Below are positions 1 to 64,000 of a stretch of 64,000 nucleotides of DNA, piece by piece. The DNA is from Piezodorus guildinii. Its lineage: Eukaryota > Arthropoda > Insecta > Hemiptera > Pentatomidae. Where the stretch lies: the NCBI GenBank assembly GCA_023052935.1, contig CM041297.1, positions 104,833,563-104,897,562 on the forward strand, written 5' to 3'. The first letter of the stretch is position 1. Each line of letters starts with the position of its first letter. The notes under the pieces are model-generated. The model was not told the DNA's origin. It saw only the letters and a list, made by a program, of their open reading frames with translations, and made no database searches. The position numbers and the translations under genes are program-made.

Positions 1-1799
1 TTCTTTTTTTCATTATGCCTATCATGTGTGTGTTGTATCCTCAAGTACTGGTCAACTAATATATATTAGTGTTAATCAAATGAAATACCCTCTTTAGACC
101 GGTCGATTCCAAAACTCCCTAACGATTTTGATGTAACTTCCCTAAAATCCTTTTAATGTTTGTATATGGTAAAAAACGCTAAACCATTATTAGCTAAGGT
201 TATATTGCAATGTCTAAACATTTGTAGCCAAGCTTATATAAGTTTATAGTTATACATTTGCCAGATAATTTGCCCCAGGTACTCATTTGTAAAATTACTA
301 AATGACCTACTAAATTCAACTTAATAAAGAATTAGTAATTCCTTATTTGAACAATATTATTAACAAAAAGATGTAGCCAGCAATTTTTTTTTTATTGAAA
401 CATTGAATCCAAAACAGTAAGGAAAGTGATGTCCTAAGATAGTGGATAAATTCAAAGTGTTTTGAATTGTACCTTAGACAAAAATTGATTATAAATATTT
501 ATTACTCAGAATCATTTTATAATTTGCAGCATTCTTAATCTGTTGTCTGAACAATTGTATATTTGTTCTAATTGAGCTTTGTTATCCGTCCATTTCTTAA
601 GAAACATGAGAATTTCAATGATTAATCGTCCAATTACCATTTAAAAATTGTATTAAATTAATAAGAAGAATGTAGATGAGTGTATAAGTATTATTTGTAT
701 CCTGCCATTAATTCATATTTGTGTACCAATGGTTACCTTTTTGAGAATGAAAGTATTGGAAACTGAAAAGTTTTTTGCATCAAGAATTGTTTTATATTTT
801 AGTTAAAAAAAACATTTAATATTGTTAAATTATTAACAATTATTTGAAGTAAAATATAGGAAATATATTTGTTTTTTTAAATATATTTATTTAGAAAAAC
901 TTGTAATTTGTTTGTTGTAGTATTAATTCTCTATTGTGCAATGACTTTTAGATATTAAATTTTTTTTTTCTGATATTAATAGATTATTTACATTAACATA
1001 TTCTTTTATGAAACATTTATAATTATAATTTTTTTATTAAAAAAAAGAAGTTTCTGTTTATTTATTTCCCTATTATATTTTTTTTCTGTTGAATACAGAA
1101 TAATATGTATACAAAAAAGAATGAGGTTTGTTGTGGGGGGGGAGGGGTGAAGTCAGTAAATTATTATAAAAAATAATGAAAACTATTACAAAATATTTTG
1201 AGCCACATTGCCAATATTCATCAGAGCTATAAAGTAACAAGATACAATGTAAAGATTTGGATGGAGAAATAAATGAATGTATACTTTAATAAAAATAAAT
1301 AAAAATAATTATAACATTTAAAAATTGTAACACAATACAAAATTTGAATTGAAAAGCATATTAAACTAATATTAAACAGAAACAGTACTATAAGAATTTT
1401 GCTCAACAAAAATACTTTACAAGTTGTACAGGTACAGATTTTTTTTTTCTGTGGAAACTAGGAAGTATTTCTAAAAAAACTCTTACTAAGCAATGTAAGC
1501 AAACAATTTATTTAAGTAGGAAAGTATGTAAAAATCATTTGATGCTTGCACCATAATTTTATAACACTTGAAAATTAGATAAATCCAATAAAATTAAATC
1601 TGGTTGTTCAATAGGCATAATAATCATTAATGGATTATTTATATATTGAAATGAAAATAATTAAAACAAACTTATCTTGGTTTGATATTTAATAAAAAGA
1701 GAAATTCAGTATTTATTAAAACTTTATTTTGAAAAATAGATGTTTCAAATTCTAACTTAAATGAATAGGTCATCTAATTAGTGGTGTGTTTATTTATAG
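1..1799. other. AT-rich non-coding DNA upstream of the zinc-finger exon
   Basis: I see no conserved protein, RNA gene or recognisable repeat here, only AT-rich sequence with short homopolymer runs. It ends in a good splice acceptor (TTTATTTATAG at 1789-1799), so at least its right part is probably intron of the zinc-finger locus. Confidence 0.5.
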
Positions 1800-2685
<886 letters not shown>

Positions 2686-2699
<14 letters not shown>

Positions 2700-3000
2700 A
2701 ACTGTTAATTAAAAATTATAATATAATTCTCTTTATTATTTTTACCTCCCATAATCCATCCATATTAAAGTACTAGCTGACCCGACTGAGGATGTCCTGT
2801 CTTAACGAAATCGGTCAAGCTGTTCATGTGTGATGAACCAACTGCTAATACTGTTAATTAAAAATTATAATATTAATTTCTTGTTATAATATTTACCTCC
2901 CATAATCCATAAATATTAAAAGTACTTGCTGCCCGTCTGGCGATGTCCAGTCTTAACTATGTCTTAGCGAAATCGGTCAAGCTGTTCATGTGTGATGCGA
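2686..3000. repeat. ~150-bp tandem duplication including the zinc-finger 3' end and a Helitron-like tail
   Basis: The segment from about 2687 (AACCAACTTGCTAAAACTG) is repeated from about 2835 (GAACCAACTGCTAATACTG). Both copies carry the last zinc-finger codons, an AT-rich 3' flank, a block starting ACTAGCTGACCCG or ACTTGCTGCCCG, and the phrase ATCGGTCAAGCTGTTCATG. The ACTAGCTG start resembles the reverse complement of Helitron 3' ends (CTAG), as also seen at 7572. The family assignment is inference. Confidence 0.6.
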
Positions 3001-3179
3001 TCACCAAGGGAAATGGAGATTCACTTATATATATATAGATAGATAGAGAGACTATTATTACCTTAGGAATTTAAAGAAAAAAGAAAATCTAATGGACCAA
3101 AGCAACTTTTGTCATTTTTTTCTTTCATAAGATCCTTCTCCTGACTGTCATAAACACAACTAAAAAAAAAAATAGAGAA

Positions 3180-3245
3180 AATGCTCAAGCCATTCAGGCA
3201 TGATGCGATCACCAAGGGAAAAGGGGTTCACTTTTATATATATAG
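3180..3245. repeat. third copy of the GCGATCACCAAGGGAAA tail
   Basis: ATGATGCGATCACCAAGGGA followed by a TATATATATAG run at 3199-3245 repeats the end of the second copy near 2993-3040. It is a dispersed-element tail of uncertain family. Confidence 0.5.
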
Positions 3246-3388
3246 GTTACCTACTATGCTACTTACTAACAACTGTGGTTGTCATTTATCAAACGTAATA
3301 ATGTAAGGATACTATGATGCTTGAACCCAAAACCTTCAAATTCATGGAGCAGTGCTTTACCACCACTACCCATTTGTTTGTTAATTCA

Positions 3389-3665
3389 TTTAACATCACT
3401 TTTATGTTACAATGGGAGTCAATGGTAAAAATGTAAAGTTAGGTTAAGACTTAAATTTTGCCTATCCAGGTTTTATTAGGATAGGGATCTTAAATGAATA
3501 CCCAACATTGCACAGGCTTGGGACCACCATTTTAAGTCCCATCCGAAGGACAGCATAACCAAGGATTCTTTACTCCCATTAAATTGAACCCTGCCTTCAG
3601 GTTTTAACCCATGACTTTGGGTATAGAAGGCTGTTATTCTAGCCAGTACACCATTGCTCATCCCC
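3389..3665 (-). repeat. tRNA-derived SINE (family A)
   Basis: Read on the minus strand, the head holds an A-box-like GAGCAATGGTGTACTGG and a B-box-like ATGGGTTAAAACC, then a body shared with the copy at 8513-8775 (for example AATGGGAGTAAAGAATCC and AAACCTGGATAGGCAAAATT). The 3' end is at the shared TAACATAAAAGTGATGTTAA tail. It lies downstream of the USP stop. Divergence from the second copy suggests an old insertion. Confidence 0.7.
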
Positions 3666-3919
3666 GATACCCATTTTAAAATTGAAAGGAAGCCATAATT
3701 ATACATTTAAAATAGATCATATGATTAATTAACTTCTTATTTGATGAAAAATTCTAACCGTTTACTAAGCAATGTGTTGACTGATTTTTTAACGGAATTT
3801 TTAATTGTTTTATTTTAATAAGCTCGATGTGGAAAGCAGATGAAATTTATGACGCCTTAATGAAATTATGGAACACACAGCTCAAAATAATGGTGTTAGC
3901 ATACTTTTAATATTTCAGC

Positions 3920-3923
<4 letters not shown>

Positions 3924-3971
<48 letters not shown>

Positions 3972-3972
3972 T
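3924..3972. repeat. poly(A) run followed by (AT)n
   Basis: A homopolymer A tract runs directly into an AT dinucleotide repeat. It may be a retroposon tail, but no body is recognisable. Confidence 0.8.
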
Positions 3973-4300
3973 AATTTTGATTTAGAATTCATAAAAATCA
4001 TTTACTTATTCTGAAGGTATTATTCAGTTTCCCTCTAAACACTTAATATATTACCTTAAAAAAATAACTACAATAGAAGTGATTCAAAGGAAATAAATAA
4101 TTGATTCACACATCACTTTTCAAAGATATGATTTATTGACAAATCTAAAAATTTTCAGTCTGTTTGCAAATTGAGAGGAAGATAATCGAAACAACTCCCA
4201 ATTCTGTAAGATTTCAAGGCATGAATATAAATAAATATGATCAACAATTTTTTATTTGTACAGCACAACTTAAATATTATGCCAAAGTTATCTAATTTAC

Positions 4301-4302
<2 letters not shown>

Positions 4303-4386
<84 letters not shown>
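4303..4386. repeat. (TA)n microsatellite
   Basis: An uninterrupted AT dinucleotide repeat of about 84 bp. It produces a spurious reading frame of alternating Tyr and Ile, which is not a gene. Confidence 0.95.
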
Positions 4387-4390
<4 letters not shown>

Positions 4391-4527
4391 GAAAGAAACA
4401 ACAGAGAATAATAACATCTTAGGAAATATATATACCTTTAATAATATAGGCATTTTTATCTATGTTACTAGTAAGTACATAATATTAAAAAAATCTAGTC
4501 TAATGTCTATAAAAAAAGTAACTGTTA

Positions 4528-4533
4528 TTTATT
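4528..4533 (-). terminator. possible polyadenylation signal of the USP gene
   Basis: AATAAA on the minus strand, about 190 bp beyond the USP stop codon. The hexamer is common in AT-rich DNA, so this is only a candidate. Confidence 0.3.
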
Positions 4534-4718
4534 ACAGTGTAAATGCAAAATCTTTGACAAGTCGTTATACTCGTATAGATTACATTTTCCTTCTTTTTTT
4601 TTTTTTTTTAATTTTTTTTTGTTTGTTTTTTATGTTCGGTTAACATTTTCTTTAAAAGAAAATCTACATATCCCTTTAACAATGTTCAACATGATCCTGT
4701 TCCGACAAGCAAATACAT

Positions 4719-4867
4719 TCAGTATTTAACTATGATCACAGAGAGAGCTAAATAACTTAAATATCTCAAAGGATATCTGAGTTCTGAAATACTGACATAA
4801 CCAAACTGTTTACAAATCGCTGTGGCTGAAAATTCCGTTTCCGCTATCGATGGAGGTGGCTGAAGTC
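4719..4867 (-). CDS. USP exon 18, C-terminal tail and stop
   Basis: Acceptor GTTTTAG|GACTTC joins in phase 1. The tail LQPPPSIAETEFSATAICKQ continues 28 more residues to a TGA at 4721-4719. Its total length makes the whole coding sequence a multiple of three, which supports the call. No conserved domain is in the tail. Confidence 0.75.
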
Positions 4868-7800
4868 CTAAAACATTAAAAAATAAAATAAATAATATAA
4901 ATATATTTTTGGTAATGAAAATTATGAAAAAACATTGTATTATTTATTTACAAGAGCAAATTTATTTTATTTTTATGAATAAATCATGGCTTCTGAAGAG
5001 TATTTAACCAAAAAGGAAACAGTATTAAGAATGTGTACTCAGTAGATGGTGTTCAGATATGATAAGTTTTATTGCCAACTTCTTTGAAGCTATTTTAGAC
5101 ATTTAAAAAACTACCACTCTTATTTAGAACAAAGGTTCTTAATAATTCTATAAACTGAACAAGATGTTTAAAATATCTCATAACGATTACAAATCACAGA
5201 TTGATGAAGATATTAAGAAGCCATGGAGAATTTCAAATTCATACAAACTTTTATGGCGATTTAATTTGTTTTAAATAACCATGAAGTGACAATGGTTGAC
5301 TGTGTGTATATATATGAGAGAAGTTGGTTCAGGGTGCAGTAAATTTAACACACAATTAAGCGTAAACTTAATTTATTGGTGCCGACGTTTCGCCTATATT
5401 ATAGGCTTTCTGATTTTAAATCATAGCCTCACCCTGAAGAAGGCCTATAATTTAAGGCCGAAACGTCGGCACCAATAAATTAAGTTTACTCTTAATTGTG
5501 TGTTAAATTGACTGCACCCTGAACCAACTTCTCTCATATGTTTTAAATAACATTTGAAAATACTAAATTTTTTTTTTAGGATGGCATTATAAGAGCACTG
5601 CAACCAGACAGGTCTATTGTGCACCATAGTTAAAATTTGTAAAGTTAAACATGAGTTTAGTTGCAATTGCAAACTTCAAAAGGATGTTGGGATCGATTAG
5701 TTCGTTTCTCACACCAAAAAGTGTGTACTTCAGCCTTGGGAGCATATTGCACCAGCAGATTATATGAAAAGATGTTCATCTTCTTGTCTGCATAGTCTAC
5801 ACAGAGGAGTGCTTGAAAGTTTTTAACATGTGACAGTTGAGTTTGCTGTGTCCCGTATAAGATAGCAGTAATTGTTTTAAAGTGGTTCTACTCATACTAA
5901 GGAGGCACTTCCATTAATACTCGGACCTTCTAAAAATCTGAGAGTGTTGCTTTCTTATTGCAATTGTTAAACCAAAGTTCTTTATGAAGTGACAATGGTT
6001 GACTGTGTGTATATATTGGAGAAGTTCAGGGTCCAGTCAATAGAACACACAATTAAGTATAAACTTAATATATTGGAGTCAACGTTTCGCCCTAAATTAT
6101 AGACCTTCTTCAGGGCTATAAGAAAAAACAAGGTAATAACCAATAGTGGAATACAATGTATAAAGATGAGATAAGAAAAATAAATTATACTGATAATTAC
6201 AAACAAAGTGAAATAGTAGTTATGACAATTGATAAATGTAATACTAATTAAAAACAAAAGAGAGGGGGGAAAGAAATTTTAATAAAAGGTGAATAATTAG
6301 ATAATAGAAAATTAAAATATAAATTAGCAATTTAAAAAAAAAATTTTCTTACAGTATGAAAAAATGTGAAAACCTATAAAGTTAAAAAATACTTTTAACA
6401 GTAAGAGAAAAAGAGTTATAAATCTATGACGTACAAAATGTCCATGCTTTCATAAAGTATGATATAAAATATAGTGAATACATGTGTATACATATCTCTC
6501 TGTAAAATACATATATACATATTTTTTTCATTTTAATTTTTAAAGAGAACCAAAAGTTGGAAAGGTTGAGATTTTAAGAAGTGGATGGGTAAAGAGGTGA
6601 GAGATATTTGAATCAGATATATATACTAACTGATTGAGTGAGCTGAGCGGGCGTAACAACAATGAGGAAATTATGGCGCCCGGGGTGGGGATATTGCTAA
6701 TTTAAATTTAAATTTTCTATTATCTAATAATTCACCTTTTATTAAAGTTTCTTCCCCCCCTCCTTTCTTTTTAATTATTATTATATTTGGCATTTTCCAT
6801 AAATACTATTCCACTTTGTTTGTAATTATCAGTATAATTTATTTATCTTATAATATTTCTATATTGTATTCCACTACTGGTTTTTATCTTAGTTTTTTTT
6901 CTTCTCTTTTTCTATAATTTAGGCCGAAACGTTAGCACCAATATATTAAGTTTATACTTAATTGTGTTTTATTGACTGCAACCTGAACCAACTTCTCCCA
7001 AATTTGTTTAAATTTAGTTATGTAGGTTTGTTTAATAGTCCTAAAGGCAGAGCTTAAGCTAATCTGCAAATGGGTCCTGGTGTTATAGGAATAATTTCTG
7101 AGCCTTCCATACCAGTGAGTCGGCTTTTTTAATGCCACTACTTCCAGTGTGTTCAGGTACTCATTCGATGCTCACCATTACGAGCAAGATTATTTAGGGT
7201 TTGATTAAAAATACTTATATTAATAAAAAATAAAAATTGCAAGACAATTTACCCTGTTTTTTGTAGAAAAGAATATAAGCATTACTGTAATCTTCTTCAA
7301 GCGGGGATTGTTTTGAAACGAAGCTGTCGTTAAAGTAATGCCACTGATGAGTATAAGGATGCTGAGCATAGGTAGTATAATGTCCGGCAGAAACTCCTGT
7401 CAAAAATAGATAAATAATTAATTCTTAACATGCCACAAAATTGAATAGATCAATTGTTATTTATTGTTACTAAAATTGTTATTAATGAAATATTGATATT
7501 TATGAAATTACCCAAAGAAAAAACATTCCAACTTTATCAAATAGAAAATAAAGAGTTTTTAATATAAAATACTAGCTGTTGCCCACGACTTCGTCAGCTT
7601 CAATTTCTGTTATTATGATCGTGATTAAGAAGTTTTCAAAAAAATATATTTTAAAGTACGTCCATGTAAATGATATTTTTAGTTTTATTTTCTTGTGGCA
7701 GAAGAACATACTGCTTTTCTCCAGAAGCCGGTCTTGACAACACGAAATATAGTTGGCCTGTAAATGTTTGCTCCTGTGATTTATTAATTGTTACGGCAAA

Positions 7801-10800
7801 AGATTGGTGGTTTTTATAGGCGTTCAACTACGGGTGGTCATTAACGCCTTACGGCAAAAGATAACTTAGCGGAAACATAACATAAGAACAGAAATATACA
7901 TGTATGATACACTGTTGGAAAGCTAAAGATTTTAGAAAAAAATATTATCTTATGCATAAGCTTTTAAAAGTTAATAGAGAGTGATGAAAATAAAATAAAA
8001 CTAACTGATTATTTTAGATAATGATTTAATACATTTTTTAATAAAAACACATGTTTCTATAAAAATTTGATTTAATCAATTCTTTAATGGTTTCAATAAT
8101 TTTTATCCCTAACTGTATTTTAAAATTCTCCAATGATTTTAAGCGGGGGTAAGTGAAAATCGTGTGTTGCCTACACCAAATTTTATAGTATTGCAAGACT
8201 GGACCCATATACCCACCTTGCATTTATTACATTTTCATATTAATAATTAATTAATTGCAGTGAATTTTACCTATATTTTTAGTTTTCTAAATTTTACAAG
8301 ACTGTATGAAAAGTATTTATTTAAATACAACATTGGATGCGATAATCACTACAGTTTCCCATAAAGTAGAATACAGTCTATATTTTATATTTTACCGTAC
8401 ATTGTATGTAAATATAATCTGATGAATGTTCTGATACATGAATTGGTTGTCCCTGTTTTTCTTTACCATAGAAAGAAATGAGCTAAATGCTTACGTTACA
8501 TTTGTATATAAATTTAACGTCACTTTATGCTACTATGGCTAATGGGACGATGCTACAGTGGGAGTCCTAAATTTTGCCTATCCAGGTTTTATTAGGATAG
8601 GGATCTTTAACGAGTACCTGATATCGCACAGGCTCAGGACCACCTTTTAACGTCCTCTCTGAAGGATAGCATAACTAAGGATTTCTTACTCCCATTAAAA
8701 AATTCTAGGGCCACCTGAGGGTTTGAACCCACGACTTTTGGCAGGATGATGAAGCCACTATGCTAAGGTGACCCCAATTATGTTACATTCAAAGATATTG
8801 ATTAAAAACCTTGAGATAACTAGATTAAATTTTAAATAATTTAAAGTACCTCCTATTGTATCACATTTACAAGATGTATTTCATAATTTACAGTTGTAAA
8901 TATCAATACAAATATTAAAGAAAAAACAAATTACCTCCTATATGACAAACACAAGCATATAGATCATAATCAGACCCTGTAGCCAAACTAAGCCCTGTCA
9001 AGGGAAATAATACTTTTTCTTCAAGTTTTGTACTTATGTGGTTATGAAAAACAAACCTGAAATTAGAAAATAAAATCAAACTTAAGAAATTTACATGATA
9101 CATCAATTATTTCAAGGAAGAGAAAAATCAAAATAAATTTAAAAAATGTAAAATCAATCACCTCTTTAAATAAACAATCAAGTAATCAGGATACCGCCAT
9201 ACAGATAATGTCTTTGTTGCACACCTGTTCAGTTTACATTGGGGACAAAACCAAGGGTTGTTTCCATCCAATGTTTCACTGCAAACAAGTTTCAAATATT
9301 ATTTATGAATTGCTCTATTTAAAATAGATTTCTTTTTTATAACTTGCATACCTTTGGCTGAATGCTTGAATACAATCATACAATGTGAGGGAGGATGCCT
9401 GTGATGATAGTGAAGCAAGAGATGAAGTAGTAGGCAAAACTTTAACAGGAGTGTTAAAGGTGACAGCAATAGTGTCGCTGGTGTAAAGGCTGACTTCTTC
9501 AGGCAACTCGCATCCTCTGCAATGACTATGGTACATGCACCTCGAGCAATGCAGGCCCTGCATTAATGATTGATGATTAAGTTTTTGGTATAGCAAATAT
9601 TAATTGCATCATATTAAACTTTAAAACTTTCTGTCAAGGCATTATCATTTATACCAATTGAGAAATATTAGAAAAGAGGAACAATAAATCACTACCTATA
9701 AAAGAAAGCAGACTCTTCTATAACCGAAAAAATCAAGAAAGAGACAATATGAAACCAAACTATTTCACCAAGACTGATTCGTAATACTTTCAAACTAAAT
9801 TACCAAAGAAGTCCAAAGAGAAGACACAAATCAAGAAAGTGTGGTAGCTCAGTGGAGAGACCCTCTGAAATGGAAAATGGTCGTAAAAGTAAATAAATAG
9901 AAGAGATTGAAAAAAATGTTGATTTCAAGATTCTGAGAATTTTAAAAATTGAAACAAGACGGGATAAGCTTTGAGGATTTCAATAAGACTTCAAAACATG
10001 TTTTGAAACCACAAAATTTATCATTAGCGATACAGAGCCTCCACTGAACTGTATAGTCCCGGTCATATTACACTGAGCAACCGTTTCCCAGCCTCTCCCA
10101 CACTCTTATTCATCTATCTGGAGTATGAAGGGAAAATCTGGACTCATCTGTGGAGCGTACATGGCTCCATTCTTCATCTGTCCAGTGCCCATAATTTAAA
10201 GCATATTTCAGACGAGAGTACGGTGAGCTACAGTCAAGATAGACCCCCTAACTGCAACCCAGGAATGCAGACTCACTTCATGTAACCTCCTCTATACACA
10301 GTATCCATATTTGCCATCACATTCTGGGCAGAGTGAAGCCTCAAAGCTGTCTGTTACTTCTTAGTGCCTGCATAACAATAAATCAGTTGTCCGCAAGTTT
10401 TATACCCTTGGTCACCTTGAACTAGGTTTTCTTGTGTGTTGGCTAGTCTCTTCACAAGTTCTTTAGACAGGAAATGCCTAGGGTTCTTGCCATGTATCGC
10501 TGCCTTCTTCCATCTTCTACTTTAGCGACAATTTGAGCAGCTGTCAATGGGTCTAAAACCATGTGTTTTTTTTTTTTTTTCATAAAATGACTTTTGAGAA
10601 GTCTGGTCAAAAAATTGAAAACAAAATTGGATTGAGTGGAGCATAGGGAAAACAAAATGGCCTGGCAAAGATAATAACGATACTGTTTTGTACTTAATCA
10701 TGAAGCCCAGAGGTTCCTATCTCTAATCCTTCAAGAGATAATAATCCCTAAATACTTAACATATTATCATTGGCATTTTCTAACCACAACTGCTCTAGGG

Positions 10801-13800
10801 TAGATATTATATCCAATGTTTGTGTTTTGTTTTTTTAAATTCATGGCAGTCCACTTTTTTTGCTGTTGAGTGTACATAAAATATTTAAGTATTCTAGGCT
10901 TATCGATACTTATTTTGTCATTAATCAGTTTTCAATAGGATAGAAAAAAAAATTCAAATGTACTAAAAAAAAAAAAGTTTACTCAACATACCTGCCCATC
11001 AACAAGCAGCAGCCGGTAAGATTCTTTATAAGGTAGAAGGGAGGCAATCGCTTCCTTCAAGGCTTCTGATGTGCAATGGTTAGGAATTCGAACCAACATT
11101 GGATGCCCAAAGAGTTCTACATTTTTCTGATTGTTGTTCCCATCACCCACAGTATCAACACGGAAGACAAGAGGTATGTTGATCATTCTAAAAACACTGA
11201 TGAATCAATAATAATATTAAGTAAATTGTATAAGTAAACAATTACAACTAAAATAAGTCATATTTATCTATAGACATCTTTAATGGTTGATATCCAATTA
11301 CAACCATATTATGACATACCTTGCAGTCATATTAGACTGGGGTTTCATGTTCTTCAGATGCTCTTCAGGGTTGATTTCTTTTCTGCAGACGGGACAATCA
11401 AAAGTAGAGCCCCCATAGTGAGTGCAGGAGGCCTGCAATGGAGAATTATAAATTTTATAGACAGTATGAATGATTAAGAAGGGTATTGTTTTCAAAAACA
11501 CACACGAATGCACAAATGATAAAATCAATATTCAAAAAACAGCATTAAAATAAATCAATTTAAAAAATTTAGATGAAAATAAATCTAAACTAAGCAGCAC
11601 TGTCAGCAAATATTTACGAACAAAGCTAATTCTTTACAGACTGCTACTAGAATAACACACTGCTCTACAAATAGTTTGCACTATAAAAAAATCAATCAAT
11701 AACAGTAACTAACCAATCATTTTTAATAATTAAACCAAAAAGCCAACTTTCATATCTTTCAGCAGAAAAACAAAACAATTTGTAATAAAAAATCTGTTGC
11801 GGGAAACACACGACTTTCACTTACCTCAGCAGATAAAATAAATTTAAAAAAAAATATTTTATAGATATTTACAACAGAATTAAAATAATACAATAAGTAA
11901 ATGGGCTAATTTCCAATTATGGGCTTGAAAAGTCTTGTGAAGAACTACCCAGTGGTAGCACTTCAATAAAATCAATTTAAAAGTTATTAATCAAACTTAA
12001 AGTTGATAAAAGTTTGAAGTTAATTTAAATAAAATGTCTTTTCAGTTTCGTTGGAAACATGTGATTTATATTAAGTAATACAACAATACTAAATTGTTAT
12101 GTATAATAATCAGTATTAAGTATATGTCATCTTTTAGCCACTTTACATCATTTTTTACAACTTTCTATATAAGATAATATTTTTTTTCTAAAATCTTTAG
12201 CTTTCCAACTGTATATAACACACCTATATTACTGTTCTTATTATGGCAAAAACAAAAATTACATAAACAAATATTTTGGCTCTTCTATAGTTATTCATTG
12301 AACTTGTATATTAAACCGTTTTTTATCAACACTAATCAGATAATGTGGTTAATCTCATGGAATGTAAAAAATTTAAGGTACTTTAGAGGAAAATTCACCA
12401 TTTAAGCCATGTCAGACTGTTTCAATCACAATGAGACTGCTTTATCATATGAAATCCCATTAAATTACATCGTTATAGTGAGTTTAATCAAAATCGTTAG
12501 AGCTATTTTTGAGTGAATCATAAGTGGCTCCTCCAGTCAGTGGCTTTTAGCTAAAAAGTTCCTGTAACATCTCGGGCATATATTTGTCTGAAATATGAAA
12601 TTGCAATTTCAAACGAGTTTTTGTGATGGACTTACCACACAAACACAGACCTTTTGGCAAGACTTGGTTATTTGGACTCATGGGACCCTAAAACGTGTAT
12701 TTCCATTGAAAACTGGAATTCGAAAATTTTTATTATCGCAATACTTTCCCTAATGATATATTTCATGTAAAGGTAAGTCAAAGTAAAAATTGAAATTTTA
12801 TTAGGAATATTTTTTTTTTTTTTTTAAACCCCTAATGTTCAAATGGTATAAATTAATATCATAAAAATTAAAAATATGTATCTATAACTATCAATCTATA
12901 ACCCTTGATGTGTGTGTTGGGTTCAGCACACATATATAGATTCATACTGTTTCTAGACCAGTGGTTCCCAACTAAGGGTCTGCAGACCCATGGGGGTTTT
13001 AGGTTATTTATATTCATTTAACGTCATTTTATGCTACTGTGACAATCCGATGATATTAAAGTGGAAGTCCTAAATTTTACATGTCCAGGTTTAATTAGGA
13101 TGGAGATCTTTAGCTAATATCAACCACCACCAAGCTTCAACATATAAACCTATTCTGCAATAGCCACAAAACCTCTGTCCCGACCTCAGTCTCCTCAAAA
13201 CTCCACACCACAGCCGCAGACATCCCATCCTCACCCCCCAATCTCCTATCACCATCCTCAGACCTTACATTCACAGCCTCAGAGAACTCATCCTAAACCT
13301 CATAACTCCCACCCTCAGTCGAAAATACTCATAAATGATCCAAAACCTGCTTCTCTGAGAGTTAAATTGCTGCAACTAATCCTTCCACAGACTAATCTTA
13401 AACATCCACCTTCATTAATCACTGCAGTTTAGGACCATCTCTCATTTGAAGCTCCATTACCTGCTGAACCTCAGAGAAGAATCTTACCCACACCAAGACA
13501 GATTAATCCTTTACCCCTAGACACCCCTTCCTACTCCAATTCCTATCAACCTCCAACTGACATAATATCTATTCTTTCATCCTTCCTTCTAGACCTCCAA
13601 AACATTATCAAACTACTCATCAGTCTCCTTTCACAGTTCCCGATTAATTTCCCAAGATGAATGAGCAGACCCTAGCTATTCTCTTATGGAATTCCAATGG
13701 TCTGAATCCTAGGACCATCTGTGAGGTTCAACATTAAAATACAGTTAATCAATGTTTCGAGGATTGAAGTAAACTCCTAGAACCAGGAGTTTATCTACGT

Positions 13801-16800
13801 TTTTATTTTCCCAACCAGGCCATTTATAGAATGTAGAGTTTCAGTAGAGGTATTTTACACCCAGTATACGTGATAGGATGTAGCACATTAAAAATAGAAA
13901 TATATATCTGATATTTAGGTTTTAGGGAGTTTTGCCATAGCAATAATTAGATGAAGGGGTCAGTGAGTGATTTTTTTTTGTTAGGAACCATTGTTCAAGA
14001 CCAATAGCATGCTTACTGTAACAGAGCATACTCAGCAACCATCTTCCCCCTTCCACTCCAATTTTTGGATACTTGCATTATAGAGGCTGGATGTGCCCCA
14101 GGAAAGTCTCCATAGCTCAACAACAGAATAAATAATTATTCTGCCTGGGTTAGACTTCCCATCAGAAAATTTACTTAATACAAAATTAAATTAATAAGAT
14201 GTAGCTTAGGATTCTAAGAAAAAAGGATATTATGATACTAGTCACATTTTATCAGTGACTAATCACAATATAAATGTTTTTTTTTCCAACTTAGGGACCA
14301 ATTCTTTTTTCAAATAGCAATCTAAACAGTTGTTAGCAACAAGTCTATTGCAACAACAATTTCTAATAGTTTAAACTTATAAAAGGAACTAATGTTAAAC
14401 TATAACCATATATAAACACAGGATTAATAAGTCTAAGTCTATTGCTATAGTAAGTAATAATTAAAAAAGCGCTAATTCAATTTATCACATTGTTCCGAAT
14501 TCCTAATTCAAAACATGAAGTATTTAGAATATATTTGTAGAGCAGTATTTTTATTTATTTAAACTCATGCAATAAAATCTAATTTAGGACTAATCCATTT
14601 TCTTCAAGATCTAAAACAAAGCACACTTCTTCAATTAGTACCATAGCTCCAATTTATCAAATATATTCTAAGACCAAGAAGATGTAAGCAAAAGCCCAAA
14701 CATAACTATGTGTACTTTTGTATAAAATAACACAATTTCAATACCTACAAAATTACAAAAATACTTTAATAATAAGAGTATAACTAATATTTATGAATGA
14801 GGCTCTTGGTGAACTAATATTTTTTGTTGGCTACAAACCTTTTAATCCTCGATATAACATACAAACAATGGAACTGATCACAACACATAAATAGGGAAAA
14901 TGAATGTAGGTTTGATTCAAACAAAAAACGTTTCAACAGCCTCCAATAAGTTATGATCTACACATATTAACCCATTCAGTGCTAGAAAGACTAAAATATT
15001 TTTACTTGAAGTTGGGTCTCATTAGGGGAAAATAAGATACCTGATTATTGAGGGGAAATGATTCCTGGAATAGAGATCTGTTCAATGTTTACAATCAGAA
15101 CTCAAGGTTAAAAACACAAAGAAATTATTTAAGATTAAGAAAAATTTAGGATTTTTTTATTTATGAAGCTTCATCAATAATGTGAAGTTTGACAGAGTGC
15201 TGTAGAGACGGGATCTTAAGTTTTTATTTAATTATCAACCTCTCCACCAAAAACTTCTGTGATCTCTTGGAAAAAAAATACCCACAAAGCAGAAATTTGA
15301 AGCCTCATCTCCAATGGCAACATACTGAAGAATTGTACTAGGTAATTTTTTATTTGAACAAAAAATCAAAGGTAATAAAAAATAGCTAAAGCCTTACAGG
15401 AGGCCTTGACTACTAAAAATTTTAATAAAAAAAAAAACAAAAAAAAAAAACTAGATGTTATCCCATGAACAATTACCATACCTGCAGGAAGAGTGAATAA
15501 ACTTGATTAAACAGCTCTGGTTATAAAATAAAAAAATAAAAATGCGAAGAGGATTTTTTGAAACTGTGAGGGTATTATTTCCTTACATTTTCCGTAAATT
15601 AATAATCTTGATTTACAACTAGAGCACAAGAAAGTCAGGGTGACTCTAATAAAATTCATTATCTGTTTAATAAGGATAGTGGATGTTGATCCACTATCCT
15701 TATTAAACAGTTAATGAATTAATCACACAGTTGTGTGAAAGGTATAAGATTGAGTATTTAACCATAATACTCAGAAAATTCCTCATTTCTACTGATGACT
15801 CGATTCCAGCCAGGTGTTACGTTGGAATAAGAAAAACAAAATTATGAATTTGAGTTAAAAAACCATTAAGGTATTTGTATCTGTTATTGCCTCGAAGAGA
15901 GTTATTCAAAACATGAAAATATTAAAAACAAAAAAAACCCTTTTTTTTGTAGCTATAAGTAGACCGATATGGGGAGCCTGTGGCTGAGTGGTTAGCGCAC
16001 TAGCCTGCCACGCTGAAGTTGTGAGTTCGAATCCCAGTCCCAGGAGGACTTTTTTCAAGCATACAAATAAATGGGGATTCACTCACAATCTCCCCCGGGT
16101 ATGTGGGACCCATCAGCTAATAGCCACCCACAAAAATAGGCGTAGGGAGTGATGACCCTATCCTATAAAATGTCATAGAGTATCGCGGTGTGGAATATAA
16201 ACCATACCCCGTGGCCAAGGGTCTCCAAGGCCTGTCGCGCCAACCGAAAAAATAAGTAGACTGATAAACTAAAAAGGAGAAGGGGAAGTTATTGGTGTGT
16301 AGTATATTTTACTGTCTAGGGACGGCCAGAGAGACACCCCGTAGTGAGAAAATAAAAACATTTTGCTGCGAAATAGTTTGAGTTGTAATGCAAACAGTAA
16401 TACAGTGGCTAGTGACACTCGACTGACCAGATGGACTAATTCTGACTGATTTAGAAGAGGAAAAGAGAAAAGGAGTTTGTTTCTCGAGGCGGAAAAAAAG
16501 AACAAGGTGACTTTTTTTTTTTTTTTTTTATAAAATTATAACCTACCTCAGTGGTCAAGGTTCTGAAAGATAGGACAATTTTTTTTTTTTTTTTAAGACA
16601 AACAAAAAAATTTAGGATATAAGAAGAAATAAGTTTTTCCTTTTTTTTTTTTTTTTTTTTTGAAGAATCATTTATATACATTTTTGTTTATGTTACAGCT
16701 AGAAATAAAGTTTTGCATTTTTTTTTTTTTTTTTTTTGTATAAGTATTTTGATCTTGAATTTTTTTCTTATTAATATTAACCTAAAAAATTCACATTAAT

Positions 16801-17930
16801 ATTAACACAAAAAAGTCACACACACAACCCTCGAGCCAGTAGGAATAAACTAAAAAGGTATTACGATGAAGTCATATGACTCCTTGGCTCATGGGATGGG
16901 TGGGTGATTAAAACTAGGAGGTAACGAGTTCTTATCCACCTGTTGTCAATAACTTTCTTTCTTTTTTTTTTTTGTAGATGAAATTTTCATTAAAGATTAG
17001 TTTAAAAGGTTTCACTATTTACTTTTTTTTCTTTTCATTGTGAAAAAATAGCTTGGCGCTCGAGTTAAATTTATGGTGGAACCCGCCCATTTCCACTGAG
17101 AATCTGGGGCATAGTTACGGTAAGGAAAACCTTTTTCATTTATTTATTTTAGCAAATTTTAACCATAACACAGGAATGGTTGAATTTTATTTTGTGGTGG
17201 ATCTAACAACTCTAGTTAACTATAGAAAAATCTGCATGTATGCAATATATGGAGAGGAAAGGATGCAATACCCCTACCACAAAAAAAATCAATGTAATTC
17301 ATTTTCCATACATGTAAAACCAAACCAGATAATTTAATTTTTAGTCTAACAACATAATCTTTCAACATTCACTTCAAAATTCTTTATTAAAAAGAAAACA
17401 AAAAATATTCTGTTAAAATATTAATATACATAAGTTCATAATTATAAACAATGGTTACAAAATCTAATAAAATAAATATACTAGATTTGAACAGATAAAA
17501 AAAAAACAAAAAATCAGTACATCATAAAAGACTGTATTAACCCCCCTCTCCCCTTCCCAAATAAAATAGACATTAAAATGAATGTAATTAAAAATATAAT
17601 ACAAATATTTCAGGTATAAAAATATAATGTTGGGCTTAAAGCACTGAAAGGGTTAAATTATATTAAAATTTTATTTAAAAAATGATCAATTAGAAGTATT
17701 TTTATTTATTCCTGTTAATATTTTAGGTTAAGTACTCACAGTGATACAAGATTCACAAAGAATGCAGGTGCAGTCAGCATGTTGTTTCATGTTTGTATCC
17801 TTATCCTCAAGGCAAATAATGCAAGATGTGTCCACCAGATACTCTTCAACCTAATATATAGTTCTTATCTTCACAATATTCAAACATTTTCAATTTTTTT
17901 TTTGTCTGTTTTCTTTTGCTTTTAATGTTG

Positions 17931-17962
<32 letters not shown>

Positions 17963-20900
17963 GTTTTAATGATCATAAAGAAAGAAGAAATTTAATTATA
18001 GTAAATATATAGAAGCTTTATACTTTACCTTGCTATCATCGATCGGTTCCAATGCAGTTTTATCCAACAATGTGGTCACTTCAAACGCATACAGGCTACG
18101 ATCAGAATCATTTAAATACCTTATCAGCTGGTGATCTTCCTAAAGAAAACATTTTTAATTTTCTTAAGATATCAAGAGTTTAAACTTGAAAAATAGAAAC
18201 GAAAAAGTGAATTTAGAAAATTGTAAAATACTTCACTTTATGTAGACCATCTTGAGTCATGTTCAATAAAAATTTAAAAATATATGTATACATACAAAAC
18301 AGAAAAAAACAAAAAACGTTTTCTACAAAACTTTAAGTAACAATATTTCAGGTTTTATTCCCTCTTTCATCATATCACTTCACTCTGAATGTTCTTCAAT
18401 TTAGTTTTCTACACCAAGCCATATCTAGAGGACACTATCATATCTTGCCACCCGTAAGATTATATTTTTTTCTAATTTTTCTTCTTATTTCAGTTTAAAA
18501 CATCAACCAATAAGAGAAATTTTCATACTTTGTAATTCCCTTCTTTCTTAACTTGATTGATGCATATTCGGCAAGAAAACAATGTTTCATAGCCTTTCAA
18601 CACTTCCTTTACAGTTAGAAGTTACAGAGAACTAAATTTATTAGTCAGTTCCTGAGCGATCCCAAAGGAAAGGAAAGGGTTTGCACGAAAAAGCAACAGA
18701 AAGACTTCAGATTAAATAATTTTCTAAAATGCAAAATAATTTGGGAAATAAAAATAAAATTAATAAAAAACCTAATTAATAATAAAAATTAATATGATGT
18801 AGGAATATTGTACCACCATAGGGCATATTATAGTCTTCTAAAACTGGATGTTTTCATAAATGGAGCAATAGTGTGGCACAAACCAAGCTTTTTTTTTCTG
18901 ACAGTTGGTGTAAAGAGATATTTCAAGTCACCAGTCCACCACTACTTCAGGGATTAACTTACTAAGGGTTAATTTCTTCTAATTTTGACTGGTGATTCAT
19001 TCTAATTCACCTGTTTGATTTAATATGAGCAAATGTAATTAGTTTTTAAAAATATTAAAATAAAATAAATCTCAAGTTTTCGAAAACGACCCATTTTATA
19101 ATCATTTAGTATGTTGGATTGAAGTTGTCCACAAACTACGCAGAAATAATTGTTACCTGGAGATGGCATTGAAGCCGAAATTTATCAATTTTAAAGAGCT
19201 TCAATAAAGAAATAAATAGTGGGGTGAATTGAAAACCTTTTTATTTATCTATATTGTAATATACCCATTTTTTATAATTATAGTGGTTATTAATTTATAT
19301 ATTTGTTGTTGAGTTAGGCAGGCTAACAATAAGGTAAAAGGTAAAATTTGAATACCAGCTCTTATTTGTTTGTTTGTAAACATAACCTCCATTTTGGATG
19401 CAGGGGACATTCCAGGTAAAAACCCAGGTGGAGGAAAGATACCTGATCATGGTCAGTCAGAGTTGGGGTTATGAGCTGATAGGAGTCAGTTTTGAGTGGA
19501 GAGCTGGGGAGGTAGGAGTTGCTGTCTGAATATGAAGAAACATTGTTAGCCTGCCTGCATATTGTTTGTGTTATGTTTGTAAGTGATTATTATAATTAAA
19601 AAGTTAAATAATAAAAATGTGCCTGATTGTCAAGAACCCATACTATACCCTGAGAGATAAATTGAGTTTTAATTAAGTAAATATTATGTGAAATGATTTT
19701 TTCTTAAAAGAATATTATTTTAAAAAATAAGCATATTATATAATTTGGCTCCCAACTAGGTGTGGCTTAATTTGTTAAATATTAAGACCACGACAATCAG
19801 TGCACAATTTATATTTTAATAAGTTTTGTATGTGTTAATTTGTGAGCAAACAATATGGAGGACCAAGGAAATAATAGTTATTCAGATAGGACAGAAAAGA
19901 TTCAGATATTCAAACAATTCATGATGATGATGGAGAAATTAGAACAAAAGGTGGATAAATTTGGAAAAGAAATATTAGAAAACTTTACAAGTGTTACTAC
20001 AGAAATGAAAATTGATCCCCAGAGAAGAACCTCCATTGAAGATGAAGAAAACAAGAATAAAGAACCTATGGACCAAGAGTGTGAAACAGTAACTCCTAAT
20101 TGTACAGAAGAACCTACATCAAAGACTGTACCTTCGGAAGATCCTACTGACCAAGAGTGTGAAACAGAAACAGTAACTCCAATGTGTACAGTAGAACCTA
20201 AATTGATGAGTAATCCCTGTAATGTTATGATTGAAGAGGCCAAGGACTTAATGACTAGCTCTATTGATGTGAAGGAAAGTGTAAATATCAAAGAAGATCA
20301 GATTCATGATGTGAAACCCAGTGACAGCAAGTGCTTAACTTTCAGAACTTTAATAAGTGTCTTAAGCCCCCAAAATAGACCTCCGGTGGTATTTTACAGA
20401 TTAAGTGTTTCAAATAATCCAGAAATAGATTTCTCCATCTCCTATAATTATTTGTCACCGATTGTAAATTTAATTAATCAATACAGGAATGTGCCAACCA
20501 AAACTATTATCGTTTTTATTTTAGACTATGAGTTCTACTTAGGCTATATGGTCTTGGATCATGTTAGGAAAGATCAAACACCATATTATTTTTGGACACG
20601 GCAATCTTTATCCTTTTCCAGGGGATAAAAAGGGATGATTAGCGCTCCCTCCGTTAGATGAGTTAAAAAATGGGCAGTCTGAACAATGTTCAGATTGAAC
20701 CATACTGGTAAAAATTGTAAATATCATGTCATTATTAGAATTGTAAGTTATACAATTTTTAATAGCTGATCTAATTATTTATTAAATTCATTTTTCATGC
20801 TTTTTATTACTCAGTCTTAAATAATGCAGAACCATATCTCATTGGGTCTAGATAAACATAAATGTTTAAATTGTTATTCTGTTATTTCGTAAATCTTTTC

Positions 20901-23900
20901 TTTCTAAATTATTTTTTTTTATGAACAATGATCAGTTAGTAAAAATTAGGTACTAAATGGAAATAAATCTATCATATTATTATTTCACTGTTTTCACCTG
21001 AATTTATTTATATAGTTTATTTTGCAGATGTGATTAGTTTTAATATATTCTTAATTGTATATAGACTTAGTGTATATCATCCTTGTATATTTAGTTTGTA
21101 CATATGTAGTTTTCAAGGTAAAAATGCTGTAATATTTTATATAAACTATTTATATATAAGGTGTTAAAAATATTTAAAAATTGTAACTAAATGGGTTTAT
21201 TGAGTGTGTTTTAAAAAATGATAAATTAAAAAAAAAAAAAAAAAAAATATTTCTTTCCAAAATATTTTTTTTTTTTTTTTACCTAGGATTGGGGAGAAAT
21301 GTAATATACCCATTTTTTATAATTATAGTGGTTATTAATTTATATATTTGTTGTTGAGTTAGGCAGGCTAACAATAAGGTAAAAGGTAAAATTTGAATAC
21401 CAGCTCTTATTTGTTTGTTTGTAAACATAACCTCCATTTTGGATGCAGGGGACATTCCAGGTAAAAACCCAGGTGGAGGAAAGATACCTGATCATGGTCA
21501 GTCAGAGTTGGGGTTATGAGCTGATAGGAGTCAGTTTTGAGTGGAGAGCTGGGGAGGTAGGAGTTGCTGTCTGAATATGAAGAAACATTGTTAGCCTGCC
21601 TGCATATTGTTTGTGTTATGTTTGTAAGTGATTATTATAATTAAAAAGTTAAATAATAAAAATGTGCCTGATTGTCAAGAACCCATACTATACCCTGAGA
21701 GATAAATTGAGTTTTAATTAAGTAAATATTATGTGAAATGATTTTTTCTTAAAAGAATATTATTTTAAAAAATAAGCATATTATAATATATAAACATTAT
21801 TTGTAACCCTGTGGATGACAAACAATATGAATCAAATATTAATGAAAAAAACAACAACATAAGTTACAGGATGGATTAAATCTTCTTTCTTTCACTAGCT
21901 TTCCTTTCAGTGTAGAGATTGCTTTGCCTCAGTATATTCAGTCATTATAATGATAATGATTAAGTACTTTGATCAAAAATCTATTTAATAATTTAATATC
22001 ATCAAGCGCCTGTTTGGGATAATAGGTGTTGGAAAAAGAGATATTTAAATGTGGATAAGGAAGAAGCATGACATATACTGGAAGGAATGGAATTCCAGAA
22101 TGCCGTGAAGGCTTTCCGGAATTTCCGAAAGGCTAAGATCGAAGGATTTAGTTCTGTGGGATAGGATATAAAGGTTGAAGTGGTGCGATCTTGTTTCTAG
22201 CAAGTGGACTGAGGATTTAAATTGAAGAAGACTGTGGATATAGGAAGGATGCTAGGATTTTATTGTTTGGTAGAGGAATGAACTAAGGAAGTACTGTATC
22301 TGCGTGTGGAGGGGAGGAGGCACTTAGAATCAGCGTAGAGAAGGGTCACAAGAGACCGCCTTGAGGTACTGAAAACAAATCTTATTAAACAATTCACGAG
22401 ACACTTGACTTTGTTTTTAGATACCATATAGAGACCACCGAACACCACACATTATGTGCTGAACAGACTGGTAGGAGCTCGAGAGCTAGACCTTTTTATT
22501 AATTTTTATTATAATGAAAAATGATGAACATGTTTTTTTACCCTTTAGCAGTAAACAATAAAAGAACAAGTAAAATACCGTTGCTAAAAACACCAGTTAT
22601 GGTCAATCCAAAAGAACTTAAGTTGAAAATAAAAAAATAATTAATTATAAGTACTCATAAATTTATTTAATTTAATTTATTCATCTTTTATTGCATGGTA
22701 TTACAATAAATTCTGTCCTAATTTGGAATGAAATAAATTAGCAATTTATAAATCAGTAGTCCTTATTAAGTAAGCTTTATTTTATTAAAATATAGACAAC
22801 AATTAGTCAATAAACATTTACTTTACATTATCACCATCTCATAAATATATATATGAATTTGTTTAAAATTAAATACGCCTCCTTCCACTAAGTATAAACT
22901 GAAATATTAGATACAGTGTTCCTTAATGTTTCTTCGGACATAATCACCCACGAAAGTAAAAATTCTTTAATTCTCTGCGCATTCTTTTAATCTAGACCAT
23001 GCTCATTATGAATGTCAAATATGTTATAATCTACACAGTATCATTGGCTTTGACAAAACATAAAAAAGCAATAACCTTAAATTGTTACAAGAAGGGGTTT
23101 GTTAACACACTAGCAAAGTAATACAATTTGTTTTTAAACAGTTTGAATAATTCTTCAAAACATCAACTTTTATTTTTTTAATATCACAATATTCCTAACT
23201 TCCTTAATTAGCATAATATTTTTAAAAAATTACAAGATGGTAGTTATCATAGCTCAAATATCAGGTAACAACTTTCACTTTTTTGATACTTTTTTTTTAG
23301 ATATGCTCTTTTTGGCATAAATAAAAAGGCTTTGTAATCTGAATAAATCTAATCTATTTCCATGAGTGTTTAGATATGAGAAATTCGAGATAAAACTCAA
23401 ATGTAATCAGAGAGCCAGGACCTAAATACTCCGATACATCATAATAAATTCTATTCCAAGAACTAAATAAAATTTTTGGAATAATATTAATCAAGGTATC
23501 TAAAATAAATATTTTGAAAGCTCATATAAAAAAATATATGAATATTAATTATTTAAGATATTTCACCTTTCATTATTCAATATATTCTATTAAATTGTCT
23601 ATAGATCAATATAAGAGACTGATATTTTTATAGGACATTTAAGGGATATTAAGAGGTTCAAGGAAAAATTTCTGAACCCTTTTCATAGTATAAAGAAGGG
23701 GATTCAAAAACTCAAGGCCCTAATATCATCTTAACTTAAAATCTGGGCCTGAGTATGCCAGAATAAAAATTTATTAAAAAAAAAAATTATAAACAACCAA
23801 AGAAATTTAAAAAAAAAAAAAAAAGCTTACCAATACTTTTGCTATGTGGTGATCAAAAACTTCAGCTATTACTATAGGCCCTTTAACTTCACAACCAACT

Positions 23901-26900
23901 TTAATTAAAATTTGGTCCCTCAAATAGTTGACATTATCATACTTGTTCAATTCTAACAGAAACTCAGTAGGATGCTTTAATGACTCTCCAATGAATGTGA
24001 CCTCTAAAGACCATTAAAACAGAATTAATTTAAAACACAATAATACAAAAATATTAAATAATAGAATATGACTAATCAATTACTTAATTTCTTTTGCATT
24101 GCATTCGGTAGAGGAACAGAGAGGTACATAAATGGTTCATAAGTAACAGATATAAATTTACATACAGAGCAAACAACCTAAAACAAAAATTAAAAATAAT
24201 AAATAAACATGTTTATTAATAATTATTATTAATATCAATATATTTTAAAACATAATGATGAAAAAGTCGGATGGGGATGATTTCATAAAATAAAACCACA
24301 CTAATAACAAAAATTATAGAAAGAAATTTCTTTCTCTTTCCGATTATTCATTTTACTTCTTAATTTTAGTTAATCATTTCAATATTATTAATAATACAAA
24401 ATATATTAAAATTAGTTCCAGATATATTTCTTCATCTATATGCTATATTCTTCTAATTATATACCAAATTTTCATAACTTTTATTTATTGTTAGGTTTGT
24501 TACTATAATCATCTTATATAACTATTTCTTCCCAAATTTAATTACTGGTATCTTATAATTTTTACTTTCACTTACCTATATATGAAATATATAGTAAGGG
24601 AAAGTATTGCGATCATGAAAATTTTTGAATTCCTAGTTTTTGACGGAAATACATGTTTAGGGTCTCTTGAGTCCAAATGACAAAGTCCCAAAAAAGGTCT
24701 GCGTGTGTGGTAACTCCGGGCAAAAACGAAAGTCTATAAAACTGAAATTTTATATTTAAGACAACAATAAGTCCAAGATGTTACAGAATCTTTTTCATCA
24801 AAATCAGCTGACCGGGAAATCTACTTTATACCATGCATTTTGCACCTCTTTACGATTTTGATTAGACTCCCTATATTGATGTAAAATTTAATGAGCTTTA
24901 ATATGATGTAGGTTTCATTCTCACTTAAATAGTCTGACAGGGCTTAAAGTATCTTCAATTATGTACATTCGAAAAAATTAACCATTTCATGTTGTTAGCA
25001 TTGATTGAAAACCGCTAAATATATAAGTTGAATGAATTTGATAATAAACTGAAAGTGAAAAGTGCAAAAGTATTTTTTAATGTAATTTTTGTTTCTTTAA
25101 AGATAAGTACCGTATTATATGGGTTGTTTCACATGAAATGTCCGTTTTTAAAGTTTCTGAAACATAAAGAATTTTGCAGGTCTCTGTTTTTTTTCCGAAT
25201 GTTTACATATTTAAAGTAAACAGTTACTAATCATCTACCTTTGTATTATAAACATTAGGCTTCCCAATCAATTACCCACTTTTTAGTATACCTCCAAATA
25301 TGAAAATGGAAACACGCGATTTTCGAGTAATATTTTTGAACGAGTTTAAACTCGGCCATTTAGCAGCTGAGGCCGCTAGAAATATTTGCAAGGCGTTTCA
25401 GGCAAGGGAGTGTAGTGTTAATGAACGGACCATTCGCCGTTGGTTTGCTAAGTTTTCAACTGTGGATACCGATTTGGAAAACTTGCCCCGAGAAGACCTC
25501 CGTCCGTAATAGACAACGATGTCCTCAAACATACAGCAGGAGAAACTCCTACCAAACAGTTAAAGGACTCTCAGCACAACTAAATGCTAGTGCATCTACC
25601 GTTTCCAGACATTTAAAGTATATTGGGAAAGTAAAAAAGCTCGATACATGGGTACCACCTCATGATCTCACTGAGCGGCATGTCTCAAAACATATCGAAC
25701 CAAAATTGAAAGAACTGGGCTATGATGTTCATCCACACCCACCATATTCTCCCGACTTGTCTCCAACATATTACCACCTGTTCAGGAATTTAAACAACTT
25801 CGTCAAAGGAAAACTTTTTGAAAATGATGATCAAGTGAAAAGTGCGTTTTCAGATTTTGTTTCACTTCAAAGCTCAGAGTTTTTCAGTTCGGGGATAAAA
25901 AATTTGGTGTCACGTTGGGAAAAATGTGTAGAAAAAGAAGGTAAATCCTTCAAATAAAATTATCTTGTTTTCATATTGTATTTTTAATAAAAATCCTTTA
26001 CCTTGAAAAAGGGCATTTCATGTGACACAACCCAATAGTTTTGGGGAAATACTGCGGATGGCGGACAAACGGATTTTTTGTATTCGTTATTCGGATTCTA
26101 TGTATCTTGAAACGTAAGCCCACAAATTTCGAAGTGAGATCATTTTTTTTCTTTTTTTTTTTTTTTTTTGTTAATTACAAAGGTTCATTATTGAAAATAA
26201 TAAACCAAAAAATTAATAAATAAAATAAAGACGATACACCTACAGTGCTTTTAAACTGGCCCTGAAAAGTATTTACAACAACACTTTTATTTTCTGCCAA
26301 ATGTTTCTGCCAGTGTGAATCTGCTTCAACTTCAGACGTCTTGTCATAGGTAATATCAGCCAGGTTAGGAGAGAGGAGTGAACTGGTTATATCATCTTCA
26401 GAACTGTCTTCCTTACAGCTCCCCTTTCTTTCGCATTCCATTCTATTAAAAAAAGTAAATAAATAAAAAAAAGGTAAGTATTATCAATCATGCATACATC
26501 CACAGGGAATAAAACTTCATTCAGCCATGAAGAAATTCACCAAGCAAAGCAGATACAGTATTAAAGGAGTGTAAGGGAATATAAGGAGGGACTAAGGGCC
26601 ACAAAACGAAGAATAAAATGTAATGTTTGGTTCCTTAAAGTATTTAGATTTTTTAATCTGAAAATTATTCTCGAAATATGGAGAGGAGGATCAACCGAAA
26701 GCAGTCATTTTTTTGTGTAGGTTCATACTTAAAATTGTTATATTTATAAATAATTAACTTGTTAGTAGACCAAAACAAGGTTTGTTAAGAGAGCCAAAAC
26801 ATTTATATAATAATTAGTAATAAACAGTTAACTCACTATGATATTGTTTTATTCTGACCCATCTCACAATCCAATTTATGAAAAATCCATGGTCAAAAAT

Positions 26901-29900
26901 TATTAATATTTCGAATCTTAAATAAAATGTTTTGTTATCAATCTTATAATTTAAAGTTTATAAGAATATTTTATGATATTACTGTAATAATGATCTGCGA
27001 TCATTATAAATTATGTTAGATTTATTTATTAATGGCATATATATTTAACAAATATACCCTGTTTAATCGATGAGCAATACACTTTTAACTTACATAATCA
27101 TTTGATCCTGAAGTTCATACTACATAAATGTGATCTTTCCCTCTCTATTCTGCTTACCATCAAATGTATTTAAGAGGTTTCTGTGAATGCTGTGCAGTCT
27201 TTAGTCGTCATGGTTTAACAACTAAAAATATCTAAGTAAATCTAAATCTTCAAATAAATATTTTTTACTCAAGCCCACTAATTAGGAGAACAATATGGAC
27301 ACCAATTCTAAAAGAAATCTACTTTTTTTTATCAATAACTACTTCATAAGTTGGCAATCTGAGACAGGGTTTCAATTTTAAGTCATAACATTTTAATAAT
27401 CACTATAATAAACACAGAAAAAATTTCTAAGCTCAAATAAATTAATTTGACTAAAGGTTTTTAATTTTTTCATCTGATTGAGACTTTAGAGAACAAGAAA
27501 AAAACATTTTCTTAACTTAATGCCATAACCTCACTCGATGAAAGGGTAAAGAAAATAATAATAAATAAATATGTATTTAAAGTAAAACCTCAATTAAATG
27601 GCATTAATTAATCATGTTTCTCATTAATGAGGTTGATTTTTTTTTTAATGAGATAAAATAAAACCTGCAGGGGAGTGACACAATGGCACATCTGCTATTT
27701 AATGTACAAGCACATCATCGGCAGGGGAGGAGTGAACCATGCTAATAAAAATGGTACAAATTCTGGTGTGTGTGTGGATGATGTGGTCATTGGATGATTT
27801 CAAGATAATGTGGAGGAAGATTTCTGCAAAATAGAATGGGGAGCGAAAACCATAGGACATAGAATTTAAAAAAATAAAACAAAGATAGTGTACATCAAAA
27901 GAAATCAGATAACATAAAATAAGATGCAGACTAGCTGCAGCCAAGCCAACAAAGCATATTTTTCCTTAACCAAGCTTTTTAAAAGCTGACTTCTAGCCCA
28001 AGCTACAAAAATAAGAAAATACAAATTACTTATAAGGCCTATAGTACTTATACGTGTGAAACGTGGAGGTTCAACCAGTCAACCAGGTTGTAGAGAATGA
28101 AGTGAATTAGACACATGTTTGGAATAAAAGATGGCAGGAACCCTCTAAAAATATACAGCAAAAACCAGGCAGGACATGACCGAGAGGTAAATCAAAATCG
28201 CATTGGAGTACCTAACCTAACATTAACAGGAATGCAGCATATTCTGCAAAATACTAAGGCCAAGGATGGCTTTATGGGTTTATTACCATTAAAGAAGAAT
28301 ATTTCATTTGTTATTCATAACAACCTTCCTCCAATAGATAACCAATTAATTGAGGTTTTAATGCCACCATTATTGATAATTTACTTATGTTAGATACCTC
28401 TCATTTTTTTCTAACAGCAAATCAGGAGATTTACACCGCCTTTCCAATTCCATTCGCTTGTTCTTTTCTTCAACTTCATCTGTAATCGAATGAAGTTTCA
28501 CTCTTTTCAGATCTAGTCCATCTTTGAAATCAAGAGATATTGGCAGATTGGATAAGCTTGAATTACGCTTGCCACATGTATTATTATCAAACAGATGAAG
28601 AGAGTTAACATTGAATGTTTCGCCTCTTCTGCGGGATGTATCGCTTCTGGGGAATTTTTCAGAATCAAATCTACAAAATCAAAATATTCAAACGAACGAT
28701 AAAGAGGAAGTATATATTTAACTAAATTACTTTAAATACCTTATTTCATTGTTGGCATCTTCCTTAGTTACCAGTACGTTTAGATTAGAAGTCTTGGCTT
28801 CTTTTAAAATATCCTCCAGGCCAGAGATATGAGGGGTAGTATTATTTACAACGGAAATCATGTCCCGATTTAACGAATTCCCTTGTTTATTATTCAGCTG
28901 CTTATCACAGTTTAAATTATCACATTTCTCAATATGAGATGTCACGGGCAACGGAACATAAGGCTCAGGAGAACAAAAATTTGCATGAGTACCTTTCTCG
29001 AAGATTACTCTTTTTATCGCTAACTATATCCTTAAATAAATGTAAGTCATCACCATCACATTTAGGATCACAATCAATCACAATATCCTGACTGGTAGAT
29101 TGAGAAGTAGAAACTTTTACCTGAAACAAGGTAAAATATAATAAACAACAAATGAAAATGCATAGAAAAAAATAATTTTAGTTTTAATATTATTTTTGAA
29201 AACACCTTAAGTTAATATTTTCATAAATGGAATCTAATTAACAGCGAGCTAAGAACAGAGAGATTGATGTAAAAACAGATTAAGAGCTATAAAATTGGTA
29301 ATCGTACAGTTCAGAACTGAACTTATTAATACTTTTATGGAATAAGTTATCATAACTATTCTGGCAGCCAAGTTTACCAGGATTAGTAAAAAGATTCAGG
29401 GTTCCTTCAATCAAAGATATGAATGTGAATATTTAAAAATGTTATATTTTATTAAGTGGAAAGGCTGTGGTTGTGTGGCTAGTACTTGCTAGTCTTCCGA
29501 ACCAAAGGTTGTGAGTCCTATGCCAACTCTTTCATACATATAATCAAAAAGGGATTCCACAAACCCCCCAGGTTTTCCAACAAAGCAAAAATTACATTAA
29601 AAAATACTTTTTCACTTTTCCCTTTTAATTGATTATCAAATTCGTTCAACTTGTATATATAGCCATTTTTAATCAGTCTTAACAACATAAAATAATTAAC
29701 ATTTTCGAATCTAATTAACTATTTGCATTTAAGCCCAGTCAGACTATTTCAATTAAAATTAAACCTACATCATGTTAAAGCCCATCAAATTTTACATCGA
29801 CATATAGAGTTTAATAAAAATCGTTACAGTCGTTTTTGAGAAAATCGTAAAAAGGTGCAAAATGCATGGTATAAAGTGCCACTTCCGGTTAGCTGCTTTT

Positions 29901-32900
29901 GATGAAAAAGTTTTTGTAACATCTTCGGGCGTATAGTTGTCTTAAATATGAAATTTCAGTTTTTGCTCAGGAGTTACCACACACAGATCTTTTTTCGGGA
30001 CTTGATTATTTAGACTCAGGGGACCCTACAACGTGTATTTCCGTCGAAAACTGGAATTCAAAAATTTTCACGATTGCAATACTTTCCCTTACTATATTTC
30101 ATATATAGGTAAAGGAAAGTAAAATATGATGAACAAAAAAAGAAATATTCTCTGTGTTGAAATACTAAATATTAATACGAGGAGCAAATATTAAAAACAA
30201 ATTATTTTGTTGATGTCAACGGCTTTGTGGGAGTAGAGGTGGATAAATAAATATCCTAATAAAAGTATCAAATTTATAATAAAAAAGCATCGAACACAAA
30301 TAATTAAGCATTAATTTTAAAAAAATTCATGTTGAAGAAATCAAAGTAGGATATAAAGAACTAATGAGGATTTTTTGTTTTGATTGAAAAAGTTTAAATG
30401 CATTAAAATGCGGATTTGAGGCAAATAGAAATCAACACAAAGATTTGGATAGTCAATACTTACAATACGCTTTTCAGGAAGTTCTTCCGATTCAACTTGA
30501 CATGCAATATCTTTGCTCGTGGCAGTATTTAGCTGTTCATGGAGGCCATCGAGAAGAAGAGCTAGAAACTCTTGACAATCATGCTATAAAGTTCAAAATA
30601 TTAACAAAAATTTGATAATACAATTTTTTTAAAGGTATGACAAAAAATAACAAACCTGTCTAAAATCGTTAAACTGCGGGAAATGTGAAGCTAATGCCAT
30701 TTTAAACTGCATAGGCTGAAATGTAGTATAACGCCCGCACCATATCTTACGGGTGAGATCGGCAAGGCTATTGGTAAGAGGATGGTTTGGAGTACTTGGA
30801 GTTTTATAGAGCGCGATAGCTATTGGAGCGGTAGCCATTAAACATTGGATTCCAGCACCCATAAAACAAGTATTGCCTAAGTTACGGAGCCCACAAACGC
30901 CAGGCTCAGCAGAACCCACGCTACCACCATCAACTGTAACAAAATGTAGGATGTCTAATGTAATATTATATTATTAATGGCAAATACTAAAATTACAAGA
31001 TGATTAAATCAGTTTATGAAAATAATTTTGCAAACGAAAAGAGATGGTACTCTCAGCATATAATTTAAATACTTATTATGCCTGTGGAAAGAGTTATTTT
31101 ATTATAATATGACTTATAACCATTTGCTAATAACAAAACCATGTACCTTTGGTTAAATAAACATATTTTATAGATTTTTATAAGCTTCTTACAATGTAAG
31201 AGAATTTTTTTTATTTCTGGAAATCATTTTTCATACCATTATTAATCTTATGATCAAAGTAGTGATCTGAATTGATATTATCAATTTATAACTCATATTC
31301 AACAAAAACAAAACTACAGGGTATAAAATAATAAATATTTTGCAGGAGCCATTTTTTCGAGAAACCCAAGGAATTAACAGGATATACTGATGCATACAAT
31401 CACATCTCAATATCGTTTTTCATAAACTAACATTTAATATGATGCTAATGATTGAATTTTCACATTTATATTAATATATATTACATTTGAAGAAAAAATG
31501 TTCCAAAAAAAATATTGACTTTCAAAATAAGGCCAATAACAAAGTTATGAACTTCAAGAAAAAAATATTTCTGATATACTCTGAAAAGAAAATAATACTA
31601 ATAAATAGGTAGTTTTAAAAATCCTAGGTATTCCTTTTGATAAAAAAAATTACTTCAAAACTTTGGCTGAATGAACTATCAAATTATTCCAATGTTGACA
31701 AGCACTCTGAGGATTTTTTTTCTTTTAAAGTAGTTCTTACATATCCTGTTGATGGCCTTTTTCATTCTATCTTAAAAACCAACTGAATAAAGGGGTATAG
31801 CCATATCTCCATGTATTACGATGACTTGTTGATTCTGGACGATCTTTGAGCTATAAGCGGTAAAATTACATTTTTCAAACATCTTTTTTTATTTTCAGGC
31901 AAAGATTTATTTTAACTAACACAGCCATGATAATTCAAACAACAAATTTTATCTTTCATGTTTTAATGAAAATCTCTTGAAATAAGTAATGAAATAAAGA
32001 AGTTATGGAAACAAAATTAATAAAAAGTCTCACTTCATTATAAAATTAATTTTCATATGTTTATAAAACAGAGAATATTTTTGTCTATTTAATAATAACA
32101 TCCTAACCCAAAGTTAATTAAAAGCCAACATAAAATTAATTAAATAGATAAAAGTGTAATAAATGAATTACTAGAATAAGGACACCAATGTTAATTAACA
32201 TATTTATGTTTTATATATCAACAAAATATCTCCTAACCTCATTAAATGTTTACCAGAAAAACATATGTTTATTGCAAATCAAAATATTTTAGTAGAAAGC
32301 AAAAAAAAACAAAAAAAAAAAAACAGTACCGCATTGATTGATTAATTCAAGAGCAGTAAAATAAATTTTTTAACCAACTGAAATAGACAAAGATAATACA
32401 TAATTTTAAACTTTATAATAATAATAGTACCTCATAAATAAACTGATATAATTTCATAATAATAATAATAATAACGTAGTTCTGTGAATGGTAGACATCT
32501 AAAAAAAAAAATCTACAGACCTCCATTCACAGACCCCTCCGTTATTTCAAGAACCATAACTTTACAAACCCATTACCAAGATTTAATAATATCACTTCTA
32601 TATGATACTGACTATAAAATATCAATTTATATAATCAAATAAAACAAATAAAAATATTTTCATATATTAAAAAAAACTGTACCACCACAACCCATACAGT
32701 CTTGGGAGGTTCAGTACGTATAAAAGAGCCATACTGTTTCTGATTGTAATTTTGGTCATTGGGCCTAGATCACGTTGAACTGCAGGTGTTTCCCAAATGT
32801 TAGGCTGTCACAGCTGATATAACAGAAAAAATATTCTGAAAACAGCTAAACTCGAATCCAATCTCATACATATTGATTACACAAATAAATTAGCACATCA

Positions 32901-35900
32901 TACTATCATATCCTTAGGTGCAATAAAACAATATCAATACCTATTAAACATTGAAAAATAACCATAAACCGAACGTAATCCTGTAGTGTCCCTACTAAAG
33001 ACCAAATATTCTAGCCACGCAGAGGTACTATCAATTCTACCATAGTTATTCCTCTTACCCGATTCTGATATAGGAAAATCAATAATTAGCTATAACAGCT
33101 AAAATAGAACAAAGAATGGAGAAATAAGGATTGCCATCCTGGCTGAGCATCCTGGTAAGAACATGTTTTTTTTCAAAAACAGTTATAAACATAGAAAATT
33201 AAGCTTCATAAAAACTACAGCATTGTATTTCAGAAGTGTATAGTAATGGAGTCAGATTAATGAATGAACACAATAACTAATCACATCAACAATATAACAC
33301 AAAATATTAATTAAAAAAGTGTTGAATAATTCATTTAAATAATATAAAAAGTTGATAATGCTGTACACAATTCAGTACAGTAGTAACAGAGTTAACAATG
33401 TTCCTCCATAGGCACAGTATACTTATAAATCAGAGAAAGACATATTATAGTAGTATATCTGATATAATAAAAAATAAACTTGAAATCATTACTTCTGCTT
33501 TCACCAGTATGATGCATCGTGAACTTCATGTACTCAACTGAGCATTATTACGTTCATTACCAGTTAAAGTAAAATAAAATATCATAACAAAAACAAAAAA
33601 TAAAATAAAGCAACCAAAATAAAAATCTTTAAAAAAATATAATTAATTTCATTAATAGCACCATTGTTAAAATTATCTCTAAAAATACAATGGTAGCAGT
33701 AAGAGTAGATAAGAGTAATTAATTTGACATTACAGTTATCTCCGAGTGATAGACCCCAATTGTCATATTCTTATTCTTACTTTATTACCACTTAGACCCC
33801 AAAGTTGCTTATCAGCATTAATTCTATAAACAACAGTGAGCCATTTCATGTTTAATCAGTGGTTCATCGATATCTGAATCTTAGTTATCTGTACTCTAGA
33901 AATAACTGTTTCATTTGAAGCCTTGAAGTTTGGAATTAAGTTATCTTCTTCTTTCTCTGGCGTGACAGGCCGTGTGGTGTGATCTCCTTAAAGAATATAC
34001 TCACATTTCTCGATGAAATTTTATAGGGTAGGGTCATCACTCCCTACACCTATTTTCTGTGAGTAGTCACCAGTAGGCTAATATACCCGGGGGAGAAGCT
34101 GTGAGTAAATCCCCATTTAATTATATGCTTATAAAAGTCCCACTGGGACTGGGATTTGAACTCACAACCTTTAGCATGCGAGAATAGCACGCTAGCCACT
34201 CAGTCACGGGCTTCCTTAAGTTACCTTCAGTTTTTTAAATTTATTTATTAGTATTAATTTAAATTGTATTAATAAAATCAGATATTTCATTTTTAGTTGA
34301 CTAATCATAGAAGAAACAATTTTTTTTTAATGAATTTTTTAACACTTAACAAAAACTTATCAGTCTTAAACATTCTAATTAATTTAATTAAAATTTTATA
34401 AGTAATATTAAATATAAGCCTCCCTTATTATTTGTTATTAATGCTTTTGTAATTTCAAATGTTCAAAGACAAATTTCTTAAAATGCCTGGGAAAGTTACT
34501 CATGCTACAGTTTAATGCTCAAAATTTACTCTGCTTTGAATACGGATAAAAGAGTTGACCAAAAATGAAAACAATGTTTATGCTTTAAGAAACCTAAGAT
34601 ATCAAAGTTAATTTGTTTGAGGGCTGACCCATTTTATTAATTTGTACTTCAATCTCAAACTTTTATAAACAATAAAACAGGAGCATTTATTTAAATCTTG
34701 TATAACTGTGCTTGACCATCCTTTGAAAGGATAACTAACACAATAAAAAAAAAAAAAATCCTATTTGACATAAAGAACAATAACTGTTGATAATCCAGTA
34801 CCTGATATTCTTTACAAATTAATTTTTCTTAATAGTATTAAAAAGGTTGATGTTGTCTCTAATAAGTTCTATAATACATCTGTCATCAGTAAAATACCTA
34901 AGATTAAAAAAACATCAATGTATGAGGTAAAAGTATCATAAATAGAACCTAAAAACCACAGAAACATTTAAACTATTTGACTTATTACTGAGTAGCATTA
35001 TTAACAGACTAATGTTTCTTTAAAATAGAGTTAATCCTTGAAACAGTCTACAACTCAGTCCAACTTAGTGTCAAAAATATTTACAACCCACTTTCCAATA
35101 TGGAATATAAGACTTAATATCTGATCATTTCAAAAATTACCTAAGTATTTAAGCGACTAGTAGAACTTAGAAATAAATTATTAAGCTATTACAGCTTTTC
35201 TATCTAAATTAAATTTCTCAAGTCCAAAATATTCTATTAAAAATGACCAATGACTCAAACAAAAAACAAAACCATTATTTCTCAAGAAATATTTAAGTAT
35301 AAAATGAACATTACGTATTGAGTCATCTTGAGCTTCATTGGCCTGGCTTACAGGCGAGAACAGACAGTCAATTTCTTCTAATATTGGTGCGCTGGATGTT
35401 GTGGAGTCTTCAAAAGTTACATCAACATTATTAGATGGTGCTGGCAGTGGAATTGGAGGTAAATCGGGAATTGGTGGTACAACAAACTCATCATCTGTCC
35501 TAAAAGTAAATCTGTGTTATTCTTCATCTTCTATGATAAATTAAAGATTGTAAGAACATAGAAATATATAAACAATTTAAAATAATTAAATCTATATATG
35601 AGACAGTTTACAAACACCAATTAACTATTGATATTGATAATTAATTGAAATTAAGTAAGTTGACTTTCATTATTATTAAAAAAGATAATTGCAATGTAAC
35701 AATCGTTCGGTTTATTTAAGTTCTCAAATAACACTAAAGAACTCAACAATCATAAATGCCTACCATGTATTTTCTAGTCCCATGTTATCACTTTCGAGAA
35801 CACCATCTAAGCTTGGAGGGTAAATAGTAAAAATGTTTTTTAATTCCGAGTGATGCTTCGGAACATCGATTTCCGAAGATAACAGTCCTACATCACAGTC

Positions 35901-35903
35901 CAT
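4719..35903 (-). CDS. ubiquitin carboxyl-terminal hydrolase, USP4/11/15/32 type, with RING-like insert (18 coding exons)
   Basis: A cysteine protease that removes ubiquitin from proteins. Eighteen coding exons join in phase at GT-AG sites (each is listed separately) to about 1036 residues, provided one extra base in exon 5 is discounted. Order: acidic/proline-rich N-terminus (1-120) with no DUSP domain; Cys box with catalytic Cys131 (GLRNLGNTCFMGAGIQCL); HDCQEF and LLLDGLHE; a low-complexity insert; the KSVVVNTFQGQFKST finger region and a zinc-ribbon CSVC; a ubiquitin-like segment; RING-like cysteines (661-704); a second beta-rich insert; the partner CPQC; VYLKRF; and a His box with His945 (GHYTTYA) and Asp963 (FNDS). 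All three catalytic positions are intact. The closest remembered human relatives are USP4/11/15, which carry DUSP and UBL domains at the N-terminus; this protein lacks them. Exact ortholog unassigned. Confidence 0.93.
5278..5560. mobile_element. foldback repeat with ~100-bp inverted arms (PLE- or retrozyme-like)
   Basis: Two arms of about 100 bp (5311-5410 and about 5440-5548) are inverted copies carrying GAGAGAAGTTGGTTCAGGGT, an ACACAATTAAG block and GGTGCCGACGTTTCG. The junction carries CCCTGAAGAAGGCC. The left flank, GAAGTGACAATGGTTGACTG, recurs at 5983, so this is a dispersed family. It sits in USP intron 17. Confidence 0.75.
5434..5467 (+). ncRNA. hammerhead-ribozyme-like core motif
   Basis: CTGAAGA (5434-5440) is followed by a GGCC...GGCC stem, GAAA (5460-5463) and a GTC (5465-5467). 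These are the conserved elements of a hammerhead ribozyme (CUGANGA, stem II, GAAA, UH cleavage site). Stem III would be only the palindromic ACGT, as in the minimal hammerheads described in Penelope-like elements, which act as dimers. Stem I pairing is weak here (about 2 bp), so activity is doubtful. Confidence 0.4.
5983..7010. mobile_element. second foldback element of the same family, ~320-bp arms
   Basis: The arm at about 5990-6330 recurs inverted at about 6715-7010: for example GTGGAATACAATGTATAAAG against TATTGTATTCCACTACTGG, and ACACAATTAAGTATAAACTT against its complement. Both outer ends carry the same GTTCAGG...AACGTTTCG module as the element at 5278. About 400 bp of unrelated spacer separates the arms. 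Confidence 0.75.
6083..6113 (-). ncRNA. second hammerhead-like motif
   Basis: On the minus strand CTGAAGA (6113-6107) and GAAA (6088-6085) frame a short stem, then CGTTG. The layout matches the motif at 5434, with GTT in place of GTC. The stem is imperfect. Confidence 0.3.
7253..7396 (-). CDS. USP exon 17, catalytic His box
   Basis: It encodes GVSAGHYTTYAQHPYTHQW then HYFNDS and AYILFYKKQ. The catalytic His and the following Asp are present, as is the terminal AYxLFY strand that closes the USP fold. Confidence 0.96.
7572..7866 (-). mobile_element. Helitron 3' end with RepHel helicase C-terminus
   Basis: On the minus strand 7809-7651 encodes HQSFAVTINKSQEQTFTGQL, then LSRPAS and a stop. This is the last motif of the Pif1-like helicase of Helitron rolling-circle transposons (TINKAQGQT...GQLYVALSR in intact ones). 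The residues normally found between QTF and GQLY are missing. About 80 bp further the sequence ends GGGCAACAGCTAG, with CTAG at 7575-7572, fitting a CTRR Helitron terminus next to T. It is a truncated relic in USP intron 16. Confidence 0.75.
7875..8159 (+). mobile_element. right part of the ACTTTCACTTACC TIR element
   Basis: The text CTGTTGGAAAGCTAAAGATT through AAAACACATGTTTCTAT matches the right half of the full element at 58355-59128, and the end GGTAAGTGAAAAT matches its right TIR. The left half is missing. Confidence 0.65.
8513..8775 (-). repeat. tRNA-derived SINE (family A)
   Basis: Minus-strand head: GGGGTCACCTTAGCATAGTG (A box TAGCATAGTGG), then GTCGTGGGTTCAAACCC (B box). The body and 3' tail (ATAGTAGCATAAAGTGACG) are shared with the copies at 3389-3665 and 13018-13118. 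It is in USP intron 16. Confidence 0.8.
8935..9056 (-). CDS. USP exon 16
   Basis: It encodes FVFHNHISTKLEEKVLFPL and ends YDLYACVCHIGG, leading into the His box. Acceptor TTTCAG|GTTTG, donor GGAG|GTAATT. Confidence 0.95.
9162..9278 (-). CDS. USP exon 15, second zinc-ribbon CxxC
   Basis: It encodes ETLDGNNPWFCPQCKLNRCA and VWRYPDYLIVYLKR, the zinc-ribbon partner and the conserved LKRF strand, completed in exon 16. Confidence 0.95.
9352..9557 (-). CDS. USP exon 14
   Basis: It begins GLHCSRCMYHSHCRGCELPE, a Cys/His-rich block comparable to the CRGC block of USP32-like enzymes, and ends LTLYDCIQAFSQ. Acceptor AATGCAG|GGCC, donor AAAG|GTATGC. Confidence 0.93.
9600..10020. other. intron 13 stretch, nothing recognised
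   Basis: Between USP exon 14 and the Tc1 relic I see only AT- and purine-rich sequence with no conserved protein fragment. Confidence 0.5.
10025..10580 (-). pseudogene. Tc1-like transposase relic
   Basis: Minus-strand translation gives an N-terminal helix-turn-helix start (MVLDPLTAAQIVAKVEDGRR) and, with frame changes, YGHWTDEEWSHVRSTDESRF and LHTPDR. TDESRF carries a catalytic Asp of the DDE/D domain. There are multiple stops and frameshifts and no second or third catalytic block, so it is dead. It lies in USP intron 13. Confidence 0.8.
10992..11187 (-). CDS. USP exon 13, second inserted beta-rich segment
   Basis: It encodes INIPLVFRVDTVGDG through LLPYKESYRLLLVDGQ. Length and the alternating hydrophobic pattern suggest a ubiquitin-like or related small fold; this is inference. 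Confidence 0.9.
11320..11432 (-). CDS. USP exon 12, second half of the RING-like module
   Basis: It encodes ASCTHYGGSTFDCPVCRKEI and a helical tail, ending in phase 2 at CAAG|GTATG. The final CPVC completes the RING-like pattern. The intron to exon 11 is over 6 kb and full of repeats. Confidence 0.92.
11813..12784 (-). mobile_element. TIR element (ACTTTCACTTACC family), near full-length
   Basis: Ends: ACTTTCACTTACCT at 11813 and AGGTAAGTCAAAGT at 12771-12784. The interior (minus strand) matches the copies at 24564 and 58355, including GGGAAAGTATTGCGAT, ACCATGCATTTTGCACC-like text and AATAGTCTGACAGGGCTTAA variants. No transposase frame is seen, so it is a non-autonomous MITE-like element. No clear target duplication found. 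Confidence 0.65.
13018..13118 (-). repeat. family A SINE, 3' part
   Basis: It shares the 3' tail and the CTGGACATGTAAAATTTAGG body (minus strand) with the SINEs at 3389 and 8513. The tRNA head is missing; it abuts the LINE fragment at 13120. Confidence 0.65.
13120..13740 (+). pseudogene. Jockey-like LINE fragment: ORF1 C-terminus and ORF2 start
   Basis: One frame from about 13180 to 13660 is proline/glutamine-rich with a single internal stop and ends LLISLLSQFPINFPR. Its TGA overlaps an ATG (ATGA at 13657-13660) that opens MNEQTLAILLWNSNGLNPR, the typical start of an apurinic endonuclease ORF2 (ILQWNANGL). It breaks off at a TAA near 13735. Confidence 0.7.
14065..14170 (-). repeat. family C SINE, partial
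   Basis: Minus strand: GCAGAATAATTATTTATTCT and CCTGGGGCACATCCAGC match the SINE at 59548-59925. Confidence 0.6.
14170..15650. other. intron 11 stretch, nothing recognised
   Basis: AT-rich intronic sequence with short poly(A) runs (for example 15425-15450). No coding remnant or known repeat was seen. Confidence 0.5.
15654..15720. repeat. near-perfect hairpin
   Basis: Arms 15663-15683 and 15690-15710 (CTGTTTAATAAGGATAGTGG and complement) are perfectly complementary over 21 bp with a 6-base loop TGTTGA. Pairing of ATTCATTA with TTAATGAAT extends it outward. Confidence 0.85.
15972..16245 (+). repeat. tRNA-derived SINE (family B)
   Basis: Head: GCCTGTGGCTGAGTGGTTAG (A box TGGCTGAGTGG) and GTGAGTTCGAATCCCAGTCC (B box GTTCGAATCCC), resembling a Leu/Ser tRNA. 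The ~180-bp body holds CTCCCCCGGGTATGTGGGA and ends near GGCCTGTCGCGCC. A reverse copy lies at 33958-34215. The anticodon arm and acceptor stem do not fold as a tRNA, so it is a SINE rather than a tRNA gene. Confidence 0.85.
16260..17700. other. intron 11, T-rich and otherwise empty
   Basis: Several long poly(T) runs (16511-16529, 16580-16594, 16640-16661, 16719-16737) occur within 250 bp. Open frames here are short and without recognisable homology. Confidence 0.5.
17740..17850 (-). CDS. USP exon 11, first half of the RING-like module
   Basis: It encodes SCIICLEDKDTNMKQHADC then TCILCESCIT: CxxC, then H-x2-C-x-C-x2-C-x2-C. With CPVC in exon 12 it gives a RING-like series of zinc ligands in the middle of the protease domain. 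Confidence 0.92.
18029..18139 (-). CDS. USP exon 10, end of the ubiquitin-like insert
   Basis: Thirty-seven codons, EDHQLIRYLNDSDRSLYAFE onward, phase 0 at both ends. Acceptor CTTTAG|GAAGA, donor GCAAG|GTAAAG. Confidence 0.92.
18140..19250. other. intron 9 stretch, nothing recognised
   Basis: AT-rich sequence between USP exon 10 and the LTR element. No coding remnant seen. Confidence 0.45.
19255..19740 (+). repeat. 5' LTR, copy 1
   Basis: 486 bp, TGTAATA...TATTATA. It ends next to TAATTTGGCTCCC. Confidence 0.9.
19746..19760 (+). promoter_or_regulatory. putative tRNA primer-binding site
   Basis: TGGCTCCCAACTAGG begins with TGG, the complement of a tRNA CCA end, just inside the 5' LTR. The same site is present in copy 2. 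The tRNA is not identified. Confidence 0.6.
19855..20628 (+). CDS. 257-residue protein of the LTR element (gag-like, unrecognised)
   Basis: ATG at 19855 (CAATATGGAGG) opens MEDQGNNSYSDRTEKIQIF. Residues about 18-50 look like a coiled coil (MMMMEKLEQKVDKFGKEIL). Residues about 70-115 carry two related acidic units, each with DQECET and a VTPxCTxEP phrase. Residues about 155-257 are a mixed hydrophobic region ending TPYYFWTRQSLSFSRG. I find no CCHC knuckle, protease DTG or polymerase motif. Position and coiled coil suggest a gag-derived product, but this is inference. Copy 2 differs by one residue (Ser to Leu at about residue 93) and stays open. Confidence 0.7.
   Translation: MEDQGNNSYSDRTEKIQIFKQFMMMMEKLEQKVDKFGKEILENFTSVTTEMKIDPQRRTSIEDEENKNKEPMDQECETVTPNCTEEPTSKTVPSEDPTDQECETETVTPMCTVEPKLMSNPCNVMIEEAKDLMTSSIDVKESVNIKEDQIHDVKPSDSKCLTFRTLISVLSPQNRPPVVFYRLSVSNNPEIDFSISYNYLSPIVNLINQYRNVPTKTIIVFILDYEFYLGYMVLDHVRKDQTPYYFWTRQSLSFSRG
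21230..21285. repeat. poly(A) and poly(T) runs before the 3' LTR
   Basis: A homopolymer A run and a T run lie within 60 bp, just upstream of the polypurine tract of copy 1. Confidence 0.7.
21286..21299 (+). other. polypurine tract
   Basis: GGATTGGGGAGAAA abuts the 3' LTR start at 21300, the expected plus-strand primer position. Confidence 0.65.
21300..21785 (+). repeat. 3' LTR, copy 1
   Basis: 486 bp, same as the 5' LTR by eye, followed by the ATAT target duplicate. Confidence 0.9.
22010..22450 (-). pseudogene. LINE reverse-transcriptase C-terminal fragment
   Basis: Minus-strand frames give AFRKFRKAFTAFWNSIPSSI and STFKYLFFQHLL, resembling the C-terminal block (FRxSFFPYAISxWNSLPxxI...SxxSFK) of arthropod LINE polymerases. 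It is interrupted by stops. It lies in USP intron 9. Confidence 0.5.
22480..23830. other. intron 9 stretch, nothing recognised
   Basis: AT-rich, with poly(A) near 23775-23825 just before the USP exon 9 donor. No coding or repeat signal identified. Confidence 0.45.
23831..24003 (-). CDS. USP exon 9, start of the ubiquitin-like insert
   Basis: It encodes VTFIGESLKHPTEFLLEL through AEVFDHHIAKVL, aligning with the inserted ubiquitin-like region of USP4/15 (DVYNHRFHKIF in the human protein). Donor ATTG|GTAAGC. Confidence 0.92.
24084..24177 (-). CDS. USP exon 8, first zinc-ribbon CxxC
   Basis: It encodes VVCSVCKFISVTYEPFMYLS and VPLPNAMQKK. CSVC is half of the USP zinc ribbon; its partner CPQC is in exon 15. 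Donor ATTAA|GTAATT in phase 1. Confidence 0.93.
24564..25117 (+). mobile_element. TIR element (ACTTTCACTTACC family), left part
   Basis: It begins ACTTTCACTTACCTATATAT and carries GGGAAAGTATTGCGATC, ACCATGCATTTTGCACC and AATAGTCTGACAGGGCTTAA in the same order as the element at 58355. It stops where the mariner element begins, so the mariner inserted into or next to it. Confidence 0.65.
25118..26035 (+). mobile_element. internally deleted mariner element with transposase remnant
   Basis: Ends GGGTTGTTTCACATGAAATG (25121-25140) and its imperfect complement at 26010-26033 are flanked by TA, the mariner target. From 25306 the sequence encodes a mariner transposase: an N-terminal helix-turn-helix (FKLGHLAAEAARNICKAF, TIRRWF), then STVSRHLKYIGKVKKLD and WVPPHDLTER. 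It then jumps directly to KLKELGYDVHPHPPYSPDLS and ends FFSSGIKNLVSRWEKCVEK. The jump removes the central part of the catalytic domain with the first two Asp residues. At least two frameshifts are also present, so it is inactive. It lies in USP intron 7. Confidence 0.88.
26244..26442 (-). CDS. USP exon 7, finger-domain entry
   Basis: Acceptor TTAATAG|AATGG, donor GCACT|GTAGGT. It ends HWQKHLAENKSVVVNTFQGQ then FKST, equivalent to the W-x2-H...SVIVDTFHGLFKS block of USP4. Confidence 0.95.
26443..27940. other. intron 6 stretch, nothing recognised
   Basis: AT-rich DNA without a coding remnant that I can identify. Confidence 0.45.
27945..28190 (+). pseudogene. RTE-like LINE C-terminal fragment
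   Basis: Translation gives NKAYFSLTKLFKS, then after a stop LLAQATKIRKYKLLIRPIVL, matching the C-terminal stretch of RTE/BovB-type polymerases (KxxLYKTLIRPVVLYG). It is degraded by stops and frame changes. Confidence 0.55.
28398..28670 (-). CDS. USP exon 6, charged linker
   Basis: Acceptor TTTGTAG|ATTTGAT, donor GAGAG|GTATCT. It encodes a charged stretch ending EVEEKNKRMELERRC, likely a short helical or coiled segment. Confidence 0.85.
28740..29120 (-). CDS. USP exon 5, insert region with a one-base frame break
   Basis: The first part reads VKVSTSQSTSQDIVIDC and the second FCSPEPYVPLPV, in frames one base apart. The shift falls at the AAAAA run near 29012-29016: removing one A gives an open exon that ends in phase 2 (ATAAG|GTATTT) and matches the phase of exon 6. 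A homopolymer consensus error is the simplest reading. The content is low-complexity and matches no domain I know. Confidence 0.75.
29458..29590 (+). repeat. family B SINE-like fragment
   Basis: GGCTGTGGTTGTGTGGCTAG and AGGTTGTGAGTCCTATGCC parallel the A- and B-box region of the SINE at 15972; CATACATATAATCAAAAAGGG parallels its body. It is diverged. Confidence 0.5.
29610..30120 (-). mobile_element. TIR element (ACTTTCACTTACC family), left part
   Basis: On the minus strand it begins ACTTTCCTTTACCTATATAT (complement of 30120 downward) and carries GGGAAAGTATTGCAATCG, ACCATGCATTTTGCACC and TAGTCTGACTGGGCTTAA as in the other copies. The right end is missing. Confidence 0.65.
30464..30583 (-). 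CDS. USP exon 4, HDCQEF motif
   Basis: Forty codons in phase 0, opening HDCQEFLALLLDGLHEQLN, the second conserved USP block. Acceptor TTATAG|CATGA, donor GTATT|GTAAGT. Confidence 0.95.
30656..30933 (-). CDS. USP exon 3, catalytic Cys box
   Basis: Acceptor TTACAG|TTGATGG, donor AGACAG|GTTTG. It encodes GLRNLGNTCFMGAGIQCL with the catalytic cysteine, and continues through LTRKIWCGRY to the start of the HDCQEF motif. The usual Asn after CFM (CFMNS) is Gly here (CFMGAG). Confidence 0.95.
30934..33957. other. large part of USP intron 2, nothing recognised
   Basis: About 3 kb of AT-rich intron. It has an (ATA)n run near 32455-32475 and a small hairpin (TCTGTGAATGG at 32482-32492 with its complement near 32523-32533). 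No coding remnant identified. Confidence 0.5.
33958..34215 (-). repeat. tRNA-derived SINE (family B), reverse copy
   Basis: Minus strand: GCCCGTGACTGAGTGGCTAG (A box) and GTTGTGAGTTCAAATCCCAG (B box), then the same body as the SINE at 15972, including CTCCCCCGGGTATATTAGCC and AGGGAGTGATGACCCTACCC. Confidence 0.85.
34216..35314. other. USP intron 2, nothing recognised
   Basis: AT-rich intron with no coding or repeat signal identified. Confidence 0.45.
35315..35499 (-). CDS. USP exon 2
   Basis: Acceptor TTTTAG|GACAG, donor ATAC|GTAATG, ends in phase 1. It encodes a proline-rich stretch (PPIPDLPPIPLPAPS) followed by acidic low-complexity sequence, probably disordered. Confidence 0.8.
35764..35903 (-). 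CDS. USP exon 1 (start codon)
   Basis: ATG at 35903-35901 opens MDCDVGLLSSEID and ends in phase 2 at donor G|GTAGGC. It is the first in-frame Met in this exon and joins exon 2 cleanly to give ENTWTDDE. Non-catalytic, acidic N-terminus. Confidence 0.8.
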
Positions 35904-36066
35904 TAAAGGATATTAAAAGGAGCATGCCAGTAACTAATCTATTTATTAAAAGAAATGGAATGAAACCGAATTATAATAAAACTGTAACCAACAAAGTTCA
36001 TAACAATGATCACTTCACTGATACTACACGTTACAGGTGACAGAACATAGCAAAGAGAAAAACTGT
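35904..36066. promoter_or_regulatory. USP-side part of a divergent promoter region
   Basis: Between the USP start codon and the 19-kb element only 163 bp remain (plus the target duplicate). The USP 5' UTR and core promoter must therefore lie here, inside the element, or use an upstream exon beyond it. No TATA box or initiator is distinctive. Confidence 0.4.
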
Positions 36067-36074
36067 ATGGCAAG
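36067..36074. repeat. left 8-bp target-site duplication
   Basis: ATGGCAAG immediately precedes TAGGGATGGG and is repeated exactly at 55136-55143. Confidence 0.9.
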
Positions 36075-39000
36075 TAGGGATGGGATATCGATATCGATAT
36101 TATCGGAATATCGATATTTTCGCCTCGATATTCGATATTTTTTATATCGATATTTTATGTCCGATAATATCGGAATATCGATAAATGTCACCGATATTAT
36201 CGAGAAAAAAATAATGTTAATAGTAAATTTCACTAGAAGTATAACAACAAACATATTTTTCTACTCTTTTCATATAATTTCGATATATTTTGATATCTGC
36301 AGTACATATATCATAAATGCGCATAGACATAATATCTAATATCCGATATTTTGCAACATTTATGGGTATATAATCTCAAAATTTTATATTTGTTACATTA
36401 ATGTTAGTTAATATCGATATTAGTGACTATTATGTCATATAATATCAACATTTGTTACATTTATGTTAAATAATAACGATATTTGTTACATTTGTGTTAG
36501 ATGATATCGATATTTGTTACATTTATGTTATATAATATCGATATTTGAAACATAGAAGTTAGTTAATATGGATATTGTTACATTTAACTTGGATAATATA
36601 TATATTCGACATCATTTATGTTCGATAATATCGATATTTGTTATACTTACGGTCAATAATATCGATATTAGTGACTATTATGTTAAATAATATCAAGATT
36701 TGTTACATTTATGTTAGATGATATCGATATTTTTTCCAATTATGTTAAATATTATCGATATTTGAAATATAGAAGTTAGTTAAAATCGTTATTAGTTACA
36801 TATAGCTTAGGTAATATATATTTTTGGCCTCACTTGTGTTAGATAACATCGGTATTTGTCATAATTATGTTAGATAATATCGATATTCGTTATACATTTT
36901 CGGTAGATAATATCGATATTTGTTACTTTTATGTTTGGTAGTATCGATATTTGTTACATTTATGTTAAATAATACCATTTTTTGTTACAATTTTAGTTGC
37001 TAATATCGATATTAGTTACATTTTATTTAGATAATATATATTTTCGGCCATATTTATGTGAGATAATATCGATATTTGTAATATAATATCGTTATTTGTT
37101 ATATTTATGTTAGATATTATCGATATTGGTTATATTTATGTTAGATTATATCGATATTTGTTATATTTATGACATATAATATCGTTATTTGTTATATTTA
37201 TGTTAGGTATTATCGATATTGGTTATATTTATGCTAGAATATCGATATTTATTATATTAATGTTAGATAATATCGATATTTTTACATTTATGTTATATAA
37301 TATCGATTTTTGCAACATTTATGTTAGATAATAACGATATTTGTTATATTTATGTTAGATGATATCGATATTTTTTACATTTATCTTATATATTATCGAT
37401 ATTTGTTATACATACGGTCGATAATATCGACAGTTGTTACACTTATGGTCAATAATATCGATATTTAAAACATAGAAGTTAGTTAATATCGATATTAGTT
37501 ACATATAGCTTAGATAATATATATTTTTGGCCTCACTTATATCGATATGCGTTATACATTTTCGGTCGATAATAACGATATTTGTTAATTTTATGTTTGG
37601 TAATATCGATATTTGTTACATTTATGTTAAATTATACCATTGTTTGTTACAATTCTAGTTGCTAATATCGATATTAGTTACATTTTATTTAGATAATATA
37701 TATTTTCGGCCGTATTTATGTGAGATAATATCGATATTTGTTATATTTATGTTATATATTATCGATATTGGTTATATTTATGTTAGATTATATCGATATT
37801 TGTTACATTTATGTCATATAATATCGTTATTTGTTATATTTATGTTAGATATCGATATTGGTTATATTTATTTTAGAATACCAATATTTGCTATATTAAT
37901 GTTAGATAATATCGATATTTGTTACATATATGTTATATGATATCGATATTTGTTCGATTTATGTTAGACCATATCGATATTTATTATTCTAATATTAGAT
38001 AATATCGAGATATGTTGCACTTATGTTCCATAATATCGATATTTGAAACATAGAAGTTACTTAGTATTGATATTAGTTGCATTTAACACAGATTATATAT
38101 ATTTATGCCTCATTTATTTTAGATAATATCGATATTTGTTACATTTATGTCATCTAATATCGTTATTTGTTATATTTATGTTAGATATCGATATTGGTTA
38201 TATTTATTTTAGAATACCGATATTTGCTATATTAATGTTAGATAATATCGATATTTGTTACATATATGTTATATGATATCGATATTTGTTCGATTTATGT
38301 TAGACCATATCGATATTTATTATTCTAATATTAGATAATATCGAGATATGTTGCACTTATGTTCCATAATATCGATATTTGAAACATAGAAGTTACTTAG
38401 TATTGATATTAGTTGCATTTAACACAGATTAATATATTTATGCCTCATTTATTTTAGATAATATCGATATTTGTTACATTTATGTTAGATGATATCGATT
38501 ATTTTTACATTTATCTTATATATTATCGATATTGTTATACATACGGTCGATAATATCGACAGTTGTTACACTTATGGTCAATAATATCGATATTTATAAA
38601 CATAGAAGTTATTAATATCGATATTAGTTACATATAGCTTAGATAATATATATTTTTGGCCTCACTTATATCGATATGCGTTATACATTTTCGGTCGATA
38701 ATAACGATATTTGTTAATTTCATAGTTTGGTAATATCGATATTTGTTACATTTATGTTAAATTATACCATTGTTTGTTACAATTCTAGTTGCTAATATCG
38801 ATTATTAGTTACATTTTATTTAGATAATATATATTTTTCGCCGTATTTATGTGAGATAATATCGATATTTGTTTATATTTATGTTATATATTATCGATAT
38901 TGGTTATATTTATGTTAGATTATATCGATATTTGTTACATTTATGGTCATATAATATCGTTATTTTTAACTTAAGTTAGATATCGATATTGGTTATATTA

Positions 39001-42000
39001 TATTTAGAATACCAATATTTGCTATATTAATGTTAGATAATATCGATATTTGTTACATATATGTTTATATATCGATATTTGTTCGATTTATGTTAGACCA
39101 TATCGATATTTATTATTCTAATATTAGATAATATCGAGATATGTTGCACTTATGTTCCATAATATCGATATTTGAAACATAGAAGTTACTTAGTATTGAT
39201 ATTAGTTGCATTTAACACAGATTATATATATTTATGCCTCATTTATTTTAGATAATATCGATATTTGTTACATTTATGTCATCTAATATCGTTATTTGTT
39301 ATATTTATGTTAGATATCGATATTGGTTATATTTATTTTAGAATACCGATATTTGCTATATTAATGTTAGATAATATCGATATTTGTTACATATATGTTA
39401 TATGATATCGATATTTGTTCGATTTATGTTAGACATATCGATATTTATTATTCTAATATTAGATAATATCGAGATATGTTGCACTTATGTTCCATAATAT
39501 CGATATTTGAAACATAGAAGTTACTTAGTATTGATATTAGTTGCATTTAACACAGATATATATATTTATGCCTCATTTATTTTAGATAATATCGATATTT
39601 GTTACATTTATGTCATCTAATATCGTTATTTGTTATATTTATGTTAGATATCGATATTGGTTATATTTATTTTAGAATACCGATATTTGCTATATTAATG
39701 TTAGATAATATCGATATTTGTTACATATATGTTATATGATATCGATAATTTTTGTTCGATTTATGTTAGACAATATCGATATTTATTATTCTAATATTAG
39801 ATAATATCGAGATATGTTGCACTTATGTTCCATAATATCGATATTTGAAACATAGAAGTTACTTAGTATTGATATTAGTTGCATTTAACACAGATTATAT
39901 ATATTTATGCCTCATTTATTTTAGATAATATCGATATTTGTTACATTTATGTAATAATATTGATATTTGTTATCTTATTTAATACATATCGATATTTTGT
40001 AATATTATGTAATAATATCGGTAATTGATATTTTACGTTATATATGTATCGATATTTGTTCGATTTATGTTAGACATATCGATATTTATTATTCTAATAT
40101 TAGATAATATCGAGATATGTTGCATTATGTTCATAATATCGATATTTAATCATAAAGTTACTTAGATATGATTATTGCATTATACACTGATTATATATAT
40201 ATTTATGTCTCATTTATTTCAGATAATATCGATATTTGTTACATTTATGTTAGATAATTATTGATATTTGTATATCTTAATTACATAATATCGATATTCT
40301 GCTAATCTTATGTTAGATAATATCGATATTTATAATTTATGTTATATGTATCGATATTTGTTCATTTATTGATAATATCGATATTTGTTATATTTATGTA
40401 GATAATATCGATATTTGTATTTATGTTATAATATCGATATTGTTATATTTATGTTAGATATATCGATATTTGTTATATTTATGTTATATGATATCGATAT
40501 TTGTTACATTTATTTGCCATATGTTCGATATTTGTTCCATTTATGTTAGATAATTTCGATATTTGTATATTTAGAATACATACGATATTATACATTATGT
40601 TAATATCGATATTTGTTCATTTATGTTGATAATATCGATATTTTTATTTTATGTTAATAATATAGATATTTGTTATATTTATATTGATATATATCGATAT
40701 TTGTTATATTTATGTGATATAATATCGATATTTGATACATTTATGTTATACAATATCGATATTTGTTCATTTATGTTAGATAATATCGATATTTGTTATT
40801 TATTTATATGATACGTATTTTTAATTTAACGATAATTGATAAATTTATGTTTGTAGATATCGATATTTGTTTCATTTATGTTAGATAAATCGATATTTGT
40901 TATATTTATGTTAGATATATGATATTGTATATTTTGATATCGTATTGTTATATTTTGTAATATATTACGATATATTGTTTATATTTATGTTTTAATAATT
41001 ATCATATTGTTTATTTTGTTAATAATTGATGTTTTATTTATTAGATAACTTCGATATTTTATTATATTTAGTTATATGAATTTTTTTATTCTGAATATAT
41101 ATTTGTATATTTATGTGATATATATCGATATTTGATTACATTTATGTTATCAATATCGATATTTGTTCCATTTATTAGATAATATCGATATTTGTTACAT
41201 TTATGTGTATATATGAACGATATTTATTAAATTTTTTAGATAATATCATGTTTATTAATCATATCTTACTGCATCGATACATTATGTAGTATACAATTTG
41301 TTACATTTAATAATCGATATTTGTATAATATTTTTAATATATTTGTATATATTATGTATATATTCATATGTTACATAGATACGATATATGTTCTATTTAA
41401 TTTATTGGTTGTATATCGATATTTGTCTAGATATATTATGTGAGTATTTTATATTTTGTTAATTATGTTAGTTAAATGAAATTAATATTTCATTATATTT
41501 TATATTGCATAATTAATTGTTATTATACTATTAATATTGATGTTTCTTCCATTTATGTTAGATAATATCGATATTTGTAATCCTTATATTAGATTATATC
41601 GATATTTTTTTTATATTCATGTGAGAGTATATATATTTGTTACATTTTTGTTATATGATATCGATATTTGTTACATTTATGTTATATGGTGTCGATATTT
41701 GTTCCATTTATACTAGGTCATATCGTTATTTTGCTACATTTGTGTTGGATTATAGAGATATTTATTAAATTTATGTTAGATAATATACATGTTTTTTTCT
41801 TTTACGTCATCAACATATGTTATTATCAACATTTGTTACATTTATATTATATAATATCAATATTTTTTACATTTATTTTATATAATATCGATATTCTTTC
41901 ATACTGTTACATTTATGTTAGTTAATATCGATTCTTGTTACATTTATGTTATATTATATCGATATTCTGCTAGATCAATATTATATAATTTCTATATTTT

Positions 42001-42110
42001 GCTTCAATTTTGTTAGTTGAAATGAAATAAATATTTCATTATATTTTGATATTTTCGGCATAATTTAATGTTGTAATAACGATATTTTGCTCGTTTTATC
42101 TTATGCTAAA
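36075..42110 (+). repeat. left satellite array, ~31-bp monomer
   Basis: The monomer reads AATATCGATATT then TGTTACATTTATGTTAGAT, with variants at the second half. Higher-order structure is visible: a ~335-bp unit recurs (GAATACCRATATTTGC at about 37875, 38212, 39005, 39340 and 39675). A larger ~1.13-kb unit repeats the CATACGGTCGATAATATCGA block at about 37411 and 38541. From about 40.0 to 41.4 kb the monomers lose many single bases. Confidence 0.92.
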
Positions 42111-44560
42111 ATTAAAATATATGCTGTAAGCATTAATCAAATCACATATATTTAGTAAGTAGGAGGTGATTTTTTGAGTATCGTCAATATACATAATATG
42201 TCTAATGCATACCAATGCAATTATATAAGATATGGTGGTTTTTAATTATGCTTATGGTGAGAAGTTTTTTTTTTTTTTTATTAAAACGAAGAATGTTAAA
42301 GTATTTAAGAGGCCCTAGTTTGATCGATAAGTTTTCATTTCACTTTTTATTAAAAACAACTTTTTCTCTTAGGTTGGGTGTCACTTCCATGCATGAGAAT
42401 AATTGTTTAGAACATACTATTTTGATAAGGATTTGTGGGAATATCAACATTTGAAACGAGTAAATAACAAGATATCACCATTTCCGAATGACACTGGAAA
42501 ATCTTGTACTTTAACTTTATTAATCGGATAGTTTATGAAAATAATATACTTTATAAAAATGTGTATAGGGTTTTAGAATCAGAACAAGAGCGATAAACAA
42601 AAAAAAAAAAGAAAGAAGGAAAAATGAAAAAAATTGAAAACTTTCCTATATATACGCTAGTGACTCAGTTATTTTCGATGATAAACAAAAAAAATCTATA
42701 GAGTTTTAGAATCAGTACACCGCTGGTAATTATAAGACCGGAAAAAAGAAAAGAAAAATAATATACATTTTTCGAATAAACACGCCCATAACTCAGTTAT
42801 TTTTGAGAATAGAGAAAAATATGTACAGAGAGAGTTTCAGAATAAGTAAAACGCGATAAAAAGAAAAAAAAATCTATATAATTATGTCACAAATTATCAT
42901 AGATGTAATTCCTCCAAAACTCGGTAATTATTGAAAATAGAGAAAAATTGAAAAGATTTTCACAGCGAAAAAAAGAGAGAGAAAAAAAAATTGATCTTAT
43001 GAGATGTGATTTCCAGATAACTCCATTATTGATGAAAAATTTAGAGAAAAATGTAATGTGTTGTGGTATCGAGGAATTTCGTTTGATTGAAAGTATAAAT
43101 GCTTTTGATTTAGTATTTTCAATAATGAACCCTTGTAATCAACAACAAAAATTACTCTACGTGTCGATAAATTCAATAAATGACAATTCGATAGAGAATT
43201 AAAGTCCCTACAAATTTCAATATTTTGGCTTTAGACCATCTCCGGGAAACCCCCACTTTACAAGAAGCCGAAAATAAAGAGCTTATAGTTACCTAAACAA
43301 CTTCCTATTTCTGAGAAAGAACGAAAAGTATCAAGGAAGTAAACATACGTGGATTAAGAAAATTAAATTACTTTTTATAGGCTTATATTATTATCCAGTG
43401 ATTTATGGAGCAATTTAACCATTCTACATATTTTGTTATCTTTTAGATTTGTTTGTAAATAACTACAAACCGAAAACAAAAATACCTTACGAGAATGACA
43501 ATGAAATGACTTGTTCTAGGAATAATCTTTGTTCAAAATCTCTCACTTATGAAAATACAATTCTTTGAATTGATGTTAAATCAGCTTTATTTCCTTTATG
43601 ATATTACATTACATTATTGTATCTGAAATAATAAACTTACAGATTTCTTGTAGAGTAGAAAAAGGAAAATATTGATCGGTATTTCATTATATATGTAAAA
43701 TGAGCTAACGGATCCAATTCGATGAATATAGAATATCAATTACCAAATTCAAGTTACTGCTGCCAAAATAAAAAACGTGCAAATTACACAAAAAGAGCAA
43801 AATATGCTTTATTCATATACCAAACTTGGGGGGGGGGAGGGGAGGGGGGAAGAAAAATTTAGAATAAGAAGTAAAAACAGGTGCTTTCCTCGACCAAAAT
43901 AATTATATACAATTTTTGTTTCCAGCAATTTAAAAATATTATTTGTAATCTATGAATATATTACTTCTGATTGTTTTGTTTTTTTAGTTAATAATATAGT
44001 AATGTATAAATAAACTTTCATGTTCTTTATATATTTTTGTCTAGTGAATTACATTGATTTGTTCATTAGTCCATTTATAATTGAGCTTCCTTCAGAGATT
44101 TCTTCATAATTATTTTTTGACTTAACAAAGTTTAGCGATGGTTAACTCCAATATTAGTTACCATCATCTCTTACCTATAACCAATACATAATTTTTTAGT
44201 TACAATATCAACTTAGCTTTAGTATGTCGTTATTGTTGTGTTCATTTAAATTAGGATTTAATTGTTTAAGAAACGATTATCTCCTCATTATACAATACAT
44301 TTAGATGTTTTAAAATAATGAATTCATCAATATTTTGATATAACCATATTTGTTAGGCTTTATAAACAGTTTTTATAAAATTTGTTTCGTAAATCGAGGT
44401 TTTAGTCACTAAGAAATATGTTAGCTCTTAAATGTAGGGAAATTTGTTTATATTTAGTTTCTTTTTACACTCAATGAGAACTTATTGAGTATTATTTTTA
44501 TTATAATTATCATTCAAAGATAGAGATCAGGTCGTTTGCTTTTTCTTTATTTTTAAAGTT
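42110..44560. other. non-satellite centre of the giant element
   Basis: It lacks the monomer. A loose repeat of about 120-140 bp is visible at about 42572, 42694 and 42829 (each with GTTTTAGAATCAG or GTTTCAGAATAAG, then an A-rich run and an ACTCAGTTATTTTYGA-type phrase). Open frames here are at most 84 codons and match nothing I know; no hAT dimerisation or BED-finger motif is seen. A poly(G) tract lies at about 43829-43850. Confidence 0.6.
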
Positions 44561-47500
44561 AACATACATATTGATATTGCTTCGCCGATATTATCAAATC
44601 GTTTTATTAATCAAAATCCGTTTAAGAAAGTGTTATTAAAATCCGATTATCCACGGCCCGATATTAAACCACATATAGATTGAAATTATCTAACATAAAT
44701 GTATCAAATGTTGATAATATCTAACATAAAAGAAAAAATATCAATATTATCTAGCATAAATTTAAGAAATATCTCTATAATCCAATATAAATGTAGCAAA
44801 ATATCGATATGACCTAATATAAATATAACAAATATCGATATAACCTAATTTAAATATAACAAATATCAATATTATCTAACATAAATGAAACTAATACCGA
44901 TATTATCTAACATAAATCTAACTAATATCAATATTACCTTACATAAATAAAACTAATATCGATATTATTTTACATAAATATAACTAATATCGATATTATC
45001 CTACATAAATGTACCTAATATCGATATTAATTAACTTTATATCAATTTCTATTATAGAAGAGTAATTTAGGATATGATTATATCAATTGGAACATTCTCT
45101 TCAAATTATGTTTATATGTATTTATTTATCAAAACATGTCAAAAATAAATATGATATTGAAAATCTGAAGATGAGGAATAGGGTACCTATGATTTATTTT
45201 TGACATGTTTTGATAAATAAATACATATAAACATAATTAGAAGAGAAGATATTATCTAACATATATGTATTAAATATCAATATTATCTACTTTTAATGTG
45301 AGAAATATCAATATTAACTAACAATAATTTATCTAATACCGATATTATCTAACATAAATGTACCAAATATCGATATTATCTTACATAAATGTAACTAATA
45401 TCGATATTATCTTACATAAATGTAACTGATATCGATATTATCTACTTTTAATGTGAGAAATATCAATATTAACTAACAATAATTTATCGAATGTGAGAAA
45501 TATCAATATTAACTAACATTAATTTATCTAATACCGATATTATCTAACATAAATGTAACAAATATCGATATTATTTGACATAAATGTACCTAATATCGAT
45601 ATTATTTAATATATATGTACTAAATATCGATATTATATACCTTTAATGTGAGAAATATCAATATTATATACCTTTAATGTGAGAAATATCAATATTATAT
45701 ACCTTTAATGTGAGAAATATCAATATTAACTAACATTAATCTATCTAATACCGATATTATCTAACATAAATGTAACTAATATGGATATTATCTTACATAA
45801 ATGTAACTAATATTGATATTAATTAACATATATGTACTAAATATCGATATTATCTAATTTTAATGTGTAAAATATCAATATTAACTAACATTAATTTATC
45901 TAATACCGATATTATCGTACATAAATGTAACAAATATCGATATTATCGTACATAAATGTAACTAATACCGATATTATCTTACATAAATGTAACTAATATC
46001 GATATCAATTAACATATATGTACAAAATATCAATATTATCTACTTTTAATGTGTAAAATATCAATATTAACTAACATTAATTTATCTAATACCGATATTA
46101 TCGTACTTAAATGTAACTAATATCGATATTATCTTACATAAATGTAACTGATATCGATATTATCTACTTTTAATGTGAGAAATATCAATATTAACTAACA
46201 ATAATTTATCGAATGTGAGAAATATCAATATTAACTAACATTAATTTATCTAATACCGATATTATCTAACATAAATGTAACAAATATCGATATTATTTGA
46301 CATAAATGTACCTAATATCGATATTATTTAATACATATGTACTTAATATCGATATTATATACCTTTAATGTGAGAAATATCAATATTATATACCTTTAAT
46401 GTGAGAAATATCAATATTATATACCTTTAATGTGAGAAATATCAATATTATATACCTTTAATGTGAGAAATTCAATATTATATACCTTTATGTGAGAAAT
46501 ATCAATATTAACTAACATTAATCTATCTAATACCGATATTATCTAACATAAATGAAACTAATATGGATATTATCTTACATAAATGTAACTAATATTGATA
46601 TTAATTAACATATATGTACTAAATATCGATATTATCTAATTTTAATGTGAAAAATATCAATATTAACTAACATTAATTTATCTAATACCGATATTATCGT
46701 ACATAAATGTACCAAATATCGATATTATCGAAACATAAATGTAACTAATACCGATATTATCTTACATAAATGTAACTAATATCGATATCAATTAACATAT
46801 ATGTACTAAAATATCGATATTATCTACTTTTAATGTGAGAAATATCAATATTAACTAACATTAATTTATCTAATACCGATATTATCTAACATAAATGTAA
46901 CAAATATCGATATTATCGTACATAAATGTAACTAATACCGATATTATTTACATAAATGTAACTAATATCGATAATAATAACATATATTGTACTAAATATC
47001 GATATTATCTACTTTTAATGTGAGAAATATCAATATTAACTAACATTAATTTATCTAATACGATATTATCTAACATAAATGTAACAATATCGATATTATC
47101 GTACATAAATGTAACTATATCGATTATCGTAATAATGTAATATACCGATATTATTGACATAAATGTACTAATATGATATTATCTTACGAAATGTAATAAT
47201 ATCGATATTATCTTACATAAATGTAACTATATCGATATTATCTACATTTAATGTGAGAAATATCAATATTAACTAACATTAATTTATCTAATAACGATAT
47301 TATCTAACATAAATGTAACAAATATCGATATTATCGAACATAAATGTAACAAATATCGATATATCTAATAATGTAACTAATATCATATTATCGTACATAA
47401 TAACTATCCGATATTTATCGACATAAATGTAACTAATATGGATATTATCTTACAGAAATGTAACTAATATCGATATTATCTTACATAAATGTAACTAATA

Positions 47501-50500
47501 TCGATATTATCTACATTTAATGTGAGAGATATCATATTAACTAACATTAATTTATCTAATACGATATTATCTAACATAAATGTAACAAATATCGATTATT
47601 TAAATATATGTACCAATATCGATATTATTACTTTAATGTGAGAAATATCAATATTTAACCTTTAATGTGAGAAATATCAATATTAACTAACATTAATTTA
47701 TCTAATACGATATTATCTAATAAATGTAACTAATATGGATATTATCTTACATAAATGTAACTTAATATCGATATTAATTAACATATATGTACTAAATATC
47801 GATATTATCTACTTTTAATGTGAGAAATATCAATATTATATACTTTAAAGTGAGATAATATCAATATTATATACTTTAATGTGAGATAAATTCAATATTA
47901 ATCTAACATTAATTTATTAATACCGATATTATCGTACATATATGTAACTAATATGGATATTATCTTACATAAATGTAACTAATATGATTATCTAATTAAC
48001 ATATATTACTTAATATCGTATTATTCTAATTTTTAATGTGTAAAATATCAATATTAATAACTAATTAATTTATCTGATTACGATATTATTTAACATAATA
48101 TGTAACAACAAATATCATCCTATATATGTACATAAATGTAACTATATACGATATTATCTTACATAAATTAAAAACTAATATCGATAATAAATAATAATAT
48201 ATGTACTAAATATTCGATATATATCTACTTTTAATGTGAAAATTATCAATATTATATACCTTTAAATGAGAAATATCAATATTATATACCTTTAAATGTG
48301 AGAAAATAATCAATATTTAACTAACTATACTTAATTAATCATAATATCCGATATTATCTAACATAAATGTAACTAATATGGATATAATCTTACATAAATG
48401 TAACTAATATCGATATTATTTAATAATATGTACTAATATCGATATTATATACCTTTAATGTGAGAAATATCAATATTTATACCTTTAATGTGAGAAATAT
48501 CAATATTATATACCTTTAATGTGAGAAATATCAATATTATTACCTTTAATGGGGAAATATCAATATTATATACCTTTAATGTGAGAATATCAATATTAAC
48601 TAACATTAATCTATCTAATACGATATTATCTAACTAAATGAAACTATATGATATTATCTTACATAAATGTAACTAATATTGATATTAATTAACATATATG
48701 TACTAAATATCGATATTATCTAATTATCTGACATAATGTAACTAATATGGATATTATCTTACAGAAATGTAACTAATATCGATATTATTTACATAAATGT
48801 AACTAATATCGATATTATCTACATTTAATGTGAGAATATCAATATTAACTAACATTAATTTATCTAATACCGATATTATCTAACATAAATGTAACAAATA
48901 TCGATATTATTTTAACATATATGTACTCAATATCGATATTATTTAACAATATATGTACTCATTAGATATTATTATACCTTTAATGTGAGAAATATCAATA
49001 TTTTATACCTTTAATGTGAGAAATATCAATATTAACTAACATTAATTTATCTAATACCGATATTATCTAACATAAATGTAACTAATATGGATATTATCTT
49101 ACATAAATGTAATTAATATCGATATTAATTAACATATATGTACTAAATATCGATATTATCTACTTTAATGTGAGAAATATCAATATTATATACTTTAAAG
49201 TGAGAAATATCAATATTATATACCTTTAATGTGGAAATATCAATATTAATAACATTTAATTTATCTAATACCGATATTATCGTACATATATGTAACTAAT
49301 ATGGATATTATCTTACATAAATGTAACTAATATTGATATTAATTAACATATATGTACTAAATATCGATATTATCTAATTTTAATGTGTAAAATATCATAT
49401 TAATAACATTAATTTATCTGATACGATATTATCTAACATAAATGTAACAAATATCGATATTATCGTACATAATGTAACTAATACCGATATTATCTTACAT
49501 AAATGTAACTAATATCGATAATAAATAACATATATGTACTAAATATCGATATTATCTACTTTTAATGTAAATATCAATATATATATACTTTAAAGTGAGA
49601 AATATCAATATTATATACCTTTAATGTGAGAAATATCAATATTAACTAACATTAATTTATCTAATACCGATATTATCTAACATAAATGTAACTAATATGG
49701 ATATATCTTACATAAATGTAACTAATATTGATATTAATTAACATATATGTACAAAATATCGATATTATCTAATTTTAATGAGAGAAATATCAATATTATA
49801 TTACATTAATTTATTAATACCGATATTATCGTACATAAATGTAACTAATATGGATATTATCTTACATAAATGTAACTAATATTGATATTAATTAACATAT
49901 ATGTACTAAATATCGATATTATCTAATTTTAATGTGTAAAATATCAATATTAACTAACATTAATTTATCTAACACCGATATTATCTAAAATAAATGTAAC
50001 AAATATCGATATTATCGTACATAAATGTAACTAATACCGATATTATCTTACATAAATGTAACTAATATCGATATAAATAACATATATGTACTAAATATCG
50101 ATATTATCTATTTTTAATGTGAAAATATCAATATTATATACATTAATATGTGAGAAATATATTATTAAATAAATGTAACAAATATCGATATTATCGTACA
50201 TAAATGTAACTAATACCGATATTATCTTACATAAATGTAACTAATATCGATATTAATAACATATATGTACTAAATATCGATATTATCTAATTTTAATGTG
50301 TAAAATATCAATATTAATAACATTAATTTATCAAAATACGATATTATCTACACATAAAATGTATATACAAATAATATACGATATTATCTACATAAATGTA
50401 ACTAATATCCGATATTATCTTACATAAATGTAACTAATATCGATAATAATAACATATATGTACTAAATATCGATATTATCTACTTTTAATGTGAGAAATA

Positions 50501-53500
50501 TCATATAATCTTACAAATAACAATTACATATTATCTACATAACTGAATATATCGTATATCGTACATAAATGTAACTAAATACCGATATTATCTACATAAA
50601 TGTAACTAATATGGATATTAAACTTACATAAATGTAACTAATATCGATATTATCTATATTAATGTAACTAATACAATATTATCGTACATAAATGTATCTA
50701 AATCGATATTATCTACATAATGTAACAATACGATATTATCTGACATAAATGTAACTAATAGATATTATCTTACATAAATGTAACTAATATCGATATATCA
50801 TATATAAATGAAACTAATACGATATTATCTTACATTAATGTATAATATCGAATATTATATACCTTTAATGTGAGAATTCAATATTATATACTTTAATTGA
50901 GAAATATCAATATTAATAACATTAATTATTATACCGATATTATTAACATAAATGTAACAATATAGATTAATCTTACATAAATGTAATAATATGATATTAT
51001 TAACATATATGTCAAATATCTATTATCTATTTAATGGAGAAATATAATATTAATACATTAATTATTAATCCGATATTATTAATAAATGTAACAATATGAT
51101 ATTATTTAATAATGTAACTAATATGATATTATTAACTATGTAAATATCATTTTAATTTAATGTGAAATATCAATATTAATAACTTAATTTATCTAACCGA
51201 TATTATCTAAAAAGTAACTGTATTATGTATTTATCTTATCTACAAATGTAATAATCGATATATTAAATATATGACTAAATATCGATATTATCTATTTAAT
51301 GGTAAATATCAATATAACTACATTAATTTATAATACGATATTACACATAAAATAAATCTACATATGATATGTATACTACTAAATGTACTATATGATATAA
51401 TAACATAAGTACTAATATCGATATTATTATTTTAATGTGAAATATCGAATATTTACTAAAGTAAATATCAATATTAATAATGAACTATATCGATATTATC
51501 GTAATAATTAACTAATACGATATTATCTACATAATGTAATAATATGATATTACTACATAAATGTACTAATACGATATATCTATTCTTTAATGTAAAAATT
51601 AATATGATTACTACTGAATGAATAATTATATCTTAATGAAATTATATTATCTTACATAATTACTAATACGATATTATCTTATAAATGTAACAATAAGATA
51701 TTATCTTACATAAATGTACTAATATGAATTATTACTAATGTAAATATCATATTATACTTAATGGAGAAATATCAATATTAATTACATTAATTTATCTAAT
51801 ACGATATTATCTACATAAATGTAACTAATATGGATATATCTTACATAAATGTAACTAATATGATATTAATTAACATATATGTACTAAATATCGATTATCT
51901 ACTTTTAATTGAAAATATAATTAATACATTAATTTATAATACGATATTATCTAACTAAATGTACGAAAATATCGATATTAATACCTAATAAATACATATA
52001 TATCTTAAGGGAAATATATATTAACATTAATTATCTAATACCGATATTATCTAACATAATGTAACTAATATGGATATTATCTTACATAAGTAATAATATC
52101 GATATTATTAACTATATTATAATATCGATATTATCATTTAATGAATATCAATTAACTACATTATTTATCTATACGATATTATCGTACATAAATGTAACTA
52201 ATAGGATATTATCTTACATAAATGTAACTAATATTGATATTAATTAACATATATGTACTAAATATCGATATTATCTAATTTTAATGTGAAAATATCATAT
52301 TAACTAAATTAATATCTACACGATATTATCTAAAATAAATGTAACAAATATCGATATTATCGTACATAAATGTAACTAATACCGATATTATCTTACATAA
52401 ATGTAACTAATATCGATATAAATAACATATATGTACTAAATATCGATATTATCTTTAATGTGAGAAATATCAATATTATATACCTTAAAGTGAAATATCA
52501 TATTATATACCTTTAATGTAGAAATATCATATTAACTAACATTAATTTATCTAATCGATATTATCTACATAAATGTAACTAATATGATATAATCTTACAT
52601 AAATGTAACTAATATTGATATTATTAACATAATGTAAAATATCGATATTATCTAATTTTAAGGGTGAAATATCAATATTAACTTACATTAATTTATCTAA
52701 TACCGATATTATCGTACATAATGTAACTAATATGGATATTATCTTACATAATGTAACTAATATTGATATTAATTAACATATATGTACTAAATATCGATAT
52801 TATCTAATTTTAATGTGTAAAATATCAATATTAATAACATTAATTTATCTAACACCGATATTATCTAAATAAATGTAACAAATATCGATATTATCGTACA
52901 TAAATGTAACTAATACGATATTATCTTACATAAATGTAACTAATATCGATATTAATTAACATATATGTACTAAATATCGATATTATCTAATTTTAATGTG
53001 TAAAATATCAATATTAACTAACATTAATTTATCTAATACCGATATTATCTAACATAAATGTAACAAATATCGATATTATCGTACATAAATGTAACTAATA
53101 CCGATATTATCTTACATAAATGTAACTAATATCGATAATAAATAACATATATGTACTAAATATCGATATTATCTACTTTTAATGTGAGAAATATCGATAT
53201 AATCTTACATAAATGTAACAAATATCGATATTATCGTACATAAATGTAACTAATATCGATATTATCGTACATGAATGTAACTAATACCGATATTATCTGA
53301 CATAAATGTAACTAATATGGATATTATCTTACATAAATGTAACTAATATCGATATTATCTTATATAAATGTAACTAATACAGATATTATCGTACATAAAT
53401 GTAACTAATATCGATATTATCGTACATGAATGTAACTAATACCGATATTATCTGACATAAATGTAACTAATATGGATATTATCTTACATAAATGTAACTA

Positions 53501-55119
53501 ATATCGATATTATCTTATATAAATGTAACTAATACAGATATTATCTTACATAAATGTACTCAATATCGATATTATATACCTTTAATGTGTAAAATATCAA
53601 TATTAACTAACATTAATTTATCTAATACCGATATTATCTAACATAAATGTAACTAATATGGATATTATCGTACATAAATGTAACTAATATCGATATTAAT
53701 TAACATATATGTACTAAATATCGATATTATCTACTTTTAATGTGAGAAATATCAATATTAACTAACATTAATTTATCTAATACCGATATTATCTAACATA
53801 AATGTAACAAATATCGATATTATTTAGCATATATGTACTCAATATCGATATTATATACCTTTAATGTGAGAAATATCAATATTATATACCTTTAATGTGA
53901 GAAATATCAATATTAACTAACATTAATTTATCTAATACCGATATTATCTAACATAAATGTAACTAATATGGATATTATCTTACATAAATGTAATTAATAT
54001 CGATATTAATTAACATATATGTACTAAATATCGATATTATCTACTTTTAATGTGTGAAATATCAATATTAACTAACATTAATTTATCTAATACCGATATT
54101 ATCTAACATAAATGTAACAAATATCGATATAATCTTACATAAATGTAACAAATATCGATATTATCGTACATAAATGTAACTAATATCGATATTATCGTAC
54201 ATGAATGTAACTAATACCGATATTATCTAACATAAATGTAACAAATATCGATATAATCTTACATAAATGTAACAAATATCGATATTATCTAACATAAATG
54301 TAACTAATATCGATATTATCGTACATAAATGTAACAAATATCGATATTATCTGACATAAATGTAACTAATATGGATATTATCTTACATAAATGTAACTAA
54401 TATCGATATTATCTTATATAAATGTAACTAATACAGATATTATCTTACATAAATGTAACTACTATCGATATTATCTCACATAAATGTAACTAATATCGAT
54501 ATGTACTAAATATGGATATTATCTACCTTTAATATGAGATATATCGATATTAACTAACATTAATGTAACTAATACCGATGTTGTCTAATATAAATGTAAC
54601 TAATATCGATATTACCTTGCATAAATGTAACTCACACCGATATTGCTACTAAATATTAATATCCCCATGTTTCCGTTATATTATGTATGTAATCTCAGTA
54701 ATATGCTGATGCCATATTAGCTATTATTAATAGTATATATATTATCCAAGTGTTTTGAATATACGGATATTACGGCATATTTTCATTAATATATTATATA
54801 AATATATATATAATAACGATATTGTATAACGTAAATGTTTCAAAACATCGTTAAAAGGATATTACAAGGTATTCATTTCTGATATACATATTCGAAAATA
54901 TCTCCACGATAACATTTAAATGCAACTAAATATCTATATTACAATACACGCCAAATGTACCTTATATGTTATCGCCCCTATATCTATTAAAAGAGATAGT
55001 AATTTACCGATATATCATTATCGATATTTACGAATATCGATATTTTAGCACCGATATAATATCGGTATCGATATTGCTGACCGATATTGATATCGATATC
55101 GATATCGATATTTTCCTTC
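44560..55119 (-). repeat. right satellite array, inverted relative to the left array
   Basis: Monomers read ATAAATGTAACAAATATCGATATTATC and variants, the reverse complement of the left monomer. Variant cores (AATATCAATATT, ATACCGATATT, AATATGGATATT) recur in fixed order, building units of roughly 160-200 bp marked by TTAATTTATCTAATACCG. The stretch of about 50.3-52.3 kb shows heavy single-base loss; 52.8-54.5 kb is again regular. Confidence 0.92.
45095..45247. repeat. 56-bp-arm hairpin nested in the right array
   Basis: Arms 45095-45150 and 45192-45247 are complementary with one mismatch (for example AATTATGTTTATATGTATTT and its complement); the loop is 41 bp and contains GGGTACC. It has no monomer sequence, so it is a separate small insertion or MITE. 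Confidence 0.8.
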
Positions 55120-55135
55120 CGATATCCCATCCCTA

Positions 55136-55143
55136 ATGGCAAG
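55136..55143. repeat. right 8-bp target-site duplication
   Basis: ATGGCAAG immediately follows CCCATCCCTA and matches 36067-36074 exactly. Confidence 0.9.
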
Positions 55144-55581
55144 GCTTGCCAACACCGTTATACTCAGAGGCCATTAGGACGTTGATGAAAATTGCATAAT
55201 TTATGAAGGTAGAAAAACAGTTAGGTTAAACTAAGGTACCTACTTAATATATTCATAATTTTCAAATGATTATCTTATCATTCCTTATGTATTTAAATTT
55301 GAGAGAACCCCCTTAATTATTAGAGCATGTGAGAGACCTAAATAAAACCGTTCGAGACCTCAATTTGGAATTACTACAGAATTTTTAATTTTTAGTTTTA
55401 TAATTGTTGTATAATAATTTATTTGTATCACATATATTTAAAATACTCATATTTGAGTAATACTAGGATTATGACTCATAAGAGGAAGGTTATGGTTGAT
55501 AGTTACCTTATAAGGTTATCTAAGTGAAATTCAAAATCCAGGTCAGATCATCTAAGTTTATCTCAATTGATTTCATTAATA
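55144..55581. promoter_or_regulatory. PDCL3-side part of the divergent promoter region / 5' UTR
   Basis: 438 bp lie between the giant element and the PDCL3 start codon. No coding signal. Together with 35904-36066 and one ATGGCAAG, it reconstitutes a pre-insertion spacer of about 0.6 kb between divergent start codons. Confidence 0.45.
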
Positions 55582-55587
55582 ATGCAG
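55582..55587 (+). CDS. PDCL3: PDCL3 exon 1 (Met-Gln)
   Basis: ATGCAG|GTAAGT: a two-codon coding exon with a consensus donor. It gives MQDPN with exon 2, as in animal PDCL3 N-termini. Confidence 0.85.
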
Positions 55588-58500
55588 GTAAGTCAATTTC
55601 GTATACTAATTTTCGTTATTGTTAACCATACATGTTACTCATTTCCTTTTTTATCAGGACCCAAATGAAGATACTGAATGGAATGACATTTTGAGGAGTA
55701 AAGGAATTCTTCCACCTAAAGAAAAAGAAATAACTGAGGATGAGATTGTAAACTTAGTTGAGCAGACTATAAAAGAAAAGCAAGGCAAAGGTAATAGTGT
55801 GTCATGCTTAAAATAACATGTTTTTTTTTAATTTGATAAGCATGTGGAAAGGTTTGGGTTTAAATTTTCCTCAGGAAGAACATTTTGATTAGATGTTTTT
55901 ATAATCAAGAAAGGTACAGAAATTATCTTAAATATGATTTTTACTAGACTTTTGTATATTGGTAAACTTGAACTTGAACCATGGTTGTTTGGCTAGCACA
56001 CTAGAATACCTAGGTAAAAGTTCTCAGCTGCTAAAATTTTAGTTTCATCCATACTTTTTCAAAAAATCCATTGATAGACGGTTTTCCTACAGTCTCCCCC
56101 TGAGTACCGGTATTTGAGGCCTGTCAGCCAACTGGTGGTGACTCATAAAAGTAGGCATAATGAGTGCTGGCTCTGCAACAAATTATTTATTTTGAATCTC
56201 AATATGATCTGTAACACCAACAAAAAAAAAAAAAAAAATTAACAGATATAAAATATTCTTAGTGTGAGTAATTGCAGCTTTAATTCCTTTCCTCCATCTC
56301 AGCAACTATTAATGTTTTGCAGATCTATTACCATTTTAGATTAGCCTTATTTATACTCTTAATGTTTTCTAAATTCCCTGTGTTTTTTTTAGTTTGAAAA
56401 TCTTTGAAATGGTTGCATATTTTCAGGGTTTTTTTCTTATAATCCTTATGGCAATTAGCATAATTATTATAGTCTTACAAATAATAAGTTGGATGACATT
56501 TAAAAGTTTTTATATAATTTTTAGAAAACATTAAATTCTCCTTAGGTCTAAAGAGAGTTAGACTCTGTTCTGTTCGTGGTTCTGACCATATTTATTTTAT
56601 TTAAATTTTTTTTTTTTTATTCCATAATTAAGTAAATTTAATCAAAAACCCTACTAGAAATATATATATATATATATAAGCACTTAAATAATTATATTGA
56701 GTCCCAGTATCTAGTATAGTTTTTCCACCTCGTATTGGAAGGGTTAACCCATTGCTTCCATTTAAGAAAAAATAATTTTTATGATTTTGCAGAGGAAAAA
56801 AAGTTGGAAGATTGCTCTTTAGATGAACTTGATCTATTAGAAGATGAAGAAGATGAAAGAGTTCTTCTTGAATACAAAAACAAACGGTTAGCTGAAATAA
56901 AAGCTTATATGCAGAAAGCAAAATATGGAAGTGTATCAGAAATTTCTGGGCAAGATTACGTCAATGAAGTGAATAAAGCTGGTGAAGGTGTTTGGGTTAT
57001 TCTTCACTTATACAAAACAGGGTATGTTTAATTTTTCAAGTAAATAGTTTTGTGATATTTAAGATCAGATGTTATTGTTAGAGATTCAGTTTAGTATTTA
57101 ATCGTTTTTATTTTATAGCATTATTATATTAATAATTTAATTACAATAATATTACTGACCTTCAACATTGTTTTCTAACTTAAAAAACTTGGTTATCAAA
57201 AATTATTGGTCGGTACATTATTTAAACTAAATCTATTATGTTTTAATTAGAATTAATACATCCTCTATAAATAAATGTTTTTAAATAATTTTGTAAAATA
57301 TGATTTCTCTCATACTTTCATATTTCATTTACTTCCATTATTTGGTCTATGATGGCTTAAACAAAATTAAACATAGCAGCCTTCTATGCCTAAGATCACG
57401 GGTTTAAGGGTTTAAACCCTTCTCAAGCATTCCATACAAGTCGGACATCAAAACTGTTTTACTTGTTTTACACTGTTATTCTTGTGATTTAAAAATACAT
57501 ATATAAAAAATCTTAAGTTTTATATAAATATAGCATATATTGTTATGTTGCTATTATCCAAGTAAAAAAAAAAAAAAATGATATATCTAAGTTATGATAC
57601 AGTAATAGTACATTGTGTAAAAGTAATATCTAATTACTTTACATTCCCACTGCTCTCTCCTAAACCCAAGTGAACACTCACAGCATGGCTTTCAGAGAGC
57701 TGACAAAAAACTGTTTTTTTTCACCATGGAGTATATTTGCGATAAACTTGAAAATTTGTGCAGGACCCTCCAATGAAAAAAGTATCTAATAATTGTAGGT
57801 GTCCCAAGGTTTTGACTCACGTTTTTGTGGAGAAAATATTTTTTGAAACATTTTTTTTGCTATCCATAACTTCCCTTACATAACGATTTAGGGTTAAAAA
57901 TTTGCAAAAGGTGTGAATCAGTAGTATAAATTAGGTGCTCATATGCGGGCGGCAGATTTCTCATACTTAATCCGCTAGGCCTATTAGGACTCCTACTGTA
58001 GCCTATTAGCCATAGCAGCATAAATTGACAGTAAGTAAATAAACCAAAATAAAGCTTAATTTAATAATGCAAATAAAACTAATATTAATACAGGCAAAAA
58101 ATAAAAAATAAATAATAAAAAAATAGTAATACTAACATTAACATGTCAAATTATGTAGAGCTATTTCCTCATCGTCAGGGGAAAAAAATTATTACCTTAT
58201 TTTTCATCAATATTTGTTTTTCATTATAAAGTAAGTAACTTATGATAATAAATCTTCTTAGAATTTTTTAATAAGTAACCACTCTATGGAACTCAACATA
58301 GCTGATTGTTATATTAAATTTTATTACTAATTAATAAAATTTAATCTCTTTTTTACTTTCACTTACCTATATATCTATATATTCTATGGGAAAGTATTGT
58401 AATCTGCAATCGTCAAAATTTTTTAATTCAAGTTTTTATCAGAAATAAATGTTTTAGGGTCCCCAACGCAAAAAGGTCTGTGTGTGTGTGTGTCCCATAT

Positions 58501-59491
58501 TTAACACAGCTTTACCCCCTAGATGTTACAGCAACTTTTTTCAACTAGAGTCCCTTTATACCATGCATTTTGCACCTTTTCACGATTAAACTCACTAAAT
58601 CAATATAAAACTTATGGGTTTTAATATCATAGAGGTTTCATTCTGATTGAAATAGTCTGACAGGGCTTAAATGCCGATATTTTAAGTTTCCTTCCTCTTA
58701 AATACCTTTTATTTTGTAGAATCAAAAAAATTAATCATATCATCTTGTTTGTATTTTTAAAGAACGGCTTAATTTATAAGTTGAACGAATTTGATATCCA
58801 ACTAAAGGAGAAAATAGCAAAACTATTTTTTTAATGCAATTTTGTGTTTTTGAACATTAGAACAGTGAGTAACATAAATGTTTACCATTGGAAAGCTAAA
58901 GATTGTACAAACAATTCTATCTTATTCACAAAATTGTAAATGTCAATGAAGAATGACAAAGAAACCCGATAAAACTAACAGATTGTTTTATATGATAATA
59001 CATTAGATTATTTAATAAAATATGTGTTTCTATCGTGATATCTACTCAATGTAATTAATACTTTATCCTTGTTTCATCTACATTTAAAAAATCTTAAATT
59101 GATTTCAACAACGGAGGTAAGTGGAAGTGGTCTGTTGCGCGCTCCAGATGTATTAAACATTGTTTGCATGTTGATCCATATAATTATTTTCAAAATGAAA
59201 GTATCAGTCTGTGGTAAATTGATTTATATTTATAGATGATGGTTGTGTATATTAATGCTTCTTGTTATTATTTTTTTTCTAGGATACCTTTGTGCTCTCT
59301 TCTAAACTTACATTTATCTGAATTGGCTCGTAAATTTCCATCAGTCAAATTTCTTAAAAGCATCTCTACTACTTGTATTCCTAATTTCCCAGACAAAAAT
59401 TTGCCAACCATATTCGTTTATTTTGAAGGAGAAATGAAAAAGCAATTTATTGGTCCTCAGGAATTTAGGAGAGAAGATATCACATGTGAAG
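55582..59491 (+). CDS. PDCL3: phosducin-like protein 3 (PDCL3 / viral IAP-associated factor), 3' end missing
   Basis: A thioredoxin-fold cytosolic protein that assists the CCT chaperonin and was described as an IAP-binding factor. Exons: 55582-55587 (ATGCAG), 55658-55790, 56793-57021 and 59283-59491, all with GT-AG borders and matching phases. It encodes [22 protein letters not shown], an acidic helical region ([20 protein letters not shown]), [36 protein letters not shown] and [20 protein letters not shown] then [10 protein letters not shown]. This closely follows animal PDCL3, including [20 protein letters not shown]. About 190 of an expected ~240 residues are present. The terminal part (usually EWKLxxxGAIxTDLE plus an acidic tail) is not found in phase. 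No frame breaks. Confidence 0.93.
55658..55790 (+). CDS. PDCL3: PDCL3 exon 2
   Basis: Acceptor TTTATCAG|GACCC, donor CAAAG|GTAATA, ends in phase 1. It encodes [20 protein letters not shown] and an acidic helix. Confidence 0.93.
55975..56190 (+). repeat. family B SINE-like copy in PDCL3 intron 2
   Basis: GGTTGTTTGGCTAGCACACT parallels the A-box region; CAGTCTCCCCCTGAGTACC and GTGACTCATAAAAGTAGGC parallel the body of the SINE at 15972. The B box is degraded. Confidence 0.55.
56793..57021 (+). CDS. PDCL3: PDCL3 exon 3
   Basis: Acceptor TTTTGCAG|AGGAA, donor ACAGG|GTATG, ends in phase 2. It encodes the helical domain and the start of the thioredoxin fold ([15 protein letters not shown]). Confidence 0.95.
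57022..57920. other. PDCL3 intron 3, left part
   Basis: AT-rich intron. A tRNA-like CACGGGTTTAAGGGTTTAAA segment near 57397 may be a SINE remnant; otherwise nothing recognised. Confidence 0.4.
57930..58045 (+). repeat. family A SINE 3' part
   Basis: CCTATTAGCCATAGCAGCAT through AAATTGACAGTAA matches the 3' tail of the family A SINEs. Confidence 0.5.
58355..59128 (+). mobile_element. TIR element (ACTTTCACTTACC family), full-length copy
   Basis: Ends ACTTTCACTTACC (58355) and GGTAAGTGGAAGT (59116-59128) are inverted repeats with one mismatch. The 774-bp interior has no coding capacity. This copy links the left-half and right-half fragments elsewhere in the window into one family. It sits in PDCL3 intron 3, ending about 155 bp before exon 4. 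Confidence 0.75.
59283..59491 (+). CDS. PDCL3: PDCL3 exon 4
   Basis: Acceptor TTTTCTAG|GATAC, donor GAAG|GTAAGG, ends in phase 1. It encodes [20 protein letters not shown] through [18 protein letters not shown] and EDITCE. Confidence 0.95.
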
Positions 59492-59547
59492 GTAAGGAAT
59501 AATTTATTTTAGTTAAAACTTTACTTCTGCTGTCATTGTTGACAATT

Positions 59548-59925
59548 GCTTGGAGTGGCGGGCTGAGGTGGATACAACACTAGTCTACTGTTCACTGGGA
59601 CCTGCGTTCGAACACAGGCTGTTGCAGAATAATTATTTATTCTGTTAATTTATCTGAGGGCGAACCTTAGGGTATAGAGATCCTCCTGGGGCACACCCAG
59701 CGTTTATACTTTGCTTACCTAAATTTGGCGGAGAGGGAGGAAATCTAGCATCTGAGTGTGCTATCTAGCCCTAATTACCTCCTTGCAAAACTGTTGGCTG
59801 TGAAGCAGTACAAACCTCTGTATGTACTGAACATAAGACCCTTTAGCCTAGTTGGGGTCAGGTGACTACATACCACTTGTAGTGATCTGACCCACAGCCT
59901 GTATACCTACTGACTCAACCTTTTG
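59548..59925 (+). repeat. tRNA-derived SINE (family C)
   Basis: GGCGGGCTGAGGTGGATACA (A-box-like) and GACCTGCGTTCGAACACAGG (B box GTTCGAACAC) head a ~300-bp body with CTCCTGGGGCACACCCAGC. A partial reverse copy is at 14065-14170. Confidence 0.65.
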
Positions 59926-60244
59926 AAATATCATTCTTTAAATTTAAATAGAAAATTATTTATTTCTATCTATCTATTTCTACGGACTCTTTGGTCTAAT
60001 CCTTATTGATATCTGCTTTTTTTCTTTGAAACCCTTCCTCTTTATGCCTTGATTCATCTTCAGTATAAAGATTGTAAAATATAAAAAACAACCTTAAGGG
60101 TAGACCCAGTCACCAAAAAAATTAAGTATTTCCAACCTCCTTTCCTCATTCTTTGACAAGGCACTTAGAAGGCACCATCTGATTTATAACTAAAAATGAT
60201 TACGTACTTATAACAAAATGTTACTCATCTATTATTGATTGTAG

Positions 60245-60287
60245 ATCTGGTAGAGAGTCTAGTTGTGATTCTGATCTGTATTGTTAG
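60245..60287 (+). CDS. possible PDCL3 terminal exon (weak)
   Basis: After acceptor ATTGTAG (60238-60244) one frame reads SGRESSCDSDLYC and stops. This resembles the Ser/Asp-rich tail of PDCL3 proteins, but it needs an undetected exon to bring the phase right. Treat as a guess. Confidence 0.2.
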
Positions 60288-60464
60288 AATCAAATACAGA
60301 AAATGTTTGGCAACAATACAACTTGGTAAACTATACAAAGAAACTAGATGGAATCTAGAAAAGTTTAAAGACATGCTAATTTTACCAGGTGTAGAAGTAT
60401 TAAATTGGAATTGTTTTGTAAAAATTGCACCTCTGTTACTTAAAAATTATAAAAAATATTTTAT

Positions 60465-60794
60465 TCAAAATAGTCTCCATTGGAATTTATACATTTTTCC
60501 ACATCTTCGGCAGGTTATGAATGTCACTCCTAAAAAACAATTATTCCTTTGAAGAGAACCAGTTGTCGAGCTATTTTCACTTGAATTAAAGTGTTGTTCA
60601 GCAAGTGCATGTCCCAATGATGCGATTAGACAGTAATCAGATGGAGCTAAGTCTGGAGAATTAGCCGCATGCGCTAGTATTTCACAATTAAACGTCTTGA
60701 TCGTATCCCGTGACCGGTTTTGCTCTGTGGGGAGAGGGGGCATTATCATGAAGCAAAATGACTTTATGTGGCATTTTTGCACAGAGCTGGGCAT
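60465..60794 (-). pseudogene. mariner transposase C-terminal fragment
   Basis: Minus-strand frames give MPHKVILLHDNAPSPHRAKP, then, after a shift, HAANSPDLAPSDYCL and GHALAEQHFNSSE, and SDIHNLPKMWKNV near the end. HDNA and SPDLAPSDY are the second and third catalytic blocks of mariner DD34D transposases. Frameshifts and a stop make it dead. It differs from the element at 25118. Confidence 0.8.
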
Positions 60795-61080
60795 TTAATT
60801 AAAAAAACAATTTAATTGGACCACTAAATAATTAATTTTAATTAATTAAAAATTTCCTCAATTAATTTTATATAATTAAACTAGTTAATTAATTCTAATT
60901 GTTAATTGATAATTAATTTTAATTAGAAAGAATTGCATATTACAAAGTTAATTTTACAGTTAGGATTATTCATAAGAATTAATAATAAACTTTTTTTTTA
61001 ATATCTTCAAAAATATGTTGTTTTTTTTAATTAAAAATACATTCAGTCAACATTATCCGTTTTTTCTTTATGTAGTTTTT
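60795..61080. other. AT-only spacer of TTAATTAA-like repeats
   Basis: Strongly AT-biased sequence built of TTAATTAA-type words (60797-60930). No other feature. Confidence 0.5.
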
Positions 61081-61084
61081 TAAA

Positions 61085-61397
61085 TTTTTGTTCCCGTTAT
61101 TGTTTTAATTGATATAGGCATCGATTATTAGGTTTTTAGGGGTTCTGATTTCATTTTTTGTATCGGATTTAGGATCGCGTACAGACTTTTCGATTCTTGT
61201 TCGCGTTAATGTTTTAATTGATATATGCATCGATTATTAGATTTTCGGGGGTTCTGATTTCAATTTTTGTATCATATTTAGGATCGCGCAAAGGTCTTCG
61301 ATTCTTGTTCGTGTTAATGTTTTAATTGATATAGACATCGATTATTAGGTTTTCGGGAGTTCTGATATCAATTTTTGTATCGGATTTAGGATCGCTA
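61085..61397. repeat. ~109-bp tandem repeat, three copies
   Basis: TGTTTTAATTGATATA recurs at 61101, 61210 and 61318. Each copy also has ATCGATTATTAG, GGTTCTGAT or GAGTTCTGAT, TTTTTGTATCRKATTTAGGA and TCGCG-type text. The copies are richer in CpG than the surroundings. Confidence 0.9.
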
Positions 61398-61645
61398 GGA
61401 ACTAGAAATAATTGTTTCTTTTTAGAAGTAGTCATTGAAGGGCATTATAAAGATGACATGTAAATACATAACAAATCCACCTACCATAAACTTTCGACGC
61501 TATTGCATTTTTTTTTTTTTTTTAATAGATTTATTGCTATTTACAACTGTATAATGATATACATCTAGTAAATGAGTTACAAGATACAAATGTCATGGAT
61601 TCACATGTGGGGATACTACCCATTGGCAGCTCTCCAAAGACTATG

Positions 61646-62094
61646 TTAAACTAGAAGGTCTCGTGGCCATCTTCTTTTCAGAAGCCTCGGAGGATTATCA
61701 GGGATTGTAGAGGAAGCAAGGATTGAAACAAGTGGATTAGAGTGGGAATGGAGTTTGTCATGAAAGATGTGGTACCTGGTTCGCGCCAAGTCAGCAACAT
61801 AGGGAATGTTAAGGTCTTTATGGATGAGTTTATTTGTGACAAAATAAGGAGCATTGAGAATTTTTCGAAGGATTTTTGATTGCAAGGATTGGAGACGGGA
61901 AGAATTTGATGGTTTAGTAGAGCCCCAAATCTCTACTCCGTAAGTCCATATCGGTCTGATGATAGTCATATAGATGAGTCTTTTGTACTTAAGTGGAAGG
62001 TTAGAGCGTTTGTCTGGTAAGTGTTGAAGTAGTCGAAAACGTCGGGCAGTTTCTTGTCTTTTCAGTCTTGTATGAGGGCTCCAATGAATTTTAG
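61646..62094 (-). pseudogene. Jockey-like LINE polymerase C-terminus
   Basis: The minus-strand frame runs HTRLKRQETARRFRLLQHL, then LIYMTIIRPIWTYGVEIWGS, then ILRKILNAPYFVTNKLIHKD and ends RRWPRDLLV. This is the classic Jockey-clade reverse-transcriptase C-terminus (LLYKTILKPIWTYGIQLWG...NAPWYV). The final ~150 codons are open; the rest of the element is absent. Confidence 0.85.
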
Positions 62095-62339
62095 GTTATT
62101 GTGTGTTGACAGGCTTCGTCAGCTGTTAGAGGGAGAAGATAGTGCTACAGAAGCAGTCTTACAGTCTTTAAACTGATAGCGAGCACCATCTATTAAATGA
62201 AGTACCATATATCCAGCATTTATGTCATTTTTAGAGATCAAAGTTTCTTTTTCCTGATGTATGTTATAAAATTAAAATGGATGGTCATAGATTGATGTAC
62301 AATTAATACCTACAATTTTCTACTAACAATGTTTGAATT

Positions 62340-62548
62340 ATGAAGAGTTATGTTTATCTAATTCTTATTCTTCCGACGATCCTTTACGGATGTGAAACAT
62401 GGCCGCTTACTTTGAAGGATGAACAACGGCTTAAGGTTTTCGAAAATAAGGCACTGCATAAAATATTTGGTCCGAAGAGAGATGAGGCCACTGGGGAGTT
62501 TAGAAGGATGCACAACGCGGAGTGGCGGAGCTTATACCCTGTGAATAT
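62340..62548 (+). pseudogene. RTE-like LINE C-terminal fragment, cut by the LTR element
   Basis: TILYGCETWPLTLKDEQRLK, then VFENKALHKIFGPKRDEATG and RMHNAEWRSLY match the C-terminal domain of RTE-type LINE polymerases (YGxETWxLTxxDExxLxxFExKxLRKIFGP). The frame is broken at 62549 by LTR element copy 2, so the LINE fragment is older. Confidence 0.8.
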
Positions 62549-63034
62549 TGTAATATACCCATTTTTTATAATTATAGTGGTTATTAATTTATATATTTGT
62601 TGTGGAGTTAGGCAGGCTAACAATAAGGTAAAAGGTAAAATTTGAATACCAGCTCTTATTTGTTTGTTTGTAAACATAACCTCCATTTTGGATGCACGGG
62701 ACATTCCAGGTAAAAACCCAGGTGGAGGAAAGATACCTGATCATGGTCAGTCAGAGTTGGGGTTATGAGCTGATAGGAGAGAGTTTTTGAGTGGAGAGCT
62801 GGGAGGTAGGAGTTGCTGTCTGAATATGAAGAAACATTGTTAGCCTGCCTGCATATTGTTTGTGTTATGTTTGTAAGTGATTATTATAATTAAAAAGTTA
62901 AATAATAAAAATGTGCCTGATTGTCAAGAACCCATACTATACCCTGAGAGATAAATTGAGTTTTAATTAAGTAAATATTATGTGAAATGATTTTTTCTTA
63001 AAAGAATATTATTTTAAAAAATAAGCATATTATA
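62549..63034 (+). repeat. 5' LTR, copy 2
   Basis: 486 bp, TGTAATA...TATTATA, followed by the TGGCTCCCAACTAGG primer-site candidate. Confidence 0.9.
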
Positions 63035-63148
63035 TAATTTGGCTCCCAACTAGGTGTGGCTTAATTTGTTAAATATTAAGACCACGACAATCAGTGCACA
63101 ATTTATATTTTAATAAGTTTTGTATGTGTTAATTTGTGAGCAAACAAT

Positions 63149-63922
63149 ATGGAGGACCAAGGAAATAATAGTTATTCAGATAGGACAGAAAAGATTCAGA
63201 TATTCAAACAATTCATGATGATGATGGAGAAATTAGAACAAAAGGTGGATAAATTTGGAAAAGAAATATTAGAAAACTTTACAAGTGTTACTACAGAAAT
63301 GAAAATTGATCCCCAGAGAAGAACCTCCATTGAAGATGAAGAAAACAAGAATAAAGAACCTATGGACCAAGAGTGTGAAACAGTAACTCCTAATTGTACA
63401 GAAGAACCTACATCAAAGACTGTACCTTTGGAAGATCCTACTGACCAAGAGTGTGAAACAGAAACAGTAACTCCAATGTGTACAGTAGAACCTAAATTGA
63501 TGAGTAATCCCTGTAATGTTATGATTGAAGAGGCCAAGGACTTAATGACTAGCTCTATTGATGTGAAGGAAAGTGTAAATATCAAAGAAGATCAGATTCA
63601 TGATGTGAAACCCAGTGACAGCAAGTGCTTAACTTTCAGAACTTTAATAAGTGTCTTAAGCCCCCAAAATAGACCTCCGGTGGTATTTTACAGATTAAGT
63701 GTTTCAAATAATCCAGAAATAGATTTCTCCATCTCCTATAATTATTTGTCACCAATTGTAAATTTAATTAATCAATACAGGAATGTGCCAACCAAAACTA
63801 TTATCGTTTTTATTTTAGACTATGAGTTCTACTTAGGCTATATGGTCTTGGATCATGTTAGGAAAGATCAAACACCATATTATTTTTGGACACGGCAATC
63901 TTTATCCTTTTCCAGGGGATAA
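63149..63922 (+). CDS. 257-residue protein of LTR element copy 2
   Basis: It is the same protein as at 19855-20628 except Leu for Ser at about residue 93 and one synonymous change (ACCAATT for ACCGATT). The frame is intact in both copies, consistent with recent insertion. Function unrecognised. Confidence 0.7.
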   Translation: MEDQGNNSYSDRTEKIQIFKQFMMMMEKLEQKVDKFGKEILENFTSVTTEMKIDPQRRTSIEDEENKNKEPMDQECETVTPNCTEEPTSKTVPLEDPTDQECETETVTPMCTVEPKLMSNPCNVMIEEAKDLMTSSIDVKESVNIKEDQIHDVKPSDSKCLTFRTLISVLSPQNRPPVVFYRLSVSNNPEIDFSISYNYLSPIVNLINQYRNVPTKTIIVFILDYEFYLGYMVLDHVRKDQTPYYFWTRQSLSFSRG

Positions 63923-64000
63923 AAAGGGATGATTAGCGCTCCCTCCGTTAGATGAGTTAAAAAATGGGCAGTCTGAACAATGTTCAGATTGAACCATACT

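Follow-up and report, generated by a model that had tools for sequence, protein, structure and literature searches.

The means by which satellite arrays come to occupy new genomic sites are a long-standing question, on which a recently active transposon family that moves whole arrays would bear directly. We asked it of a locus in Piezodorus guildinii at which two long arrays of a 31-bp monomer, in opposite orientation, stand between matching inverted ends and an 8-bp flanking duplication. The locus was analysed within the window, the whole stretch of 64,000 nucleotides on contig C6, and its ends were followed through the 1.2-Gb genome. The element is very probably a member of a foldback-like, non-autonomous and recently active family of cut-and-paste hAT transposons with two distinct ends, inverted 31-bp arrays and a centre; in this reading the hAT transposase would act in trans, and the arrays would have grown within the element.

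Anatomy of the element in the window

The two terminal inverted repeats (TIRs) of the element are identical at 16 of 16 bases, with divergence beginning directly inward, and the two copies of the target site duplication match at 8 of 8 bases. The two arms are built of one 31-bp monomer and run in opposite directions. The anatomy proposed in the first-pass annotation (matching inverted ends, an exact 8-bp flanking duplication and two opposed arrays of a ~31-bp monomer) is thus borne out, and a centre lies between the arrays as it had proposed, measuring ~2.7 kb and not 2.4 kb (Table 1). When up to three mismatches were allowed, the TIR matched the window twice against 0.27 matches expected (4 of 100 shuffles reached two); both matches were exact, and no third TIR-like site within three mismatches was present in the window. 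No transposase was found in the window element, where ORFs of at least 80 aa are few and all short. A centre ORF of 84 aa matched no Pfam family, nor did the parts scanned from two of the centre's six reading frames, with stops as X.

Table 1 Features of the element and its flanks, in window positions
Feature	Position	Strand	Remarks
Element, whole	36075-55135		size 19,061 bp
8-bp target site duplication, left copy	36067-36074	.	ATGGCAAG
16-bp TIR, B-end	36075-36090	+	TAGGGATGGGATATCG
Subterminal region, B-end	36075-36385	+
Left array	~36386-42000	+	31-bp monomer; higher-order period 11 monomers
Centre	~42000-44670	.	without long open frame; common to all 18 giants read
Right array	~44670-54660	-	31-bp monomer, inverted; higher-order period ~6 monomers
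Subterminal region, A-end	54661-55135	-
16-bp TIR, A-end	55120-55135	-	TAGGGATGGGATATCG
8-bp target site duplication, right copy	55136-55143	.	ATGGCAAG

Arrays make up 78% of the window element, with ~172 monomers in the left and 304 in the right arm by the stricter scan; alignment to the 31-bp unit gave 186 and 331 monomer rows, respectively. The unit is common to both arms and the higher-order pattern is not: the best repeat distance is 11 monomers in the left arm and 6 in the right, where the neighbouring distances 5 and 7 are also raised. For 87% of the left and 95% of the right monomers the nearest neighbour lies in the same arm, versus 36% and 64% expected. Given these own-arm neighbours and separate higher-order patterns, the left and right arms appear to amplify largely separately. 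A core of the monomer, AATATCGATATT, recurs beside the element ends and varies less than the spacer in each of the window arms (Mann-Whitney p = 0.008 and 0.005, 31 columns). When the 22 family copies read (see below) were pooled, the most conserved 12-bp window overlapped the core in both arms. Such conservation fits a putative binding site, as a matter of compatibility and not of proof.

Each window array contains one deletion-rich patch (39930-41300 and 50500-52700, limits chosen after inspecting the arrays) with 10–11% deletions per base versus ~2% elsewhere. The patches account for 17% of the window array, more than in any other of the 22 copies, and their deletions run at ~5 times the usual level. 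This suggests unpolished sequence, and the exact array lengths of the window copy are therefore doubtful and should be taken as approximate.

The element sits between two predicted gene starts. On one side lies a gene on the minus strand that encodes a ubiquitin hydrolase domain, with its start codon near 35903, and on the other a phosducin-family gene on the plus strand, with its start codon near 55582; by these gene models, which were drawn by eye, the two start codons would be ~0.6 kb apart if the element were removed. Promoter effects of the element are thus open to experimental test.

Dispersal of the family and turnover of its arrays

The exact 16-bp end matched the genome 58 times, versus 0 matches of a reversed-pattern control, and the 58 ends resolve into 26 inverted pairs and six singles. 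Twenty-two of the 26 pairs are 7.5–22 kb long (hereafter giants) and four are 0.6–1.9 kb long, with a sum of 332 kb. We read 22 copies, namely the window element and 21 of the other 25 pairs (18 giants and four short copies in all); the remaining four pairs are known by DNA search alone, each with a B-end and an A-end. One such search per end yielded at least 41 and at least 42 matches, the best 40 of 66 and the best 40 of 142 candidates having been scored. One of the six singles was read. The single end at C3:40496212 was rejected as a family member, being a chance match with unrelated sequence around it. Matches of the 16-mer outside the genome (one viral and 14 prokaryote contigs) were also judged to be chance, as none continued into ATCGAT repeats (0–3 in 3 kb), and two monomer patterns searched in viral contigs gave 0 and 0 matches.

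Exact 8-bp duplications flank 20 of the 22 copies read and are all different; the exceptions are C1_203.9 (4/8) and C6_109.9 (6/8). The further copies with these ends and duplications on which the first-pass annotation had staked its reading therefore exist, and so do the short relatives that it had predicted (four of the 22 copies). An assembly artefact, in which array reads were joined to unrelated flanks, would agree with the weak polishing that the deletion-rich patches of the window arrays suggest. We give it practically no credence, as 26 inverted pairs with a control of 0 and exact duplications at 20 of 22 copies cannot come from misjoining.

All 18 giants read have the layout B-end, array, centre, inverted array and A-end, which fits the foldback structural class (long tandem-repeat inverted ends around a middle domain), with rearrangements in some of them: in C4_1.93 part of the left array is inverted, and extra blocks or nested insertions occur in at least six giants. 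The first 300 bp of the B-end subterminal region are 97–100% like the consensus in these 18 giants, and their centres are 94.8–100% identical in pairwise comparison, gaps left aside. Arrays make up 29–80% of the giants, with 1.8–13.4 kb of array in single arms as scanned and up to ~570 monomers in one copy. In each of the four short copies both ends enclose one array of uniform orientation, and nothing in them matched the centre.

Copies C1_119.4, C2_151.2 and C1_43.6 lie at three loci with three duplications and give chained matches of 9.2–11.3 kb at 96.8–98.3%, among them near-identical blocks of, for example, 9.0 kb at 99.4% and 2.2 kb at 99.9%. The blocks common to the three cover colinear array and centre, and this sharing of 9–11 kb across separate loci indicates that the arrays move together with the element. 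The window copy and C4_7.29 share left end and array over 2.4 kb at 99.7%, and centre and adjoining array over 4.8 kb at 99.3%. C3_56.0 and C2_111.3 carry a 0.9-kb insertion at the identical place in the centre; similar sequence occurs in L063, so this is probably a dispersed repeat that inserted once. It is highly unlikely, then, that short MITE-like copies inserted first and expanded their arrays in place, the giants never having moved. Short copies with one small array do exist and arrays do change length quickly, as such a history would have it, but colinear array and centre are common to copies at different loci, the 0.9-kb centre insertion is found in two copies at the same place, and the centre is present in all 18 giants read and missing from the short copies.

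Long near-identical blocks between loci could also stem from segmental duplication or ectopic gene conversion in place of transposition, and three flank matches between copies point the same way. Comparison of 100 bp of flank from all 22 copies gave these three matching pairs and no others; they fall among C1_92.2, C1_203.9 and C2_78.2 and have the look of a dispersed repeat. One such repeat, beside C1_203.9, runs across the insertion point of C1_92.2 and has the duplicated bases once, though with 12 bp only on one side. Twenty exact duplications, all different and directly at the ends, also speak against duplication or conversion, which we consider extremely unlikely. Transposition remains the preferred reading: the ends, arrays and centre are passed on as a unit, and they occur at many loci, flanked in each case by an 8-bp duplication of their own.

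The centres of fourteen pairs of giants diverge by no more than 0.5%. Four of these pairs have 0 or 1 substitution in ~2.6 kb of centre and show array differences of 0.9–2.0 kb (1.5 kb in the right array; 0.9 kb left and 0.3 kb right; 2.0 left and 1.5 kb right; 2.0 kb left), values that assembly error may have inflated; three of the four combine the same three copies, and the pairs are therefore not independent. The arrays gain or lose kilobases per 0 or 1 centre substitution, and they change faster than the centre. Blocks adjoining the ends and around the centre are most often common between copies, and the changes fall between them. Slippage, unequal exchange or excision-gap repair could each be the cause. 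Kilobase-scale array differences between near-identical copies make it possible to measure in this family how fast, and by what mechanism, arrays change.

Probable hAT affiliation and proposed mechanism

hAT elements make 8-bp target site duplications with the consensus nTnnnnAn and have short TIRs starting with the consensus C/TA(G/A)NG. The family fits on each count: its 16-bp TIR starts with TAGGG, its duplications are 8 bp long (20/22), and among the 20 exact duplications T stands at position 2 in 15 (p = 3e-5), A at position 7 in 19 (p = 7e-9) and both in 14. The hAT dimerisation domain (PF05699) was detected at no fewer than 12 places in the genome. One of these (minus strand, C6:100153876-100154076) is flanked on the same strand by a B-end match (100166112-100166241) and by A-end matches (100152072-100152454), so that B-end, hAT exon and A-end follow one another in a single direction in the 14.2-kb unit C6:100152072-100166241. 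The exon matched PF05699 with an E-value of 4e-12, and its nearest solved relative is the Hermes transposase (E = 3e-6). In the two pieces of the unit that were read, one end begins TAGGGATGGGATATC, and the hAT C-terminal exon follows an acceptor-like site; the frame of the exon apparently breaks near its expected end. The 8 bases preceding the B-end of this unit are GTTCGAGG, and its A-end TIR is inexact and absent among the 58 exact matches. B-end similarity stops at ~base 137, and the inner part therefore differs from the family beyond the B-end. We take the C6 unit to be a decayed relative of the autonomous element. With the interior known from two pieces (1,001 and 251 bp), a transposase nested in the unit and unrelated to the family ends is also possible.

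The hAT-like affiliation given in the first-pass annotation is supported by the 8-bp duplications, the target bias and this relative with both ends and a hAT exon. As to the autonomous hAT-transposase copy with these ends that it proposed to look for, the C6 relative has ends and exon, but the exon is apparently broken, and no intact transposase-bearing (autonomous) copy was found among the family copies and the C6 relative. The Hermes DNA-binding domain (PF10683) gave no match, and the control was equally silent. A 719-aa open frame with a hAT end at C1:192723488, the start of which we take to be BED-like, was rejected as transposase partner, as the 5 kb read held no TIR or convincing duplication; it is perhaps a domesticated gene.

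Duplications of 8 bp at 20 of 22 copies stand against the 9–10 bp of Mutator and the 7 bp of Galileo, and the hAT exon lies between the family's own ends, which makes it very unlikely that the family is a foldback from a superfamily other than hAT (Mutator, P or Merlin type). Such an origin is favoured by the window element being without a transposase of its own and, in the accessible part of PMC4079207, by the placement of most foldbacks in Mutator.

For the hAT family preferred here, a transposase of the kind left as the apparently broken C6 exon would be supplied in trans and recognise the ends, and perhaps also the core AATATCGATATT of each monomer. The arrays would have grown from few subterminal repeats, as in the 0.6–1.9-kb copies, by slippage, unequal exchange or excision-gap repair, and would be dispersed anew at each transposition; we infer that the repeats which expanded were transposase-binding subterminal repeats. 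A further proposal, which we hold as possible rather than probable, is that of a self-spreading satellite, in which each hAT jump would relocate a kilobase-scale inverted array and repair would remodel its length, the arrays being kept as multiplied transposase-binding sites that offset the cost of length. The family shows a direct route for the spread of satellite DNA.

Comparison with known elements

The long inverted ends of Foldback (FB) elements of Drosophila consist of short units in tandem, some of ~31 bp; these elements have ~9-bp duplications, a Mutator-type affiliation and smaller arms than the family described here. Mutator-type foldbacks in general make 9–10-bp duplications, in contrast to the 8 bp found here. 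The likenesses and differences that follow are drawn from the accessible parts of the sources cited. Galileo has a P-type transposase, 7-bp duplications and ends up to ~1.25 kb; transposase binding sites were shown in its repeats, and its authors suggest that many sites may offset the length cost (PMC3688188, PMC3573991). It resembles our family in its long repetitive ends and in tandem repeats that expand and contract independently on each side, and differs in the length of its duplications (7 bp there, 8 bp here). Tetris of Drosophila virilis, known from three structurally complete copies with 8–10-bp duplications and assigned to Mutator by its authors (PMC4079207), is likewise a non-autonomous foldback with satellite-linked internal tandem repeats for which no transposase-bearing copy was found, whereas the family here comprises 26 pairs, and 20 of the 22 copies read are flanked by duplications of 8 bp.

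The hAT-derived MITEs gadMor-hAT-1784 and -8043 of Atlantic cod have ends of ~600 bp, units of 167–169 bp and insertions averaging 1.3–5.8 kb (PMC12368964). They share with our family a hAT derivation, the lack of a transposase and long inverted ends of tandem repeats, and differ from its 31-bp units and lengths of 7.5–22 kb. The cod elements were proposed as fragile sites or inversion breakpoints (PMC12368964), and the long inverted arrays found here are candidates for both. Binding of short subterminal motifs by a hAT transposase is documented for Herves of Anopheles gambiae (PMC3143072), an element that differs in being autonomous and having only three repeats. Tandem arrays are also carried by the Xstir and miDNA4 MITEs of Xenopus, the latter of Tc1/mariner type, and were proposed as a source of satellites (PMC12628747); inverted twin arrays and comparable sizes are not described in the accessible part of that source.

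The first-pass annotation knew of no described element with this layout at such a size. As to size this stands, since no title on such an element at 7–22 kb was found in the foldback, hAT and satellite literature covered, which mostly excludes subscription journals; the layout itself has smaller precedents in Galileo, Tetris and cod, as far as the accessible texts go. A literature search by end sequence gave no transposon paper by title among the matches listed, and the term hAT is absent from the accessible part of a giant-transposon paper (PMC6431247). Judged from the same partly accessible sources, the foldback layout was known before in P-type, Mutator-type and hAT-derived elements; what is new here, within the literature searched, is how large the elements are, how many clean giant copies there are and how fast their arrays were measured to change.

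The element in its genomic setting

The hAT-like element sits between the start codons of two predicted genes, one with a ubiquitin-hydrolase domain and one of the phosducin family, which would lie about 0.6 kb apart if the element were absent. An insertion resembling a hairpin, perhaps a nested MITE, interrupts its right array of 31-bp monomers; the two arms of this insertion, each about 56 bp long, are inverted and nearly identical. Deletions, mainly of 1 base, reach 10–11% per base in two array patches, compared with about 2% elsewhere, and substitutions there are few; these patches look like long-read sequence left unpolished.

Features in the window (bare coordinates) and elsewhere in its own 1.2-Gb genome (G000; C1, C2 and C4 are contigs)
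Feature	Position
Flank, ubiquitin-hydrolase-domain gene side	35903-36066
Flank, phosducin-family gene side	55144-55582
Hairpin-like insertion	45085-45245
Deletion-rich array patches	39930-41300; 50500-52700
Centre segment and its match	43103-43151; 26162-26210
257-aa ORF copies	19855-20628; 63149-63922
108-bp tandem repeat	61084-61395
Small relatives	G000:C4:115880894-115881294; C4:91162587-91162971
5-kb stretch read with the hAT-type frame (L064)	G000:C1:192722000-192727000
Giant family copy (L044-L045)	G000:C2:93031445-93046491

Other repeats in the window

A 49-bp segment of the element centre is 90% like a stretch to the left of the element. Outside the element, a 257-aa ORF occurs in two almost identical copies about 43 kb apart, one of which matched no family in a Pfam scan, and a 108-bp unit is repeated in tandem (2.9 copies, 88% matches).

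Related sequences elsewhere in the genome

At two loci on C4, inner A-end sequence lies in the opposite orientation within 0.4 kb after the B-end; these are small relatives of different build. The hAT-type open frame of 719 aa, around which no terminal repeats were found within the 5 kb read, is perhaps a domesticated transposase gene. The centre of the giant family copy L044-L045 carries a 2.07-kb insertion with inverted ends of 834 bp (99.3% alike) and an ORF reminiscent of a GIY-YIG (Penelope-like) domain.
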